From NCBI RefSeq assembly GCF_004959855.1, contig NZ_SPNT01000006.1, forward strand, positions 62,001 through 126,000: a stretch of 64,000 nt of DNA, read 5' to 3'. The stretch comes from Nitratireductor sp. XY-223. Its GTDB lineage: Bacteria > Pseudomonadota > Alphaproteobacteria > Rhizobiales > Rhizobiaceae. The translations under genes were made by a program, and so were the position numbers. The notes under the pieces are model-generated. The model was not told where the DNA came from. It saw nothing but the letters and a program-made list of their open reading frames with translations, and made no database searches. This document shows positions 1 to 64,000 of this stretch, piece after piece. The stretch's first letter is position 1. Each line of letters begins with the position of its first letter.

Positions 1-2
1 AT

Positions 3-3000
3 GGCAATACGGTCAGCGTGACCAATGCCGGCGAAATCGAGACACGCGGCGTGGACGCTCACGGCATTCAGGCTCAGTCCATTGGCGGAACAGGCGGCAA
101 TGCGGGCGATGCCATCGGTGTTGTCGCCCTGGGCGGGTCGACGCCGGGTGCCGGCGGCGGCAATGGCGGTGCCGTTTTCGTTCGCAACAATACCGGGAGC
201 CGCATTCTGACCAAGAACCACGGTTCGATGGGCATCTTCGCGCAGTCGGTCGGCGGTGGCGGCGGCAATGGCGGCTTCGCTGCCGGCTTTCTCGCGCTGG
301 GCTCCGGCGGTTCGCGCGGCGGCAATGGCGGCACCGTTGATGTGCGGACACAGGCCGGGAGCTCCATACAGACGGAAGGGATATCCGGCCATGGCATCCT
401 GGCGCAGTCCATTGGCGGCGGTGGCGGGACCGGCGGATCCGCGGGCGGTCTGGTTGCCTTGGGCGGCAGTGGGGGAGCGGCCAGCCATGGCGGTCAGATC
501 CTCGTCGTAAACCGTGGTTTCATAATCACGAGAAATCATGAAGCGAAAGGAATTTTTGCCCAGTCGATCGGCGGCGGTGGCGGTTCCGCCTCCGGCACCG
601 GCGGTGTCATGTCGCTTGGCGGCGGCGGCGGGTCCGGCGGCAACGGGGGCATCGTCACGGTCGACAACTCCGGTGCGATTGAGACCAGCGGAATCGGCAG
701 CGACGCGATCCTCGCGCAATCGATCGGCGGCGGCGGCGGTTCGGGCGCCGCCAGCGGCGGCCTTGTCGCGTTGGGAGGTTCGGGCGCACAGGGCGGATCG
801 GGGAGCACGGTCAGCGTCGCCAACAGCGGTACATTGGCGACATCCGGCAGACGGGCACGGGGCATCCTTGCGCAATCGATCGGCGGCGGCGGCGGATCCG
901 GCGGAGATACAGGCGGTGCCGTCGCTCTCGGCGGTTCGGGCGGTGTCGCCAGCAGCGGCGGGAACGTGATTGTCAGCAACAGCGGTCAAATCGACACCTC
1001 CGGAAATGTTTCCCACGGCATCCAGCTTCAATCCATCGGCGGCGGCGGCGGCGATGGCGGTTCCGTCGGGGGGCCGGTATCGATCGGCGGAGCGGGTGGT
1101 GCGGGCGGTCATGGCGGCACGGTCACGGCGACAAACTCCGGGCGCATCTCAACCGGAGGAAACGATTCGCACGGCATCTTCGCGCAATCCGTCGGCGGCG
1201 GCGGCGGCAGCGGCGGAAATTCCTTCGCCGTCGGCGCTTTTGCGTCCGTCGGCATTGGCGGCAGCGGCGGCAATGGCGGGGTCGGCGGGACAACCACGGT
1301 CAATCTCGGTCCGCGCACGGTCGTCATCAATGGCGTGCCGACCCAGATCGACCCGCTCATCACGACCGAGGGTGACCGGTCCAACGGAATTCTGGCGCAG
1401 TCGGTTGGCGGCGGCGGCGGCAATGGCGGGTTCTCGACATCCATCGCGGCCGGGGCCTTCGGAGCGGTGTCCGTGGGTATCGGCGGTACGGGCGGTTCGG
1501 GCGGGTATGGTGGCCAGGTTCAGGTCAACGGCAATGGCGCGGTAACGACACAGGGCGTGAATGCGGACGGTATTCTGGCCCAGAGCGTCGGCGGCGGCGG
1601 CGGCAATGGCGGCTCGGTGACTTCCATCGCCGTCGCGGCAGGCAAGGGCGGCGCGGTTTCCGCTTCCTTCGGTGTCGGCGGCTCGGGCGGCGCCGGCGGT
1701 GCCGGCGGCAGGGTTCAGATCCGTTCCGGCGGTTCCGTCACAACGAACGGCGTCATGTCGGACGGGCTGATCGCCCAATCCATTGGCGGCGGCGGCGGTA
1801 ATGGCGGATATTCCCTCTCCCTTTCGGGCGCGGTCTCCGACACGGCTGCCGTTGGCGTGGCCGTCGGTATTGGCGGCCGGGGCGGCAATGGCGGCAGCGC
1901 CGGGGTGGTCGATGTCCACTACGCCGGCACGGTGACGACCAGGCAGGCCGATTCGACCGGAATCTTGTTGCAGTCGGTCGGGGGCAGCGGCGGCAACGGA
2001 GGCTTCAATGTCTCCGGTGCCGTCGCAGGCGCTGGTACCGCCGCGGGTGCGGTCGCCGCCGGTGTGGGAGGGTCCGGCGGTGGCGGCGGTCACGGCGGTT
2101 TGGTCGCCGGCGTGATTAACGGCAGCGTGCGAACGGACGCCGCCCGGTCAAGCGGGATCGTGGCGCAGTCGGTCGGCGGCGGCGGCGGCAACGGCGCATT
2201 CAACGTATCGGGCTCGCTTTCCGGCTCGGGCACAGGCGCGGGCGCCGTATCCGTCGGAGTTGGCGGTTCGGGCGGCAGCGGCGGTAGCGGCGGCACCGTG
2301 ACCATGAACCACACCGGAAACATTACCACCATGGGCACCGCTTCCAGCGCCTTCGTCAGCCAGTCCATTGGCGGCGGTGGCGGCAATGGCGGCTTCAACG
2401 TCTCGTCGGCCGTGTCGGCTTCAACCGGTACGGGCGCCGCGTCCGTCGGCGTCGGTGTCGGGGGTTTCGGCGGGGGCGGCGGATCCGGCGGGCGTGTCAT
2501 CGCGGACATCGCCGGCGACATCGCTACCGGTGGCAAAGATGCGAACGGGGTTCTCGTTCAGTCGGTCGGCGGCGGCGGCGGCAACGGCGCATTTAACGTG
2601 ACGGGCGGCCTTGCCGCATCGAGCCAGGGGGCTGCGACGGTCGGTGTCGGGGTCGGCGGCTTCGGCGGCGGCGGCGGTCAGGCGGGCGCTGCCACCCTGC
2701 GGATGACAGGCGACATCACCACCACGAAAGACAACGCCTATGGCGCGCTGGTCCAGAGCCTCGGCGGCGGTGGCGGCAGCGGCGGGCTTAACGTGAGTGG
2801 AACGGTCTCCATGTCGATCGGCAACAGCGGAGCGATCGGGGCCGGTGTCGGCGGCTTCGGCGGCAGCGGTGGTAGCGGCCAGACCGTCGATGGCAGGGTT
2901 GACGGCACGGTGCACACATCCGGTGCCAATGCGTTCGGCGTCCTGGCGCAATCCGTCGGCGGCGGTGGTGGCCAGGGCGGCGTCAATATCTCCGGCACGC

Positions 3001-6000
3001 TCAGTCTCGCGACCAAATTTTCCGGAACGGCGTCGGTCGGCATCGGCGGTTTCGGCGGAACCGGGGGGACCGGCGGCAATGTCGATTTCAGCCGTACGGG
3101 AAACACGGTCACTACCGGCGTGCTGTCGGACGCGGTGACGTTCCAGAGCATCGGCGGCGGCGGCGGCAACGGCGCCATGAACATCAGCAGCGGCATAGCC
3201 GGGACCACATCGGGCACGTCCGCTGCAGTGAATATCGGCGTTGGCGGCTTTGGCGGCACCGGCGGCGGCGCCGGCAATGTCAAGGGTCGCGTGACCGGTG
3301 ATGTCCAGGCACTGGGCATCAACATCCCGGCCGGTGTGCCGTCGGAAATGTTGACGTTGCTTCGGGCGCAAGGCTCCAACGGCGTTGTTGCGCAGTCGGT
3401 CGGCGGCGGCGGCGGCAACGGCGGGGTCAATGTCTCAAGCGGCCTGTCGCTCGGCTCACTGACCGGCAGCGGCAACTATGCTCTGACGCTCGGCTTCGGC
3501 GGCTTCGGCGGTGCGGGCGGCAATGCCGGCACCGTCGACCTGGCGGTCCTTGCGGAGCGTAAGGAAGTTTCGGGAATTGTTGTCGCGCAAGGGATCATCC
3601 AGTCGAAGGGATTCGGAAAATCCGCCGTTTTGGCACAGAGCCTCGGCGGCGGCGGCGGCAATGGCGCCATCAATGTGTCGGGTGGCGTCAGCATCGATGG
3701 CGGGATCACGGCCGGCATCGGCGGATCGGGCGGCAATGCCGGCATCGGCAACACCGTGATTGCGTCCGTCAGCGGCGATGTGTCGGCGTTTGGCGCGCGG
3801 TCCCGTGGTTTTGTGGCGCAGTCGGTCGGCGGCGGCGGCGGTGACGGCGCCATCAACATCAGCGGCGGCATTCAGGCCAACACTGCGTCGGCAAACCCCT
3901 CACTCGTTTTTGGCCTGGGCGGTGCCGGGGGCGGCGGCAATGCCAGCGGCACCGTGACGGCAACACAGAGCGGAACCGTCGTTGCCACCGGCGTGGAGGC
4001 CATCGGCATCCTCGCCCAGTCCGTTGCCGGCGGCGGCGGGTCCGGCGGCCTCAACGTCTCTGCCGATGTGGCCGTCGGCAGCGGGTACAACGCCACGATC
4101 GGCATCGGCGGCAATGGCGGCGCCGGCGCCAATTCCAAAATGGTCACCCTGACCAGCAACGGCGCGGTGACGGTCAATGGTGCCCGCACATCCAACAACC
4201 CGTTTGGAGGAACGCCTCTCGGACCGGCCGGAACGAACTTTGCGGACCGCGCCAACGGCATCCTGGTCCAGTCGATCGGCGGCGGTGGCGGGTCCGGCGG
4301 CGTCAACGTCGCGGGCGCCATTTCGCCGTTCGGCAGCCCTCTGGCTGCCAGCGTCGGCGGAAGCGGGGGCGCGGGCGGCAATGCGGGCGCGGTCCTGGTC
4401 AATCGCGGCCAGACGAGCCAGGCCTTGCTGCAGACCATCGGAAACAACGCCAATGCGCTGACCGCCCAGTCCGTTGGCGGCGGCGGCGGCGATGCCGGAA
4501 TCAACATTGTCCTGGCAGCCAGCCTTGCCAATCCGACCGGCAGCCAGTCCCTGATCCTGGCGGTGGGCGGTTCGGGCGGCGCCTCGGGATCGGCATCGAC
4601 GGTCACGGTGAACCAGAAGGGTGAAATCAAAACCGCCGGAAACCATTCCGTCGGCCTGCTCGCCCAGTCGATCGGCGGCGGCGGCGGCAATGCCAATTTC
4701 AACATCGGCGCCGGCTTCAACAAGGACGCAAAGGCGGTCAACCTCGCCATCGGCGGCGGCGCCGGCAATGGCGGAACCGGCGGCGCCGTCACGGTCGATC
4801 AGACCGGCAACATCACGACGGCTGGTCTTGGTGCCTCGGCGATCATCGCTCAAAGCATCGGCGGCGGCGGTGGCAACACGGCTCTGAGCCTGATCCTCAA
4901 TCCGGGCACCGGCAAGTCTCTGGATGTCACCATCGGACGCACCGGCGGGACCGGCGGCGCCGGCGGGAACGTCACGGTGACGGCCGACGGTGTTTTCACA
5001 ACGGCGGGGGACATGGCGACTGCCATTATCGCGCAAAGCCTCGGCAATGGCGGCGGAAGAAGCACGGCGACAACGGTGGCTGTCGGCGCTCAATCAGGCA
5101 CCGAAAAGACCAAGAAATCAGCCGCCGCGCAATTGTCGGTCGGGCTTGACGGCGGCAGTGGCGGCACGGGCGGCAAGGTGATTGTCACGGTGGATGGCGT
5201 TGTTTCCACAAACGGTCAGGCCTCGCATGGCATCCATGCCCAGAGCATCGGCGGCGGCGGCGGGACCGGTGGCTTTGTAACCAACATCCTGTTCCAGGAA
5301 AGTGCCTCTGCCAAAGTCGGCGTTGGCGGCAGCGGCGGAGCCGGGGCCAAATCCGACACGGTCGACGTGACCAGCAGCGCGGATATCACGACAAACAAGG
5401 CGGATTCGCACGGTATTCTCGGCCAGTCCATAGGCGGTGCCGGCGGCACCGGCGGCAGTGCCGTGACATTCGCGCCGCTTGTCGGGAGCGCATCGTCCAA
5501 TGGATCCAACTCCGTCACGGTCGGTGTCGGCGGCAGCGGCGGAAGCGGCGCGGAGGCGGAAAAGGTCAAAATCGTCAGTTCGGGGACCATTGAGACGAAG
5601 GAGGGTCAATCCGCCGGTATCGTCGCCCAATCCATCGGCGGCGGCGGCGGCAGCGGCGGCCTCGTCATCAACGAGACCTTCGTCGGCGGACAGAACAGCA
5701 ATGCCGCCAATCTGGGGATCGGCGGCAGCGGCGGCACCGGAGGCCTGAGCCGGACGGTGACGGTCGAAAATACCGGCAATATCAAGACCGCCGGCAAGCG
5801 GTCCTACGGCATTCAGGCGCAGTCGGTCGGCGGCGGCGGTGGTAACGGCAGCCTGGTGGTCAACGACACCACATCCAAGCCGACGGCCGGATCGGCGGCC
5901 AACAGGCTGGACATCAATATCGGTGGCAGCGGCGGAACCGGGGGCAGCAGCGGAAATGTCACCGTCACGAACACCAATTCGGCCCGCATCGATACCGGCG

Positions 6001-9000
6001 GCGAAAACGCCCACGGCATCTTCGCACAGGCGATCGGCGGCGGCGGCGGCAACGGCAGCGCCATATTCACGCAGAACATCGCAACCGGGCAAAAGAGCAT
6101 TCTTGCCGGTATCAGCATAGGCGGCGACGGCGGCAGCGGCAGCAGATCCGGAAACGTCCTCGTGACCAATGACGGGGCGGTCCAGACTTTGGGCGATCAG
6201 GCCCACGGCATATTTGCCCAATCCATCGGCGGTGGCGGCGGTAACGGCGGGACCAGCATTGCAAGGAGTGTCGTGCTGGCAAAAGACATAAACCGCCTCA
6301 GCCCCCTGGTTGCCATAGGAGGCAAGGGTGGGTCCGGCGAGGACGCCGGTGATGTCGTCGTCAACAACACCGGGACCATTCGCACCGAAGGCAAGAACAG
6401 CCACGGCATTCTGGCCCAATCCATCGGTGGCGGCGGCGGCAACGCCTCCCTTGGCCTGGCGGTCGCCAATGGCAGCGGTAACGCGATTTCAACGTTGATT
6501 GCAAACAACCTTTCGATGCTTGTCGGAAGCAGCGGCGGCGGGTCCGGCGGCCTGGGCGGCAAGGTGACGGTCAACCACTCCGGCGACATCACGGTCACCG
6601 GTCAGGGCTCCCAGGCGATCAAGGCGCAAAGCATCAACGGCGGCGGCGGCGGTCTCATCCTGGATTTGAAGCGTGCCACGGCGCTGGGTCCCGGTTCGCT
6701 TATTCCAATCGGCGGGGGCAGCACATCCGTCAGTTCCAATCCAGCGCTCGAGATCATCGCCGGCGGCAAGGGTACTGAGAACTCGGCCGCCGCGGCGGTA
6801 TCCGTCAACACGACCGGAACGTTCGGCCTGACAGGCCATCACAATACCGGCAGCAGCATCCAGGCGATCGGCGGCGGCGGCGGCACGACGCTCACGCAGC
6901 TGGTCCTCGCGCAGACCGCCGGACAGGTGCCGGGCGCGATCGAAATCGTATCCACGCTTGGCGGCGAAAACGGCAAGAACAACAACGGCGCAGCCATCAC
7001 CGGAAGCCACGCCGGCGGCCTGATTGCCCTTGGCGCGGATACCCAGGGCGTCCTGCTGCAGAGCATCGGTGGCGGCGGCGGCCGCTCGACATTCACCGTC
7101 GATATGACAGACGGCGAGATCGGGCTATCGGCGTTAAGGGCCGGAGGCATCAACGGCACGTCCGAAGCCGGCGGAACGGTGACCTATCACATTGACGACG
7201 ACGTTATCGTCATCGGCGAACAGTCCGTCGGCGTCCTTGCACAGTCCATCGGCGGCGGCGGCGGTTACCAGACCTTCGACACGACACCGCCACCCTCCTC
7301 CGTGTCCGCCGCGGCGGCACTCGCCGCGCCGGTGGCGGCAGGCTTTGCCGCTGCCGCGCTCGCCGCCCCGCCTCCCGTCGATGTCGTGCTCGGTTCCAAT
7401 GGCGGCACCGGCAATGACGGCAGTGCCGTCAATATCACCAGGCTCGGCGACACGGCGACGGCAGGCGACAATTCCAGCGCACTCGTGCATCAGAGCATCG
7501 GCGCCGGCGGCGGCGTCGAGCAGGTGAGTGCCGGCGGCGCGCAGCTGAATGTGACGCTTGGCGGCCAGTCCGGCGCGAACGGCGATGGCGACGCGGTGAC
7601 GCTGAACAATACCGGCATCGTTTCCACAGCCGGCAGCCGTTCGCACGCGATTGTCCTGCAATCCATCGGCGGCGGCGGCGGCGCGGTGTTCCACGACGCC
7701 GACGCCACCCAGGTAAACATGACACTCAGCGCCGCCAATTCCGGAGACGGCGGCGCCGTGACACTGGTGCAGAGCGGCAATGTCGCCACCAGCGGCCGGG
7801 AATCCTTCGGCATCGTACTGCAGAGCCTTGGCGGCGGCGGCGGCTTCATCGACGGGGTCTTCACCGGTACTGCGGGAGGCAGTGGAACCGGCGCCGGGGT
7901 CGACCTGACGCTCGATGGCAATGTCGAGACAAGCCACGAGACATCGACGGCTGTCCTGGCTCAAAGCGCCGGGACATCGGGCGGCAACATTGCGATCCAC
8001 CTGAAGACCGGCCGACTGATCGCCGGCGGTGCGAAGGGCATTGGCGTCGACCTCAGGGAAGGCGCCGACAACACCGTCACCAATGACGGCGTCATCACCA
8101 CCATGGCTCTGGTTGACGGTCTGGCTGTTTCAGGAACCACCGGCAACGACACTATCGAAAACAACGGTCTGGTAACAGGCGATATCAAGCTGGCCGGCGG
8201 CATCAACGCGTTCAACAACAGGGTGGACGCCGCCCGGTTCAACATGGGCAAGACCGTCGATCTGGGGCTGGCCTCCAACCGGTTGTTCAACAACGGGATC
8301 ATTGAACTTGCCGATACGGGCAAGATCGAGACGGTGTCCACCACCCAACTCGGCGGCACATTCGTTCAGACGGCCACGGCCAACATCATGGCCGATTTCG
8401 ACTTTGTCTCGGGCGACACCAAGGTGGGCAAGATCGACCGCATCGACGCGACCGGTTCGGCGTCGCTCGACGGCACGTTCGATTTGTTCGTCGTCAATCC
8501 CAACGCCGCCGCGCCCGGTACCCACGAGGTCACGTTCTTCACGACGCAACAGGATATGACGTCGCAGAATCTGGTCCTGAACGCGCCGGTATCGGCCGTC
8601 GCCGAGTATGACATCCTGTATCCGAGCCTGAAGGAGGCGAAATTCGAATACATCATTGACTTCTCGCCGGTCGGCCTGAACAGGAACCAGACCACCTTCG
8701 GCGACTACATCAACAATGTCCAGCTCGCCGGCGGCTCCCCCAAGTTTGCCGATCTTGTCGGGACGGTGTTCAAGATCGAAACGCTTGATGGCCTGAAAGA
8801 GGCGTATGATTCGCTCAGCCCGGAGCCCTATGCCACCAGCCTTGCCACGACCACCGTCAGCGCCGGCAATTTCGCCGACGCGATGCTGAGCTGCAACGAC
8901 AGGGACGGGAAGTACCGGTTCATCGCCGAACACACATGCGCCTGGGCGCGGATCACCGCCGTCGAGCAGAACTATCGCGGCACCATCGAGAATTTCGCCT

Positions 9001-9758
9001 ATAACGAGACCAGCCACGGCTTTGCCGCGGGAATTCAGGGCGATATCAACGAAAAGCTCTATCTGGGCATGGCCGGCTCCTATGAGCAGACGTCATTCCG
9101 CTCCGGGTCCAACGCCACTGGCGATGGACATCGTCCGCAGGCCGGCCTGGTGCTGAAATATATCAACGGCGGCACAAAGCTGGCCGGATCGCTCATCGGC
9201 GGCCTCGGCTCCTTCGACACGAGCCGCGTCGTCAATGTCGGCACGGTGGGCGGCATCGCCACGGCGACGCAGAAGGTGGCGTATCTGTCGCTCAATGTCA
9301 GGCTGGCACATCTCTACGATTTCGGCGGCACCTATCTGATGCCGACGGTCGATGGCGCGGCAACCTACATGCACCAGAAGGGGTTTACCGAAACCGGGGG
9401 CGGCCTCACCAATCTGACCATCGACAGCAGCTCGCAGGTCTACTGGTGGATCGCGCCGCACATGGAGGCGGGCGGCGAACTCGATCTCGGCGCATCAGTG
9501 CTTCGGGCCAAGGCCAAGGTCGGTTTACTGCAGCATCTCGGGGAAGTGCCGGCGGTCGCAGCCAATATCGACGGAACCCCGGCCGGCGTTCCCTCCGCCA
9601 TTATCAAAGCCGGCCAGGATAATACGCTGCTGACTCTTGCCGCCGGTCTGGACTGGATCGCCGGCAACGGCGTCAACCTGCAGGCGAATGTCAGCGGCCA
9701 GTTCGGCCCGAACACCACCAACAAGCAGGGTTCGCTGAAATTGACGGTTCCCTTCTAA
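3..9758 (+). CDS. Giant Gly-rich repeat autotransporter (5' end outside window)
   Basis: Type V secreted surface protein, about 3,250 residues visible. The reading frame is open from base 3 and the repeat pattern is already running there, so the true start and signal peptide lie upstream. The passenger, up to roughly base 7,990, holds about 42 copies of a degenerate unit averaging some 63 residues. Each unit combines a short beta-type segment, a GI-x-AQS(I/V)GGGGG loop and a second Gly-rich stretch. A non-repeat region (about 8,000-8,900) follows, then a C-terminal autotransporter beta-barrel of about 280 residues ending in a terminal Phe (LTVPF). The only two cysteines I noticed lie at the passenger/barrel junction. 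Known for the family: the barrel inserts in the outer membrane and the passenger is displayed. The likely role is adhesion or surface coating, but the ligand is unknown. Confidence 0.9.
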   Translation, partial: GNTVSVTNAGEIETRGVDAHGIQAQSIGGTGGNAGDAIGVVALGGSTPGAGGGNGGAVFVRNNTGSRILTKNHGSMGIFAQSVGGGGGNGGFAAGFLALGSGGSRGGNGGTVDVRTQAGSSIQTEGISGHGILAQSIGGGGGTGGSAGGLVALGGSGGAASHGGQILVVNRGFIITRNHEAKGIFAQSIGGGGGSASGTGGVMSLGGGGGSGGNGGIVTVDNSGAIETSGIGSDAILAQSIGGGGGSGAASGGLVALGGSGAQGGSGSTVSVANSGTLATSGRRARGILAQSIGGGGGSGGDTGGAVALGGSGGVASSGGNVIVSNSGQIDTSGNVSHGIQLQSIGGGGGDGGSVGGPVSIGGAGGAGGHGGTVTATNSGRISTGGNDSHGIFAQSVGGGGGSGGNSFAVGAFASVGIGGSGGNGGVGGTTTVNLGPRTVVINGVPTQIDPLITTEGDRSNGILAQSVGGGGGNGGFSTSIAAGAFGAVSVGIGGTGGSGGYGGQVQVNGNGAVTTQGVNADGILAQSVGGGGGNGGSVTSIAVAAGKGGAVSASFGVGGSGGAGGAGGRVQIRSGGSVTTNGVMSDGLIAQSIGGGGGNGGYSLSLSGAVSDTAAVGVAVGIGGRGGNGGSAGVVDVHYAGTVTTRQADSTGILLQSVGGSGGNGGFNVSGAVAGAGTAAGAVAAGVGGSGGGGGHGGLVAGVINGSVRTDAARSSGIVAQSVGGGGGNGAFNVSGSLSGSGTGAGAVSVGVGGSGGSGGSGGTVTMNHTGNITTMGTASSAFVSQSIGGGGGNGGFNVSSAVSASTGTGAASVGVGVGGFGGGGGSGGRVIADIAGDIATGGKDANGVLVQSVGGGGGNGAFNVTGGLAASSQGAATVGVGVGGFGGGGGQAGAATLRMTGDITTTKDNAYGALVQSLGGGGGSGGLNVSGTVSMSIGNSGAIGAGVGGFGGSGGSGQTVDGRVDGTVHTSGANAFGVLAQSVGGGGGQGGVNISGTLSLATKFSGTASVGIGGFGGTGGTGGNVDFSRTGNTVTTGVLSDAVTFQSIGGGGGNGAMNISSGIAGTTSGTSAAVNIGVGGFGGTGGGAGNVKGRVTGDVQALGINIPAGVPSEMLTLLRAQGSNGVVAQSVGGGGGNGGVNVSSGLSLGSLTGSGNYALTLGFGGFGGAGGNAGTVDLAVLAERKEVSGIVVAQGIIQSKGFGKSAVLAQSLGGGGGNGAINVSGGVSIDGGITAGIGGSGGNAGIGNTVIASVSGDVSAFGARSRGFVAQSVGGGGGDGAINISGGIQANTASANPSLVFGLGGAGGGGNASGTVTATQSGTVVATGVEAIGILAQSVAGGGGSGGLNVSADVAVGSGYNATIGIGGNGGAGANSKMVTLTSNGAVTVNGARTSNNPFGGTPLGPAGTNFADRANGILVQSIGGGGGSGGVNVAGAISPFGSPLAASVGGSGGAGGNAGAVLVNRGQTSQALLQTIGNNANALTAQSVGGGGGDAGINIVLAASLANPTGSQSLILAVGGSGGASGSASTVTVNQKGEIKTAGNHSVGLLAQSIGGGGGNANFNIGAGFNKDAKAVNLAIGGGAGNGGTGGAVTVDQTGNITTAGLGASAIIAQSIGGGGGNTALSLILNPGTGKSLDVTIGRTGGTGGAGGNVTVTADGVFTTAGDMATAIIAQSLGNGGGRSTATTVAVGAQSGTEKTKKSAAAQLSVGLDGGSGGTGGKVIVTVDGVVSTNGQASHGIHAQSIGGGGGTGGFVTNILFQESASAKVGVGGSGGAGAKSDTVDVTSSADITTNKADSHGILGQSIGGAGGTGGSAVTFAPLVGSASSNGSNSVTVGVGGSGGSGAEAEKVKIVSSGTIETKEGQSAGIVAQSIGGGGGSGGLVINETFVGGQNSNAANLGIGGSGGTGGLSRTVTVENTGNIKTAGKRSYGIQAQSVGGGGGNGSLVVNDTTSKPTAGSAANRLDINIGGSGGTGGSSGNVTVTNTNSARIDTGGENAHGIFAQAIGGGGGNGSAIFTQNIATGQKSILAGISIGGDGGSGSRSGNVLVTNDGAVQTLGDQAHGIFAQSIGGGGGNGGTSIARSVVLAKDINRLSPLVAIGGKGGSGEDAGDVVVNNTGTIRTEGKNSHGILAQSIGGGGGNASLGLAVANGSGNAISTLIANNLSMLVGSSGGGSGGLGGKVTVNHSGDITVTGQGSQAIKAQSINGGGGGLILDLKRATALGPGSLIPIGGGSTSVSSNPALEIIAGGKGTENSAAAAVSVNTTGTFGLTGHHNTGSSIQAIGGGGGTTLTQLVLAQTAGQVPGAIEIVSTLGGENGKNNNGAAITGSHAGGLIALGADTQGVLLQSIGGGGGRSTFTVDMTDGEIGLSALRAGGINGTSEAGGTVTYHIDDDVIVIGEQSVGVLAQSIGGGGGYQTFDTTPPPSSVSAAAALAAPVAAGFAAAALAAPPPVDVVLGSNGGTGNDGSAVNITRLGDTATAGDNSSALVHQSIGAGGGVEQVSAGGAQLNVTLGGQSGANGDGDAVTLNNTGIVSTAGSRSHAIVLQSIGGGGGAVFHDADATQVNMTLSAANSGDGGAVTLVQSGNVATSGRESFGIVLQSLGGGGGFIDGVFTGTAGGSGTGAGVDLTLDGNVETSHETSTAVLAQSAGTSGGNIAIHLKTGRLIAGGAKGIGVDLREGADNTVTNDGVITTMALVDGLAVSGTTGNDTIENNGLVTGDIKLAGGINAFNNRVDAARFNMGKTVDLGLASNRLFNNGIIELADTGKIETVSTTQLGGTFVQTATANIMADFDFVSGDTKVGKIDRIDATGSASLDGTFDLFVVNPNAAAPGTHEVTFFTTQQDMTSQNLVLNAPVSAVAEYDILYPSLKEAKFEYIIDFSPVGLNRNQTTFGDYINNVQLAGGSPKFADLVGTVFKIETLDGLKEAYDSLSPEPYATSLATTTVSAGNFADAMLSCNDRDGKYRFIAEHTCAWARITAVEQNYRGTIENFAYNETSHGFAAGIQGDINEKLYLGMAGSYEQTSFRSGSNATGDGHRPQAGLVLKYINGGTKLAGSLIGGLGSFDTSRVVNVGTVGGIATATQKVAYLSLNVRLAHLYDFGGTYLMPTVDGAATYMHQKGFTETGGGLTNLTIDSSSQVYWWIAPHMEAGGELDLGASVLRAKAKVGLLQHLGEVPAVAANIDGTPAGVPSAIIKAGQDNTLLTLAAGLDWIAGNGVNLQANVSGQFGPNTTNKQGSLKLTVPF

Positions 9759-9814
9759 TTCGGACAGGATGGCGGAGATCCGATGAGCCGCGATAACAAG
9801 GGGGATTGAACGAC

Positions 9815-10348
9815 ATGCTTCTCAGATTTGGAAACGGCAAGAGTGCGGGGCCGACGGCCGCGCTTGCGGTCCTGATAGCCGGACTGGCCTTCAATTCTTC
9901 GGCAAGTGCCCAAAATGCCGGCGCGCCCGACAATGCCAGGAACTGGAGTGTTGTCTGCGTGTCCGCCGGCCGCGAGGACGCCCTTGCATGCACGATGGAA
10001 CAGCAGATCATCGTACGCGAGACCGGTCAGCGGCTGGCGCGACTGACGATCAAGACGACAAAAGCCGCCGAGGACGGTTTCGCGTCGCTGCTGCTGCAGG
10101 TTCCCCTGGGATTGTCCATCGTCGACGGCCTGTCCATGCAGGTGGACCAGGCCGCGCCGGTCGCGATCCCCATCCAGACCTGCGATGCCAATGGCTGCTA
10201 CGGCGGACATATCGTCGACCAGGCGCTGCTTACGGCCTTGCGCGCCGGCAGCCAGCTTGTCTTGAGCTTTTTCGATCTGCAGAAGCAGAAGATAGACGCC
10301 AATTTCACGCTGGCGGGCTTCACGGCGGCTTACGCCAGGATCGATTAG
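9815..10348 (+). CDS. IalB-family (invasion-associated locus B) exported protein
   Basis: A 177-residue protein with a signal peptide (hydrophobic stretch then SASA-Q, about residues 15-33). Downstream it shows the IalB-family pattern: NWSVVC near the mature N terminus, a second Cys before the MEQQIIV strand, a PLGLSIVDGL segment, a paired CDANGC motif and a final FTLAGF strand. Members are periplasmic or envelope proteins of Hyphomicrobiales; Bartonella IalB is linked to invasion, but the molecular function is unclear. I chose the ATG at 9815 because AAGGGGG lies about 10 bases upstream; an in-frame TTG at 9806 is an alternative. It lies 56 bases after the autotransporter and may share its transcript. 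Confidence 0.82.
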   Translation: MLLRFGNGKSAGPTAALAVLIAGLAFNSSASAQNAGAPDNARNWSVVCVSAGREDALACTMEQQIIVRETGQRLARLTIKTTKAAEDGFASLLLQVPLGLSIVDGLSMQVDQAAPVAIPIQTCDANGCYGGHIVDQALLTALRAGSQLVLSFFDLQKQKIDANFTLAGFTAAYARID

Positions 10349-10379
10349 CGGGTCCGTGCCTATTTTCGTCGAACCAGTG

Positions 10380-11618
10380 CTAGCGGCCCGCATCTGAAAT
10401 CGCCTTGTACGCTTGTTTCAGACCCTCGGCGCCGCCCGTCATCTCATGCGGTTGCGGCGTGTGGCCTGCGGCTATCAAGCGGCGGGAGATCATGTGCACA
10501 GCGGGCTGGTTGATGGAATCGACGGCAACCAGCTTGCCGGCCGACAGGTGAAACACGCTGAATGCGTTGTCCTCGCGGTTGCCGGTCAGGATGTGCTCGT
10601 CGGCGCCGAAGGAAACGCCTACCATCTGGATCTTGGTATCGCCCATATCGGACCAGAACCAGGGCACGTCGTCATAGGCCCGGAGGGTCCCGGTTATGGT
10701 GCGTGCGGCATGTTTGGCGTGGTCGGTGGCGTTCTGCACCGACTCGAGCCGTACCTTCCGGTCGATCAGCCCGTGGCGGTAGTTCGCACAGTCGCCGATC
10801 GCAAGGATGTCCGCATTCGCAGTTCTCAGATGATCGTCCACGGCAATGCCGTTTTCGCAGGCCAGGCCGGCCTCGCGCGCAATCCGGTTGTCCGCATCGA
10901 CCCCGACGCCGACGATGACGAGATCCGCCGGCACAGGCGCCTGGTCCTTCACGCGGACGGCGGTGATGCGCCCGGCATTGCCGTCGACGGCCTCGATTGC
11001 CGTATCGGTGACGATCCGGATGCCGGCGGTTTGCGCCCGGGCATGCATGTGATCGGAGACCACCGGCGCGACGGCGCGGCCGACAAGGCGCGGCGCGGCC
11101 TCAAGCACCGTGACGTTCTTCGAAAGCCCGGCAAAGGTGAAGGCCAGTTCCATGCCGATGAAGCCGCCGCCGATAACGACGATGTCGTTCGCATCAGCCG
11201 CTGCATCGCGCAGCGCATTCGCGTCGGCAAGCGTGCGCAGGCTCAGGCAATTCGTGAAGCCGCCGTCGAGCGCCTCGATACTGCGCGCCTTTGCGCCCGT
11301 TGCCAGAACGGCGGTGCTGTAGCCGAGCTTGCGGCCGTCGGAGAGGCTGACCGTACGATCATGGGTATCGATACGCTCGACCGTTTGCCCGAGGGCCAGT
11401 TCGATGGCGTTGTCGCTGTAGAATCCTTCCGCTCGCAGCACCTGCGGCTGTGTTGCCGGGTCTTTCTGAAACGCCTTCGAGAGCGGCGGCTTGTGGTAGG
11501 GCAGCGTATCTTCCGCACTGATTAAAACGATCCTCCCGTCATATCCTTCCTGGCGCAGGCTTGCGCCCATCTGGGCGCCTGCATGGCCGCCTCCGATGAC
11601 GATCAACGGCTTGTTCAT
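10380..11618 (-). CDS. FAD-dependent NAD(P)H:ferredoxin reductase-type oxidoreductase
   Basis: A 412-residue pyridine nucleotide-disulphide oxidoreductase of the putidaredoxin/rhodocoxin reductase type. The N terminus carries the FAD-binding GGGHAGAQMG Rossmann motif, a second GGGFIGMELA motif near residue 155 binds NAD(P)H, and an AIGDCAN motif near residue 280 contacts FAD. The C-terminal domain matches reductase_C. Such enzymes pass electrons from NAD(P)H to a 2Fe-2S ferredoxin serving an oxygenase, but no ferredoxin or oxygenase gene is nearby. AGGGA sits just before the ATG. The gene diverges from the cluster A operon and shares its intergenic control region, so it is probably co-regulated. 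Its electron acceptor is unknown. Confidence 0.88.
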   Translation of the reverse strand: MNKPLIVIGGGHAGAQMGASLRQEGYDGRIVLISAEDTLPYHKPPLSKAFQKDPATQPQVLRAEGFYSDNAIELALGQTVERIDTHDRTVSLSDGRKLGYSTAVLATGAKARSIEALDGGFTNCLSLRTLADANALRDAAADANDIVVIGGGFIGMELAFTFAGLSKNVTVLEAAPRLVGRAVAPVVSDHMHARAQTAGIRIVTDTAIEAVDGNAGRITAVRVKDQAPVPADLVIVGVGVDADNRIAREAGLACENGIAVDDHLRTANADILAIGDCANYRHGLIDRKVRLESVQNATDHAKHAARTITGTLRAYDDVPWFWSDMGDTKIQMVGVSFGADEHILTGNREDNAFSVFHLSAGKLVAVDSINQPAVHMISRRLIAAGHTPQPHEMTGGAEGLKQAYKAISDAGR

Positions 11619-11672
11619 GTTCCCTCAACTCCCTTGTTTTTAGGCGGTTCTGATGGTTTTTCAATGCCGCCC

Positions 11673-11689
11673 TGATCAAAATTTGAACA
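11673..11689. promoter_or_regulatory. Near-perfect 17-bp palindrome in divergent control region
   Basis: TGATCAAAATTTGAACA is an inverted repeat, TGWTCAAA-W-TTTGAWCA, with one mismatched base pair. It lies between the divergent reductase and ThDP-enzyme genes, 7 bases before the RutR-like site. Its odd symmetry differs from the RutR box, so it may be a site for another regulator. No binding evidence exists. Confidence 0.4.
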
Positions 11690-11695
11690 AGTAGT

Positions 11696-11711
11696 TTGAC
11701 CGATTGATCAT
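11696..11711. promoter_or_regulatory. Putative RutR-like operator (with overlapping TTGACC)
   Basis: TTGACCGATTGATCAT matches 11 of the 14 specified positions of the E. coli RutR box TTGACCA-N2-TGGTCAA. It lies 43 bases before the cluster A operon, whose last gene encodes a RutR-type TetR repressor. TTGACC could also serve as a -35 element, with TATTAA at 11716 as a poorly spaced -10. The match is seen directly; the regulation is inferred. Confidence 0.5.
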
Positions 11712-11753
11712 ATCGTATTAACCTGAAGAAAAACAAGAGCCAGGGGATACTGA

Positions 11754-14132
11754 ATGTCAGCGCGCGAGAAGCTCGCGACGCTGAAGGACCTTGAGCGCAA
11801 GGTTCTTTGGCTGAGTGCATGGACAATCCACAATGCCAACCACATCCGTCCCAACGATGACGGGTTGAAGGTCGGCGGCCATCAGGCATCCTGCGCCTCA
11901 ATCGCGTCGCTGATGACGGCGCTCTATTTCTCGATCCTGCGCCCCGAGGACCGCGTTGCGGTCAAGCCCCACGCCGCGCCTGTCTTCCACGCAATCCAGT
12001 ATCTTCTTGGCAAGCAGTCGAAGGAAAAGCTGATCGATTTCCGCGGCTATGGCGGTGCGCAATCCTATCCGAGCCGCACCAAGGACACCGATGATGTCGA
12101 TTTCTCGACCGGTTCGGTCGGCCTTGGCGTCGCAATCACCGCATTCGCATCGATGGTGCAGGACTATGTCCGTGCCCGCGGCTGGGGGCATGGCTCAGAG
12201 GGTCGCATGATCGCGCTCGTCGGCGACGCCGAGCTCGACGAGGGCAACATTTACGAATGCCTGCAGGAGGGCTGGAAACAGGGGCTGCGCAATACCTGGT
12301 GGATCATCGACTACAACCGGCAGAGCCTTGACGGTGTCGTGCGCGAAGGGCTTTCCAAGCGCGTTGACGGCATATTCAGCGCCTTCGGTTGGGACGTGGT
12401 CCTGATGAAATACGGCGTTCTGCAGCGCGCCGCTTTCGAGGAGCCCGGCGGCGAGGCGCTGCGGGACTGGATCGATGACTGTCCGAACCAGCTCTATTCG
12501 GCGCTGACCTATCAGGGCGGCAAGGCATGGCGCGAGCGCCTGTCGGCGGATATCGGCGGCGAGCCCGATGTTGCCGACTTGCTTTCCCGCCGCTCGGACG
12601 AAGCGCTGGCGGAGCTCATGGAGAACCTGGGCGGTCATTGCCTGCAGACGATCCTCGAAACCCTTGGCGGTATCGATCACGACAGGCCGGTCGCCATCAT
12701 CGCCTATACGGTCAAGGGATGGGGGACGCCGCTGGCCGGCCACAAGGACAACCATGCCGGGCTGATGACCGCCGCACAGATGGAGGCGTTCCAGGCGTCC
12801 ATGAATATCCGCGGCGGTCATGAGTGGGATCACTTCGAAGGGCTGGCAACACCACCGGCCGACCTTGCGGCTTTTCTCAAGCAAGTCCCGTTCAGCGGCC
12901 CCATGCGCCGCCATGCGGCCAAAACCGTACCGGTGCCGCAGATCGCGTTGCCGGCAGACCGGGCGATCGCCACACAGACCGCCTTCGGAAAGATCCTGAA
13001 CGATATCGCCGCCTCCGGCAGCGCGCTTGCCGACCGCATCGTGACGACGTCGCCGGATGTCACCGTTTCGACCAATCTCGGCCCGTGGGTGAATCGGCGC
13101 AACCTCTTCTCGCGCACCGAAATCGCCGATACGTTCCATGAACAGCGCGTGCCGTCCGCCCAGAAGTGGCGTTTTTCGCCGGACGGTCAGCACATAGAGC
13201 TCGGCATTGCGGAAATGAACCTTTTCCTGCTGCTTGGCGCGGCGGGTCTCAGCCACTCGCTGTTCGGCGAGCGGTTGCTTCCGATCGGCACGCTCTATGA
13301 CCCGTTTATCGCCCGCGGCCTCGATGCGCTGAACTATGCCTGTTACCAGGATGCGCGCTTCATGCTGGTGGCAACACCGTCGGGCGTGTCGCTTGCGCCG
13401 GAGGGCGGTGCGCACCAGTCCGTCGGCTCGCCGCTGATCGGCATGAGCCAGGATGGCATCGCCGCTTTCGAGCCGGCTTTCGCCGACGAGCTCGCCGCGA
13501 TCATGGAATGGGCATTTGCCTATATGCAACGCGATGGCGAGGCAGTGCTCAATGAACGGACCTGGCTGCGCGACGAAACCGGCGGTTCGGTCTATCTGCG
13601 CCTGTCGACGCGTGCCATCGAGCAACCGCCGCAGCGCAGCGACGATGCGTTTCGGCAAGGCGTTATCGACGGGGCCTACTGGCTGCGAGAACCGGGACCG
13701 GGATGCGATGTGGTCATCGCCTATCAGGGCGTTGTTGCCACCGAGGCCATTGCCGCGGCCGGCACGATCGGCGACGCGCGCCGCAATGTCGGCGTGCTCG
13801 CGGTTACCTCCGCGGACCGTCTGAATGCCGGCTGGCAGGCGGCACAGCGCGAACGCATTCGCGGAAACGCGGCGGCGATCAGCCATATCGAACGGCTCCT
13901 GCAGCCGGTGTCGCGGGACGCGGCAATCGTAACGGTGATCGACGGGCATCCGGCGACGATGAGCTGGCTTGGCGGTGTCTGCGGACACCGCGCGGCCGGG
14001 CTCGGGGTCGAGCATTTCGGACAGACCGGAACGGTTGCCGATCTCTATGCGCATTTTGGCATCGACGCCAACTCCATAGCCGCAACGGCGGCGCGGCTGC
14101 TGCCGGGCAGGCCCGTGCGGCTTGCGATTTAG
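11754..14132 (+). CDS. AceE/transketolase-like thiamine diphosphate enzyme
   Basis: A 792-residue ThDP-dependent enzyme of the transketolase superfamily. The ThDP/Mg motif GDAELDEGN (about residues 157-165), followed by IIDYNRQSLDG, resembles homodimeric pyruvate dehydrogenase E1 (AceE) more than classical transketolase. An N-terminal PHAAPVFHAIQYLLG segment supplies the expected active-site His region. The pyrimidine-binding and C-terminal domains follow, with a transketolase-like ELGIAEMN segment in the middle. It is about 95 residues shorter than AceE, and no E2 or E3 gene lies nearby, so it probably acts alone on a 2-keto acid or ketose intermediate. It is the first gene of cluster A, with a short leader from the divergent promoter region. 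The exact substrate cannot be read from sequence. Confidence 0.82.
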   Translation: MSAREKLATLKDLERKVLWLSAWTIHNANHIRPNDDGLKVGGHQASCASIASLMTALYFSILRPEDRVAVKPHAAPVFHAIQYLLGKQSKEKLIDFRGYGGAQSYPSRTKDTDDVDFSTGSVGLGVAITAFASMVQDYVRARGWGHGSEGRMIALVGDAELDEGNIYECLQEGWKQGLRNTWWIIDYNRQSLDGVVREGLSKRVDGIFSAFGWDVVLMKYGVLQRAAFEEPGGEALRDWIDDCPNQLYSALTYQGGKAWRERLSADIGGEPDVADLLSRRSDEALAELMENLGGHCLQTILETLGGIDHDRPVAIIAYTVKGWGTPLAGHKDNHAGLMTAAQMEAFQASMNIRGGHEWDHFEGLATPPADLAAFLKQVPFSGPMRRHAAKTVPVPQIALPADRAIATQTAFGKILNDIAASGSALADRIVTTSPDVTVSTNLGPWVNRRNLFSRTEIADTFHEQRVPSAQKWRFSPDGQHIELGIAEMNLFLLLGAAGLSHSLFGERLLPIGTLYDPFIARGLDALNYACYQDARFMLVATPSGVSLAPEGGAHQSVGSPLIGMSQDGIAAFEPAFADELAAIMEWAFAYMQRDGEAVLNERTWLRDETGGSVYLRLSTRAIEQPPQRSDDAFRQGVIDGAYWLREPGPGCDVVIAYQGVVATEAIAAAGTIGDARRNVGVLAVTSADRLNAGWQAAQRERIRGNAAAISHIERLLQPVSRDAAIVTVIDGHPATMSWLGGVCGHRAAGLGVEHFGQTGTVADLYAHFGIDANSIAATAARLLPGRPVRLAI

Positions 14133-14183
14133 GCAGGGGCCCGCGATGAAGACCGGATTTGAGGCGGAACGGATTAATCAGTG

Positions 14184-14984
14184 ATGAAACGATACTGGTC
14201 CGACTATACAAGCGAAGCCTTCTCCAGGCTCGACCACGAGAACCTGATTGCCGTACTGCCGGTCGGGGCGACCGAGCAGCATGGCCCGCATTTGCCGCTT
14301 TGTGTCGATGCGGCGATCGCCGATGGTCTGGTCAGGGCGGTGGTTGAAAAGCTGCCGGAAGAAAATCCGGCGCTTTTTCTTCCGACCCAGGCCATCGGCA
14401 AGAGCGACGAGCACCGGCGCTATCCGGGAACGCTGACTTTCAGCGTGGAAACGCTGATGCGGACCTGGCTCGAAATCGGCGACTGCGTTGCTGCAAGCGG
14501 CGTGCGGAAACTGGTGCTCCTCAACAGCCACGGCGGACAGATCTCGACGATGGACATTGTCGCGAGGGAGCTGCGCATACGCCACTCCATGCTGGTGTTT
14601 TCGGTCAACTGGTTTGCCCTCGGCCTGCCGGACGGCCTCTATGGCGAGGAAGAACAGCGCTTTGGCGTTCACGCCGGCGACATGGAAACCTCGATGATGC
14701 TGGCGCTGACACCGGAGCTCGTCGACATGGACAAGGCGCGCGACTTTCGCCCGCTGATCGAGCGTTTCGAGCGTGACTACAGGCATATCGGCCTGGCACG
14801 CGGCGCAAAGCCCGGATGGCAGGCACAGGACCTTCATCCGGCGGGTGCCGCAGGCAATGCCGCGGCCGCGACCGCGGAAAAAGGCAGTGCAACGATCGAT
14901 CATGCGGCGGAACGCATCGTCGAGGTGCTGGAGGACGTTCACAGGGCCCCGCTCTCGTGGCTTGAAAACGAACCGGAATGGTAG
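14184..14984 (+). CDS. Creatininase-family metal-dependent hydrolase
   Basis: A 266-residue protein of the creatininase fold. The LPVGATEQHGPHLPL motif (about residues 25-39) holds the metal-binding Glu and His, followed by CVDAAIADG, LLNSHGGQ (about 113-120) and a HAGDMETSMM motif with the metal-binding Glu. Family members hydrolyse cyclic or linear amides (creatinine, formamidopyrimidines) or C-C bonds of cyclic ketones (IolN), in the cytoplasm. I took ATG 14184; a GTG directly before it (14181) is possible. It sits between the ThDP enzyme and the transporter ATPase, and the next gene begins 2 bases after its stop. The context suggests ring opening or an amide cleavage step, which is inference. 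Confidence 0.87.
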   Translation: MKRYWSDYTSEAFSRLDHENLIAVLPVGATEQHGPHLPLCVDAAIADGLVRAVVEKLPEENPALFLPTQAIGKSDEHRRYPGTLTFSVETLMRTWLEIGDCVAASGVRKLVLLNSHGGQISTMDIVARELRIRHSMLVFSVNWFALGLPDGLYGEEEQRFGVHAGDMETSMMLALTPELVDMDKARDFRPLIERFERDYRHIGLARGAKPGWQAQDLHPAGAAGNAAAATAEKGSATIDHAAERIVEVLEDVHRAPLSWLENEPEW

Positions 14985-14986
14985 GG

Positions 14987-15793
14987 ATGGAACAGCAAAG
15001 ACAACTTGGAGCCGGCGATGCGCTGATTGAAATGGACGGTGTCCACAAGCGCTTCGGCAACGGGACACTGGCGGTGGAGGGAATGTCCGTTTCCATCCAG
15101 CCAGGCGAATTTGTCAGTTTTCTCGGGCCGTCCGGATGCGGCAAGAGCACCGCGCTTCGCATGATTGCGGGCCTGCTGTCGGCATCAGCCGGTTCGATCA
15201 CCGTGAACGGCCATCCTGCGGGCGAGGGCGGTGACGGACGCGATGTCGGCTTTGTGTTCCAGGAGGCAACGCTGATGCCGTGGGCGAATGTCTTCGACAA
15301 CGTCTACCTGCCGCTGCGGCTTGCGGGCGCTTCGAGGAAAGCCGCGACGCCTGAGGTCGAGGAAGCGCTCGCCATGGTCGGGCTCTCGAGTTTCCGCAGT
15401 TCCTATCCGCGCGAGCTTTCCGGCGGCATGAAGATGCGCGTTTCCATTGCCCGCGCCATGGTCACGCGGCCGGCGCTGCTGCTGATGGACGAACCTTTTG
15501 CGGCGCTCGATGAAATGACGCGCTTCAAGCTCAACAACGACGTGCTGAAACTGTGGGAAGAGCACAAGCTGACGGTCATATTCGTCACCCACAGCGTGTT
15601 TGAATCCGTTTACCTGTCGAACCGGGTGATGGTGATGGCGGCGCGGCCCGGCCGGGTCGTCAACGATATCGCGCTGCCGGGCGGCTATCCGCGCACCGAT
15701 GCCTACAGGACCTCGCAGGAATTTGCCGAAAACACGCGCCTTGTGACGAAGGCGCTGGAAGGAACGCTGAGCCATGCTGAAATCGATCACTGA
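14987..15793 (+). CDS. ABC transporter ATP-binding protein, NitT/TauT type
   Basis: A 268-residue ATPase of the SsuB/TauB/ThiZ group. Walker A is GPSGCGKST (residues 47-55), the Q-loop is FVFQEATLMPW, the signature is LSGGM (about 144-148) and Walker B is LLLMDEP (about 164-170) with the switch His in FVTHSV. It energises import with the adjacent permease and the binding protein at 19260. The start is the ATG 2 bases after the creatininase stop; an in-frame ATG at 14978 would overlap that gene. The permease gene starts inside its 3' end, indicating translational coupling. Confidence 0.92.
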   Translation: MEQQRQLGAGDALIEMDGVHKRFGNGTLAVEGMSVSIQPGEFVSFLGPSGCGKSTALRMIAGLLSASAGSITVNGHPAGEGGDGRDVGFVFQEATLMPWANVFDNVYLPLRLAGASRKAATPEVEEALAMVGLSSFRSSYPRELSGGMKMRVSIARAMVTRPALLLMDEPFAALDEMTRFKLNNDVLKLWEEHKLTVIFVTHSVFESVYLSNRVMVMAARPGRVVNDIALPGGYPRTDAYRTSQEFAENTRLVTKALEGTLSHAEIDH

Positions 15794-16631
15794 AGACGGC
15801 GAACAGGACGGCGTTGCTCTCAATGTCGAACTGTTGAAGAAGGAACAGCTGGAACGCCGCCTGCGCATTATCATGCCCGCGAGCGCCCTTGCCCTGGCCC
15901 TTTTGATCTGGGAGGCGCTCGTCATCTATTACGAGGTGCCGCACTATCTCATCCCGGCGCCAAGCCGTATCGGCGAGACGCTGATTACCGACGGGCCGTC
16001 GCTGATGACGTCCGCGTGGTTTACGGTCAAGCTGACGCTGTTTTCGCTGGCGCTCGCCATCATCGGCGGTGTCGCTCTTGGCATGATATTCGCACTGTCG
16101 CGCACGGTGGAAATGAGCCTGTTTCCCTTTGCGGTCATTTTGCAGGTCACGCCGATCGTGGCGATCGCGCCGCTGATCCTCATCTATGTTCACAGCACGT
16201 TCGTGGCGCTGCTGATCTGTGCCTGGATCGTCGCCTTTTTTCCAATCCTGTCCAACACTGTGATCGGACTGCGCAGCGCCGACCACAATCTGCGCGACCT
16301 GTTCACGCTTTACAAGGCAACGCCCTGGCAGCGGCTGCGTTATCTGCTTGCACCCAGCGCGCTGCCCTATTTCATGGCGGCGCTGAAGATCGCCGGCGGC
16401 CTGGCGCTGATCGGCGCGGTGGTTGCGGAATTCGTCGCCGGTACCGCCGGCCAGAATTCCGGCCTTGCATCACGCATTCTTGAATCGAGCTTCCGCAACG
16501 AGATCCCGCGCATGTTCGCGGCGCTCTTCCTGGTCTCGCTTCTGGGCATCGTGATTTTCCTGGCCACCAGCTGGATGTCGAAACTCGTGCTCGGCAGATG
16601 GCACGAGAGCGAGGTCAAGAGGGAGCGATGA
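15774..16631 (+). CDS. ABC transporter permease, NitT/TauT type
   Basis: A 285-residue inner-membrane protein with about six hydrophobic segments and the BPD_transp_1 fold. The coupling (EAA) region is around ADHNLRDLFTLYKATPWQRL (roughly residues 164-183). The N terminus is a charged cytoplasmic extension of about 35 residues. Its gene overlaps the ATPase gene by 20 bases and the deaminase gene by 4, so the transporter and catabolic enzyme are tightly coupled. Only one permease is present, so it should act as a homodimer. Confidence 0.92.
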   Translation: MLKSITEDGEQDGVALNVELLKKEQLERRLRIIMPASALALALLIWEALVIYYEVPHYLIPAPSRIGETLITDGPSLMTSAWFTVKLTLFSLALAIIGGVALGMIFALSRTVEMSLFPFAVILQVTPIVAIAPLILIYVHSTFVALLICAWIVAFFPILSNTVIGLRSADHNLRDLFTLYKATPWQRLRYLLAPSALPYFMAALKIAGGLALIGAVVAEFVAGTAGQNSGLASRILESSFRNEIPRMFAALFLVSLLGIVIFLATSWMSKLVLGRWHESEVKRER

Positions 16632-17839
16632 ACACGTCGGTCAAAACAACCGATCGTCGCGCGACGGGCTTTGGAACGACCATGCGGGGCGTGCTGGTCG
16701 GCGGGGCGTCAAAGCCGGTCGATATCCTGATAGAGGGCGCGCGCATCAAGGCAATCGAGCCCTCGCCGCAAAGTGGCGGCGGCGTCGTCCTTCCGTTGAT
16801 GAGCGATATCCACGTTCATCTCGACAAGACATACACGGTGGACCGCACCGGCAGCGGCGCGGCGTCGCTGTTCGATGCGATCGACCGGATGGACGCCGAC
16901 AAGGCGCTCTGGACACCACAGGATATCCGCGCGCGTGCTGCGCGTGCTCTTGAAAAGGCCTACGCGCACGGTGTCAGCGTCATGCGCTCCCATGTGGACT
17001 GGACCGAACCGGACGTGCCGATGGCCTGGAGCGTGCTCAACGAGCTGGCTCAGGAGTGGCGTGGACGCATTCACCTCCAGGTCGTGGCGCTGTGCCCGCT
17101 CGATCTGATTGCCGAGGCGGGCGAGCCGATTGCGGCACGCGCAGGCGCGGACGGCGGTGTTTTAGGCGCCTTCGTCTACCGCAATGACAATCTGGCGGAA
17201 AAAATGCGCCGGGTGTTCCTGCTTGCCGACCGCAACGATCTGGAGCTCGACTTTCACGTTGACGAGGGTCTCGAGTACGAGGCGCGGGGTTTCGAGGCCA
17301 TCGTTGCCGAGGCTGAGAAGCGCGGCGGCGGCCGCCAGGTGCTTTGCGGCCACGTCTGCTCGCTGGCGCTGCGCGCGCCTGAAGATATCGCGCGCCTCGT
17401 GGCCCGGGCGGCAGCGGCGAAAATCGGACTAGTCAGCCTTCCGACAACCAACAGTTATCTGCAGGACCGCAACAGCGGACGCACACCCCGGTTTCGCGGT
17501 CTTGCCCCGATCAAGGAAGCGCGTGCCGCCGGAATGGACGTCTTTCTGGCGTCCGACAATGTGGCGGATGTTTTCTACCCCTATGGCGACTACGACCCGT
17601 TCGATGTTTTACGGGCCGGTGTGATGGCCGCGCAGCTCGAACCCGGAGACTGGCTTGACGCCATATCCGGTTCCGCCGCGCGCTGGTGCGGCGCCGAGGC
17701 CGGCGATCTGGCCGTGGGCGCCAAAGCGGATTTCCTCCGCTTCGACGCAACGGATCTCCGCGATCTTGTTTCCCGGCTGGGTGCACCGCGCGAAGTGTGG
17801 CGCGATGGAAGAACAGATTTGGAAAGGACGAATCCATGA
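16628..17839 (+). CDS. Cytosine deaminase-like amidohydrolase
   Basis: A 403-residue amidohydrolase with the CodA-type metal and catalytic pattern: HVHLD (about residues 62-66), HVDEG (about 209-213, with the general-base Glu), GHVC near 240 and SDN near 308. CodA-like enzymes deaminate cytosine, isoguanine, creatinine and related heterocycles in the cytoplasm. The substrate here is not determined. I placed the start at the ATG following GAGGGAGCG, overlapping the permease stop; a longer in-frame reading exists but would bury 30 residues in the permease gene. The end overlaps the next gene as ATGA. Together with the creatininase homologue it argues for a nitrogen heterocycle as substrate. Confidence 0.85.
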   Translation: MNTSVKTTDRRATGFGTTMRGVLVGGASKPVDILIEGARIKAIEPSPQSGGGVVLPLMSDIHVHLDKTYTVDRTGSGAASLFDAIDRMDADKALWTPQDIRARAARALEKAYAHGVSVMRSHVDWTEPDVPMAWSVLNELAQEWRGRIHLQVVALCPLDLIAEAGEPIAARAGADGGVLGAFVYRNDNLAEKMRRVFLLADRNDLELDFHVDEGLEYEARGFEAIVAEAEKRGGGRQVLCGHVCSLALRAPEDIARLVARAAAAKIGLVSLPTTNSYLQDRNSGRTPRFRGLAPIKEARAAGMDVFLASDNVADVFYPYGDYDPFDVLRAGVMAAQLEPGDWLDAISGSAARWCGAEAGDLAVGAKADFLRFDATDLRDLVSRLGAPREVWRDGRTDLERTNP

Positions 17840-19221
17840 GTGAGGCGGCAATTGCCAATCGCGCTATCGACTGGGACGCATTCCGGGGCGAACTGGACGG
17901 CATCTCGGTCATCGACGACGAAAAAACCGTCAAGGTGCGCTCCGGCGACTACTTCTGGTACAGCCCGATCCTCAATGACATGCTGAAGGACAAGAGCGGC
18001 GAGCTGCTTGTCATTCCCAAAACCCAGGACGAAGTGCGGACCATCGCCTCCGCCGCCGCACGGCACCGCGTGCCCGTTACCATACGCGGCGGCGGAACCG
18101 GCAATTACGGGCAGTGCGTGCCGCTGGAAGGCGGTATCGTCCTCGACCTTACGAAGCTGAACCGCATCATCGAGATCAAATCCGGCAGCGTCCGGGTCGA
18201 AGCCGGTGCCCGCATCGCCACGCTTGACGATGCCTGCGCCGAGACCGGTCAGCAGCTTCTCATGTATCCGTCCACGCGGCGTATCGCCACGATCGGCGGC
18301 TTCCTGTCGGGGGGCTCGGGCGGTATCGGATCGCTACGCCACGGCATGCTGCGCGATCACGGCAATGTCCGCTACGTGAAGGTGATGACCGTCGAGGCGG
18401 AGCCCAGGATCATCGAGCTCTATGCCGACGACATCCAGAAGGTTCACCACGCGTACGGCACCAACGGGATCATTCTGGAGCTTGAACTGGCGCTGACCGC
18501 AGCGACCGACTGGATCCACTGTGCGGCGCTGTTCGATGGTTACGAGACGGCGCTGCGGTTTGCCATGACGGCGCAGGAAAGCGGGCTCGACTGCTATCTG
18601 CTGACAACGGTGGAGCGGCGATTTGCGCCGTACTACACGAAATTCGGCGACCTCTTTCCCGATAACCGGGATGCGGTCTTTGCGATGGTCGCTCCGGATG
18701 AAATGCCCCGGTTCGAGGCGCTGGCCTCCGAAACCGGCGGGTCTGTCTCATTTGCCATGAAGAAGAAGGATCTGAGGGAAGCCGGCCTGCAGCCCGCCTA
18801 TGAATGCGGCTGGAACCACACGACGTTGCAGGCGCTGAAGGTCGACAAGAGCTGGACGTACCTCCAGGTCGCCTATCCGCATCCGTTCGATCCGGTGCTC
18901 GTCATGGAACAGATGGAACGCTACGGCGACGACGTCTACTGGCACCACGAAATGGCCCGCATGGACGGCCGCGTTCAGATCTTTGCGCTGCCGCTCGTCA
19001 AATATCGCGGGAAGGACGCGATCTACGCCATGATCGGCGAAATGGAAGACCGGGACGGCTGCACGATCTACGACCCGCATGTCGTCACCATCGAGGATGG
19101 CGGCATGAAGGAGATCGACACCGCACAAATCGATTTCAAGAAACTGGCCGATCCGCACGGCCTGATGAATCCGGGCAAAACCCGGGGATGGACCGCCGAC
19201 ATGGCGGTTCAAGGCGAATAA
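17836..19221 (+). CDS. FAD-binding (PCMH-type) oxidase/dehydrogenase
   Basis: A 461-residue flavoprotein of the FAD_binding_4 (vanillyl-alcohol-oxidase-like) family. The segments VTIRGGGTGNYGQCVPLEGG (about residues 77-96) and TIGGFLSGGSGGIGSLRHG (about 155-173) form the FAD-binding domain. The C terminus has a GLMNPGK motif typical of glycolate oxidase/D-lactate dehydrogenase relatives. It would oxidise an alcohol, hydroxy acid or similar intermediate. The start is the ATG overlapping the deaminase stop (ATGA). It lies within the cluster A operon, 38 bases before the binding-protein gene. The electron acceptor and substrate are unknown. Confidence 0.83.
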   Translation: MSEAAIANRAIDWDAFRGELDGISVIDDEKTVKVRSGDYFWYSPILNDMLKDKSGELLVIPKTQDEVRTIASAAARHRVPVTIRGGGTGNYGQCVPLEGGIVLDLTKLNRIIEIKSGSVRVEAGARIATLDDACAETGQQLLMYPSTRRIATIGGFLSGGSGGIGSLRHGMLRDHGNVRYVKVMTVEAEPRIIELYADDIQKVHHAYGTNGIILELELALTAATDWIHCAALFDGYETALRFAMTAQESGLDCYLLTTVERRFAPYYTKFGDLFPDNRDAVFAMVAPDEMPRFEALASETGGSVSFAMKKKDLREAGLQPAYECGWNHTTLQALKVDKSWTYLQVAYPHPFDPVLVMEQMERYGDDVYWHHEMARMDGRVQIFALPLVKYRGKDAIYAMIGEMEDRDGCTIYDPHVVTIEDGGMKEIDTAQIDFKKLADPHGLMNPGKTRGWTADMAVQGE

Positions 19222-19259
19222 CAAAAAGAACCAAACAGAGGGCAATAGGAGATAGAAAC

Positions 19260-20273
19260 ATGAAGGATACTCTGAAAATTGTAGCCGCTGCGGCAATGCT
19301 GGCGGCGAGCGCCGGCCTTGCGGCCGCCGCCGACAAGGTGGTTATGGGCACGAACTGGCTCGCCCAGGGTGGCCATGGCGGCTTCTACCAGGCGCTGGCC
19401 GACGGCACCTACGAGAAGTACGGCCTTGACGTCGAGATCAGGATGGGCGGACCGCAGGTCAACAACCGGCCGATGCTTCCGGCCGGACGCCTCGACTTCC
19501 TGATGGCGGGCAACCTTCTGCTGTCGTTCGACAATGTGCGCAATGATATCCCGACCGTCGTGGTGGCCGCCTTCTTCCAGAAGGATCCGCAGGTGCTGAT
19601 GGCGCATGACGGGGCCTATTCCAGTTTTGACGATCTGAAGAATGCGCCGACGATCCTGATTTCAAAGGATGGCCAGTTCAGCTTCTGGAAGTGGCTGGTA
19701 ACGGATCACGGTTTCGCCAATGAGCAGCTCAGGCCTTACGGCTACAATCTTGCCCAGTTCCTGTCCGACGACAAAATGGTCCAGCAGGGCTATGGCACCG
19801 CCGAGCCGATTTATGCTGCGGCGGAAGGCGCGAAGCCCGTTGCCTATCTGCTTGCCGACCAGGGCTGGAACACCTATTCAACGACCATCGAAACACGGGC
19901 CGAACTTGTTGAAAACAATCCCGAACTTGTCCAGCGCTTCATCGATGCCTCCATCGAGGGCTGGTACAACTTTCTCTACGGCGACCGCACGGCAGCCTAT
20001 GCGCTGATCATGAAAGACAACCCGGAAATGACCAAGGAGAAGCTCGACAAGGAGATGGCGCAGTTCGAAAAACTCGGCATCATCGATGTCGGCGATGCAA
20101 AGGAAAAGGGCATCGGCGCGATGAGCACGGAGCGCATAAAGGCCTTCTACGACACGGCCGTCAATTCCGGAATCATCGAGGAAGGATCGGTCGATCTTTC
20201 GAAGGTTGCGACCGACCAGTTCGTCAACAAGGGCCATGGCCTCGATATCGCCAAGAAGCTCCAGGGCAATTGA
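19260..20273 (+). CDS. ABC substrate-binding protein, NMT1/THI5-like
   Basis: A 337-residue periplasmic binding protein. Residues 1-23 form a Sec signal peptide ending ALA-type (GLAAAAD). The mature part begins with the NWLAQGGHGGFYQALADGTY segment typical of NMT1/THI5-like proteins such as ThiY and RibY. Relatives bind pyrimidine precursors of thiamine, riboflavin, nitrate or sulfonates. AGGAG precedes the ATG at good spacing. It is separated by 38 bases from the FAD oxidase, and matches the upstream NitT/TauT ATPase and permease. The ligand is probably an aromatic or heterocyclic compound by context (inference). Confidence 0.9.
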   Translation: MKDTLKIVAAAAMLAASAGLAAAADKVVMGTNWLAQGGHGGFYQALADGTYEKYGLDVEIRMGGPQVNNRPMLPAGRLDFLMAGNLLLSFDNVRNDIPTVVVAAFFQKDPQVLMAHDGAYSSFDDLKNAPTILISKDGQFSFWKWLVTDHGFANEQLRPYGYNLAQFLSDDKMVQQGYGTAEPIYAAAEGAKPVAYLLADQGWNTYSTTIETRAELVENNPELVQRFIDASIEGWYNFLYGDRTAAYALIMKDNPEMTKEKLDKEMAQFEKLGIIDVGDAKEKGIGAMSTERIKAFYDTAVNSGIIEEGSVDLSKVATDQFVNKGHGLDIAKKLQGN

Positions 20274-20282
20274 GGAGAAAGC

Positions 20283-20876
20283 GTGCGTATTCTGCTCATT
20301 TTCTGTCATCCCTATGAGGAGAGTTACGGCGCGGCTCTATTCGAATGCGCAAAGACAGCGCTTTCGGCGCGCGGACATGACGTCCGCGCGCTCGATCTTT
20401 ACCGGGACGGTTTCGAGCCGATACTCGGGCGCGAAGAATGGCTGACCTATATCGGCGAGACGGAAAAGAACATCGCCGCGGTCAAAAGCCATGTCGATGC
20501 CTTGCAGTGGGCCGAAGGCCTGGTCCTGATCTATCCCACATGGATGTACGGTCCGCCGGCAATGCTCAAGGGCTGGATGGAACGGGTCTGGCTGCCCGGC
20601 GTTGCCTTTGATGTCGCGCCCGGCAAACACAAGAGGGCGGTCGGTGCGCTGAAGAATATCCGCCTTTTCATCGGCATTACGACGTCGGGTTCGCCCTGGT
20701 GGTGGTTGCGAATTGTGCGCGATCCGGGCCGAAGCCTGTTCATGCGGGCCCAGCGGGTGCTATTCCATCCCCTGTGCCGCATGCGTTGGCTTCAGTTGCA
20801 CAATATGAACCACACGACGCAAGGCGACAGGGAGCGTTTCCTGAACAAGGTCGAGCGCGCCCTGTCCAAGGTCTGA
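20283..20876 (+). CDS. Flavodoxin-fold NAD(P)H-dependent oxidoreductase
   Basis: A 197-residue FMN/FAD quinone-reductase-like protein (NQO2/YheF/MdaB group). The N terminus has the CHPYEESYGAAL phosphate-binding loop, LIYPTWMYGPPAMLKGWMERV (about residues 80-100) is the family core, and a GITTSGSPWWW loop follows. It starts at GTG 20283, preceded by GAGGAG, 9 bases after the binding-protein stop. Such enzymes perform two-electron reduction of quinones or flavins and some act on heterocycles. Its place between transporter and RidA genes suggests it handles a pathway intermediate. Confidence 0.85.
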   Translation: MRILLIFCHPYEESYGAALFECAKTALSARGHDVRALDLYRDGFEPILGREEWLTYIGETEKNIAAVKSHVDALQWAEGLVLIYPTWMYGPPAMLKGWMERVWLPGVAFDVAPGKHKRAVGALKNIRLFIGITTSGSPWWWLRIVRDPGRSLFMRAQRVLFHPLCRMRWLQLHNMNHTTQGDRERFLNKVERALSKV

Positions 20877-20887
20877 CCGGAGATTTC

Positions 20888-21343
20888 ATGTCCGACGATA
20901 TCGCCAAACCACTCGCCCGCTACGCCGCCTTCAAGCGGCGGGGCGACTTCATCTTCATGTCCGGGGTGATCGCCGTCGATCCGGACAGCAAACGGATCGT
21001 TGCCGGCTATGAGGATCTGCCCGATTCCGCCCGCTCGGCGCTCGGCGAGACCGGCGAATTTTCCGTCGATTTCAAGGAGGGTCCGATCAGGGCGCAGAGC
21101 TGGTATGTGCTGGACCGTATCCGTTCGATGATCGAGATGAATGGCGGCCAGATGAGTGACGTTTTCAAACTCGTGCAGTATTTCAAGGACTTGCGCGACT
21201 TTCCCGACTACAGCCGGGTGCGTGGCCTGTTTTTCCCCGATGAGCCGCCGGTCTCGACCGTCGTCGAGGTCAGCGGCATGATGCCGAGCGCCGAAATCCT
21301 CATCGAAGTCGAAGCGACTGCCTATCTGCCGGAGAAATCATGA
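20888..21343 (+). CDS. RidA/YjgF/UK114-family protein (RutC-like)
   Basis: A 151-residue RidA-family protein. It has FIFMSGVIAVDP near the N terminus, the helix around RIRSMIEMNGGQMSDVFKLV, and the conserved ending MPSAEILIEVEATAY. RidA proteins hydrolyse reactive enamines/imines such as 2-aminoacrylate, and RutC acts on 3-aminoacrylate in pyrimidine degradation. The start was put at ATG 20888, 11 bases after the previous stop. The stop overlaps the regulator start (ATGA). In this cluster it would clear an imine or enamine released by the deaminase/oxidase steps, which is inference. Confidence 0.85.
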   Translation: MSDDIAKPLARYAAFKRRGDFIFMSGVIAVDPDSKRIVAGYEDLPDSARSALGETGEFSVDFKEGPIRAQSWYVLDRIRSMIEMNGGQMSDVFKLVQYFKDLRDFPDYSRVRGLFFPDEPPVSTVVEVSGMMPSAEILIEVEATAYLPEKS

Positions 21344-21969
21344 GCGCCCGCGAAAAAGTTCTCGACCGACGCCAGAAGATCCGCCAGGCCATCCACGAGG
21401 CGGCGATCGAGGAATTTTCGGCCAACGGGCTCGTCGGCGCCTCGACGCAGGCGATCGCCAAACGGGCCGGCCTCTCGAAACCGCAGCTCCACTATTACAT
21501 ATCCTCCAAGGAGGAGCTCTACGAGGAAACGCTGCTCTTCATCGTCGACAAGTGGAAGGACCAGTTCTTCCTGTCGATTCGGTCGGACGATCCGAAGACG
21601 GTCATCTCGGAATATATCGCCATCAAGGTGAGGCACGCACTTGCCGAGCCGAAGCTCTGCCGCCTGTTCGCCAACGAGGTGGCGCGCGGCGCGCCGATCC
21701 TGAAGCGTCACTGGTCGGCATCGCGGGAATCGGTCGAAAAGGCCGCCGACATCATGCGGTCGTGGATTGCCGACGGGAAGATCAAGCCGGTCGATCCCTA
21801 TCTCTTCCAGATGGAGATGTGGGCCGTCACCCAGCATTTCGCCGACTACGAGGCGCAGGTGCGCTTCATGCTCGACCTGGGTGAAGACCACCCCATCGAC
21901 GAGGAGCGGATCATCGCCGACGTCACCGCGTTGTTCCTGCGCGCATGCGGGTTGGATCCTGAGTCTTAG
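21340..21969 (+). CDS. RutR-like TetR-family transcriptional regulator
   Basis: A 209-residue regulator. The N-terminal TetR helix-turn-helix spans about residues 25-60 (ASTQAIAKRAGLSKPQLHYYISSKEELY). The ligand domain matches RutR of E. coli in the CRLFANEVARGAPIL and PVDPYLFQMEMWAVTQHFADYEAQV blocks. RutR senses uracil/thymine and represses pyrimidine degradation. It is the last gene of cluster A, translationally coupled to the RidA gene, and a RutR-like site lies before the first gene, so it probably autoregulates the operon. The effector may be a pyrimidine-like intermediate. Confidence 0.88.
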   Translation: MSAREKVLDRRQKIRQAIHEAAIEEFSANGLVGASTQAIAKRAGLSKPQLHYYISSKEELYEETLLFIVDKWKDQFFLSIRSDDPKTVISEYIAIKVRHALAEPKLCRLFANEVARGAPILKRHWSASRESVEKAADIMRSWIADGKIKPVDPYLFQMEMWAVTQHFADYEAQVRFMLDLGEDHPIDEERIIADVTALFLRACGLDPES

Positions 21970-21994
21970 TTCCGACTCTGGAGCGTTGTGCCCA

Positions 21995-22897
21995 TTAGGC
22001 CGCCGGTTCAAGACCGAATCTCTCGATCATTGACGGAAGCTCACCCCGAACGAAATCGCTGAACGCGGCGGCCGCCGGATTCTGCGCCGTGTTTCGTCGT
22101 GTGACAAAGCCGACCTGCCGCTGCATCTTTGTGTCTGCGAGATCCACGGCGATGACCCCTTGCGGCAGATCGATCGTGCTGAGCGCGGGAAGCAGCGTCA
22201 CGCCGAGACCCTCCCTGACCAGTGCGATCAGCGAGGTGACGTTTCTGACCGTCACCGATGTTTTTTGCGCCAGCTTTTCATATTCCGGCGCGTCGTCAAT
22301 GGTCACGGCGCCGTTCAGTATCAGCATCTGGTCACTGAGGTCCGACCAGTCCACCGGTCCGTCCTCTTGCGAAAACCGGCTGTCCGAATTGCAGATCAGC
22401 CGAAACCGGTCCTGGAAAAGAGGCTGAAAGGAGACGAGGCGGTCGTTGGGAGGCGTTCCGGCTATTCCAAGGTCGGCCGCGCCGCTCTCCACTGCCGCGT
22501 GCACGGCGCGGCTGTCGGTGTCGACCAATTCGATTTCAATGCCGGGACGGTCCGCGATGAACCGGTGAAGAAGCGGCGGTATCAGATTGGCGACGACGGA
22601 CGGAACCGAAGCCAGGGTCATGCCGCCGATGCGGCTTTGCGCATAGTCGTGGATCATCGACAGCGCCCGGTCGTAGCCGCGTATCTGGTCGCGGCCCGTG
22701 TCCAGAACGAACTGGCCGAGCGCCGTAAGGGCGTTTTTTCTGTCCGATTCGAAAAGCGGCCCGCCCAATTCCTCCTCGATCTGCTTGAGCGTCATCGAGA
22801 TGGCGGATCCGGTGCGGCCGAGCTGATCCGATGCATCCTTGATGTTGCCCAGTTCCGCAACGGTGACGAAGACCCGCATCGCTTCCAGTTTGATCAT
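21995..22897 (-). CDS. LysR-family transcriptional regulator
   Basis: A 300-residue LysR-type regulator. The winged HTH is at residues 1-60, with helix-turn-helix around GNIKDASDQLGRTGSAISMTLKQIE. The effector-binding domain starts near residue 90. It is transcribed away from the aldehyde dehydrogenase gene, and the 96-base gap carries an ATTTCA/TGAAAT inverted repeat typical of a LysR site. The 3' end faces the cluster A regulator with 25 bases between them. It is the natural candidate to control cluster B. Confidence 0.9.
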   Translation of the reverse strand: MIKLEAMRVFVTVAELGNIKDASDQLGRTGSAISMTLKQIEEELGGPLFESDRKNALTALGQFVLDTGRDQIRGYDRALSMIHDYAQSRIGGMTLASVPSVVANLIPPLLHRFIADRPGIEIELVDTDSRAVHAAVESGAADLGIAGTPPNDRLVSFQPLFQDRFRLICNSDSRFSQEDGPVDWSDLSDQMLILNGAVTIDDAPEYEKLAQKTSVTVRNVTSLIALVREGLGVTLLPALSTIDLPQGVIAVDLADTKMQRQVGFVTRRNTAQNPAAAAFSDFVRGELPSMIERFGLEPAA

Positions 22898-22906
22898 ATC
22901 CAGCCC

Positions 22907-22925
22907 ATTTCAAAATTTCTGAAAT
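22907..22925. promoter_or_regulatory. Inverted repeat between LysR gene and ALDH gene
   Basis: ATTTCAAAATTTCTGAAAT has 6-base arms (ATTTCA/TGAAAT) around a 7-base spacer, placed 10 bases upstream of the LysR start. Another GAAAT copy lies at 22934-22938. The layout fits a LysR operator with autoregulation. A similar repeat precedes the cluster B binding-protein gene. Confidence 0.45.
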
Positions 22926-22993
22926 AAATAACAGAAATATCCATTTGATTGAAGTGACGGCTTCGGGGAACTTGTCTGTCTGAAGGAGGCGTC

Positions 22994-24445
22994 ATGGCTG
23001 AGCTGCACAAAAACCTGATTGCGGGACATTGGGAAGAAGGAACGGCGTCGGTCGAAAACCGCAATCCGTCCGATGTCTCCGACCTGATCGGCCTCTACGC
23101 GCAGGCGGATGCCGCTCAGCTTGACGTCGCCGTGCAGTCGGCGCGCGAGGCACTGCCTGGCTGGAGGCAGGTCGGCCTGGAGCGGCGCCAGGCGATACTC
23201 GACCAAATTGGCCGTGAGCTGATGGACCGCTCCGAGGAGCTTGGACAATTGCTCAGCCGCGAGGAGGGCAAGCCGCTGGCCGAGGGCAAGGGCGAGGTCT
23301 ACCGGGCCGGGCAGTTCTTTGCCTACTACGGTGCAGAGGTACTGCGCCAGATCGGCGAAAACGCGGATTCCGTGCGCCCCGGCATCGAAATCGATATGCG
23401 CCGCGAGCCGATGGGCGTTGTTGCCGTCATATCGCCATGGAATTTCCCGACGGCGACGGCGAGCTGGAAGATCGCGCCCGCGCTTGCGTTCGGAAATAGT
23501 GTAATCTGGAAACCGGCGAACCAGACCCCGGCCTCGGCCTGCGCGCTCGCGGAGATCATTTCGCGGGCGGGTCTGCCTGTCGGCGCATTTCAGTTGCTGA
23601 TGGGCCCGGGCTCAGCAATCGGCAACGGGCTTGCCTCCCATCCGGGTGTCGATGCGGTGACGTTCACGGGCTCCTATCCGGTTGGCCGGCAGGTTGCCAT
23701 TGCCGCATCCGCGAACTTGACCAAGTATCAGCTCGAACTCGGTTCCAAGAACGCATTGCTGGTCATGGAGGACGCGGATATCGATCTTGCCGTCGCGGCA
23801 GCGGTTGCGGGCGCCTATTCGGGAACAGGACAGAAGTGCACCGCGTCGTCGCGGCTGCTCGTCCACGATGCCGTCCATGATGTTTTTGTTGAAAAGCTGT
23901 CTTCGGCCGTTGCCGCGTTGAAGGTCGGTCACGCGCTCAATGAAGGCACGCAGATCGGGCCGGTTGTCAGCGAGGAGCAATTGCAGTCGAACCTGGACTG
24001 GATCGTGCGGGCAAGGCAGGCGGGGGCGGAATGCGTCACTGGCGGCAACAGGCTGGAGCGCGCGCACCAGGGCTTTTACATGGCACCGGCCCTCCTGACC
24101 GGCACGACCAACGACATGGATTTCAACCGCGAGGAGCTGTTCGCGCCGGTGGCCGCCGTGCAGAAGATCGGTTCCTATGACGAAGGGCTGACCATCGCAA
24201 ACGACACCGAATTCGGTCTTGTCGCCGGAATTTTCACCCGCTCGCTCGCCCGCGCCACGCATTTTCGCAGGAATGTCGAGACCGGCTGTGTGACCGTGAA
24301 CCTGCCGACCGCCGGCACCGATTATCATGTGCCGTTCGGCGGCCGAAAGAATTCCAGTTCCGGTCCGCGCGAGCAGGGCAGGGCCGCCGCCGAGTTTTAT
24401 ACGCAAGTCAAGACGGCCTATATTCGAGCCGGCGAGCCGGAGTAG
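22994..24445 (+). CDS. Aldehyde dehydrogenase, ketoglutarate-semialdehyde type
   Basis: A 483-residue NAD(P)-dependent aldehyde dehydrogenase. ISPWNFP (about residues 147-153) and FTGSYPVGRQ mark the cofactor domain. The catalytic Glu is in QLELGSKNA (about 247) and the catalytic Cys in GQKCTASSR (about 281). The C-terminal PTAGTDYHVPFGGRKNSSSGPREQG block resembles alpha-ketoglutaric semialdehyde dehydrogenases, which finish L-arabinose, glucarate and hydroxyproline catabolism. GGAGG lies 7 bases before the ATG. It is first in cluster B and divergent from the LysR gene. The assignment to the semialdehyde group is by pattern memory and not tested. Confidence 0.85.
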   Translation: MAELHKNLIAGHWEEGTASVENRNPSDVSDLIGLYAQADAAQLDVAVQSAREALPGWRQVGLERRQAILDQIGRELMDRSEELGQLLSREEGKPLAEGKGEVYRAGQFFAYYGAEVLRQIGENADSVRPGIEIDMRREPMGVVAVISPWNFPTATASWKIAPALAFGNSVIWKPANQTPASACALAEIISRAGLPVGAFQLLMGPGSAIGNGLASHPGVDAVTFTGSYPVGRQVAIAASANLTKYQLELGSKNALLVMEDADIDLAVAAAVAGAYSGTGQKCTASSRLLVHDAVHDVFVEKLSSAVAALKVGHALNEGTQIGPVVSEEQLQSNLDWIVRARQAGAECVTGGNRLERAHQGFYMAPALLTGTTNDMDFNREELFAPVAAVQKIGSYDEGLTIANDTEFGLVAGIFTRSLARATHFRRNVETGCVTVNLPTAGTDYHVPFGGRKNSSSGPREQGRAAAEFYTQVKTAYIRAGEPE

Positions 24446-24449
24446 CGAA

Positions 24450-25442
24450 ATGGCCACCACCCAACCCCTTGTCGATTGTCTGCAATATGCCAATTGGTCG
24501 GAGCCGATCTTCCGCCAGATGCGTGACGGCGGCGTCCATGCTGTTCATGTGACGATCGCCTACCACGAGTGCTTCCGGGAAATGGTGCTGAACATCGAAA
24601 ACTGGAATGCAAATTTCGAGCGTTATCCGGATCTGATTTTCGCCGGGCGCAGCGGAGACGATGTCCGGCGTGCCATGCGTGAGGGCCGCACCGCCATTTT
24701 TTTCGGTTTTCAGAACCCGTCCCCGATCGAAGACGATCTCGGGCTGGTGGAAATCTGCCACACCCTCGGTGTTCGGTTCATGCAGCTCACCTACAACAAC
24801 CAGTCGCTGCTGGCGACCGGCTGCTATGAAAACGAAGATACGGGTATTACCCGTTTCGGCCGGCAGGTGATCGCCGAGATGAACCGGGTCGGCATGGTTG
24901 TCGACATGAGTCATTCGGCGGAGCGGTCGACGCTGGAAGCGATGGAGCTTTCCCGGCGGCCGATCGCGATTACCCATGCCAACCCGGACTGGTGGCACCC
25001 GGCCATGCGCAACAAATCCGACACGGTCTTACGGGCCTTGGCGGAAAGCGGCGGCATGCTGGGCTTTTCAATGTATCCGCATCACCTCCAAAACGGGTCC
25101 GGCTGCACGCTTGAGAGCTATTGCGCAATGATTGCCGGGGCGGCGGAACGCTACGGCGTGGGCCATATCGGGATCGGATCGGATCTGTGCCAGGACCAGC
25201 CGGACAGCGTTGTAACCTGGATGCGCAACGGGCGCTGGACAAAGCAGCTCGATTTCGGCGAAGGATCCAGTGCGGCGCCCGGCTTTCCCGGACAGCCGTC
25301 CTGGTTCAGGAACAACCGCGATTTCGGCAACATATCCGGGGGCCTGCGCAAAGTCGGATTTTCGGAAGAGGATGTCGCCGCGATCATGGGCGGCAACTGG
25401 CTGCGTTTTTATGACGAATCCTTCGGAGCCGAGGGACAATGA
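24450..25442 (+). CDS. M19 membrane-dipeptidase-family protein with altered zinc site
   Basis: A 330-residue TIM-barrel protein of peptidase family M19. It keeps DMSHS (about residues 152-156) and ITHAN (about 173-177), the two late His ligands, and an IGSDL motif. The N-terminal His-x-Asp metal motif is replaced by LVDCLQYANWS, and FGFQNPSPI stands where the bridging Glu is usually found. This pattern resembles the 'dipeptidase' gene in pseudomonad glycine betaine/dimethylglycine operons (PA5396-like). I chose the ATG at 24450, 4 bases after the ALDH stop; the frame is open further upstream inside the ALDH gene. The stop overlaps the next gene (ATGA). True peptidase activity is doubtful. Confidence 0.8.
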   Translation: MATTQPLVDCLQYANWSEPIFRQMRDGGVHAVHVTIAYHECFREMVLNIENWNANFERYPDLIFAGRSGDDVRRAMREGRTAIFFGFQNPSPIEDDLGLVEICHTLGVRFMQLTYNNQSLLATGCYENEDTGITRFGRQVIAEMNRVGMVVDMSHSAERSTLEAMELSRRPIAITHANPDWWHPAMRNKSDTVLRALAESGGMLGFSMYPHHLQNGSGCTLESYCAMIAGAAERYGVGHIGIGSDLCQDQPDSVVTWMRNGRWTKQLDFGEGSSAAPGFPGQPSWFRNNRDFGNISGGLRKVGFSEEDVAAIMGGNWLRFYDESFGAEGQ

Positions 25443-27139
25443 GCGATCGCCGGAGCGCCAAGGCAGAGGTTTCACCGGTGCCGCTGCGCGCACCGGACGA
25501 AGTCATGCGCCTGTCGCGTCTCGGCGCGTTCTATCCCACGCGGCTGAGCTTCATGCGCACGCTGATCAGGCGGCTCAACCGCGATCGTGCGCGTGTCAGC
25601 CGCCCGGTCTGGGAAATCGATGACGAGGGTTACGGCCGGGCCGTCTACAGCATCGATGTGGACGGGCACCGTTACAGCCTTGCGGCCTTCTCCAACCGCC
25701 TGTCGGCCGAGCAGCGAACGGATCGGGTCATCGCCGAAGCCTGGGACACGAGCTTTGCGCTTTTCGACGGGGAGCCGACGGCAGCCGATCTGGACCGGCT
25801 CGAGGCCAATGCGCCGCGGCAGGAGGCGGGACGGTTCGAGGCGACCGAACTGGTCCTGAGCCGCGCCAACAAATCGGTGCGTTTTTTCGACCATGTGGTC
25901 GAGCGGCTTGCCCGGGGTCAGCAGCCGGATGAGACCCTGGTCGGCTCTGTCGGATATCTGATGCGCACGACCGCGGTTTACGGCAACGGCAAGTTCGGAA
26001 TCGCCGACCGGACCCGCCTAGCGGACCGCGGATTGATTGGCGGATCGTTCCAGGCGGAAATGCTGACCGTATGGATGATCCGGGGATTTTCGCACGATCT
26101 GGTGGAACATATCGCCCGGTGCCGGGCGCCGGAAACGTTCGTGCCCCTTGAGCGGCGGCTGAGACGTCACCTGGGCATCGGCAACGCAACGGGCCTGGGC
26201 ATGGCGCCGTTTCTCGTTACCCATCCCGCCCTGTTCAACAACTGGGTCGAGGGCAGGGAAACGGCGCTTGCGCGGGTTCGTGCCGCTCCGATGTCGGAAC
26301 CGGACGTCATTGCCCGGGCGACGGAGTTGATGGACCGGGCCGAACGGCATCTCGGTCAATGGTCCGTGGACGACCATCGCCAGATGGCACGGATAGAAAC
26401 CGTGCGTCGCGAATGGCGTGAACTGCGGGTCGTCGCAACCGCCGACTGGTTGTCATCGCCCCTTCCGTGGCAACGGCTCTTCGACCTGGCGGCCGATCGC
26501 TCGGCGGAATGCCAGGAACTGGTCGTTGCGTTGCTGCTTGAATGCCACGGCAATCTCGTGGACGACCTTGCGGACAACATGATGATCGCCAGCGAGCCGG
26601 CCCTGGACAGCTCCATGTCGGTCGACGCCTTGCTCGCCTTGTGCCGAACCCATTTCGGCTGGGCATTGGATATCGATTTTTCGGACCGGTCCGAGACCCA
26701 TCTCTTCTGGTATGTCTCGGAGGAAAAGCTCGAGCCCCGGCTTGGCAATCGTTATGAGGAGGCGGGGGCCGAACTGGAAATACCGCTGGATATTGGGCGG
26801 CAGGTTCAGCACATGGCGCGCGACATCGGCAGCGCCGACAGGGACCTCTGCGTTGCGGAGTTTTTGATCAAGCATCCGCAACACCGTCACGCGGTGCGAA
26901 GGGTTCAGGGCGTCGCGCAACTGCCTTACGCTGAAATACGCGACAATCTTCTGGGGCGGGACTGCCTGCCGATCGACATGCTCAGATGCAAGCTGTCGTT
27001 CTTCGGCGCTTCGAAATTCGACCCGAAATCCGACCGGTGGACGCGCATAACGCTGTATCAGGGCGCACCGCTATTCGACGAGATCGCGGATGAAAACGCT
27101 GACGATTGGTGGCTCCCGGTGCTGACATGTCGACAGTAA
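25439..27139 (+). CDS. Unrecognised 566-residue protein of cluster B
   Basis: I do not recognise the family. The protein is soluble, with no signal peptide or obvious membrane segment. It is rich in Arg/Glu and mostly helical-looking. Notable segments are LSFMRTLIRRLNRDRARVSRPVWEI near residue 40, GSFQAEMLTVWMIRGFSHDLVEHI near 202, and a C-terminal DMLRCKLSFFGASKFDPKSDRWTRI block near 510, all of which look conserved rather than random. Codon use and GC match the neighbours. Its ATG overlaps the dipeptidase stop and its end overlaps the next gene by 13 bases, so it belongs firmly to the operon. It may be a catabolic enzyme or assembly factor of the pathway; I assign no function. Confidence 0.8.
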   Translation: MSDRRSAKAEVSPVPLRAPDEVMRLSRLGAFYPTRLSFMRTLIRRLNRDRARVSRPVWEIDDEGYGRAVYSIDVDGHRYSLAAFSNRLSAEQRTDRVIAEAWDTSFALFDGEPTAADLDRLEANAPRQEAGRFEATELVLSRANKSVRFFDHVVERLARGQQPDETLVGSVGYLMRTTAVYGNGKFGIADRTRLADRGLIGGSFQAEMLTVWMIRGFSHDLVEHIARCRAPETFVPLERRLRRHLGIGNATGLGMAPFLVTHPALFNNWVEGRETALARVRAAPMSEPDVIARATELMDRAERHLGQWSVDDHRQMARIETVRREWRELRVVATADWLSSPLPWQRLFDLAADRSAECQELVVALLLECHGNLVDDLADNMMIASEPALDSSMSVDALLALCRTHFGWALDIDFSDRSETHLFWYVSEEKLEPRLGNRYEEAGAELEIPLDIGRQVQHMARDIGSADRDLCVAEFLIKHPQHRHAVRRVQGVAQLPYAEIRDNLLGRDCLPIDMLRCKLSFFGASKFDPKSDRWTRITLYQGAPLFDEIADENADDWWLPVLTCRQ

Positions 27140-27750
27140 AGCGATCATTGAACGAGATTTTCACGACGCTGCGAAAGACAGCGATCGCGTCGGGCTATTC
27201 CCACGGCGTTGCCGAGGAAATCGGCAGGGCGGGCGTATGGCTTTGCGCACGGGGACAAGATGGCGCCGGCTCCGTTCTTGCGGCCATGAGCGCCGGGCAT
27301 GAAAGCCCCGTCACTCCGAGATTTGAGGGCGCGGCCGCTGTGTTCGGTCCAGGGCAACCCGCAATGGCGGGTCTGGCGGCTCTCGATCTTCTGCTTTCGG
27401 GACGGGATATCCAACAGGTCCGGTTCGAGACGGTCGACGCACCGATGCTGATTGCCGGACTGGCAGGCGCCCGGGCCCGGGAAACCGGTCTGGCGGTGAT
27501 TGCGGAGGTCGGGGGCGTCGCGGAGAACATTGCCGAATGCGATTTCGAGCGAATCGAGCAGGCAACGGCAATGACCCTGTTTCTTGGGGGCCGCCCGGTT
27601 TCGGTCGAAGGCGATGAACATATCGATGGTGCGGAGGTCGGCGCCGCTGCGTGGGCCGCATGCAAGAAGCTAGCGGCACGAACCCATGTGCCGGCATCGG
27701 AGCAGTCACGCATCATGGGTGCGGGTGCCAACCTGACAGACAACGATTGA
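27127..27750 (+). CDS. DUF3726-like protein
   Basis: A 207-residue protein whose N terminus (SLNEIFTTLRKTAIASGYSHGVAEEIGRAGVWLCARG) matches what I remember of DUF3726 proteins, found next to LDH2-type reductases and transporters in alphaproteobacteria. There is no signal peptide. The ATG at 27127 overlaps the 566-residue protein gene by 13 bases; a TTG 21 bases earlier is in frame. Twelve bases separate it from the reductase gene. Function is unknown, but the pairing with LDH2 suggests a shared pathway. Confidence 0.7.
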   Translation: MSTVKRSLNEIFTTLRKTAIASGYSHGVAEEIGRAGVWLCARGQDGAGSVLAAMSAGHESPVTPRFEGAAAVFGPGQPAMAGLAALDLLLSGRDIQQVRFETVDAPMLIAGLAGARARETGLAVIAEVGGVAENIAECDFERIEQATAMTLFLGGRPVSVEGDEHIDGAEVGAAAWAACKKLAARTHVPASEQSRIMGAGANLTDND

Positions 27751-27762
27751 CGGGAGTTGCGA

Positions 27763-28770
27763 ATGGCTGATCCGGTGCTGGGCCTGGACGAGGTACAATC
27801 GCTTGCGCAAAGCGCACTTGAAGGTGCCGGTGCCAGCTCGGTCAATGCTGCCTCCGTAGCGCGTTCAACCGCGCTTGCGGAGCGCGATGGCATTCGCAGC
27901 CACGGTCTGTTGTATGTGCCGATCTATGCGGAACACGTCCAATGCGGAAAGGTTGCGGGCGATGCGGTTCCGGCAGTGGTGCAGCCGCGACCCGGCGCCG
28001 TTTGCGTTGACGCCGGGTGCGGATTTGCCCACCCCGCCATCGATGCCGGATGGCTGCCGTTGCGTGAGGCCGCGCATGCCAACGGTATCGCCGCCATGAC
28101 CGTCTACAATTCCTACAATTGCGGTGTCCTCGGGCACCACGCGGAGCGTCTGGCGGAAGACGGTCTCGTAGGTCTGTGCTTTACCCATGCTCCCGCTTCC
28201 ATCGCTCCGTCAGGTGGAAGCCGGCCGGTCGTCGGGACCAATCCGTTCGCGCTGGCCGTGCCCGACGGCAAGGGCGAAGCCACTCTTGTTATCGACCAGT
28301 CGGCGAGCGTGATCGCGAAATCGGAAATCATGCTGCGCGCCAAGGCGGGTGAGCCGATTGAACCCGACTGGGCCCTCGATACCGAGGGGCGGCCGACGAC
28401 AGATGCACAACTGGCGCTCAAGGGTTCGATGCTGCCGGCAGGCGGCCATAAGGGGTTTGGCGTCGGTCTACTCGTCGAAATTCTGGCCTCTTGCCTGTCC
28501 GGTGCGGTGTCCAGCGTCGATGCCAGCCCGTTTTCAGGCACCGCCGGCGGCCCGCCAAGGACCGGTCAGTGCCTGATTGCGATCGATCCTGCCGCGTTTT
28601 CCGGCGCGGTGTTCTATCAGCGCATCGCCGCACTGGTTGAACAGATTGAAGGACAGCGCGGCTCCCGCGTGCCCGGCGCGCGCCGCAAGGAAAACAGCCG
28701 GCGGTTGAAGGAGCAGGGCATCCGTGTCGACGCAGCATTGATCGGTCGCATTCGCGGATTTGTCCGCTAG
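27763..28770 (+). CDS. LDH2/malate dehydrogenase-family NAD(P)H oxidoreductase
   Basis: A 335-residue protein of the Ldh2 (YbiC/DpkA/ComC) family. The ERDGIRSHGLLYVPIYAEHV segment (about residues 38-57) contains the catalytic-region His, GTNPFALAVP (about 160-169) and DQSASVIAKSEI follow, and the C terminus has PAGGHKGFGVGLLVEIL. Members reduce 2-keto acids or the cyclic imines pyrroline-2-carboxylate and piperideine-2-carboxylate. GGGAG precedes the ATG. Given the nearby semialdehyde dehydrogenase and betaine-type transporter, an imino acid or keto acid from a proline-betaine-like compound is a reasonable but unproven substrate. Confidence 0.87.
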   Translation: MADPVLGLDEVQSLAQSALEGAGASSVNAASVARSTALAERDGIRSHGLLYVPIYAEHVQCGKVAGDAVPAVVQPRPGAVCVDAGCGFAHPAIDAGWLPLREAAHANGIAAMTVYNSYNCGVLGHHAERLAEDGLVGLCFTHAPASIAPSGGSRPVVGTNPFALAVPDGKGEATLVIDQSASVIAKSEIMLRAKAGEPIEPDWALDTEGRPTTDAQLALKGSMLPAGGHKGFGVGLLVEILASCLSGAVSSVDASPFSGTAGGPPRTGQCLIAIDPAAFSGAVFYQRIAALVEQIEGQRGSRVPGARRKENSRRLKEQGIRVDAALIGRIRGFVR

Positions 28771-28803
28771 CTTCAGTTTTTTTGAAATCTACCTAAAATG
28801 TTT

Positions 28804-28820
28804 CGATTTGCCTGAAATCG
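28804..28820. promoter_or_regulatory. Inverted repeat upstream of betaine-type binding-protein gene
   Basis: CGATTTGCCTGAAATCG has perfect 6-base arms with a 5-base spacer. A TTTGAAAT half-site lies at 28781-28788. The GAAAT/ATTT half-sites resemble those at the LysR/ALDH control region, suggesting a second LysR site that controls the transporter genes. Confidence 0.4.
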
Positions 28821-28902
28821 GCAATCGGCACATTCTTTCACATGGCTGATGATGACAGCCGGCTGGAGCACTTTTTCGTGTTCCGCCAATGGGAGGAAAC
28901 TG

Positions 28903-29913
28903 ATGACCAAACTGACTTCACTGATTGTCGGTATGGCTGCGGCGGCGACAATATCGCTTGGCGCGCCGGCAACAGCATCCGCAACGGATTGTGGCACAGA
29001 GGACCAAATCACCATCGCGGAGATGACCTGGCTTTCGGCAAGTTCGCTCGCCTATATCACCCAGAGGATTCTGGTCGAGGGATATGGCTGCAACGCCGAG
29101 CTGGTGCCGGGCGATACCGTGCCGACCGCAACATCCATGCTGAGCAAGGGCGAACCGGATATCGCGCCGGAGCTCTGGGTTTCGACGGCACAGTCCATCT
29201 GGGACCAGATGCAGGAAAAGGGAAACGTTTACAAGGCCAATGACATTTTCGCCGGAGGCGGCGAAGAGGGCTGGTGGATCCCGGACTACGTCGCCAAGGA
29301 ACACCCGCAGATCAAAACCATTTCGGATCTGAAGGACAACTGGGAGGTTTTTGCCGATATCTCCGACCCGGACAGGGGAAGGCTCTACGGGTGCCCTCCG
29401 GGCTGGGGCTGCGAGATCATAACGAACAACCTCTACAAGGCACTCGAATTGGAGGAAACCTTCGAGCTGTTCTCGCCGGGGTCGGGCGCGAACCTCAAGG
29501 CGTCCTTTGCCCGTCAGGTCACGCGTAAAAAGCCGATTGTCGGCTACTACTGGGGACCGACGGACGTTATCGGCAAGTACAACCTGGTGCGCCTCGGCAT
29601 GCCCGAATACGACGCCGAGAAATTTACCTGCCTGACCGACAAGAACTGCGAAAATCCGCAAGTCACCGGGTGGGCCGTCGGCGAGGTGGCGATTGCCGCT
29701 GTCAGCGAGCTCAAGGAACAGGCACCCAACGTTGCGGAATTCCTTTCCAAGATGCAGGTCCCCAACGCCGAGATCAGCGCGGTTCTTGCCTGGGGCGACG
29801 ACAACAAGGCCTCACCTGAAGAGGTGGCCGAGTATTTTCTGGTCAACTACGAGTCCATCTGGACGCAGTGGGTGCCCGAGGACGTCGCCGCATCCGTGAA
29901 GTCGTCGCTCTAG
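28903..29913 (+). CDS. Glycine betaine/proline-type ABC substrate-binding protein
   Basis: A 336-residue periplasmic protein of the OpuAC/ProX family. Residues 1-27 are a signal peptide ending ATASA, and the mature part starts with a Cys-containing segment followed by TIAEMTWLSASSLAY. The conserved block GWWIPDYVAKEHPQIKTISDL (about 110-130) and the RLYGCPPGWGCE disulphide-like segment resemble betaine-binding proteins. GGGAGGAAAC precedes the ATG at 28903; an earlier in-frame ATG (28849) lacks a good ribosome site and would spoil the signal peptide. The stop codon TAG lies inside the first large palindrome. Ligand inferred to be a quaternary amine. Confidence 0.9.
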   Translation: MTKLTSLIVGMAAAATISLGAPATASATDCGTEDQITIAEMTWLSASSLAYITQRILVEGYGCNAELVPGDTVPTATSMLSKGEPDIAPELWVSTAQSIWDQMQEKGNVYKANDIFAGGGEEGWWIPDYVAKEHPQIKTISDLKDNWEVFADISDPDRGRLYGCPPGWGCEIITNNLYKALELEETFELFSPGSGANLKASFARQVTRKKPIVGYYWGPTDVIGKYNLVRLGMPEYDAEKFTCLTDKNCENPQVTGWAVGEVAIAAVSELKEQAPNVAEFLSKMQVPNAEISAVLAWGDDNKASPEEVAEYFLVNYESIWTQWVPEDVAASVKSSL

Positions 29914-29986
29914 TGTGGTGGATTTGAAGTTCCCTCATCGTTTGCAGCGCTCTCAGTGGGGAACTTCAAATCCGTAAGCCACACTA
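29911..29986. repeat. Large palindromic repeat, copy 1
   Basis: The outer stem is TAGTGTGG (29911-29918) with CCACACTA (29979-29986). The inner stem is GGATTTGAAGTTCCC (29920-29934) with GGGAACTTCAAATCC (29959-29973). There is a 24-base loop containing TGCAGC, and a bulge of 1 base on the left and 5 on the right. It overlaps the stop codon of the binding-protein gene. It can fold into a long hairpin and may act as terminator/attenuator or 3' mRNA stabiliser. Confidence 0.85.
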
Positions 29987-30002
29987 GAATCATAATGTTG
30001 TT

Positions 30003-30074
30003 AGTGTCCTGGTTGAATCTGAAGTTCGTTCAGAAGATGCAGCTTAGTGTGACGAACTTCAGATTCAGGACACT
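30003..30074. repeat. Large palindromic repeat, copy 2
   Basis: The outer stem is AGTGTCC (30003-30009) with GGACACT (30068-30074). The inner stem is TGAATCTGAAGTTCGT (30014-30029) with ACGAACTTCAGATTCA (30052-30067). The 22-base loop again contains TGCAGC. Architecture and the TGAAGTTC core match copy 1, so the two are diverged copies of one element, resembling REP/BIME-type intergenic repeats. Confidence 0.85.
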
Positions 30075-30143
30075 GGCGGATTGAGCTGAAAAACCGATCA
30101 AGTCCCGGGGACGGAACGCGCCCTGGGACTGGAGTGGCAGACC

Positions 30144-31016
30144 ATGACAGCAGATTTTCCGGAACTGATCGACACGCGCGCCCTGCGGATCGCGATCGAC
30201 GACAGCTTCAATCTTATCGTCGCGAACTATGGCGAGGCACTCGAGATCGCTTTCCTGCCTGTGCTGCGCGTGCTGACGGCCATGGAGCAGTTTTTGCAGT
30301 GGCTGCCCTGGTATGTGGTTCTCCTGGTTCTTACCGGACTGACCTATGTGATGGTGCGAAACCTGAGCGCCACCGTCGGAACGGCTGTTATGATGTTCCT
30401 GATCGGCGTCATCGGAATCTGGGACGCCGCCATGGCAACCATCGCGCTGATGCTGACGGCGACGATCCTGGCCGTTCTTCTGGGCATTCCCATCGGCATT
30501 GCAATGTCCCGGTCAAACCCGATGCAGTCGGTCACGCTGCCGGTTCTCGACATCATGCAGACCATGCCGATCTTTGTGTATCTCATTCCGTTCGTCATGC
30601 TCTTCGGGCCCGGTAAAATCCCGGCTCTTCTCGCCACGATCGTTTTCGCAATTCCACCGGTCATCCGGCTGACCAATCTGGGAATCCGGCAGGTGGATGC
30701 CGAAGTGACGGAGGCCATGACCTCCTTTGGGGCAACCTCGAGACAACGTTTGTTCATCGCCCAGATCCCGCTGGCGCTTCCAACCATCATGGCCGGGATC
30801 AACCAGACCACGATGATGGCGCTGTCGATGGTCGTGATCGCGTCGATGATCGGTGCGGGCGGTCTCGGATACCAGGTATTGCAGGGCATACAGAGACTTG
30901 AGGTCAGCCGCGGACTACTGGCCGGACTTGCCATCGTCTTCCTCGCCATCATCTTCGACCGCATCGCGCAGGCCTACGGACGCCGCATGCAGCAGCATCT
31001 GCATATCGGTGACTGA
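30144..31016 (+). CDS. Glycine betaine/proline-type ABC permease (ProW-like)
   Basis: A 290-residue permease with an N-terminal amphipathic region, a first hydrophobic segment near residue 52, and about six more. The coupling segment is around RQVDAEVTEAMTSFGATSRQRLF (about residues 180-202), and the MIGAGGLGYQVLQGIQRLE ending is typical of ProW/OpuAB. It lies 230 bases downstream of the binding-protein gene, beyond the two palindromes, and 4 bases before the ATPase gene. GGAGTGG lies before the ATG. Confidence 0.92.
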   Translation: MTADFPELIDTRALRIAIDDSFNLIVANYGEALEIAFLPVLRVLTAMEQFLQWLPWYVVLLVLTGLTYVMVRNLSATVGTAVMMFLIGVIGIWDAAMATIALMLTATILAVLLGIPIGIAMSRSNPMQSVTLPVLDIMQTMPIFVYLIPFVMLFGPGKIPALLATIVFAIPPVIRLTNLGIRQVDAEVTEAMTSFGATSRQRLFIAQIPLALPTIMAGINQTTMMALSMVVIASMIGAGGLGYQVLQGIQRLEVSRGLLAGLAIVFLAIIFDRIAQAYGRRMQQHLHIGD

Positions 31017-31020
31017 CGTC

Positions 31021-32202
31021 ATGACCGGCAATGAGATGAAAATCCGTGTGGAGAATGTCTACAAGGTGTTCGGCGACAATCCGGCATCGGTCATGGACAC
31101 CGTCAGGGCCGGCGCGAGCAAGTCCGAGATTCTCGAGAAGACGAGCCACGTTGTCGGCATACGCGATGTCAGCCTCGACATACGTGCCGGTGAGACCTTC
31201 GTCATCATGGGGCTTTCGGGATCAGGCAAATCGACGCTCATCCGGCACTTCAACCGGCTTATCGAGCCGACTGCCGGGCGCATCCTGGTCGACGGTGTCG
31301 ATGTTCTGAAAATGAGCGAGGTCGAGTTGCGCGATTTCCGGCGCAACAAGATCTCCATGGTGTTTCAACGCTTCGCGCTGTTGCCCCACAAGACGGTGCT
31401 GGACAATGTCATCTGCGGGCTGACCATCGCGGGAATGAGCCGATCCGAGGCACGGGAGCAAGGCATGCGGCAGATCGAGCTGGTGGGGCTCGACGGATTT
31501 GAGCACCGTTATCCAAAGCAGCTGTCGGGCGGTATGCAGCAGCGCGTCGGGCTTGCAAGGGCGCTGGCCACCGACGCCGAAATCCTGCTCATGGACGAAG
31601 CCTTCAGCGCGCTCGATCCGCTTATCCGCAACGACATGCAGGCCCAGCTCAAGGAGCTGCAGGCAAGGCTTCACAAGACGATCGTTTTCATCACTCACGA
31701 TCTCGACGAGGCGCTGCGGCTCGGCGATCACATCGCCATTTTGAAGGATGGCGAGCTGCGCCAGGCCGGAACCGGCCCGGACATTCTGATCAATCCGGCC
31801 GACGAGTATGTCGCGCGCTTCGTCAACGACGTAAATCGCGCGCGCGTTGTGACCGTGGGTTCGCTTGCCGAAAAGGCGGGCCTGATGCCGCTCAGCGATG
31901 CCAATGCCGCAAATTGCGATGCGTTGCTGGACGACAATGAGGCAATCATCCTGACCGACGACGGCAAGCCGTGCCACGTGGTCGGGCGCGGCGATCGTCA
32001 CAAGCTTGACGATCTGTTTCGCGACAAGACCGTCATGCCGGCGGCCGTCTGTATTGACAGAGGCATGGTGCTGGAAGACGGCTTTTCGCTTCTCGCGGGA
32101 ACGCAAAATCCGCTGGTCATCACCAACGGCTCGGATGTGCCCTTAGGCGTTGTCACGCGGCAGCGTGTGCTGCATGCACTTGCGCGCGATGCGGTTCGTT
32201 GA
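31021..32202 (+). CDS. Glycine betaine/proline-type ABC ATP-binding protein (ProV-like)
   Basis: A 393-residue ATPase. Walker A is GLSGSGKST (about residues 64-72), the signature LSGGM (about 167-171) and Walker B ILLMDEAFSALDP, a ProV-type variant with Ala after the Glu. A C-terminal region of about 120 residues after NDVNRARV corresponds to the CBS-domain regulatory part of ProV/OpuAA, which senses ionic strength in characterised osmoporters. The start is ATG 31021. It ends the cluster B transporter operon. Confidence 0.92.
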   Translation: MTGNEMKIRVENVYKVFGDNPASVMDTVRAGASKSEILEKTSHVVGIRDVSLDIRAGETFVIMGLSGSGKSTLIRHFNRLIEPTAGRILVDGVDVLKMSEVELRDFRRNKISMVFQRFALLPHKTVLDNVICGLTIAGMSRSEAREQGMRQIELVGLDGFEHRYPKQLSGGMQQRVGLARALATDAEILLMDEAFSALDPLIRNDMQAQLKELQARLHKTIVFITHDLDEALRLGDHIAILKDGELRQAGTGPDILINPADEYVARFVNDVNRARVVTVGSLAEKAGLMPLSDANAANCDALLDDNEAIILTDDGKPCHVVGRGDRHKLDDLFRDKTVMPAAVCIDRGMVLEDGFSLLAGTQNPLVITNGSDVPLGVVTRQRVLHALARDAVR

Positions 32203-32478
32203 AGCTGCGAAGGCGATGGACCTAAAACAGATTATTTGCCGGACCGATCTGAAAACGAAACTGCGGGTGAGGCGTGTTTAAACGCGCGGTCTGCTGTTCG
32301 AGATGCGCAAGTCGGAAAGCCGGTCCCCCCACCGCTAACGAAGTTTTGACGACAATTTGTTCCCTGGAGCGGGGGCATTGCGGGCATAATCGCCCGCAAT
32401 GTGTTCGGGCTGGTGCAAGGGGCACATGCAGAATACCGCCCAAGACAGAGGCCGGACGGGAAGCAGTGGAGGAATGCA
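32203..32478. other. Intergenic region, 276 bp
   Basis: I see no gene, convincing terminator or palindrome here. It separates the end of the cluster B operon from the YHS-domain gene and should hold that gene's promoter. GGAGG just before 32479 is the ribosome site. Confidence 0.5.
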
Positions 32479-32934
32479 ATGTTGCAGCGGGCGCATGGCG
32501 TTATCGCGGTTCTTTTGCTCCTGGTGTTGCAGCCGGCAATTACTTCGGCACAGGAAATATTCACCCGGGGCGGCAGCACGCTCGCGCTTGAGGGCTTTGA
32601 CGCCGTTTCCTACTTCGTTTCGGGAAAACCCGTCGCCGGCAACCCGAAATTCGCATCGACGTATAAAGGCGTTGTCTGGCGGTTTTCCAGCGCCGAGAAC
32701 AAGTCGGCCTTCGACGCAAATCCGAGAAAATTTGTTCCCCAATATGGCGGCCACTGCGCGTGGGGGACCGCGCGGGGCTATGCCGTTCGCGGCGATCCGC
32801 AGGTCTGGCGCATCGTCAACGGCAAGCTTTACCTGAACTACAACCGCTCGGTGCAGGGCAAATGGAACCGGGACATCAACGGGTTTATCACGAGGGCGAA
32901 CCGCAACTGGCCCGCGGTCCTGAAAACGAAATAG
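32479..32934 (+). CDS. Exported YHS-domain protein
   Basis: A 151-residue protein with an N-terminal signal peptide (hydrophobic core LLLLVLQPAITSAQ, about residues 11-25). It is followed by a YHS-domain sequence: LEGFDAVSYFVSGKPVAGNPKF, a WRFSSAENKSAFDANPRKFVPQYGGHCAWG core and a single Cys in GGHCAW. YHS proteins are often metal-associated, but this group is uncharacterised. GGAGG precedes the ATG. It stands alone, facing the pentapeptide-repeat gene. Confidence 0.83.
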   Translation: MLQRAHGVIAVLLLLVLQPAITSAQEIFTRGGSTLALEGFDAVSYFVSGKPVAGNPKFASTYKGVVWRFSSAENKSAFDANPRKFVPQYGGHCAWGTARGYAVRGDPQVWRIVNGKLYLNYNRSVQGKWNRDINGFITRANRNWPAVLKTK

Positions 32935-32986
32935 CGGGATTTCGAAGTCAGGGTGAAGAGCCAGCCGATAGAAGCTTTGTCCGCGA

Positions 32987-35194
32987 TCATTCCCCCGCCC
33001 ACTTGCGCAGAAGGGCGATCGATTCGGCATTCAGCCCCATCACGCCGCGGCAGTCCTCGTTCTTACCCTCGGCAGCGTCGAGAAACCGCTTGGCCACGCC
33101 TGCAAGGTGAGGCGAGCCAAGGGCCTCCAGGCGGTAGTACCTGACCAATCCCTGGGCGACATGGGGGGCGTTCTCGCCATCATCGCTGCATGCCAGTGCG
33201 ACTAGAAGTTCGGCCAGTCGTCGCCGATGCAATTCTTCCAGGACGGATTCCTCCTCATCCGATTTCATATCGCGCTCGTTCCAGAATTCCTCCAACGACA
33301 TCCTGTCAACCTGGATCCGCGAGGCTTTCAACCGGTTCAGGGCGTCGCTTATTTTGCGCTTTGTGTTTTCACCTTCGACACCCTGCAGTGCGATCTCTTT
33401 CAGTTTTTCGAATTCTTCATTCGATATCGGCAACAACTGCGGTTCATCGATCCAAATGCCTACCAAGCCGTCGCTATTCAGTCTTCCATAGGCTCGCCAT
33501 ACAAACGCGCTGGAAAGCGCTGCGCCCCTAAAAGTAACACCGTTTATTGCAGCGCCCTGAAGCTTGGCGCTATTGAGTGACGCACCGTCGAGTCCGGCCG
33601 ATATGAGGGACGCACCCTGAAGCTGCGCGCCATCGAGCAACGCGCCCCGCAGGCTTGAGTTGTTGAGTGTTGCACCGTGCAGTTTGGCAAAATTGAAGGT
33701 CGAGCCCTCAAGGCTGGCGCCATCGAGCGTCGCACCCTGCAGGCTGGCGCGAAGCAGCGATGCGCCGTGAAGCCTGGCGAACGCAAACGAGGCGCCTTGC
33801 AGGCTGGCGCTGTTCAGTACAGCTCCCTGGAGGCTCGCATTTTCAAAGTTCGCACCCTGAAGCCGGGCTTCGGCAAACGCTGCACCCTGCAGGCTGGCGT
33901 GATCGAGTTTGGTGCCCGTGAGATCGGCGCAGACCTTGTCGTTTTTGATCTGTTCGTTTGACCGGAAATCCTCGCCCGGAGGTCGCCTTGTGTCCGCACA
34001 TTCGAAGCGTGAATGATCGAGTCGTGCGCCCTCTACCGATGCTTCGGACAGAATTGCCGCCGTGAAATCCGACCGCCGCAAATCCGTCCGGTCGAGGATC
34101 GCGCCGCGCAAATCCCGCCCGCGGAAGGAATTGATGGTCTCAAATTCACCCGGCTTCGGCTCGATGCCGTTTTTCTTCTCGCGCTCCCGGATGCTCACCA
34201 GCACCTTGTCGTCGACAAAATCCTGGTCGGGCACGATGAGGCGATTGGCAAACCAGCCCGCGGTGTCGCCTTCCACGTCATCGACATCGCCTTCGAACAT
34301 CAGCTCGGTCGGCGAGGTGAATGGGTGGTCCAGTGTCAAAACCGGGTTGCCTGTGCCATCGAGGCGTGAATCGATGGTCGGCAAGAACGCGGCCGATCTT
34401 ACAAGGTAATAGTGCGCCTCCCCCGGATAGGCGGCGACAAAGACGAACAGGAACACCAACACGGTGCCGGTGACGGTCAGGTACCTTCCAAAGAGCGTCC
34501 AGCCCGGGACGATGGGTTTGCCGCCGCTGATCCCGCCCCAGTAGGCCCATAAAATGACCAGATCGACGATCACGCAGATACGGTGCAGCCAGGTAATCCA
34601 GGGATGATGGTAGGGCAGGTACTGGAGCTGCATGAAGACCAGCAGCAGCACCGGAACCACGGCCATCGTGACCCAGGCGATCAGCGCCAGCATGGCCGAA
34701 AGGCGGCGATGGTTCTCCTGCTGCGGCCCGGCGATGAACTGCAGGATAACCGCGGAATCGAGGCGTTGCCGAAGGCGGTTCTCGTCTTCGCTGCTGAAAC
34801 CGAAGCCGGAGACCGCCTCATTGTAGTCCCGCGCCCGTTGGGCCAGCAGGCTGAGCTGCAGCAGCAAATAGAAGTGAAAGATCACGTATATGATCGGCGC
34901 GACAAAAAAGAAGCCGTTGAGCGGCAGGTCGACATTCAGAACAGGCAGTCGGATCGGCGTCTCTAGAAACAGCATGCGGTGCGTAACCGAGCCGACCGAG
35001 ATCATCAGGTAGGTCGAAAGCAGAAGATAGCTGATCCACAGGTTGCGCAGCCGTGCTGCCGCGCTGTTCAGCGCCGCTTCGATCGCCTCGAAATCGTTCG
35101 GATCGGGCTGTGCGGCGCGCTCCGGCGGATCTGGAGTGACCGGTGTTTCCGGTTCATCCGCGTTTCCAGCCCGGTCAGTCGGTTCATCGGCCAT
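32987..35194 (-). CDS. Membrane-anchored pentapeptide-repeat protein
   Basis: A 735-residue protein. After an acidic Pro-rich N terminus (residues 1-40) come four to five membrane segments (about 52-290). A soluble linker leads to a pentapeptide-repeat domain (about 355-560), whose A(x)LxGA units form a right-handed quadrilateral beta-helix; LQGA is especially frequent. The last 170 residues are helical and charged. The domain order resembles cyanobacterial and rhizobial membrane pentapeptide proteins of unknown role. The side of the membrane is not certain. No partner gene is adjacent. Confidence 0.85.
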   Translation of the reverse strand: MADEPTDRAGNADEPETPVTPDPPERAAQPDPNDFEAIEAALNSAAARLRNLWISYLLLSTYLMISVGSVTHRMLFLETPIRLPVLNVDLPLNGFFFVAPIIYVIFHFYLLLQLSLLAQRARDYNEAVSGFGFSSEDENRLRQRLDSAVILQFIAGPQQENHRRLSAMLALIAWVTMAVVPVLLLVFMQLQYLPYHHPWITWLHRICVIVDLVILWAYWGGISGGKPIVPGWTLFGRYLTVTGTVLVFLFVFVAAYPGEAHYYLVRSAAFLPTIDSRLDGTGNPVLTLDHPFTSPTELMFEGDVDDVEGDTAGWFANRLIVPDQDFVDDKVLVSIREREKKNGIEPKPGEFETINSFRGRDLRGAILDRTDLRRSDFTAAILSEASVEGARLDHSRFECADTRRPPGEDFRSNEQIKNDKVCADLTGTKLDHASLQGAAFAEARLQGANFENASLQGAVLNSASLQGASFAFARLHGASLLRASLQGATLDGASLEGSTFNFAKLHGATLNNSSLRGALLDGAQLQGASLISAGLDGASLNSAKLQGAAINGVTFRGAALSSAFVWRAYGRLNSDGLVGIWIDEPQLLPISNEEFEKLKEIALQGVEGENTKRKISDALNRLKASRIQVDRMSLEEFWNERDMKSDEEESVLEELHRRRLAELLVALACSDDGENAPHVAQGLVRYYRLEALGSPHLAGVAKRFLDAAEGKNEDCRGVMGLNAESIALLRKWAGE

Positions 35195-35401
35195 AATTGC
35201 CCTCTGACAGGCAGACTAGCGCCGTTTTTCACCGGCAAATATGAGTTTTACCACACAGATCCGATTCAACTCCTGTTTGTTGCGGCATGTGGACATCTCC
35301 CGAAAATCAAAAAAATGCGTCTCCTCTGATCCGTCGGGGCGGCTCTTGCGTAATAGCGGGTGCCGGCAACACACATCCCCACTCTCACAGGAGAACACTA
35401 A

Positions 35402-35881
35402 ATGTTCAGACGTACCCTTCTCGCTGGATTTGCCGTCGCTTCGCTGGCGCTTGGCACCGTTGCCGCCAAGGCCGCCGATATCGTCGACACGGCCGTTTCA
35501 GCCGGAAACTTCAACACGCTCGTCGCGGCCGTGCAGGCGGCGGGCCTTGTCGAAACGCTCAAGGGCGAGGGACCTTTCACCGTGTTCGCGCCGACTGACG
35601 AAGCCTTCGCGAAACTGCCGGCCGGCACCGTCGAAGACCTTCTCAAGCCGGAAAACAAGGATCAACTCGTTGCGGTGCTGACCTATCATGTCATTCCCGG
35701 CAAGGTGATGTCCGGCGATATCGCCGGCAAGAAAATGGGCGTGAAGACCGTCCAGGGCAGCGAACTGACCGTCGACGCCATGGATGGCGTCAAGGTGGAT
35801 GCGGCGAATGTCGTTACACCGGACATCGAGACCTCGAACGGCGTGATCCACGTCATCGACCAGGTGGTTTTGCCGAAGTAG
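35402..35881 (+). CDS. Secreted fasciclin (FAS1) domain protein
   Basis: A 159-residue protein with a signal peptide (residues 1-24, ending AKA-AD) and one FAS1 domain. The H1-type motif [17 protein letters not shown] (about residues 57-73) and the H2-type [10 protein letters not shown] (about 96-105) are present, with a final [13 protein letters not shown]. Bacterial single-domain FAS1 proteins act in adhesion or the cell envelope. ACAGGAG lies well placed before the ATG. Upstream 207 bases contain no gene. Confidence 0.92.
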
Positions 35882-35907
35882 GACGCACCGTCGCTCGACG
35901 AACATGC

Positions 35908-35930
35908 GGGGCCGGCGTCTGACCGGCCCC
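35908..35930. terminator. GC-rich stem-loop after fasciclin gene
   Basis: GGGGCCGG (35908-35915) pairs perfectly with CCGGCCCC (35923-35930) across a 7-base loop, 27 bases after the fasciclin stop. There is no T-run, so it may slow or end transcription weakly rather than being a classical terminator. Confidence 0.4.
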
Positions 35931-36089
35931 GGCCGCGACGGCGCCGGGCGGCGCCGCCGCTTCGCCGGTGGAGGCCAACCTGGCTGAACACCGGCGCAGC
36001 CGCCTGACAATCCGGCGGGAAACAGCACTCCCGGGTGCACACCCGCGGTCGCTGGCCACCCATCCCGATGATCCGAAGGAATCGTGTCG

Positions 36090-37220
36090 ATGACAGGTAT
36101 TCCGGACTATCCGGTTCTGACGCAATTTGAGCAGGTCGCCGACGGATCGCGCTACGTTCCCCTGCCGCCGGACTGGAAGATCGGCACCTCCGACGTGGTG
36201 AATTCCACGGCGGCACTGGCCGCCGGCCGTTACAAATCGGTGAATTTCGCCGGCGCGGCGACCATCAGTGCCGTGTCCAATGCCCTCGGCGGCCGGTTGC
36301 CGCTTTTCGTCTTTGGCGGGGACGGCGCCCATTTCGCGGTTTCTCCGGACCAGGCCGGGACGGCCGGAAACGCGCTCGTCCAGGTGCGGCAATGGGTGAA
36401 GCGCGAACTCGGACTTGACCTGCGCGTCGGCATGGTCGGCGTCGACGCGATCAGAAAGCAGGGAGCCGATGTGCGCGCAGCCTACTGGCAGGCCTCCGAT
36501 CACGTCCGTTATTCGATGTTCAATGGCGGCGGACTGGAATGGGCGGAAAGGGCGCTGAAGGCAGGGCGAACCGCGCTCGCCAGCAACACCGAGGCGGGCG
36601 ATCCGGACCTGACGGGCCTGTCGTGCCAGTGGGGGCCGGTGATGGCCACGAGGGGCAGGATCGTCTCGCTGATCGTCAAGCGGGCGCCCGGTGCGGCCCC
36701 GCGGCGCTACGACAAGACCATTGCAAGGATCATCGTGGCGCTGGCGAATGCCAGGGCGGCCAATCCGGTACCGAAGGCCGGCCCGGACATACGCTGGCCG
36801 GCGGGGACAATCGGATTGCAGTCGCGGATCGGAAGGGGCCCCGGCCCGCGCGCCTGGAAGACCACGTCGACATTCTTCAAAACCGTTTTTTACTGGGCTT
36901 TGTTCAAGGCCGCGCTTCCGGTGCGCGATTTCCTGCCCGACCGGTACCGGGCCGATATCGCGGCCAATTCCGACTTCCGCAAGTTCAGCGACGGCCTGAT
37001 GATGACGGTGGACTGCCCGCCCGAGGCCATCGGCGCGCTGAAAGGCGTTCTGGAGAAGGCAAGGAAGGAAGGTTCGATCAGGTACGGTCTTGAAATCCAG
37101 GACGAAGCGCTGATCACCTGTGTCGTGCCGTCGGCTTTCGACAGGGGCCACATGCATTTCATCGACGGGTCGGGGGGCGGCTACGCATCGGCGGCGCGGC
37201 AGTTGCGCCAGGCGCCGTAG
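36090..37220 (+). CDS. DUF3095 protein (nucleotide-cyclase-like fold)
   Basis: A 376-residue protein matching DUF3095: YPVLTQFEQVADGSRYVPLPPDWKIG near the start, DVVNSTAALAAGRYKSVNFAGAATISAV (about residues 36-63), and FVFGGDGAHFAV (about 72-83). The STAALAAG and GGDGA segments resemble metal- and nucleotide-binding loops of class III cyclases. No activity is established for the family. AAGGA sits 9 bases before the ATG at 36090; a GTG 6 bases earlier is possible. It stands alone, converging on cbpM. Confidence 0.85.
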   Translation: MTGIPDYPVLTQFEQVADGSRYVPLPPDWKIGTSDVVNSTAALAAGRYKSVNFAGAATISAVSNALGGRLPLFVFGGDGAHFAVSPDQAGTAGNALVQVRQWVKRELGLDLRVGMVGVDAIRKQGADVRAAYWQASDHVRYSMFNGGGLEWAERALKAGRTALASNTEAGDPDLTGLSCQWGPVMATRGRIVSLIVKRAPGAAPRRYDKTIARIIVALANARAANPVPKAGPDIRWPAGTIGLQSRIGRGPGPRAWKTTSTFFKTVFYWALFKAALPVRDFLPDRYRADIAANSDFRKFSDGLMMTVDCPPEAIGALKGVLEKARKEGSIRYGLEIQDEALITCVVPSAFDRGHMHFIDGSGGGYASAARQLRQAP

Positions 37221-37274
37221 GGGCAAGGATCCGCGCGCTGCGACCGGTCACGGACTGCAGCAATCCGCTGCCCT

Positions 37275-37607
37275 CTATCCGTCGGACTCCCGTCTCGACG
37301 TCGCATGTACCAGGCGCCGCACGCGTTGGCGCAGTTCCTCGCGTTCGTCCATCAGGTTTAGCACAACGGCGATGCCGGCCTTGTTGATCCCGAGATCGTG
37401 CTGCAGGCGCCAGGCGGTCCGGACCCGCGTGATGCTGACAGTGGAAAAACGCCAGGCCGCGGGCGCGCGTCCCTCGGGGTCGATGATGCCTTCCTCCACG
37501 AGTTCAACCACCCATTCGGCGCGAACACCGCATGACCGGCACAGTTCACCGAGGCTGAGGGCTTCGATCACTTCGCCGGCAATCGCATTCGCAGGTTTGT
37601 GTGCCAT
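37275..37607 (-). CDS. cbpM: Chaperone modulatory protein CbpM
   Basis: A 110-residue MerR-HTH-like protein. It contains LSLGELCRSCGVRAEWVVELVEEGII (about residues 17-42) and a coiled helix with LNLMDEREELRQRVRRL near the C terminus. CbpM binds the J domain of CbpA and inhibits its co-chaperone activity. It lies 3 bases downstream of the cbpA homologue, the usual operon order. Confidence 0.86.
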   Translation of the reverse strand: MAHKPANAIAGEVIEALSLGELCRSCGVRAEWVVELVEEGIIDPEGRAPAAWRFSTVSITRVRTAWRLQHDLGINKAGIAVVLNLMDEREELRQRVRRLVHATSRRESDG

Positions 37608-37610
37608 CTC

Positions 37611-38561
37611 CTAAGCTCCCAGCCTTGCACGCGGATCGAAATTCATCTGGCGCGCCATCTGCTCGTAAAGCGCGCGGTCCTCGTCGGTCGTCGCCGGCGG
37701 GACGGCAATCTGCAACACCGCGTAGAGATCGCCCGCCGGTTTTCCCGGAATGCCGCGTCCCTTGAGCCGCAATTTCTGCCCGGCGCGGGCATTTTTCGGA
37801 ATTTTCAGTTCGACACTGCCTCTCGGCGTCGGTGCCTTCACCTTGCCGCCAAGCGCCGCCTCCCAGGGCGTGATCGGCAGGTCGAAAAAGACATCGCGGC
37901 CTTCGACCGAGTAGGGGCCGTCCTCCGGGAAATGGATCTCGAGATAAAGGTCGCCGGCCCGGCCCTGGCCCACCCCCGGCGTTCCCTGGCCGGCAAGGCG
38001 GATGTGCTTGCCTTCCGTCACGCCCTTGGGGATCTTTACCCGGATCGCCCGTTCCTTGACCGTGACATGGCCGTCCGCGTCCATCTCCGGGGCGCGCAGC
38101 GAAATCGTCCGGGTCGCGCCCTCATAGGCGTCCTTCAGATCGATGGTAATGCTGGCGTAGTGGTCCTGCCCGTGTGCGTGGAACGTCTGGCGGCTGCGCG
38201 CCCCCGCACCGGATTGTCTCGCGCGGCCGAACAGGGACTCGAAAAAGTCGCTGAACGCCGCCTCGTCAGCCTCCGTGTAGCCGCCGCCGGAGAACTCGAA
38301 ACCCTCGTTCCAGTCCGGCGGTGCCTGGAAGTCCTGACCGGCCTTCCAGTTGGCGCCGAGCTGGTCGTAGGCGGCACGCTTCTCGGGGTCCTTGAGGACC
38401 TCGTAGGCCTCGCCGGCCTCCTTGAACCTGTCCTCCGCGCCGGGCTCCTTGTTGACGTCGGGATGGTACTTGCGCGCGATCTTGCGATAGGCGCGCTTGA
38501 TGTCGTCCTGGGTGGCGTCGCGTTCAAGGCCGAGCGTCTGGTAGTAATCCTTGAAATCCAT
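37611..38561 (-). CDS. cbpA: DnaJ-type co-chaperone CbpA
   Basis: A 316-residue protein with an N-terminal J domain (DYYQTLGLERDATQDDIKRAYRKIARKYHPDVN, HPD motif near residues 33-35). A Gly/Phe-poor linker and two C-terminal substrate-binding domains follow (DVFFDLPITPWEAALGGKVKAPT). The Cys-rich zinc domain of DnaJ is absent, as expected for CbpA. The start is the ATG giving MDFKDYYQTL; the frame stays open further upstream but lacks J-domain homology. Paired with cbpM. Confidence 0.92.
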   Translation of the reverse strand: MDFKDYYQTLGLERDATQDDIKRAYRKIARKYHPDVNKEPGAEDRFKEAGEAYEVLKDPEKRAAYDQLGANWKAGQDFQAPPDWNEGFEFSGGGYTEADEAAFSDFFESLFGRARQSGAGARSRQTFHAHGQDHYASITIDLKDAYEGATRTISLRAPEMDADGHVTVKERAIRVKIPKGVTEGKHIRLAGQGTPGVGQGRAGDLYLEIHFPEDGPYSVEGRDVFFDLPITPWEAALGGKVKAPTPRGSVELKIPKNARAGQKLRLKGRGIPGKPAGDLYAVLQIAVPPATTDEDRALYEQMARQMNFDPRARLGA

Positions 38562-38788
38562 GTGAGCTTTCCGTTGCGGGCATGGCGGCGCGCAGGGCGC
38601 AGGATGGAGATGAACATCCGGGCTCCGGAGGGGAGCCGCCGCCAAATCTGTCTTGTTCGTGACCTTTTGTCCAGATGGGTATTGGGCACGCGTTTTCAAT
38701 CGTTTGCGCGTTGCGCGGCACGAGGTTTTGGCGCGGCTCCGATTGTGCGACACTCATCGGGCAAGCGAAACGACACGGGGTGCCGGGC

Positions 38789-39436
38789 ATGTCCCTGCTG
38801 GAACGATTGCGTGACGACCGATCCGATGCGCCCGCATCCGGCATCGACGTCTCGCGCTATCAGGGCACGGTGGACTGGGGGCAGGTCAGGGACGCGGGCA
38901 TCAGCTTCGTCGCGATCAAGGCGACGGAAGGCGCGTCAGACTATGCCTATACCGACTATTTCACCGAAAACGCCGGTCCGGCACGGCAGGCCGGCCTCGT
39001 GGTCGGCGGCTATCATTTCTTCAATCCGCAAGCCGACGGGAAGGCACAGGCCGACTATTTCCTGCAAATCGCGCAGCCGCGATCAGGCGACCTTTTGCCG
39101 ATGCTCGATCTCGAACAGACAGGCAATGCCGGCGCCGCACAGATCGCGGCGGGTGCGCAGGCCTGGCTGGAAACCGTTGCCACCGCAACAGGCAAAAAGC
39201 CGCTGCTCTACACGACGGCCGGCTTCTGGTCGCAAATCGGATCACCCGGCGGCTTCGGGGACTATCCGCTTTGGGTGGCCGAATACGGCGTCGACGCGCC
39301 GCGCCTGCCACAGGACTGGAGCGCCTACACGATCTGGCAGCATTCGCAGAGCGGCAAGGTCGCCGGTATCGACGGTGCGGTCGATCTCGATATCTTCAAT
39401 GGCGGGCAAGACCAGCTTCACACCATCCGGCTCTAG
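38789..39436 (+). CDS. GH25-family lysozyme (muramidase)
   Basis: A 215-residue glycoside hydrolase family 25 protein: GIDVSRYQGTVDWGQV (about residues 17-32, catalytic-strand Asp), FVAIKATEGA, VVGGYHFFNP (about 70-79), and MLDLEQ (about 104-109) with the acidic pair. It cleaves N-acetylmuramic acid linkages in peptidoglycan. I see no signal peptide, so export would need a holin, lysis or another route. No phage genes are adjacent. The ATG follows a short purine stretch; an in-frame GTG lies 9 bases upstream. Confidence 0.88.
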   Translation: MSLLERLRDDRSDAPASGIDVSRYQGTVDWGQVRDAGISFVAIKATEGASDYAYTDYFTENAGPARQAGLVVGGYHFFNPQADGKAQADYFLQIAQPRSGDLLPMLDLEQTGNAGAAQIAAGAQAWLETVATATGKKPLLYTTAGFWSQIGSPGGFGDYPLWVAEYGVDAPRLPQDWSAYTIWQHSQSGKVAGIDGAVDLDIFNGGQDQLHTIRL

Positions 39437-39453
39437 CGCCGGTCATGCGTCCA

Positions 39454-40452
39454 TCAAGGTATGAGGACAGCGGCGCCGGTGATGGCGCCGGAACGCAGGT
39501 CGGCGAGTGCCCGGTTCGCATTCGCCAGCGGGTAGCGGCGGATCTCGGTCTCGATCGGGGCTTTTGCCGCCAGTTCGAGAAACTCATGGCCGTCCCGGCG
39601 CGTCAGGTTGGCGACGGAGCGCACGACGCGCTCCTCCCAAAGGATCGAATAGGGAAATTGCGGGATGTCGCTCATGTGGATGCCGGCGCAGACCACGGTG
39701 CCGCCCTTGACGACGGCTTTCAGCGCCGCCGGCACGAGACTTCCGACCGGCGCGAAAATGATCGCCGCGTCCAGCGGAACGGGCGGCTCCTCCTCGGAAC
39801 TGCCGGCCCACACGCAACCGAGCTCGGCGGCGAATTCCTGCGCCATGCGATCGCCGGAACGGGTAAAGGCGTGGACCTCGCGGCCCTGGTGGACGGCGAG
39901 TTGCGCGAGGATATGGGCGGCCGCGCCGAAGCCGTAGATCCCCAGCCGCTTCGCCTCGCCCGCCATCCGGTAGGACCGGTAGCCGATGAGGCCGGCGCAC
40001 ATCAGCGGCGCCTGTTTCGCGGCATCGCCGTCCGCGGGGAGCGGAAAGCAATAGTCGGCGTCGGCAACCGCATAGTCGGCATAGCCGCCGTCGATCTGGT
40101 AGCCGGTGAAACCGGGCGCATCGCAAAGGTTCTCGCGCTGCGTGCGGCAGTAGGGGCAGGCGCCGCAGGTGTGGCCGAGCCAGGGAACGCCGACGCGCGC
40201 GCCCGGCGCGAGCCCGGTCACGTCCATGCCTGTCGCGACAACGGTCCCGACAATTTCGTGCCCGGGGATGATCGGCAGTTTCGGCTCCGTCAGATCGCCG
40301 TCGACGACGTGAAGGTCGGTCCGGCACACCCCGCAGGCAAGCACCTCGATCAGCACCTGGTGCCGGCCCGGTTCCGGAACCGCGATCTCCCGCAGGTGAA
40401 GCTCCGTGCCGGGACGATCGAGCATCATCGCCTTCATCGTTTTCGGCGGCAT
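39454..40452 (-). CDS. Zinc-dependent alcohol dehydrogenase (MDR family)
   Basis: A 332-residue medium-chain dehydrogenase. The catalytic zinc site is CGVCRTDLHVVDGD with GHEIVG (about residues 36-66), and the structural zinc is in CGACPYCRTQRENLC (about 96-110). The cofactor loop LGIYGFGAAAHILAQLA (about 170) is a Rossmann fold. It resembles AdhA-type propanol-preferring enzymes. AAAGGAG lies upstream of the chosen ATG at 40452. It sits 17 bases after the APC permease gene and is likely co-transcribed with it. Confidence 0.88.
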   Translation of the reverse strand: MPPKTMKAMMLDRPGTELHLREIAVPEPGRHQVLIEVLACGVCRTDLHVVDGDLTEPKLPIIPGHEIVGTVVATGMDVTGLAPGARVGVPWLGHTCGACPYCRTQRENLCDAPGFTGYQIDGGYADYAVADADYCFPLPADGDAAKQAPLMCAGLIGYRSYRMAGEAKRLGIYGFGAAAHILAQLAVHQGREVHAFTRSGDRMAQEFAAELGCVWAGSSEEEPPVPLDAAIIFAPVGSLVPAALKAVVKGGTVVCAGIHMSDIPQFPYSILWEERVVRSVANLTRRDGHEFLELAAKAPIETEIRRYPLANANRALADLRSGAITGAAVLIP

Positions 40453-40469
40453 GACGGCCAGGTCTCCTT

Positions 40470-41717
40470 TCAGCCGGCGAGCAATCCGGAGATCAACAAT
40501 GCCGCGCAGGCGACGATGCCGCAATAGGGCACCCACGCGGGAATGATGAAGGTGCCGGCGGGCGCTTCCACGCCGGACCGCTTGATGCGGATCAGCGCCG
40601 CGCACACCGTGATGAAAATCGAAAGCGTGATGGCCGACGTCCATTCCGCAAGGCGGGTGATTGGAAACAGCAGCGCCAGTGCAAGCACGATGACCGTGAC
40701 GAGGGCGGTCGCGACAACCGGGGCGCGGGTCCTCGGATGAACCTTCGCCAACACCGGCGGCAGCGCGCCCCGGCTGCTAAGGCCGTAGAGGATGCGGGCG
40801 GCCATCAGGACCTGGACGATGATGCCGTTCACAGTCGCGACGATGGCGATCAGGGTGATGGTCAGCGGCGACAGGCCCGTGGTCTGTCTGAACACCAGTG
40901 CCAGCGGCGCCTCGGTCGCGGAAATCTCTGCAACGGACACCGAGGCGAGGGAGGCGACGGCCACCAGCACATACAGCGTCAGGCTGATCGCAAGGGTGAT
41001 GAAGATGCCGCGCGACAGGGTCTTTTGCGGATTGACGGTCTCCTCGGCGATCGACGGGATATCCTCGAAGCCGATAAAGGCGAAGAAGGCGAGCAGGCTG
41101 GAACTGATAATGCCGAACCAGATTACGGACGAGAAGGACGGCGGAACCATGCGGACGGCCTGGCCGGCAAGATCGGCGTCCGAGACGGCGGCGCCGACGA
41201 TGATGGCGATGAGGCCGCTGACCTCGATCAGCGTCAGCAGGCCGGCGAGGCCGATGGATTCGCGCACCCCGAAGCCTGAGACAAGGCCCGTCAACAGGAT
41301 CACACCCACCAGGAGCACGGTCGGTGGAAGGTCGAGGACCTGGTTGAGGTAGCCCACCGCGCCGTGGGCGATCGCCGCCGACGAGACGATGCCGACGGAA
41401 GCGACCGCGAGGCCGACGATCAGGAACAGCGTCTTCGAGTTGAAACCGGCCAGGGCGAAATGCGCCTCGGCGGCGGCGAACGGCAGCCGGCCGGTCAGCT
41501 CGGCATAGCAGGCCGCCGGAAACAGCATGACGAAGCCAGCGATCAGGAAGGACAGCGGCGCGAATTCGCCGGCGCGGCCGATCACCTCGCCGATCAGCAC
41601 GTAGATGCCGGCGCCGACGGTGACGCCGAGACCGTAGAAGACGACATAGGGCAGGGTGAGCGTGCGCTTCAGCGCGTTCTCCGGCCCGTTTTCGGTCGGA
41701 ACCGTCGTGTGTTCCAT
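40470..41717 (-). CDS. APC-family amino acid/amine permease
   Basis: A 415-residue inner-membrane transporter with about 11-12 hydrophobic segments. The first helix (YVVFYGLGVTVGAGIYVLIGEVIGRAG) has the APC-family unwound GVTVGAGIY motif, and AFFAFIGFEDIPSIAEE (about residues 192-208) is the conserved substrate-region helix. It would import an amino acid or amine by proton symport. Immediately upstream of the alcohol dehydrogenase gene, it may feed the same small pathway. Substrate unknown. Confidence 0.9.
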   Translation of the reverse strand: MEHTTVPTENGPENALKRTLTLPYVVFYGLGVTVGAGIYVLIGEVIGRAGEFAPLSFLIAGFVMLFPAACYAELTGRLPFAAAEAHFALAGFNSKTLFLIVGLAVASVGIVSSAAIAHGAVGYLNQVLDLPPTVLLVGVILLTGLVSGFGVRESIGLAGLLTLIEVSGLIAIIVGAAVSDADLAGQAVRMVPPSFSSVIWFGIISSSLLAFFAFIGFEDIPSIAEETVNPQKTLSRGIFITLAISLTLYVLVAVASLASVSVAEISATEAPLALVFRQTTGLSPLTITLIAIVATVNGIIVQVLMAARILYGLSSRGALPPVLAKVHPRTRAPVVATALVTVIVLALALLFPITRLAEWTSAITLSIFITVCAALIRIKRSGVEAPAGTFIIPAWVPYCGIVACAALLISGLLAG

Positions 41718-41808
41718 TCGTCGAAGCTCCCGGTGGCCGTTGCAACATTCTATCAGGATTGCAGATCGGCCGCGTCGCCGCGTTGAGCGAGGTCAATTGT
41801 AGCGGAAT

Positions 41809-43458
41809 TTACTCGTTCGTCCTGAAAACGGTGAGCTGGACCAGCGCGATGGTGATCAGCGGTGCGATGACGGCGGTCACGGCGACGACAATCAGCAGCC
41901 GGCCGAGCGAGCCGTAGTCCGCGGACGTGACGATCTCGCCGGTGGCAAGGTCGCGCACCTCGCGGGTGACGACGAAGATCTGATTGAGATATTTGGTCAA
42001 AAGGCTGCTCGCCGACAGTGCAAGATTGGTAAAGGAGGCCATGACGGCGAAGAACGTCGCCTTCAGCTCGTAGGGCGCGTTCTTGGCGATCCAGGCGAGC
42101 ATCGGGATCATGGCAATCTGGCCGAGCGGCGATTCAATCGCCGTGTCGATGACGGCGATGAAGCGGGCGTCGACCACACCGCCCGTCAGCGGCGCCGTCC
42201 AGTGGTGAAGGCCGTAATAGAGCCCGATATTGGGCAGCGACAGGATGCCCGCGGCGATCGTCAGAAGCACGACGATATGGGTGATGGTCCTGGTGGCGAT
42301 GAGCGGGCGCAGGACAATCATGCCGGCGAGCGTCAGCATCGAGGCGATCAGCGACAGAACGGAAAGGAACTGCTGGTCGAAACCGAGCACGTCGATGGAG
42401 AACCAGGTGGCCCCGGCGCCGGGCAGCGGAACGGCGCGAAAGACGAAGATGATGATCGCCGTGCCGATCAGCGCCCGCGCGTGTTCACGGTCGAGCCTTG
42501 CGATCAGCTGATGCATCAGCACGAGGACGATGGCCATGGAACCGGTGAAGACGATCTCCTGCGAGAAGGCGATGTCGGACAGGCCCACTATGAGAGTCAG
42601 GGCGACAAAGAGGCCGCCGCCGATGAAATACCACCAGTTCGGCTCGACCTTGTCCACCGGCCGGTCGACCGCGGCGGCGATCTCCTCCTCCGACCGGCCG
42701 CGCCGGCGCAGCGCGCGCCGCCGGTGTGCCTTCATGACCGACGCGAGCAGCACACCGGACACCGAGATCGCCGGGATCGCCAGTGCCGTGAGATAGATGC
42801 GCGCATAGACCGCCGCCTTGTCGTCCTGGTTCATGTTCTCGACGCCGGCGAACATGAAGATGTTGAGAAGCGCCACGAACACCAGACCGCTGATCAGGGC
42901 AATGCGGCCGAGTGTCTGCATGGTCGTGTGCAGCGCCTTGGTCTCGGCCTCGTCGAGGGGCCGCCCGTCGGGCGCATGGCGCGGCACCGCCTCCACCGAC
43001 ATCGCGTCTGCGACCGAATCCTGGATGACGTAGCCGCTCGGCGCCAGGAGGACGCTCAGCACATACCAGGCCGAGATCGGCATGATCGCGACCATATCGG
43101 CGGTGTAGGCGATGAGCGCGAACATGATCATCAGGCTGGCGGTGACCAGGCCCGCGCCGAGGAAGATCAACGCACCCTTCCAGCGCCAGATGATGTCGAC
43201 CAGATGCCCCATCGGCATTTTCAGCGCCCATGGAATGCCGGCCCAGAAGGCAAGGCCGGCGAGGAAGGCGGCCGAAAGGCCGAGATATTCCTTGACGAAG
43301 AACGTGCCGACAATGGCCGTCAGACCGGAAATGCCGGCGGCGAAATAGACCATCAGCGGCGGCAGGTACGACCACCGGAACTGGCGGTACAGATCGACGA
43401 AGACGGCCTGCGCCAGGCGGCGAATAAACGGCTGGTCCTGTGTGGCGACGTCGGTCAT
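41809..43458 (-). CDS. Large MFS transporter, folate-biopterin-transporter-like
   Basis: A 549-residue membrane protein with about 12 hydrophobic segments and a long charged cytoplasmic loop (about residues 225-265, RRRALRRRGRSEEEIAAAVDR). The early block WAGIPWALKMPMGHLVDIIWRWKG resembles the FBT/BT1 family, which carries folates and pterins, but the match is from memory. The start was set at the ATG after AAGGGAAAGA; the open frame extends 13 codons upstream. It stands alone with a 309-base gap before the divergent protease gene. Confidence 0.75.
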   Translation of the reverse strand: MTDVATQDQPFIRRLAQAVFVDLYRQFRWSYLPPLMVYFAAGISGLTAIVGTFFVKEYLGLSAAFLAGLAFWAGIPWALKMPMGHLVDIIWRWKGALIFLGAGLVTASLMIMFALIAYTADMVAIMPISAWYVLSVLLAPSGYVIQDSVADAMSVEAVPRHAPDGRPLDEAETKALHTTMQTLGRIALISGLVFVALLNIFMFAGVENMNQDDKAAVYARIYLTALAIPAISVSGVLLASVMKAHRRRALRRRGRSEEEIAAAVDRPVDKVEPNWWYFIGGGLFVALTLIVGLSDIAFSQEIVFTGSMAIVLVLMHQLIARLDREHARALIGTAIIIFVFRAVPLPGAGATWFSIDVLGFDQQFLSVLSLIASMLTLAGMIVLRPLIATRTITHIVVLLTIAAGILSLPNIGLYYGLHHWTAPLTGGVVDARFIAVIDTAIESPLGQIAMIPMLAWIAKNAPYELKATFFAVMASFTNLALSASSLLTKYLNQIFVVTREVRDLATGEIVTSADYGSLGRLLIVVAVTAVIAPLITIALVQLTVFRTNE

Positions 43459-43767
43459 TTCTTTCCCTTGCGCCGACATTAACGCAGATTTGGGCACTTC
43501 CGGCGTTGATACCGGTCAATAGGCGGCCGAAACGGGCCGATCACCGCGGCCATCGCGCACTTCACCTTATTGTTCAGCATGAGCTTTTTGAGATCACCGG
43601 ATTGTTAACGGCCGCAACCCGCTGAATTCATTGCTATGTTTTCGACTGACTTGCTCCGGACGACCATCGGCCGGGGAATCGGTGCATGTCCCGCGTTCAT
43701 GCATTTGTTTAACAGCGCAGCGCTCTACGCTATGTTTTGAGGTGAGCACCGAGGACAAAACGCAGCC
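43459..43767. other. Divergent intergenic region, 309 bp
   Basis: No convincing gene lies here. It holds the promoters of the FBT-like transporter and the FHA/trypsin protein. A 10-base direct repeat GCTATGTTTT occurs at 43633-43642 and 43729-43738, the second just before the protease gene; it may mark a promoter or regulator site. I could not assign clear -35/-10 boxes. Confidence 0.5.
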
Positions 43768-45348
43768 ATGGACGACAAGGTACAACAGCCCGCGACCGAA
43801 TTCGGCGAAACCCAGTCGGTGCTGGCGCTCGAGCACATGACCGGGCACTGCCGGGGCACGGTCACGTGGATCTGGCAGCAATCGGTCTATCTGCGCCTCG
43901 GCCCCTACGGGCACATGCATGTGGTGGAGGAATTCGACGACGCCCGCGAAGGCTGGGTCGCCCGGATTCAGCGCAAGGAGAGCGGCTACGAGATCGAGAC
44001 CGTCGAGAACGCGGAGCTCTGGGTCAATCGCCAGCAGGTGAACTCGTCGCGCCTCAGCCATCACGACACGATCGAGTTCGGCAACAACGGGCCGATGTCG
44101 CGCTGCTACGTCTACGACAACAAGCACCCGATGCCCGAGAGCGTCGGCGATATCTTCGGCGACGCGTTCGCCTATTTCCGCAACAGCCGCCAGCCGATGC
44201 CGAAACGCCTGGCACGCGGCTGCCGGCAGGCCGCCTCGCGCCTTGCCGGGGAGACGACGATCCTGTTCCGGTTTTCGGTGGTCCTCGCCATCGTCGCCCT
44301 CGCTTGGCTCGTCTACCAGCAGGGCAAGATCAACACGCTGCAGAACACCCAGATCGAAAGCGGCGTGGCGGAGCTTGAGAATTTCTCAAGCACGTTCGCG
44401 CGATCGCAGGAAGAGGCGCTGAGGCCCGAGGATCTCCAGGCGCTCAGCCAGGAACTGCGCGGCCAGTTGGCGACCCAGGCGGAGCGCGTCACCGATATCG
44501 AGCGGCGTTCGGAGGCCAGCGCCAAGGTGGTCGCCACATCGATGCCATCGGTCCTGTTCCTGCAAGGCGCGTGGGGCTTCAAGGAAAAAGATGGCGAGCG
44601 CATGCTGCGCATCGTGGTCGACGCTGACGGCAAGCCCATACCGATGCCGAGCGGCCTGCCGTCTCTGTCGCTGGACGGCACGGGGCCGGTCGCCGAGCGC
44701 CAGTTCACCGGAACCGGATTTATCATCGGCGACAACGGTCTGATTGTGACCAACAAGCATGTCGGCGTGCCGTGGGACTACGATGCCAATGTCAAGATGA
44801 TGCTCGCCCAGGGGCTGGAGCCGGTGATGACCCGATTCATCGCCTATATTCCGGGCCTGCCGGATGCCGTGCCGGTCGCGCTGGTGCGGTCGAGCGACAC
44901 GGCCGATATCGCGCTGTTGCGGCAGACCGAGGAGGTTTTCCAGACCAAGGGCCTGCGCCTTGCCGGCGCGCCGCCCGCACCCGGCGACGAGATCATCCTC
45001 ATGGGCTACCCGACGGGTCTGCGTTCCATGCTGGCCCAGGCCGGCGAGACCTTTATCGAAGAATTGCGGGAAACCGGCGAGACCGGCTTCTGGAGCGTTG
45101 CCGAAAGACTGGCTTTGGCCGGCCGCATCATGCCGCTGGCAAGCCGCGGCATCGTCGGCGGCGTGTCGCGCGAGACGATCGCCTATGATGCCGAAACCAC
45201 GCACGGAGGCAGCGGCGGGCCGGTGCTCGACGTCAATGGTGACGTGGTGGCGGTGAATACCGCTATCCTGCCCGAGTACGGCGGCTCCAATCTCGGTGTG
45301 CCTGTTGCCAAGGTGCGCGAGCTGCTCGACCTGGTGGCGACCAACTGA
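43768..45348 (+). CDS. Membrane FHA-like/trypsin-like serine protease
   Basis: A 526-residue protein of unusual layout. Residues about 20-115 look like a cytoplasmic FHA-type beta-sandwich (VYLRLGPYGHMHV, AELWVNRQQVNSSRLSHHDTIEFG). A membrane helix (about 170-190, FSVVLAIVALAWLVYQQG) and a coiled-coil stretch (about 193-260) lead to a periplasmic trypsin-like domain with His in VTNKHV (about 331), Asp in DTADIALL (about 380) and Ser in HGGSGGPV (about 482). The catalytic triad is complete. It resembles DegS-like anchored proteases in plan, but I see no PDZ domain. Function unknown; envelope signalling is plausible. Confidence 0.82.
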   Translation: MDDKVQQPATEFGETQSVLALEHMTGHCRGTVTWIWQQSVYLRLGPYGHMHVVEEFDDAREGWVARIQRKESGYEIETVENAELWVNRQQVNSSRLSHHDTIEFGNNGPMSRCYVYDNKHPMPESVGDIFGDAFAYFRNSRQPMPKRLARGCRQAASRLAGETTILFRFSVVLAIVALAWLVYQQGKINTLQNTQIESGVAELENFSSTFARSQEEALRPEDLQALSQELRGQLATQAERVTDIERRSEASAKVVATSMPSVLFLQGAWGFKEKDGERMLRIVVDADGKPIPMPSGLPSLSLDGTGPVAERQFTGTGFIIGDNGLIVTNKHVGVPWDYDANVKMMLAQGLEPVMTRFIAYIPGLPDAVPVALVRSSDTADIALLRQTEEVFQTKGLRLAGAPPAPGDEIILMGYPTGLRSMLAQAGETFIEELRETGETGFWSVAERLALAGRIMPLASRGIVGGVSRETIAYDAETTHGGSGGPVLDVNGDVVAVNTAILPEYGGSNLGVPVAKVRELLDLVATN

Positions 45349-45457
45349 CACGGACATGCGCCGGAGCGGCCTTGCTCCAAAGCTCCGCCGTTTGCCAATT
45401 GTCATCAAAAGAGCCCATACTGCCCGAGGCGCGTGAGACCGTCAGCGGGAGGAAACG

Positions 45458-46540
45458 ATGCCGCGTAACCTGCATATCCTCGTCGGCACCAAGAAGGGCG
45501 TGTTCATATTCGACGGCGACCGCGACGGCGGCGACTGGTCGGTGCGCGGACCGTTCTGCGAGGCCTGGCCGATCAACCACGTGATCGGCGATCCAGCCAC
45601 CGGCGCCGTCTATGCCGGCGGCGGCAACGAATGGTTCGGGCCGGCGGTGTGGAAGACCACGGACCTCGGTGAGACCTGGACCCATTCGAGCGAGGGGCTC
45701 GCCTATTCGGAAGGCGAGACGCCGGTCAATTGCGTATGGAGCCTCAACGCCTCGCACGGCCGGCTGCTGGCCGGCGTGCAGCCGGCGGGCCTGTTCCGCA
45801 GCGACGACGGCGGCGAAGAATGGACCCACCTGGACGGTCTGCAGAATCACCCCTCGCGGCCCGAATGGATGCCCGGCGGGGCGGGCCTCATCCTGCATCA
45901 TATAGTGCCGCATCCCGATGATGCCGACGAGATGTGGATCGGCATCTCGGCGGTCGGCGTTTTTCATACCAACGACGGCGGCGCGTCATGGACGACGCGC
46001 AACAGGGGCACGCGGCAGGACTACGCCCCCGACGACCAGCGCTATCCGGAATTCGGCCAGTGCGTACATTCGCTTTCCATGGCGGCGGGCATGCCGAACC
46101 GGCTCTACCAGCAGAACCATTGCGGCATGTATGTCTCCGAGAACGGCGGCGAGGAATGGGAGTGCATCGAGGAGGGGCTGCCGTCGACCTTCGGTTTCCC
46201 GGCGATCGCCCATCCGCGCGATCCCGACACGCTGTTCCTGCTGCCGCTCAACGGCGATGCGATCGGCCGCTTCATGCCGGACGGCAAGGCGGCGGTCTGG
46301 CGCACCCGCGATCGCGGGCGCAACTGGCAGGACCTGCGCAACGGCCTGCCGCAGGAGGGCGCCTATTTCGGTGTGCTTCGCCAGGCGATGGCGACCGACG
46401 GGCTGGAGCCGGCCGGGCTCTATTTCGGCACCAGTTCCGGCTCGCTCTATGTCAGCGCCGACGAGGGCGATCACTGGACACGGATTGCCGAGCATCTTCC
46501 GGTGATCACCTCGGTCGAGACCTTCGTGACGGACGCCTAA
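45458..46540 (+). CDS. BNR/sialidase-like beta-propeller protein
   Basis: A 360-residue protein of the sialidase/VPS10-like propeller type. It contains several Asp-box-like motifs: STTDLGETWTH-like repeats such as KTTDLGETW, FRSDDGGEEW, FHTNDGGASW, VSENGGEEW, RTRDRGRNW and VSADEGDHW. There is no signal peptide, so it acts in the cytoplasm. It is probably not a true sialidase, since the catalytic set is not evident. GGAGG precedes the ATG. It is 3 bases upstream of the ubiquitin-fold gene and likely operates with it. Confidence 0.83.
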   Translation: MPRNLHILVGTKKGVFIFDGDRDGGDWSVRGPFCEAWPINHVIGDPATGAVYAGGGNEWFGPAVWKTTDLGETWTHSSEGLAYSEGETPVNCVWSLNASHGRLLAGVQPAGLFRSDDGGEEWTHLDGLQNHPSRPEWMPGGAGLILHHIVPHPDDADEMWIGISAVGVFHTNDGGASWTTRNRGTRQDYAPDDQRYPEFGQCVHSLSMAAGMPNRLYQQNHCGMYVSENGGEEWECIEEGLPSTFGFPAIAHPRDPDTLFLLPLNGDAIGRFMPDGKAAVWRTRDRGRNWQDLRNGLPQEGAYFGVLRQAMATDGLEPAGLYFGTSSGSLYVSADEGDHWTRIAEHLPVITSVETFVTDA

Positions 46541-46543
46541 GCG

Positions 46544-46840
46544 ATGTCCGAGCACCAGGCCCTGCGCAATGTGCCGCAAGTCACCGTTATCCTGTGCGAT
46601 CCGCTGCGGCGCCTGTTCCCGGATGCCCCGGCGCGCAGTCTGGTCAATGCGGCCTCCGTCGGCCACATGCTCGACGAGTTGGACCGTCGCTGGCCGGGCA
46701 TGCGCGACCGCCTGGCCGACACCTCGCCCGCGGTGCGGCCGCATATCAGTATTTTCGTCGACGGGGTGCGCGCGGAACTCGATACGCCGCTGCCGGACCG
46801 GACCGATGTCTACGTGCTGACGGCGATGTCCGGCGGATGA
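46544..46840 (+). CDS. MoaD/ThiS-family ubiquitin-fold protein ending in Gly-Gly
   Basis: A 98-residue protein with a beta-grasp-like pattern: a VTVILCDPLRRLFPD strand, a helix in SVGHMLDELDRRWPGMRDRL, ISIFVDGVRAEL, and the C-terminal TDVYVLTAMSGG. The terminal Gly-Gly is the feature that ThiS, MoaD and their relatives use for thiocarboxylation or conjugation. It is coupled to the BNR-repeat gene. No E1-like ThiF/MoeB gene is adjacent, so a partner would be encoded elsewhere. Confidence 0.8.
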   Translation: MSEHQALRNVPQVTVILCDPLRRLFPDAPARSLVNAASVGHMLDELDRRWPGMRDRLADTSPAVRPHISIFVDGVRAELDTPLPDRTDVYVLTAMSGG

Positions 46841-46846
46841 CGGCGG

Positions 46847-47497
46847 TCAGTTGGCAACCGACGCCGTCCTGACCAGCATTGCGACCGGTGCCGCGCGATA
46901 GCGGCTGACGACGCGCTCGCTGCGGAAAAACACGTGATCGCCGATGCGCGCCAGGCGCTTGAGCTTCTTCGACCAGACCGGCCGCACATCGTGGCGGTGG
47001 TAGTGGGTCATTCCGCGCAGCATCGCGAAAGGCGCGCCGGGGGCCAGTTCATGGTCCATCGCGGCATCGAACCGGGTGGTGAATTCGGCGACCTCGTGCG
47101 AACGGCGGAACGCCGCGGCATTCTTCGGAAAATCGCTCAGCCGGTCGCACGCAAAGGAGAACTGGCAGCGGTTGAACTTGTGCGCGTTCTGGAAAACGAC
47201 ACCGCACACCGTGTCCGGATAGGCGCTGGAGCGCACCCGGTTGAGGATCGTGACGGCAACGGCGTGCTGGCCGTGCGCCGGCTCGCCCCGCGCCTCGTGA
47301 TAAATGGCGAGCGCCAGGCAGTATCTTTCCCTGCCGGCGTTGCGCCAGTCGACCAGCGGCACACGCGGCGTGACCATCAGGAAACCCGGCGACGCCAGGG
47401 TCATCTTGAGCGCGAACAAGGATGCGGCATTCGCCGGGCCGCAAACGGCCAGCGTCATCAGCACCCACATCGCTATCGACGTGACAATACGAAACAT
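46847..47497 (-). CDS. SleB/CwlJ-type cell wall hydrolase
   Basis: A 216-residue exported protein. Residues 1-25 are a signal peptide ending ANA-A. The Hydrolase_2 domain follows: YCLALAIYHEARGEPAHGQHAVAVTILNRVRSSAYPDTVCGVVFQ (about residues 60-104), with the catalytic Glu in YHEARGE, and QFSFACD with the end of the motif. In alphaproteobacteria these hydrolyse peptidoglycan during growth. The start was taken at ATG 47497; a GTG lies directly before it. Confidence 0.9.
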   Translation of the reverse strand: MFRIVTSIAMWVLMTLAVCGPANAASLFALKMTLASPGFLMVTPRVPLVDWRNAGRERYCLALAIYHEARGEPAHGQHAVAVTILNRVRSSAYPDTVCGVVFQNAHKFNRCQFSFACDRLSDFPKNAAAFRRSHEVAEFTTRFDAAMDHELAPGAPFAMLRGMTHYHRHDVRPVWSKKLKRLARIGDHVFFRSERVVSRYRAAPVAMLVRTASVAN

Positions 47498-47656
47498 CAC
47501 AACATCCCTTCCTCGGGGGAGTGTGACGCAATCGAATCAAGATTCCGGAAAGTCTAAGATGCGGATTTTATTGACTAAATTAACGGCTTGTTAGGCATGA
47601 TGGGGGGGTTCTCCAGCTGACGTCGCGGCCGCTATCGGGCTGTTCTGCCCCGATCC

Positions 47657-48574
47657 CGCCACAAGATTAAATCGCGGTAAGGCTGCGCGGTTTTGACTTG
47701 TAAACACCTGTTTCATTGCCATCTCAAATTCAAAGAACGTGAATGAACGGAGGAACGCCGATGGCTGACTACGACCTCAACACCGATGCTTATCTCAGCA
47801 CCATTGCGCAGGCGGACGAACAGGACGACCTCGATATTTTCGCCACCCATACGCTGTTCGAGACGATCGGCGATCCCGTCGGCAAGACGGTGATCGATCT
47901 TTGCTGCGGCGACGGCCGTCTCACCTGGAAGCTGCTCGAAATGGGCGCGAAATCCGTTGTCGGCATCGATATCTCGGGCGAAATGCTCAAGCGGGCGGAG
48001 GCAAAGCGGCAATTGCTGCCGGCCGACGAGCAGAAAAGGGTCCGGTTCCTGCAGGCCGATTTGCGCAACTCCGGCCTGACGCTGCCGCCGGTCGATATCG
48101 TCTCGGGGCTCTACGTCTTCCACTATGCCGACACGCCCGAGGGCGTCTGGGGCATGGGCCGCTTTATCTCCCGCAACCTCAAGGCCGACGGGCACTGCGC
48201 GCTGGTGACGCTCAGCCCCGACATCGACCCCGAGGACGATCATTCGGCGGCTCAGGCGGAAGCGGGCATCCTGATCGACTACCGGGACGAGCCGAAATGC
48301 AGGTTCCAGATCGGCGATTTCAGCTGCCCCATCTGGCGCTGGGACCGCGCGGTGCTGGAGCGCGAGCTCGGCATGGCGGGCCTTTGCGACCTGGCCTGGA
48401 CCGGCATGGATCTCCCCGACAGCCGTCCGGACCTCCAGGCGCGCTTTGCCGAATGGCGGCAGAACCCGCAATGCGTCGTCTTCTCGGCGCGCCGTGCGCG
48501 CCCGATCTAGGTAGCAGCACATGGGGCGCGGCCGGTGAATGGCGATGTGGCGGCAACGTGCTTTGCCTTCGTTT
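47657..48574 (+). repeat. Tandem duplication unit 1 (upstream block plus methyltransferase)
   Basis: A stretch of about 917 bp, including some 100 bases of upstream sequence and a methyltransferase gene, is repeated immediately downstream. The upstream block starting CTTGTAAACACC (47697) recurs as 48614-48651. The conserved leader shows that the promoter or leader was duplicated with the gene. Confidence 0.75.
47761..48510 (+). CDS. Class I SAM-dependent methyltransferase, copy 1
   Basis: A 249-residue Rossmann-fold methyltransferase. The SAM motif is VIDLCCGDGRLTWKLLEMGA (about residues 42-61), followed by VVGIDISGEMLKRAE and VRFLQADLRNSGLTLPPVDIV. The acceptor substrate is unknown. GGAGG sits 7 bases before the ATG at 47761; an in-frame ATG 18 bases earlier precedes that site and is less likely. 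Its duplicate follows directly. Confidence 0.87.
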   Translation: MADYDLNTDAYLSTIAQADEQDDLDIFATHTLFETIGDPVGKTVIDLCCGDGRLTWKLLEMGAKSVVGIDISGEMLKRAEAKRQLLPADEQKRVRFLQADLRNSGLTLPPVDIVSGLYVFHYADTPEGVWGMGRFISRNLKADGHCALVTLSPDIDPEDDHSAAQAEAGILIDYRDEPKCRFQIGDFSCPIWRWDRAVLERELGMAGLCDLAWTGMDLPDSRPDLQARFAEWRQNPQCVVFSARRARPI

Positions 48575-49430
48575 CGCCACAACGTTAATTCGCCGTAATG
48601 GAGCGCGGTTTTTCTTGTAAACACCCGTTTCGTCGCCATCTCACAGTCAAACAGTTTGGATGAACGGAGGATTGGCGATGGCCGATTACGACCTCAACAC
48701 CGACGCCTATCTCGACACCATCTGCCGGACCGACGAGCAGGACGATCTTGATCTCTTTGCGACCCACACGCTGATGGAAACCATGGGCGATCCCGCCGGC
48801 AAGACGGTGATCGATCTTTGCTGCGGCGATGGCCGCCTCACCTGGAAGCTGCTCGAAATGGGCGCGAAATCCGTCATCGGCGTCGATATCTCGGGCGAAA
48901 TGCTCAAGCGGGCGGAGGAAAAGCGCAAGCTGCTGCCGGCCGATGAGCGGGAAAGGGTCGCGTTCGTGCAGGCGGACCTGCGCAACTCCGGCCTCACGCT
49001 GCCGCCGGTCGATATCGTCACCGGGCTCTATGTCTTCCTCTATGCCGACACGCCCGAGGGCATCTGGGGCATGGGTCGCTTCATCTCCCGCAACCTCAAG
49101 GTCGATGGGCGCTGCGCGCTGGTGACGCTGAGCCCCGATCTCGACCCGGATGACGATCATTCGCTGGCGCAGGCCGAAGAGGGCGTCTTCATCGACTACG
49201 ACAGCGAACCGGAATGCATCATGCGCATTGGCGATTTCCGCTGCCCGGTCTGGCGCTGGGACCGCGACGTCCTGGAGCGTGAGCTCGGCATGGCCGGTCT
49301 GCGGGACTTCTCCTGGCAGGGAACCGATCTGCCCGACAGCCGCCCGGACCTGCAGGCGCGCTACGCTGAATGGCGCAAGAACCCGCAATGCGTTGTCTTC
49401 TCGGCACGCCGGGCGCGCATGATCTGACGG
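48575..49430 (+). repeat. Tandem duplication unit 2
   Basis: This is the second copy of the roughly 917-bp unit, with the leader block CTTGTAAACACC at 48614 onward and a full-length methyltransferase gene. Both copies have diverged at many third codon positions, so the duplication is not recent. Confidence 0.7.
48678..49427 (+). CDS. Class I SAM-dependent methyltransferase, copy 2
   Basis: A 249-residue paralogue of the preceding gene, colinear with no gaps I can see and nearly identical over the SAM-binding motif VIDLCCGDGRLTWKLLEMGA. Differences cluster in the substrate part, for example QGTDLPDSRP against TGMDLPDSRP and LYADTPEGIWG against HYADTPEGVWG. Ribosome site and leader are also duplicated. 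The pair may have split substrate range or raised dosage. An exported molybdopterin-fold gene follows 38 bases later. Confidence 0.87.
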   Translation: MADYDLNTDAYLDTICRTDEQDDLDLFATHTLMETMGDPAGKTVIDLCCGDGRLTWKLLEMGAKSVIGVDISGEMLKRAEEKRKLLPADERERVAFVQADLRNSGLTLPPVDIVTGLYVFLYADTPEGIWGMGRFISRNLKVDGRCALVTLSPDLDPDDDHSLAQAEEGVFIDYDSEPECIMRIGDFRCPVWRWDRDVLERELGMAGLRDFSWQGTDLPDSRPDLQARYAEWRKNPQCVVFSARRARMI

Positions 49431-49465
49431 AACGGACCGTTGCCGGTAAAAGGAAGGAGCGCGCC

Positions 49466-50008
49466 ATGAAACGCCTTGCAGCTCTTGTTGCCACTCTCGC
49501 CTGGCTGGCCCTGGCACCGGCGGCGGCGTTCGCCGACAGTCCCGCGGTGGTGACCATCTCGGGCGCGATCAGCGAAACCAACCGAAGCCCCGTGAACGAG
49601 CGGACGCACGGCCTCTTCTCCCATCACGGCATCGCCTTCGACAACGGCTTCGCGTTCACCCGGGAGGAATTGTCAGCGCTGCCCCAGACAAGCTACGAGG
49701 ATGACATTCCCCGGGCCGAGGGAACCTATAGCGGCCCGCTATTGACCGACCTTCTCGACGCCGTGGGAGCCGGCGGAACCCGCGTGGCGCTGACCGGCCT
49801 CGACGGCTATGCGGCGGAGTTCGAGATGGCTGTCGTTGAGCAACACCAGCCGATCATCGCAATTTCGGTCGACGACCGGCCTCTATCCATCGGCGAACTC
49901 GGTCCCGCCAAGCTCGTCTTTCCCAAGACCGGCGACGCGGACCTCGACAAGCAACTGCGCGGCAAGGGCGTGTGGGCACTGTTTCATGTTGCCGTCGTGG
50001 AGGATTGA
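49466..50008 (+). CDS. Exported molybdopterin-oxidoreductase-fold protein (small, SUOX-like)
   Basis: A 180-residue protein with a signal peptide (residues 1-23, AAAFA-D). The mature part resembles the oxidoreductase molybdopterin-binding (sulfite oxidase) fold as found in short alphaproteobacterial proteins: a VTISGAI start, ALPQTSYEDDIP, TYSGPLLTDLLDAVGA and LTGLDGYAAEF. I see no Cys at all, so the Mo-ligating Cys is missing and it is likely not an active oxidase. GGAAGGAG lies upstream. Role unknown. Confidence 0.68.
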   Translation: MKRLAALVATLAWLALAPAAAFADSPAVVTISGAISETNRSPVNERTHGLFSHHGIAFDNGFAFTREELSALPQTSYEDDIPRAEGTYSGPLLTDLLDAVGAGGTRVALTGLDGYAAEFEMAVVEQHQPIIAISVDDRPLSIGELGPAKLVFPKTGDADLDKQLRGKGVWALFHVAVVED

Positions 50009-50070
50009 CCGGTCCGATTGCCGCTCATTTAGTGCCTGACGGCGGCGCTATCTTCCCCTAAAGTCGCCGC

Positions 50071-50781
50071 ATGGCACATTCATTCGAGCGCATCGTCATC
50101 CTCACCGGCGCCGGGCTTTCGGCCGAATCCGGGCTTTCCACCTTCCGTGACAAGGACGGCATCTGGTCGAAGGTGCGCATCGAGGACGTGGCGACGCCGG
50201 AAGCGTTCATGCGCGATCCGCAGGGCGTGCTCGACTTCTACAACGGCCGGCGCAACAATTCGGGCGGCGTCGAGCCCAACGCGGCGCATGCGGCGCTGGC
50301 ACGGCTGGAAGCCGGCCATCCCGGCGAGGTGCTGACGGTGACGCAGAACATCGATCCTCTGCACGAGCGCGCCGGAACGACCAACCTCATTCACATGCAC
50401 GGCGAGATCGTCAAGGCACTGTGCAACCATTGCGGCGGGCGCGAACCCTACGACCGGGACCTTTCGGCGGACGACGTGTGCCGGCAGTGCGGCAATAGGG
50501 GCGGGCTGCGGCCGGATGTCGTCTGGTTCGGCGAGATGCCCTACCAGATGGAGCGGATCTATGCGGCGTTGTCGCGGTGCGACCTCTTCATCTCCATCGG
50601 CACCAGCGGCAATGTCTACCCGGCGGCAGGCTTCGTGGCCGAGGCCCGCGGCGCCGGCGCCCGCACCGTCGAGCTTAATCTCGAACCTTCCGAAGGCATC
50701 TCCCATTTCGACGAGGCCATCCATGGCAAGGCGACGGAAATCGTGCCGGTCTATGTGGAGAAGCTGCTGAACGGGGGGTGA
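50071..50781 (+). CDS. cobB: Sir2-family NAD-dependent protein deacylase (CobB-like)
   Basis: A 236-residue sirtuin. It has the NAD-binding TGAGLSAESGLSTFRDKDG (about residues 12-30), TQNIDPLHERAG (about 90-101), the catalytic His in HMHGE, and a four-Cys zinc site (CNHC and CRQC). The FYNGRR segment gives the Tyr-x-x-Arg pair that marks class III sirtuins acting on succinyl-type lysines as well as acetyl groups. It removes acyl groups from cytoplasmic proteins. Codon start ATG 50071. It converges on the XRE regulator. Confidence 0.93.
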   Translation: MAHSFERIVILTGAGLSAESGLSTFRDKDGIWSKVRIEDVATPEAFMRDPQGVLDFYNGRRNNSGGVEPNAAHAALARLEAGHPGEVLTVTQNIDPLHERAGTTNLIHMHGEIVKALCNHCGGREPYDRDLSADDVCRQCGNRGGLRPDVVWFGEMPYQMERIYAALSRCDLFISIGTSGNVYPAAGFVAEARGAGARTVELNLEPSEGISHFDEAIHGKATEIVPVYVEKLLNGG

Positions 50782-50789
50782 CCACGGCC

Positions 50790-51563
50790 TCAGCCGTTCT
50801 GCCCTACAATCGCAAGCGTGTCGCGCGTCTCGTCGTCGGAGGGAAACAGCAGTTCGATGCGCAGCTCCGACAGCGCGATGTCTTCGGCCGAGCCGAACTG
50901 GGCGATGGTCGAAAAGAAAGAAAGCACCCGGTCGCCGGCCCGGTAGCGGGCCGGGATGATGGCCGGCAGCGGGCCGTCGGCGCCGCCGGTGCGCGGACCG
51001 AGCACCGCTTCGAGTTTACCCACCGTCGCGTCGAGCACGTCGTCGCCGCCGAGATGGGCGCTTTCGGTGCGAAGGCGCACGATCATGTGCTCGGCCACCT
51101 CGCGCCAGTTTTCCAGTACATCCTGCATCCTGCCTGTGTCGGTCAGCGCCTCGAGCAGGCTGTCGCCGGTCGAAATGCCGGCGCCGGCGAGCAGGAAGCC
51201 GCCCGAGCGGTTTGCCTTGACGACCGTCCAGTGCCGGTCGAGCGCCATGGCAGGGAAGGGGTCGTGGCGTTCCAGCGTCCAGTCGACGGCGGCGCGCACA
51301 TGCGCCATGTCGGCATCGTCGAGGGCGCGCTTGCGGTAGGCCGGCGCGAAGCCGGCCGCGCCGAGGAAAGCGTTGCGGGCGCCGTGCGGCAGCTCCAGCG
51401 ATTCCGACAAGAGCCGCACCATCGACCGGCTCGGCCGCGAGCGGCCGGTCTCCAGGAACGAGATGTGCCGCGCCGAGACATTGGCGGCGAGACCGAGGTC
51501 GAGCTGGCTCATGCGGCGCCGGCCGCGCCATTCCTTCAACGTGTCTCCGAAAGCGTTCTGCAT
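50790..51563 (-). CDS. XRE-family regulator with MmyB-like ligand domain
   Basis: A 257-residue regulator. The N-terminal XRE helix-turn-helix (KEWRGRRRMSQLDLGLAANVSARHISFLETGRSRPS, about residues 11-46) is followed by an MmyB-like ligand-binding domain (DRHWTVVKANRSGGFLL, FFSTIAQFGSAEDIALSELRIELLFP). Such regulators may bind fatty-acid-like ligands through a PAS-type pocket. The start was placed at 51563; the frame stays open upstream. A 15-bp palindrome lies in the gap to the divergent membrane protein gene, its probable target. Confidence 0.87.
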   Translation of the reverse strand: MQNAFGDTLKEWRGRRRMSQLDLGLAANVSARHISFLETGRSRPSRSMVRLLSESLELPHGARNAFLGAAGFAPAYRKRALDDADMAHVRAAVDWTLERHDPFPAMALDRHWTVVKANRSGGFLLAGAGISTGDSLLEALTDTGRMQDVLENWREVAEHMIVRLRTESAHLGGDDVLDATVGKLEAVLGPRTGGADGPLPAIIPARYRAGDRVLSFFSTIAQFGSAEDIALSELRIELLFPSDDETRDTLAIVGQNG

Positions 51564-51626
51564 GGATGTAACCCCGGGTGGCTGTGCGTTTGGGTGCAAT
51601 ATAGCGGCTGCGGAGGCAGGAAACAC

Positions 51627-51641
51627 TTACCTCCAAGGTAA
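51627..51641. promoter_or_regulatory. Operator candidate for MmyB-type regulator
   Basis: TTACCTCCAAGGTAA has 6-base arms (TTACCT/AGGTAA) around a 3-base spacer. It sits between the divergent regulator and the membrane protein gene, in the position expected for an operator acting on both. Confidence 0.5.
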
Positions 51642-51702
51642 TTGAGGCTCGTCGGCCCGGCGGCTATCCCATGGCCCATGTCAATCGCAAGGAGATGAGG
51701 CT

Positions 51703-52137
51703 ATGCATATCGAAACGGCACAAAACTGGCTCAAGACGGGCGCGGTCGTCCTTGTTGGCTTCGGGCTTTTGGGACCGATCGGCGCCCTGCCGGCGACCTC
51801 TGAAATCACCCGCTTTTTTGCGGATCTCGCCTTCTTTCCGCTCGACGGCTCACCGGCGCAGCTCGACCCGGCGGCGCGTTTTTTCTGGGCGATAACCGGC
51901 GGCGTGATCGCCGGCTGGGGCGTGATGATCTGGATCACGGCAACGCGGCTCTTGCCGCGCGATCCGGCGCTGGCGCGCAGCATGATCCTGACCGCGGCGG
52001 TGGTCTGGTTCGTTATCGACAGTCTCGGGTCGGCGCTTGCCGGCGCGCCGATGAATGCGCTCTACAATGTCGGCTTCCTGGTCCTTTTTGTGGTGCCGCT
52101 GTGGCGGCCGGTCGAGGCCGCTGCCAACTCCGCCTAG
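51703..52137 (+). CDS. Small integral membrane protein
   Basis: A 144-residue protein with four hydrophobic segments (about residues 14-32, 60-83, 92-114 and 116-134) and no known domain that I recognise. It resembles unannotated DUF-type membrane proteins adjacent to MmyB regulators. A GGAGATGAGG site precedes the ATG. It is divergent from the XRE regulator and its stop codon overlaps the convergent TetR gene by 4 bases. It is the likely regulated target of that XRE protein. Confidence 0.75.
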   Translation: MHIETAQNWLKTGAVVLVGFGLLGPIGALPATSEITRFFADLAFFPLDGSPAQLDPAARFFWAITGGVIAGWGVMIWITATRLLPRDPALARSMILTAAVVWFVIDSLGSALAGAPMNALYNVGFLVLFVVPLWRPVEAAANSA

Positions 52138-52697
52138 ACCTCGCCGATGAGCGACAGGGCCGCTTTGCGCAGGGAAGCGATCAGCTTCAGCAGATGCGCG
52201 CGGTCCTTCGCCACATATTTGAAGTTGGACGAAGCGTTCAACACCATATCCGCCAGGTCCTGGGGCGTCATGTCGGCCCTGGCCAGCTTGTCCCTATAGG
52301 GCGCAAGGAGAGAGGCCAGAACCTCTCCCTTGCGCTGCATGGCCTTGTCCTGCTCGGCCTTGCCGACGGTGTTGTAGCCGGTCACCAGGTCCTCGGCATC
52401 CGGCATCTGGCTCAGCATGTCGTAGTAGGCGATGACGCAGTGCTGGAAATAGGCATCGAGCTTGTCGGCAATCGATCCGTCCTTGCTCCAGTCGGCCTCC
52501 AGCGCCTCCATGGTCCGGTCCGTCGAATAGCAGATGGCGGCGGCGAGGACCTCTTCCTTGTTCGCATAGCTTGAATAGAGCGTCTGACGCGAAATACCGG
52601 CCGCCGCAGCGATGTCGCTCATGGTCGTGCGGCGCACGCCATAGCGGGAAATCACCCCGATGGCGGTCTCGACGATATTTCTTTCCTTGTCATTCAT
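52134..52697 (-). CDS. TetR-family regulator of the IorAB-type operon
   Basis: A 187-residue TetR regulator. The HTH is at about residues 10-55 (RYGVRRTTMSDIAAAAGISRQTLYSSYANKEEVL). The C-terminal ligand domain is unassigned. It is divergent from the 2Fe-2S subunit gene and separated by 149 bases carrying a TTGACAA/TTGTCAA inverted repeat, so it probably represses that operon and itself in response to an aromatic or aldehyde substrate. Confidence 0.9.
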   Translation of the reverse strand: MNDKERNIVETAIGVISRYGVRRTTMSDIAAAAGISRQTLYSSYANKEEVLAAAICYSTDRTMEALEADWSKDGSIADKLDAYFQHCVIAYYDMLSQMPDAEDLVTGYNTVGKAEQDKAMQRKGEVLASLLAPYRDKLARADMTPQDLADMVLNASSNFKYVAKDRAHLLKLIASLRKAALSLIGEV

Positions 52698-52706
52698 TTC
52701 TACAAC

Positions 52707-52731
52707 TTGACAAATTCTGTTAGCTTGTCAA
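52707..52731. promoter_or_regulatory. TetR operator overlapping divergent promoters
   Basis: TTGACAA (52707-52713) and TTGTCAA (52725-52731) form an inverted repeat with an 11-base spacer, 10 bases from the TetR start. The left arm is a perfect TTGACA -35 for the rightward gene, with TATCTA at 52732-52737 as a -10 (19-base spacer). The right arm reads TTGACA on the other strand. Regulator and operon promoters would overlap. Confidence 0.6.
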
Positions 52732-52846
52732 TATCTATGCCAGCCGGGGGCCGTTGGCGCCGATCGGTCATTTGGACGCATGTCCCATATTGACCGGTCG
52801 GTTGTGAATAGTCGGTTCCGCAGCCATCTGTAAAGGAGATTACTCC

Positions 52847-53305
52847 ATGAAACTCACCGTGAACGGCCAGGTCCACGAGGTGGATGTCGAAGAAGACATG
52901 CCGCTTTTGTGGGTTCTGAGGGACGAGCTTGGGATCACCGGACCCAAATATGGCTGCGGCATCGCCCAGTGCGGCGCCTGCACGGTGCATGTGGACGGCA
53001 TGGCGGTACGCTCCTGCCAGTTGCCGGCCGGAGCGGTCGACGGCGAGATAACGACAATCGAGGGTCTCGGCACGCCGGACGCCCTGCATGCGGTCCAGGC
53101 CGCCTGGGTGGAGCACCAGGTTGCCCAGTGCGGCTATTGCCAGTCCGGGCAGATCATGGCGGCGGCCTCCTTCCTTGAGACCAATGACGATCCGACCGAC
53201 GAGGATATCGATGTCGCGATGTCGGCCAATCTTTGCCGCTGCGGCACCTATCCGCGCATCCGCGAGGCGGTGAAGACGGCAGCCAAGAACCTGAGGAGTG
53301 CATGA
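52847..53305 (+). CDS. iorA: 2Fe-2S subunit of a molybdenum hydroxylase (IorA-like)
   Basis: A 152-residue subunit with two 2Fe-2S clusters. The plant-type cluster is in [15 protein letters not shown] (about residues 38-52, plus a later Cys), and the alpha-helical cluster in [11 protein letters not shown] and [11 protein letters not shown] (about 98-125). It passes electrons from the molybdenum subunit. AAGGAG precedes the ATG. The stop is 1 base before the next gene's ATG. The name is by family resemblance to isoquinoline 1-oxidoreductase, and the substrate may be another N-heterocycle or aldehyde. Confidence 0.9.
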
Positions 53306-53306
53306 T

Positions 53307-55547
53307 ATGGGACGCGTAACAACGATCGCCCGCCGTACCTTCCTCATCGGATCGGTCGCCATTGCCGGCGGCGTCGCCTTCGGCGCCTACATGTACAAGC
53401 GCCCAGGTGAAAACCCGCTGATGGCGAACCTCGCGGAAGGCGAGGCGGTCATCACGCCTTACGTGAAGATCGATTCCGAAGGCGTGACGCTGATCACCCC
53501 GCGCACCGATCTCGGGCAGGGCGCCTATTCGGTCCAGGCGGCGCTGATCGCAGAGGAACTCGACATCGATCTCGACCAGGTGCGGGTGGATCCCGGCAGG
53601 CCGAGCCCGGCCTATTACAACACGGCGCTTTCGGAAGAAGGCGCGCCGTTCCGCTCGACCGATGAAAGCATGATGGCCGAATCGGTGCGCAGCGTCATGG
53701 ACGTGTTGATGAAGTTCCTCGGCATGCAGGTGACAGGCGGCTCGACCTCGGTACCGGACGGATACGAGAAGCTGCGCATGGCGGGCGCGGTCGCCCGCGA
53801 GACCCTGAAAGCGGCGGCCTCCAAGCAGTCCGGGGTGCCGGTCGGGCAGTTGAAGACCGCGAAGGGCGCCGTGCAACTGCCGGACGGATCGGAACTCACC
53901 TATGTGGAACTCGCCCCGGTCGCTGCGACGATCAGGCCGGTGACCAATGTCACGCTGCGCGATCCGAGCGAGTGGCGCCTGCTCGGCAAGCCGATGCGCC
54001 GCCACGATATCGTCGCCAAATCGACCGGCACGCTGCCCTACGGCGTCGATTTCAAGATCGACGGCATGATGCATGCCACCGTCAAGCTCAACCCGCGCCA
54101 GGGCGGCGCGATGAACGGCTTTGACGCGAGTGCCGCGGAAAAGATGCGCGGCGTCAATGAGATCGTGCCGATTACCGGCGGCGTCGGCGTTGTCGCCGAC
54201 AACACATGGCGCGCCATCCAGGCCGCCAATGCAATCGAATTCGACTGGGGCCCGGCGTCCTACCCGCCGGAGATGGACGCCCACTGGGAAGCGCTCGGCA
54301 AGTCCTTCAATGACGATCAGATAGAGGCCCGCAACCGCGACGACGGCGATGTCGAGGCGGCGCTCGCCGGCGCCGAGGTGATCGAGGCCGAATACCGCGC
54401 GCCTTATCTCGCGCATGCGCCGCTCGAGCCGATCAGCGCCATCGTCAAGGTCGAGGACGACCGCGTCGACGTGTGGACCGGCACGCAGATCCCGCGCTTC
54501 GTGCAGGGCAATGTCGCCAGGATGACCGGCGTCGAGTTCGACGACGTTCACGTGCATGTGCTTTATGTCGGCGGCAGCTTCGGTCACCGGCTCGAGGACG
54601 AGGTAGTCAAGCAGGCCGTTGAAATTGCAAAGGAAATGAAAGGCACGCCGGTCAAGCTGACCTATAGCCGCGAAGAGGACATGATCCACGACTTTCCGCG
54701 GCAGATCGCCATGGCGCGGGGCCGCGGAGCGGTCAGGGACGGCAAGGTCGAAACCTATGATCTCGGCATCGCCATGCCGTCGGTCATCGCCTCGCAGATG
54801 GGCCGGCAGGGCCTTTCCCTGCCGGGGCCGGATACACAGATCATCGCCGGCGCCTGGGAGCAGCCCTTCGCGATCCCGAACTACCGGATGACCGGCTACC
54901 GCGCGCCCGACCTTGCACCGATCAGTTCATGGCGCTCGGTCGGCGCGTCGAGCAACGGCTTCTTCCACGACTGTTTCCTCGACGAGCTCATTGTCGCGGC
55001 GGGCGCCGATCCGCTGGAAGAACGCATCCGGCTGATGTGGCACGACAATTCCCGCAAGGTCCTCGAAGCGGTCGGCGAAATGTCCGGCTGGGGCAGCGAT
55101 CTCGGGCCGAAGCGCGGCCGCGGTGTCGCCTTCTGCATGTCCTTCGGTGTGGCGACGGCGGAGGTCGTCGAGGTCACCGACACGGATGACGGCATCAAGA
55201 TCGACAAGGTCTTCGTTGCCGCGGAAGTCGGACGCGTGGTCGATCCGGTGAATTTCGACAACCTCGTCAAGGGCGGGGTCATCTGGGGCCTCGGTCACGC
55301 GATGAACTGCGAAATCACCTATTCGGACGGTATTGCCGAGCAGGACAATTTCCACGCCTTCGAGGGCATGCGGCTTTACCAGTGTCCGCAGATCGAGGTC
55401 AGGGGCCTTGAAAACGGCGACAAGATCCGCGGCATCGGCGAGCCGCCGGTGCCACCGGCCGCGCCGGCGCTTGCCAATGCGATCTATGCGGCGACCGGAA
55501 AGCGCATCCGCGAAATGCCGTTCAACAAGCATATCGACTTCGTTTGA
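53307..55547 (+). CDS. iorB: Molybdopterin subunit of a molybdenum hydroxylase (IorB-like)
   Basis: A 746-residue subunit of the xanthine dehydrogenase family. An N-terminal Tat signal is visible (TIARRTFLIGSVAIAGG, Arg-Arg at residues 9-10), typical of periplasmic IorB-type enzymes. The Moco-binding regions include EYRAPYLAHAPLEP (about residues 360-373), GGSFGHRLEDEV and the C-terminal RGIGEPPVPPAAPAL with the catalytic Glu (about residue 714). The chosen ATG 53307 lies 8 bases after GAGGAG; a GTG 9 bases earlier overlaps that site. It likely hydroxylates an aromatic heterocycle or aldehyde and donates to the cytochrome encoded next. Confidence 0.9.
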   Translation: MGRVTTIARRTFLIGSVAIAGGVAFGAYMYKRPGENPLMANLAEGEAVITPYVKIDSEGVTLITPRTDLGQGAYSVQAALIAEELDIDLDQVRVDPGRPSPAYYNTALSEEGAPFRSTDESMMAESVRSVMDVLMKFLGMQVTGGSTSVPDGYEKLRMAGAVARETLKAAASKQSGVPVGQLKTAKGAVQLPDGSELTYVELAPVAATIRPVTNVTLRDPSEWRLLGKPMRRHDIVAKSTGTLPYGVDFKIDGMMHATVKLNPRQGGAMNGFDASAAEKMRGVNEIVPITGGVGVVADNTWRAIQAANAIEFDWGPASYPPEMDAHWEALGKSFNDDQIEARNRDDGDVEAALAGAEVIEAEYRAPYLAHAPLEPISAIVKVEDDRVDVWTGTQIPRFVQGNVARMTGVEFDDVHVHVLYVGGSFGHRLEDEVVKQAVEIAKEMKGTPVKLTYSREEDMIHDFPRQIAMARGRGAVRDGKVETYDLGIAMPSVIASQMGRQGLSLPGPDTQIIAGAWEQPFAIPNYRMTGYRAPDLAPISSWRSVGASSNGFFHDCFLDELIVAAGADPLEERIRLMWHDNSRKVLEAVGEMSGWGSDLGPKRGRGVAFCMSFGVATAEVVEVTDTDDGIKIDKVFVAAEVGRVVDPVNFDNLVKGGVIWGLGHAMNCEITYSDGIAEQDNFHAFEGMRLYQCPQIEVRGLENGDKIRGIGEPPVPPAAPALANAIYAATGKRIREMPFNKHIDFV

Positions 55548-55558
55548 GGAACGCCGCC

Positions 55559-56194
55559 GTGAGAAAAATCATCGCCGCATTTGCGGGCCTTGCAGCCCTG
55601 ACTTCGCTTGCGCTCGCCGCCGAACCGGTGGGCACCGGGCGCGTGATCAACGATTTCGAGGAAGGGTCGATCTCGCGGGAAGAGGGGCTGGCAAGCTGGC
55701 AGCTCTTTTACGAGGTCGCCTCGCACCCGCGCTGCTCCAACTGCCATGTCGGGGCGGACAACAAGCCGATGTGGTCGGGGCCGAGCTACGGCAAGACACG
55801 GCCGCACGGCATGAACATCAATGCCGGCGAAAGCCGCATTGGTGCCGAGACGCTGCCCTGCTCGACTTGCCATGCGGATGTCAGCGCCATGGAGTCTGCC
55901 TCCAACGACACACCGCATGCGGCCCCGCAGGTCGCCATGGGCTGGCAGCTGGCGCCGGTGGAGGCGGACTGGTTCGGAAAATCGTCCGCCTATATCTGCG
56001 AACAGCTGAAGGACCCGGAGCGAAACGGCAACCGGACCATCCGCGAGGTCGCCTCGCATCTCGACCATGACCTGATCCTGCACTGGGCGTGGAACCCGGG
56101 CGGCAACCGCGAACCGGCGCCGCACTCGCTCCAGGCCTCCATGGATGCGCTGATGAAATGGGCGGCGGCCGGCACGCCGTGCCCGACGGAATAG
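55559..56194 (+). CDS. Diheme c-type cytochrome of the molybdoenzyme operon
   Basis: A 211-residue periplasmic cytochrome c. After a signal peptide (residues 1-21, LALA-A), there are two CxxCH haem sites, CSNCH (about residue 62) and CSTCH (about 105). The start is GTG 55559 behind GAGGAA; an in-frame TTG five codons upstream is less likely. It lies 11 bases after the molybdopterin subunit gene and should accept its electrons and pass them to the respiratory chain. Confidence 0.88.
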   Translation: MRKIIAAFAGLAALTSLALAAEPVGTGRVINDFEEGSISREEGLASWQLFYEVASHPRCSNCHVGADNKPMWSGPSYGKTRPHGMNINAGESRIGAETLPCSTCHADVSAMESASNDTPHAAPQVAMGWQLAPVEADWFGKSSAYICEQLKDPERNGNRTIREVASHLDHDLILHWAWNPGGNREPAPHSLQASMDALMKWAAAGTPCPTE

Positions 56195-56205
56195 GGGAGC
56201 TACCG

Positions 56206-56547
56206 ATGCAAGCATTTCCCGGTGGCCTGCGCCTTGCGGGCCGGCTCCTGATCATCACCGGCATCCTGCACTGCCTTGCCTGGATCGTCAGCGGCTGGAG
56301 CGGCGATACGATGCGGCTGATTCCTTTCGGCCTGGTCTATATCGCCCTGGGCGCAGGCCTCTTCTATCGGATCCGGACGATCCGTTACCTGGCGTTTATC
56401 GTGACACTGGTCGGCATTGTTGCCGCCTACATCTCGCTCGGCAGTGCGGCGGTCGCCGTCTGGCTGGTCTGGGTCTTCATTGCCATCGATCTTGTCGTGC
56501 TGGCGATCCTGATCGCCAGCATCTGGCGCGGCCGCCAGCCGGCCTGA
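56206..56547 (+). CDS. Small four-helix membrane protein
   Basis: A 113-residue protein with four hydrophobic segments (about residues 10-28, 40-55, 60-80 and 82-105) and no soluble domain. Last gene of the molybdoenzyme operon, 11 bases after the cytochrome gene, with GGGGAGC before the ATG. I do not recognise a family. It may anchor or assist electron transfer from the periplasmic complex, which is inference from context only. Confidence 0.75.
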   Translation: MQAFPGGLRLAGRLLIITGILHCLAWIVSGWSGDTMRLIPFGLVYIALGAGLFYRIRTIRYLAFIVTLVGIVAAYISLGSAAVAVWLVWVFIAIDLVVLAILIASIWRGRQPA

Positions 56548-56555
56548 AGGCCCGC

Positions 56556-56942
56556 TTAACCAGCCTTCGGCTGGAACCGCTTCGGCGCCCCGGTCGACAT
56601 GTCGGTGCCGATATACGGCTTTGCGGCCTTCTTCCAGGCGCCGAAGCCGCCTTCCATATGCGCAAGCGGCGCGACACCTGTCGCGATACAGGTCCGCGCG
56701 ACCTTGCCGGAACGCACGCCCGAGCCGCAATAGATGACCAGGCGCTTGCCTTCCTGTGAGGGCAGCTTGTCGGGATCGACGAAGGACATCGGCAGGAGCA
56801 GCGCCCCCTCGATATGTTCGAACATGTATTCCTGAGGCGTGCGCACATCGATCAGGGCGATGTCGCCCCGGTCATAGGCCTGCGCCACCTCGTCGACCGT
56901 CCATGTCTCCAGGATGCCGCCCTCGACCTGTTCAGAATTCAT
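56556..56942 (-). CDS. Rhodanese-domain protein
   Basis: A 128-residue single-domain rhodanese. The start has VDEVAQAYDRGDIALIDVRTPQEYMFEHIEGALLLPMSFVDP (about residues 15-56) and the active-site loop is LVIYCGSGVRSGKV with the catalytic Cys (about residue 71). It would transfer sulfur in the cytoplasm. It is divergent from nothing obvious, and lies 47 bases downstream of the universal stress protein gene, possibly in one transcript with it. Confidence 0.92.
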   Translation of the reverse strand: MNSEQVEGGILETWTVDEVAQAYDRGDIALIDVRTPQEYMFEHIEGALLLPMSFVDPDKLPSQEGKRLVIYCGSGVRSGKVARTCIATGVAPLAHMEGGFGAWKKAAKPYIGTDMSTGAPKRFQPKAG

Positions 56943-56989
56943 CGCCCTTCCTTCCCTGTGGTGCCGTTCGTTGCACCATCATATAGGGG

Positions 56990-57520
56990 TCACCGCACGG
57001 CGATACAGGTCATCGGCGCGGAATTTGCCAGGCGATGGGACACGCTTCCGGTCATCAGCGACTTGAGATCCGACAGGCCACGCGCACCGGTGACGATGAC
57101 GTCGGCATTGACCTCCTCGGCCACATCGAGGATGCGGGCGGCCACGTGACCGTCCTCGACACGGCTTGTTACCTTTCCGACGCCCCGTTTCTTGGCTATC
57201 ACCTCCGCCTCCGAGAGAACGATATCGGCAATGGCCTGTAGTGCGCTGTTCGGGTCGGTCGTTTTTTTCGGTATCATGTGTGTGAGAGGGAACCGTCCGT
57301 ATGGCGATGCGGCGATGATGTCGGAGACCGGCGTTTGGCTGTCCTCCGCGCGATATTCCACTTCCACCATGTGCCTCAACGCATCCGAAAGATGGTCGCG
57401 CAGCAAAACATGGACCAGGACAACCTCTGCATCGTATTTGGCGGCGATGTCGGAACCGAATTCGACGGCCTTGCTGGCGTGGCTCGACCCGTCCGTGGCT
57501 ATGAGCACCGTCTTGAGCAT
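56990..57520 (-). CDS. Universal stress protein (UspA family)
   Basis: A 176-residue USP. It has the N-terminal VLIATDGSSHASKAVEFGSDIAAKYDAEVVLVHV strand/loop and the ATP-binding GARGLSDLKSLMTGSVSHRLAN signature (about residues 145-166). Such proteins bind ATP and help survival under stress. Middle part about 60-110 is an insertion with RAEDSQTPV. A strong hairpin lies between this gene and the SH3 gene upstream on the same strand. Confidence 0.9.
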   Translation of the reverse strand: MLKTVLIATDGSSHASKAVEFGSDIAAKYDAEVVLVHVLLRDHLSDALRHMVEVEYRAEDSQTPVSDIIAASPYGRFPLTHMIPKKTTDPNSALQAIADIVLSEAEVIAKKRGVGKVTSRVEDGHVAARILDVAEEVNADVIVTGARGLSDLKSLMTGSVSHRLANSAPMTCIAVR

Positions 57521-57643
57521 CTGTCTTCAGCCTCCCGTTTTCAGCAACCGCGTCCAAAACGCGATGGTGACATCGGCTCCTGATTGGAACGAGTCCGATG
57601 CTTAAAGGAAAGATGCGGCGATTTTCCAGCAGCGGGAACAGGA

Positions 57644-57676
57644 CCCGCCCGGCAGGGATGGGTGCTGCCGGGCGGG
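57644..57676 (-). terminator. GC-rich hairpin terminator after SH3-domain gene
   Basis: CCCGCCCGGCAG (57644-57655) pairs perfectly over 12 bases with CTGCCGGGCGGG (57665-57676), with a 9-base loop. It begins 22 bases beyond the SH3-protein stop on the minus strand, followed by TCCTGTTCCC with little U-run. It probably insulates the downstream universal stress protein gene. Confidence 0.65.
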
Positions 57677-57697
57677 ATGCCGGATCGCGGGCGGGCG

Positions 57698-58942
57698 TCA
57701 GCTCTCGGTGTATTTGATGAAGGTCTTGTAGATGTAACCCTTCTTGTCACCGTAGACGACGCGGCACCATTTGCAGTTGGTTTCGGCCATGAACTTCGCG
57801 TTCTGCGGAACAATCGCAAGCACCTTGCTCTTGCTGCTGCGGCGGGCCCGCATGTTCACCCATTTGGTGGCGCTGCTTTTCTTGTAACCGAGCTTCTCGG
57901 CTTCCGTGACCGGGTAGGCCGATACGGATTTCGCCGTTTCACTCAATTCGTCCTTCTCGGCAGCGCGCTCGGGCTTGAAGTCCGAATCCGCCGATGCAAG
58001 CTGGGTGGCCTGGCTGCTGCGCTCGGGCCGAATGATGAATGTGCGGTAGATGTAGCCTTTCTGACCCTTGTAGACGACGCCACACCAGCGCGTGCAGTTC
58101 TGGTCGGCCAGAATGGTCGCCTTGGCCGGAACAATATCCACCACAGCCGCGGTGTTGTTGGGCTCCGCCCTGAGGTTCACCCATTTCCGGGCCTTGCTCT
58201 TGACCATGCCGGATCCGGTCGCCGGTGCTGCCTCCTCCAGCAGGGCCGGCTGCCGTGTCACATTGAAGTTCTCGGCATCAAGCGCCGCCATCTTCTGTTC
58301 CATCTCGGCGATTTCGGCCTCCGTCTCCGCCACTTCGACGGCGACGTCGGGCGGAACGATCGATCCGGTCTCGGCCTGATCGACCCGCACAACGCTTTCT
58401 TCCATCAGGCTCGGCAGCGTCATTTTCTTCTTTTTCGGGCGCTCGGCTTTTTCCTCTTCCAGCGAGGCGAAGGATGAATCGAACCGGGCCGAGGCGATCG
58501 ACGGCAGGTCATCCTGGGCCTTCGGGGCCGGCGGCAGGAATGCCCGTGTCGACGCGACTTGCGTGCCGTCGGTGAAACCGGAGGCCGCGAGCTGCGGCGT
58601 GACAGTCTCGGCGTTCAGCGCGTTGTTTTTCTTCGCCGCAGGCAGTGCTTTGTCTGCCGAAACTTCCGGTCCGGCTGTCGCCGCCGTGGCGACCTGTTGG
58701 CCTCGCAGCTCCACAATCGGGGTCTTGTCCGCCGCGGCAGTTTCAACGGCCGTTGCCGGTTCGACCGGTTGCTGCTGTGCGTTTTGCGTCGTGTTGTAAA
58801 GCGCTGCACCGAGAACGGCGCCCGCGGCGCCGCCGAATGCCGCCACCAGGGCAATTGCAATCAGCCGCGACGGGCTGCGCGGCCTTACCGGTTGCGCCGC
58901 TGCCCTCGGCCGGCGCTGTGTCGTTCTTGCTTGTCTACCCAT
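57698..58942 (-). CDS. Membrane protein with two C-terminal bacterial SH3 domains
   Basis: A 414-residue protein. A basic N terminus leads to one membrane helix (about residues 27-50, IAIALVAAFGGAAGAVLGAAL). A long low-complexity Ala/Pro-rich linker and a coiled-coil stretch (about 208-230) follow, then two SH3 domains, about residues 252-310 and 350-412. Each ends in a CxxWC-VVY-x2-KKGYIY-TF pattern. Such domains bind peptidoglycan or peptides; the protein should sit in the inner membrane facing the periplasm. Function unknown. Confidence 0.87.
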   Translation of the reverse strand: MGRQARTTQRRPRAAAQPVRPRSPSRLIAIALVAAFGGAAGAVLGAALYNTTQNAQQQPVEPATAVETAAADKTPIVELRGQQVATAATAGPEVSADKALPAAKKNNALNAETVTPQLAASGFTDGTQVASTRAFLPPAPKAQDDLPSIASARFDSSFASLEEEKAERPKKKKMTLPSLMEESVVRVDQAETGSIVPPDVAVEVAETEAEIAEMEQKMAALDAENFNVTRQPALLEEAAPATGSGMVKSKARKWVNLRAEPNNTAAVVDIVPAKATILADQNCTRWCGVVYKGQKGYIYRTFIIRPERSSQATQLASADSDFKPERAAEKDELSETAKSVSAYPVTEAEKLGYKKSSATKWVNMRARRSSKSKVLAIVPQNAKFMAETNCKWCRVVYGDKKGYIYKTFIKYTES

Positions 58943-59322
58943 GAACTCTCACTCCAGTCACTATTTGCCTGCGTGACGGCTCGCCCCGAGGAGCTGCAGG
59001 CACCACCACACAACTGCATCTGAAATCATAACTCGGTCGAAAATCGGGGCGAGCGGCCAAAGTCGCGGTCACATTCGGAGTCGTAAGAAAACCAGCCGTG
59101 AGAATCGGTTCGGCGCCGGCCGGTGGAATGCCATCGCAAAAAGCCCCGTAAAAACAATCCTGACGCCGGCCCGGCGCAAGGGCGGGATCTGTTTCGTCGG
59201 CACCCGGGCGGTCCGCGCCTTCTCTTTTTCGCCCTTTGGCGTTAAGGATCGGACACCAACCGACACCGGACACGGGTTTCCCGCTGCACCGTCCGGCCTT
59301 GCCTGCCTTTTGGAGACAGCCC
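58943..59322. other. Intergenic region, 380 bp
   Basis: Region between the divergent SH3-protein and aldo/keto reductase genes. I see no gene, RNA or strong palindrome; only the TGGAGA ribosome site just before 59323 stands out. It should carry both promoters. Confidence 0.5.
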
Positions 59323-60366
59323 ATGCGTTTCAACGAACTCGGCCGCACCGGCCTGACGGTGAGTGAAATCTGCCTCGGATCGATGACCTGGGGCTCACAG
59401 AACTCGGAGGCCGAGGCGCACCAGCAGATCGACTATGCCGTCGGGGAAGGCGTCAATTTCATCGATACGGCGGAGATGTACCCGACGACGCCCCGGTTGA
59501 AGGAAACGACCGGCCTGACCGAGGAAATCATCGGTTCGTGGCTGGGCGGCAGGGCGGACAGGGATAAGCTGATCGTTGCAACCAAGGTGACCGGGGAGGG
59601 GAACCGCGATGTGCGCGGCGGTGCGCGGGTGGATGGCAAAACCGTGCGGCAGGCGCTGGATGAAAGCCTGCAGCGGCTGCGGACCGACTACGTGGATCTC
59701 TACCAGTTGCACTGGCCGAACCGCGGATCGTACCATTTCCGCAAATACTGGACCTACGATGCGACGACGCTGAAGCCGGAGGACATGGACCAGGAGGTCG
59801 CGGACATGCTCGGCGAAGTCGCGGCGCTGCAGGAGGAGGGCAAGATCCGGGCCTTCGGCCTGTCGAACGAAAGCGCCTGGGGCCTGATGAAATTCCTGGA
59901 GGTTAGCGGCAAACACGGCCTGCCCCGCATCGCCTCCGTTCAAAATGAGTACAGTCTGATCTGCCGGCTGTTCGACCTCGACATGGCCGAGGTCAGCATT
60001 CACGAACAGGTGGGCCTGATGGCCTTTTCGCCGCTGGCGGCCGGGGCGTTGTCGGGCAAGTATCTCGACGGGTCCATCCCGGAAGGTTCGCGACGGTCGA
60101 TGCAGCCCAACCTGAACGGCCGCTATGTCCCGCAATCGGAGAAGGTGATCGCGCTCTACGCGGGCGTAGCCGAAAGACACGGGCTTGACCTTGCGCAGAT
60201 GGCCCTGGCCTTCTGCCTGACACGGCCGTTCATGGCGTCGGTGATCATCGGGGCGACGTCCATGGAGCAGCTCAAGACCGACATTGCGGCTAAGGACGTG
60301 ACCTTGAGCGAGGACGTGCTCGCCGACATCCAGGCGGTTTACCGGGACCATCCAAGGCCGATGTGA
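59323..60366 (+). CDS. Aldo/keto reductase (Tas-like)
   Basis: A 347-residue NADPH-dependent reductase of the AKR TIM-barrel fold. The start MRFNELGRTGLTVSEICLGSMTWG is typical of Tas. The catalytic set is visible: Asp-Tyr in FIDTAEMYP (about residues 47-55), Lys in IVATKVTG (about 84), and His in YQLHWPNRG (about 127). TGGAGA lies before the ATG. It converges on the RND permease gene with 2 bases between stops. Substrate probably aldehydes; unconfirmed. Confidence 0.9.
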   Translation: MRFNELGRTGLTVSEICLGSMTWGSQNSEAEAHQQIDYAVGEGVNFIDTAEMYPTTPRLKETTGLTEEIIGSWLGGRADRDKLIVATKVTGEGNRDVRGGARVDGKTVRQALDESLQRLRTDYVDLYQLHWPNRGSYHFRKYWTYDATTLKPEDMDQEVADMLGEVAALQEEGKIRAFGLSNESAWGLMKFLEVSGKHGLPRIASVQNEYSLICRLFDLDMAEVSIHEQVGLMAFSPLAAGALSGKYLDGSIPEGSRRSMQPNLNGRYVPQSEKVIALYAGVAERHGLDLAQMALAFCLTRPFMASVIIGATSMEQLKTDIAAKDVTLSEDVLADIQAVYRDHPRPM

Positions 60367-60368
60367 CT

Positions 60369-63300
60369 TCAGCCCGGGCTGACGGATTTCTCGCCGCCGG
60401 CCGCCGGGGGCGACTTTTTGCGGCGCTCGCGCAGACGCTGCACGGCAACGTAAAGCACCGGGATCATCAGCAGGCCAATGGTGCTGTCGATCACCATGCC
60501 GGCAAAGACGGGCAGGCCGATGGAGATGCGGCTGGACGATCCCGCACCGCTCGCGAAAACCAGCGGAAGAACGCCGATGATGAAGCACAGGCCCGTCATG
60601 GTAACCGGCCGGAACCGGGTGTGCGCGGCGCTGATGGCGGCTTCGACGATGCTCTCGCCGGCCTCGCGCCTGGTTCTCGAGAACTCGACGAGCATAATGG
60701 CCTTCTTGGCGGCAAGGCCGATCAGCAAAACGATGCCGATCTGCGCATAGATGTTGTTGTTGAGCACGTCGATGAGAAACAGCGGCAGCAGCGCGCCGAA
60801 GACGGCAAAGACGGTCGAGCACATCACCGATATCGGCAGCGACCAGCTCTCGTACTGGGCGACGAGGCACAGGTACGCGAAGGTGAAGGCAAGCAGGAAG
60901 ATGTAGATGACGAAGGAACCGGCCTCGATCTCCTGCAGCGACACGCCCGTCCATTCGACACTGTAGCCGTCGGGAAGGGTCTTTGCGGCGATCGCCTCGA
61001 ACGTTTCGATGCCCTGGCCCGTGCTGTGGCCGGTGCTGGTCAGCCCCTGGACCGCGGCGGAGCGCACGAGATTGTATCGGGTGACGGCCTCGGGACCGAG
61101 AACCGGCTGGGTGCCGATCAGCGTGCTCAGCGGGATCATGTCGCCGCTGCCGCCCTTGACGTAGATATTGCCGATGTCGTCGAGCGTCTGGCGGTAGGAG
61201 GCTTCGGCGGCCAGGATCACCCAGTAGATCTTTCCATCGAGCAGGAAATTGTTGACGAACATGGAACCCAGATTGGCCTGCAACGCGGTGAAAATGTCGC
61301 TGATATTGACACCCAGCGCCTCCGCCTTGTCGCGGTCGATGGATACGCTGTATTGCGGAGAGCCCGTCGAAAGCGAGCTGAAGACCTGGAGGAACACGGG
61401 ATCCGCGCTGGCGGCCGATAGAAGGGCGTTCGTCACCTGTCCGAGTTGCTCGACGCTTTCATTGCGATTGTCCTGGATCTGCGCCGAGATACCGCCGGAA
61501 ATTCCGAGGCCGTCAATCGGCGGCAGCGGGAAAACGAAGGCGGTCGCTTCCTGCACGGTCGCGAGCTTCTTATCGAGTTCGGCCAGGATGTTGTACCACT
61601 GGGTCTGCGAGCTCTTGCGCTCGTCCCAGGGCGCAAGCACCGCAATCAGTGTGACATAGTTGGACCCGTCGCCGGAGATCAGGCTGAATCCGGACACGGA
61701 GATGACGTCCGTGACGCCGTCGACCTCCTGCATCAACGTCGTCATGTCTTCGGCAACGGCGCGCGAACGCTGCAGCGATGCACCATCGGGAAGCTGCACA
61801 TTGGCAAAGAGGACACCCTTGTCCTCGAGCGGAATGAAACCGGTCGGCGTCGCGCGCAGCATGAAGATCGTTGCCGCCACGGCAAAGACGAAAATCAGCA
61901 GCGAGACCCAAACGTTTTTCAGGAGTATGCGCACCAGCCAGACATAGCCGTCGCGGGTCTTGTCGACCGCAGCCGGAATAATATGCAAAATCCCTTTCGA
62001 CCTGCCGGTTTTCTGCCGCAACATTGTCGCGCATAGGGCCGGCGCCAGCGTTAGCGCGTTGACCGCCGACAGGCTGAAGGCGACGGTGATCGTCAGTGCG
62101 AACTGCAAGTATATGCGGCCCGTTATGCCGGGGAAGAAGCAGACAGGAACGAACACCGCCAGGAGGACGAATGTCGTCGCAATGATCGGCCCTGTCACCT
62201 GGTCCATGGCCTTGATCGTCGCCTCGCGCGGCTCGAGACCCTCCTCCTCCATGATGCGCTCGGTGTTCTCGATAATGACGATGGAGTCGTCCACGACCAG
62301 CGTGATTGCGAGGATGATGCCGAACAGCGTGATCAGGTTGGCGCTGAAGCCGATCAGGTAGAGAATCGCCAGCGTGCCGAGCAATGAAACCGGTATGGCG
62401 ATCGCCGGAATGAGGACGGCGCGCCAGCTCATCAGGAAGAGGAAAACAACGGCGACGACCAGCGCGGCGGTAATGCAAAGCGTTACAACGATTTCCTGGA
62501 TCGAAGCACGCACCGCTTTCGTTACGTCGTAAAGAAGCTGGTACTCGACACCCGATGGGAAGCTTCCCTTCATCTGCTCGAGTGCGTTGTAGACGCTTGT
62601 CGCGACGTCCAGCGCGTTGGCGCCGGGCGCCTGGTAAACGGCAATGGCGGTCGACGGTTTGTTGTTGAGCGCGGCTGAGGCCGCATAGGAGCGTGATCCG
62701 AGCTGCACATCCGCAACATCACGGAGCCGGACGAGCTGGCCGGAGGAATCCCCGGAGACGATGATATTGCCGAACTGCTCGACGGTCTGAAGCAGGCCTT
62801 CGGCGCGCAGCGTGAACTGGAAATCTGTTTCCCCGGCGAACGGCGCCCCGCCGATCTGGCCGGCGGTCGCCTGGACATTCTGTGCCTGGATGGCCTGGGA
62901 CAGATCGGAGGCCGTCAGGTTCAAAGCGGTCATGATGTCCGGCCGCATCCAGACCCGCATGCTGTAATCGAGCGGACCAAACTGGGAAACGCTGCCGACG
63001 CCGGGCAGGCGCGACAGCGCATCCTGAATATTCTGGGACGCATAGTTGCTGAGATAGATCGCGTCGCGGGTCTCGTCCGGCGAGATCAGATTGATCACAA
63101 GCAGCATGTTCGAGGACTGCTTCTTCGTCGACACGCCCTGTTGTGTGACGGAACTTGGCAACTGGGGTTGTGCGAGCGAGACCCTGTTCTGGACGTTGAC
63201 GGCGGCAATGTCCGGATCGGTTCCAACCGAAAACGTGATCGTCAACGTGTAGGTGCCGCTGTTCGAACTGGTCGAAGACATGTAGAGCATGTTGTCGACG

Positions 63301-63515
63301 CCGTTGACCTGTTCTTCAATCGGAATGGCCACCATCTTCTCGACGAGACCGGAATCGGCGCCAGGATAATTGGCCGTGACGACGACCTGGGGCGGCGTGA
63401 CATTCGGGTATTCGGCGATCGGGATCAGCACGATCGCGATTACGCCGACAAGCGAAAAGATGATCGAAATCACCAGCGCGAATTTCGGTCGGGCTATGAA
63501 GAATCTCGACAACAT
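60369..63515 (-). CDS. RND multidrug efflux permease (HAE-1 family)
   Basis: A 1,048-residue AcrB/MexF-type inner-membrane exporter. It starts with FFIARPKFALVISIIF, has 12 predicted membrane segments and two large periplasmic loops, and shows the proton-relay Asp pair in LVVDDSIVIIEN (about residue 405) and the GFIPLEDKG segment. It works with an adaptor and an outer-membrane channel to expel hydrophobic drugs and detergents. Its gene is 15 bases downstream of the adaptor gene. No outer-membrane channel gene is inside the window. Confidence 0.94.
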   Translation of the reverse strand: MLSRFFIARPKFALVISIIFSLVGVIAIVLIPIAEYPNVTPPQVVVTANYPGADSGLVEKMVAIPIEEQVNGVDNMLYMSSTSSNSGTYTLTITFSVGTDPDIAAVNVQNRVSLAQPQLPSSVTQQGVSTKKQSSNMLLVINLISPDETRDAIYLSNYASQNIQDALSRLPGVGSVSQFGPLDYSMRVWMRPDIMTALNLTASDLSQAIQAQNVQATAGQIGGAPFAGETDFQFTLRAEGLLQTVEQFGNIIVSGDSSGQLVRLRDVADVQLGSRSYAASAALNNKPSTAIAVYQAPGANALDVATSVYNALEQMKGSFPSGVEYQLLYDVTKAVRASIQEIVVTLCITAALVVAVVFLFLMSWRAVLIPAIAIPVSLLGTLAILYLIGFSANLITLFGIILAITLVVDDSIVIIENTERIMEEEGLEPREATIKAMDQVTGPIIATTFVLLAVFVPVCFFPGITGRIYLQFALTITVAFSLSAVNALTLAPALCATMLRQKTGRSKGILHIIPAAVDKTRDGYVWLVRILLKNVWVSLLIFVFAVAATIFMLRATPTGFIPLEDKGVLFANVQLPDGASLQRSRAVAEDMTTLMQEVDGVTDVISVSGFSLISGDGSNYVTLIAVLAPWDERKSSQTQWYNILAELDKKLATVQEATAFVFPLPPIDGLGISGGISAQIQDNRNESVEQLGQVTNALLSAASADPVFLQVFSSLSTGSPQYSVSIDRDKAEALGVNISDIFTALQANLGSMFVNNFLLDGKIYWVILAAEASYRQTLDDIGNIYVKGGSGDMIPLSTLIGTQPVLGPEAVTRYNLVRSAAVQGLTSTGHSTGQGIETFEAIAAKTLPDGYSVEWTGVSLQEIEAGSFVIYIFLLAFTFAYLCLVAQYESWSLPISVMCSTVFAVFGALLPLFLIDVLNNNIYAQIGIVLLIGLAAKKAIMLVEFSRTRREAGESIVEAAISAAHTRFRPVTMTGLCFIIGVLPLVFASGAGSSSRISIGLPVFAGMVIDSTIGLLMIPVLYVAVQRLRERRKKSPPAAGGEKSVSPG

Positions 63516-63530
63516 CGTGACCGGACCCGC

Positions 63531-64000
63531 CTACTGGCTCAATTCAGTTGCGTTGACCGTTACACCGGGGCTTATGCGCTGCAGACCCTGGGTGACGACC
63601 TTGTCGCCTTCCTCGAGCCCCGATGTGACCTCCCAGAGCCCACTGACCTGGCGTCCGAGCTTGACGTCGCGGCGCTCGATCTTGTCGGAGGCGTCCACCA
63701 GGTAAACGAAATGCCCGCTGCTATCGAGCTGCACGGCCGACTGCGGCACGACAAGCACCTGCTGGGGCTGGGCCTCGGCCACCGTGACATTGACGAACTG
63801 CCCGGGGATGAGGACGTTCTTCGGATTGTCGAAGGTCGCCCGTACCTCGACCGTATCGCTCGCTTCCTCGACGGCGGTGCCGACATAGGTGACCGATCCG
63901 GTCGATTCGTAAGGATCTCCGCTCGCCAGCGTCAGGCTGATTTTCAGCGCGGCTGAGTCGGTACCGATAAGTCCCTTCTCGCGATCGGCGATCAGGTCCT
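63531..64000 (-). CDS. RND efflux periplasmic adaptor, 3' part (gene cut by window end)
   Basis: The C-terminal 155 or so residues of a membrane-fusion (AcrA/MexE-like) protein, continuing beyond the window edge. Visible is the beta-barrel/membrane-proximal region: YVGTAVEEASDTVEVRATF, LIPGQFVNVTV, VLVVPQSAVQ, FVYLVDASDKIERRDVKLG and GLEEGDKVVTQGLQRISPG. It links the RND permease to the outer membrane. The start and signal sequence lie outside. First gene of the pump operon. Confidence 0.9.
   Translation of the reverse strand, partial: DLIADREKGLIGTDSAALKISLTLASGDPYESTGSVTYVGTAVEEASDTVEVRATFDNPKNVLIPGQFVNVTVAEAQPQQVLVVPQSAVQLDSSGHFVYLVDASDKIERRDVKLGRQVSGLWEVTSGLEEGDKVVTQGLQRISPGVTVNATELSQ

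Follow-up and report, generated by a model that had tools for sequence, protein, structure and literature searches.

A predicted pterin uptake and catabolism operon in Nitratireductor sp. XY-223

The locus lies on contig NZ_SPNT01000006.1 of Nitratireductor sp. XY-223, at positions 10380-21969 of the 64,000-nucleotide stretch that was analysed (the window). It comprises a run of ten same-strand genes, in the order E1, CRN, ATPase, permease, AHY, FOX, SBP, FLX, Rid and TetR, and one divergent flavoprotein gene, FdR (Table 1). The initial annotation had described nine coupled genes plus the divergent flavoprotein; the latter is confirmed and the count corrected to ten. Re-checked coordinates place the named genes where they had been reported, and the three ATGA overlaps are found as described: between the permease end at 16631 and the AHY start at 16628, between the AHY end at 17839 and the FOX start at 17836, and between the Rid end at 21343 and the TetR start at 21340. 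The likely starts of CRN (ATG 14184), SBP (19260) and Rid (20888) were revised.

Table 1. Genes and promoter-region element of the locus, in window coordinates
Feature	Position	Strand	Basis or remark
FdR, ferredoxin-reductase-type FAD/NAD(P) flavoprotein	10380..11618	-	Pfam Pyr_redox_2 + Reductase_C
Conserved element TAGTTTGACCGATTG	11692..11706	+	overlaps possible -35 box
E1, AceE-like ThDP enzyme, 792 aa	11754..14132	+	TIGR00759 170 bits
CRN, creatininase-fold amidohydrolase	14184..14984	+	PF02633 246 bits
NitT/TauT-type ABC ATPase	14978..15793	+	family profiles, homologues in related loci
NitT/TauT-type ABC permease	15774..16631	+	family profiles, homologues in related loci
AHY, putative pterin-deaminase-type amidohydrolase	16628..17839	+	43-44% to Variovorax AHYs, tree
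FOX, FAD-linked oxidase/oxygenase, 6v42 family	17836..19221	+	structure match, tree
SBP, NMT1/THI5-like periplasmic binding protein of transporter	19260..20273	+	PF09084 64 bits
FLX, flavodoxin-fold NAD(P)H oxidoreductase	20283..20876	+	PF02525
Rid (YjgF) protein without RidA arginine	20888..21343	+	61 and 66% to Klebsiella, Pantoea Rid
TetR-family regulator, RutR-like	21340..21969	+	TIGR03613 130.5 bits

The structure model of FOX has a pLDDT of 90.3. Its best PDB match is 6v42 (TM 0.91, 43% identity, 448 columns; 397 bits), an entry whose title reads "flavin oxygenase ... involved in folate catabolism"; a search of the open literature library found no paper for the PDB codes of this homologue. 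FOX shares its fold and family with 6v42/6v43 over nearly the full length, with the motifs GTGNYGQ, WNHTT and NPGK in common. However, identity is only 43%, the window protein falls in a separate clade, and the function of 6v42 is known from the entry title. Among the loci examined, the FOX closest to 6v42 is that of Hoeflea L055 (86%), which is surrounded by the same cluster type. In the FOX tree, over-long frames were trimmed to their last 480 residues and a length filter left out 10 of 93 rows, among them L022, L023, L038, L039 and L040. The window clade in this tree has 12 rows and 100/99 support, is split from the 6v42 clade, and takes in Variovorax paradoxus L041. Among its close loci, 10 of 11 have a TetR gene in the cluster, whereas the Rhizobium loci show a LysR gene. 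Membership of FOX in the folate-catabolism flavin oxygenase family is supported by these sequence comparisons, and oxygenase activity is predicted.

AHY can be compared with a pterin deaminase cloned from Variovorax sp. F1. According to PMC9513972, this enzyme has 399 residues and deaminates folic and pteroic acid; the 5' primer used in its cloning encodes MKLEAVR, and another primer lies in an 'endoribonuclease' gene downstream. In Variovorax WDL1 (L040), AHY likewise starts with MKLEAVR, is 396 residues long and is directly followed by a Rid gene within the FOX cluster. The F1 forward primer matches L040 at 18 of 21 bases (three mismatches) at the AHY start codon; in L041 it finds nothing at three mismatches and, at four, the gene start together with an equally scoring unrelated site. 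The reverse primer has no match at three mismatches in L040 or L041, where its best sites have seven mismatches and lie outside the Rid genes. Both loci have an AHY of the F1 start type and a Rid gene in the cluster.

In a quick tree, the window AHY falls with those of L040 and L041 in one 20-row set (SH-aLRT 88), and a split with SH-aLRT 99 separates the AHY side from CodA plus ten unlinked paralogues; the tree represents the F1 enzyme by its likely orthologues from L040 and L041 and leaves out 5 of 63 rows by length. There is modest support for grouping AHY beside Variovorax enzymes whose start, length and neighbouring gene match the published pterin deaminase; the link to the F1 deaminase itself is suggested by the gene context, the length and the first seven residues. 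AHY resembles that enzyme in probably belonging, through the Variovorax relatives, to the same amidohydrolase group, in keeping the metal ligands, and in having FOX and Rid as neighbours as those relatives do. It differs in its identity of 43-44%, a value measured against the Variovorax relatives rather than F1 or Arad3529, reportedly a pterin deaminase (EC 3.5.4.11). Equivalents of CodA H61, H63, H214, E217, H246 and D313, which we take to be the metal ligands and acid/base residues, are all retained. Pro occupies the position of CodA Gln156, presumably the substrate-binding glutamine of cytosine deaminase; Gln is found there in 0 of 60 AHY-side rows, 58 of which come from FOX loci, vs 11 of 11 in the comparison group. 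The ten unlinked paralogues keep Gln156 but deviate from CodA in the columns of E217 and D313, and are therefore no proven cytosine deaminases.

We interpret the cluster as an operon for the uptake and catabolism of pterins (the folate ring), with a probability of roughly 0.78, the activities of the window proteins being predictions from sequence. An uptake-and-breakdown pathway for a nitrogen heterocycle had been proposed initially; the pathway type is supported, and the 6v42 and F1 links now point to a substrate class that had been left unspecified. We consider it unlikely that the substrate is another pyrimidine-like heterocycle, such as a modified pyrimidine, purine or hydantoin, with AHY and FOX descending from folate enzymes and their substrate changed in this clade. 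The separation of the window FOX clade from that of 6v42 would fit such a shift, as would the occurrence of clusters without AHY, and the RutR-like regulator and NMT1/THI5-like binding protein suit any pyrimidine-like ligand. Yet the same FOX clade contains L041, which, like L040, carries an AHY of the F1 start type and a Rid gene, and AHY keeps its metal ligands while Gln156 is missing from all 60 non-CodA rows.

Within the window's order, FOX is present in 108 of 297 genomes and AHY in 107 (E<=1e-50); 102 have both, and in 95 of these the two genes are at most 500 bp apart. The relatives were the best 80 named FOX loci, 55 of them proteobacterial, fetched with flanks of up to 10 kb. Homologues of CRN, AHY and all three transporter genes occur together in 37 of the 55 proteobacterial loci; taken singly, CRN is found in 42, FLX in 43 and a reductase-type homologue near FOX in 50. 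The core spans Alpha-, Beta- and Gammaproteobacteria, where its genes occur in several different orders. These counts bear out the earlier proposal that the genes are one set, inasmuch as most of them form one conserved unit, and the neighbourhood comparison suggested at that time finds the core genes commonly together. AHY (E<=1e-50) is absent within 12 kb of FOX in 11 of the 108 FOX genomes, although in one of these, G317, a shorter AHY match adjoins FOX at a contig end; AHY was also not seen at 19 of 24 cyanobacterial loci among the best 80 relatives; FOX may therefore act on several substrates.

The proposed membership holds for the core genes; E1 and FdR proved to be variable neighbours. 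The E1 match to TIGR00759, the equivalog model of the AceE pyruvate dehydrogenase E1, scores 170 bits, far below the cut-off of 860. Of 297 genomes of the order, 141 have a homologue, usually away from FOX, and E1 was rejected as a core member on this ground. Where both are present, E1 lies within 13 kb of FOX only in the window's own genome and three genomes of one genus, as judged by eye from listings with distances for 18 E1 places, separate draft contigs giving none. Ten neighbours of E1 from six other loci, most of them nearest neighbours, include no constant partner. In the window, E1 is the first gene behind the element at 11692, and near L022 and L037, two clusters of the close type, there are E1 genes of 70-71% identity, so its recruitment in this clade is possible. 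Of 11 close relatives, 8 have an FdR homologue in the locus (L032 has none), and the 2Fe-2S ferredoxin of the Mameliella cluster has a 53% homologue elsewhere in the window's genome. FdR is probably an optional electron supply, and FLX the probable electron donor for FOX. The variation of E1 and FdR could suggest an ABC operon that lies by chance next to unrelated enzymes, which is very unlikely overall. For the core, the co-occurrence counts refute it, as does recurrence in three proteobacterial classes in differing orders; for E1 as a pathway member it may still apply.

CRN scores below the cut-offs of all three NCBIfam models that it matched (TIGR04448, creatininase, 98.6 bits vs 235), and the best NCBIfam match of AHY, a 'cytosine deaminase' model, reaches 327.6 bits vs a cut-off of 403. 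E. coli genomes searched with the CRN DNA gave no match. Degradation of cytosine or creatinine by a CodA-type deaminase and a creatininase, the reading of standard annotation, is scarcely credible: several relatives carry the labels 'cytosine deaminase' and 'creatininase family protein', and the top AHY model bears the former name, but both proteins miss these cut-offs and no AHY-side row has Gln156. On family cut-offs, active-site residues and genes unseen among the cluster proteins, the Rut, reductive pyrimidine, cytosine and creatinine pathways were rejected, in agreement with the original view that the locus matches neither pyrimidine route nor creatinine breakdown.

Rid is 61 and 66% identical to the Rid proteins of Klebsiella and Pantoea clusters, with 3lyb as its best PDB match. 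All 8 cluster Rid proteins compared, the window protein included, have a Ser in place of the Arg of the 2dyy PAR stretch, which we take to be the catalytic arginine of RidA imine hydrolases (the role of this residue is treated in PMC4433059). Profile scans of the cluster proteins found no carboxypeptidase G-type gene, and folate itself may therefore not be the substrate.

The regulator scores 130.5 bits against TIGR03613, the RutR equivalog model, below its cut-off of 368; its best PDB match is RutR 3loc. Counting the window, 9 of 12 close loci have the element of 11692-11706 ahead of their first operon gene, with no more than one mismatch. Its 14-base core pattern has only one exact match in the 6.19 Mb genome, the element itself, and nine further sites with one mismatch (five for a control pattern). 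The RutR operator consensus consists of TTGACC half-sites. One TTGACC lies at 11696; the window has an imperfect copy of the other half-site, and in L021, L022 and L033 that second half-site was not seen. The element is a candidate promoter/operator of TetR.

In the predicted pterin pathway, the NitT/TauT-type transporter would import a pterin or folate fragment. AHY would remove the pterin 2-amino group to give a lumazine-type 2,4-dioxopteridine and ammonia, a step supported by its kinship to a demonstrated pterin deaminase. FOX, with FLX or FdR and ferredoxin supplying the electrons, would oxidise the pteridine ring to a presumed product whose amide CRN would then hydrolyse, and the arginine-less Rid would deal with an unstable intermediate. 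In this strain, E1 may speculatively decarboxylate or oxidise the resulting oxo/imino acid. The RutR-like TetR, encoded by the last operon gene, probably senses the uracil-like pteridine ring and acts on 11692-11706. That the cluster encodes a complete, unpublished pterin ring-opening route, with deamination, flavin oxygenation fed by a reductase, ring hydrolysis by CRN, a Rid that is no imine hydrolase, lineage-specific ThDP decarboxylation and a lumazine-sensing RutR-like repressor, is a tentative and somewhat doubtful extension. If true, it would assign a first function to a class of Rid proteins that lack the arginine, and a related oxidase-deaminase gene pair would reach marine picocyanobacteria.

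The cluster is most likely a divergent, little-described version of one known from other proteobacteria. Folate and pterins are produced by nearly all cells. Little was found in the open literature library on genes for pterin ring breakage, and no paper on this cluster as a unit or on a pterin/folate catabolic cluster. The locus links a transporter, CRN, Rid and a regulator to two enzymes that each have a single external point of reference: a cloned enzyme for the predicted deaminase AHY, a PDB entry for the predicted oxygenase FOX. It makes a breakdown route for vitamin B9 directly testable. The pterin reading would also correct 'cytosine deaminase' and 'creatininase' annotations in many genomes, FOX being present in 108 of the 297 sampled from the order.

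Among known systems, the Rut pathway (RutA-G, RutR) combines the RutR regulator, a Rid protein and flavin-dependent oxygenation with a separate reductase. The window has a RutR-like TetR and a Rid protein, and its cluster probably also employs flavin-dependent oxygenation with a separate reductase. It differs in that FOX is an FAD_binding_4 protein, and a Pfam scan of the ten cluster proteins found no RutA- or RutB-type family. The lum cluster for riboflavin/lumichrome catabolism (PMC12746152) has a two-subunit ThDP decarboxylase, a P450 and a Rieske dioxygenase, in which it differs from the window, and the terms creatinin, RidA and folate do not occur in the main text of that paper. The lum route resembles the predicted window pathway in degrading a vitamin ring, in hydrolysing a pyrimidinedione ring and in having a ThDP enzyme.

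The co-directed gene run proposed in the initial annotation stands, as do its three ATGA overlaps, which are real on re-checking; the run comprises ten genes, from E1 to TetR, rather than nine.

Genes of the FOX cluster in window coordinates, each with a gene and family check
Gene	Product	Position	Strand
FdR	ferredoxin-reductase-type flavoprotein	10380-11618	-
E1	AceE-like ThDP enzyme	11754-14132	+
CRN	creatininase-fold amidohydrolase	start 14184	+
ATPase	NitT/TauT-type ABC transporter	start 14978	+
permease	NitT/TauT-type ABC transporter	start 15774	+
AHY	pterin-deaminase-type amidohydrolase	start 16628	+
FOX	FAD-linked oxidase/oxygenase	start 17836	+
SBP	binding protein of the NitT/TauT-type ABC transporter	start 19260	+
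FLX	flavodoxin-fold NAD(P)H oxidoreductase	start 20283	+
Rid	YjgF-type protein	start 20888	+
TetR	RutR-like regulator	21340-21969	+

An open frame of 3246 aa without a Pfam match at E 0.001 occupies 18-9758 on the + strand. The adjoining cluster at 22994-32202 encodes an aldehyde dehydrogenase, an M19 dipeptidase, DUF3726, an Ldh_2 dehydrogenase, an OpuAC-type ABC transporter and a 566-aa protein without a Pfam match, and looks like a catabolic unit apart from the FOX cluster.

We read the FOX cluster as a pterin/folate-ring catabolism locus, with a probability of roughly 0.78. FOX is a member of the family of PDB entry 6v42, which is titled 'Crystal structure of the flavin oxygenase with cofactor bound involved in folate catabolism'. 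The AlphaFold model (pLDDT 90.3, 33 sequences) matches 6v42 best (TM = 0.91, 43% identity), and subsequent structures drop to TM = 0.75 and 19% identity. A tree of 83 of the 93 FOX rows places the window protein in a 12-row clade (support 100/99) with Variovorax paradoxus (locus L041) and Herbaspirillum, and 6v42 beside Hoeflea inside a large Rhizobium-type group. Every FOX of the window clade (12/12) has an AHY in its locus, as does each row of the 34-row 6v42 group apart from the 6v42 sequence, for which this set contains no locus. The Hoeflea FOX (L055) is 86% identical to 6v42, and its locus contains CRN, Rid, SBP, ATPase, permease, AHY, FOX and FLX. At E≤1e-170 the 6v42 chain matches in 91 of 297 genomes of the order (best 76%), with no match in the source genome.

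The gene set is conserved. Annotated neighborhoods in Mameliella, Roseateles, Nitratireductor, three Rhizobium records, Klebsiella, Pantoea and Pseudooceanicola hold most of it in differing order, and partial versions occur in Agrobacterium F2 and Haematobacter. A genome contig scan yielded 510 relatives. Sorted by record title, the best 80 divide into 55 loci from proteobacteria, 24 from cyanobacteria and 1 verrucomicrobial locus, which enters neither count. Among these 55 proteobacterial loci, CRN homologues occur in 42, AHY in 48, SBP in 48, permease in 47, ATPase in 50, Rid in 34 and FLX in 43; because homologues are tblastn matches at E≤1e-5 and 40% cover, counts for the ATPase, regulator and reductases may contain unrelated proteins. 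CRN, AHY, SBP, permease and ATPase are found together at 37/55, and at 32/43 loci of at least 20 kb. The cyanobacterial loci have AHY in 5/24 and CRN in 3/24. AHY lies directly upstream of FOX in contigs L094, L098, L101, L107 and L108 (one Prochlorococcus, one Synechococcus), where cluster-gene queries find no further cluster genes except an FdR match at 24% in L108. Variants in Agrobacterium F2 (L026) and Bradyrhizobium (L072) carry an isopenicillin-N-synthase-like gene and no AHY match.

Within the order, 108 of the 297 genomes contain FOX, 107 contain AHY (E≤1e-50) and 102 contain both. The neighborhood comparison called for in the initial annotation finds the two recurring together, ≤500 bp apart in 95 genomes and ≤12 kb in 97; no such AHY lies within 12 kb of FOX in 11 FOX genomes, and no FOX within 12 kb of 13 of the 110 AHY matches. 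Genomes of genus g49 (G055, G100, G136 and others) each carry three FOX matches, including a pair ~5 kb apart. Only 2/8 genomes of the window's genus contain FOX, and the cluster is therefore accessory. By tblastn, FOX matches 173 plasmid records, nine at 60-80% identity.

Proteobacterial FOX genes share their locus with a homologue of reductase type (FLX, a PDR/VanB-type protein, FdR or ferredoxin) in 50/55 cases, and in 46/48 of those with AHY (best 80 of 510), subject to the same tblastn limits. The reductase is not always of one type: Rhizobium types have FLX, Klebsiella and Variovorax have PDR, and Mameliella and Roseateles have FdR with a 2Fe-2S ferredoxin. A near-constant reductase of variable type fits FOX as an oxygenase dependent on an external donor, and an oxygenation product is predicted. 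The transporter would take up pterin.

AHY had been described as cytosine-deaminase-like. The metal ligands of CodA are indeed kept, but AHY is placed apart from that enzyme. In a 71-row tree (quick method), a split with SH-aLRT 99 sets CodA and ten unlinked paralogues against 60 rows: 58 from FOX loci, the window among them, and L165 and L166 without a nearby FOX match. A 20-row set (support 88) unites the window with Variovorax. In CodA numbering, the Gln156 column holds Pro in the window AHY and Gln in 0/60 AHY-side and 11/11 comparison rows; metal ligands are present in 60/60 AHY-side rows and E217 in 59/60. Against this, the comparison rows cannot be taken as established cytosine deaminases: the ten paralogues do not share the CodA residues in the E217 and D313 columns, and the branch leading to CodA is long. 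The window AHY is a candidate for pterin deamination.

With the Klebsiella and Pantoea proteins the window Rid shares 61% and 66% identity, but with that of its close relative Mameliella 32%, so different subfamilies have occupied this slot. The position of the 2dyy PAR arginine is Ser in 8/8 aligned Rid proteins; arginine-less Rid4-7 subfamilies are termed mysterious in PMC4433059. Rid may have a role in the pathway.

A candidate promoter element is conserved: TAGTTTGACCRATYG, at ≤1 mismatch, lies upstream of the first operon gene in 9/12 close loci (the window at 11692, L021, L022, L023 and L032-L036). The others are L037, with a different palindrome, L038, whose contig starts at CRN, and L039, without CRN. 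There is no match at one mismatch in L040-L043. In the source genome the core pattern is matched exactly only at the window site; a further nine matches have one mismatch, versus five for a control pattern. Within the window, matches at ≤2 mismatches number 2 versus 1.08 expected, and the case therefore rests on conserved position. TTGACC can also be used as a -35 box. The solved structure closest to TetR is RutR (93 bits, stretch WAxTQHxAD in common), and TetR presumably binds a ligand.

By its distribution, E1 is not a core member of the single pathway initially proposed. It occurs in 141/297 genomes of the order, usually unlinked to FOX, and tblastn finds neither E1 nor FdR homologues at L032, a cluster probably of the same genus. 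E1 is distant from AceE by family model comparison; in the window it follows the candidate promoter element and precedes CRN, and genes like it also occur near L022 and L037. The protein is conserved at ~790-800 aa (window and L112-L119), with no constant neighbor in the few contexts checked. CRN and E1 may have pathway roles. Lumichrome breakdown, as described in PMC12746152, includes ThDP decarboxylation of a heterocyclic acid, which would be a loose precedent for E1. A full ring-opening route is less likely than not.

Among the papers listed from an open library, which covers few subscription journals, none deals with the cluster as a unit, judging by titles and the openings of abstracts; one of those listed describes the pterin deaminase of Variovorax sp. 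F1 (PMC9513972). As reported there, the F1 pterin deaminase has 399 aa, acts on folic and pteroic acid, is 37% identical to Arad3529, and was cloned by relying on a conserved downstream 'endoribonuclease' gene; its forward primer codes for MKLEAVR. The AHY of Variovorax WDL1 (L040) has 396 aa, the N-terminus MKLEAVR and a Rid gene directly after it, and the L041 AHY includes a start reading MKLEALR. Both genes lie within FOX clusters, and the window AHY is 43-44% identical to their products.
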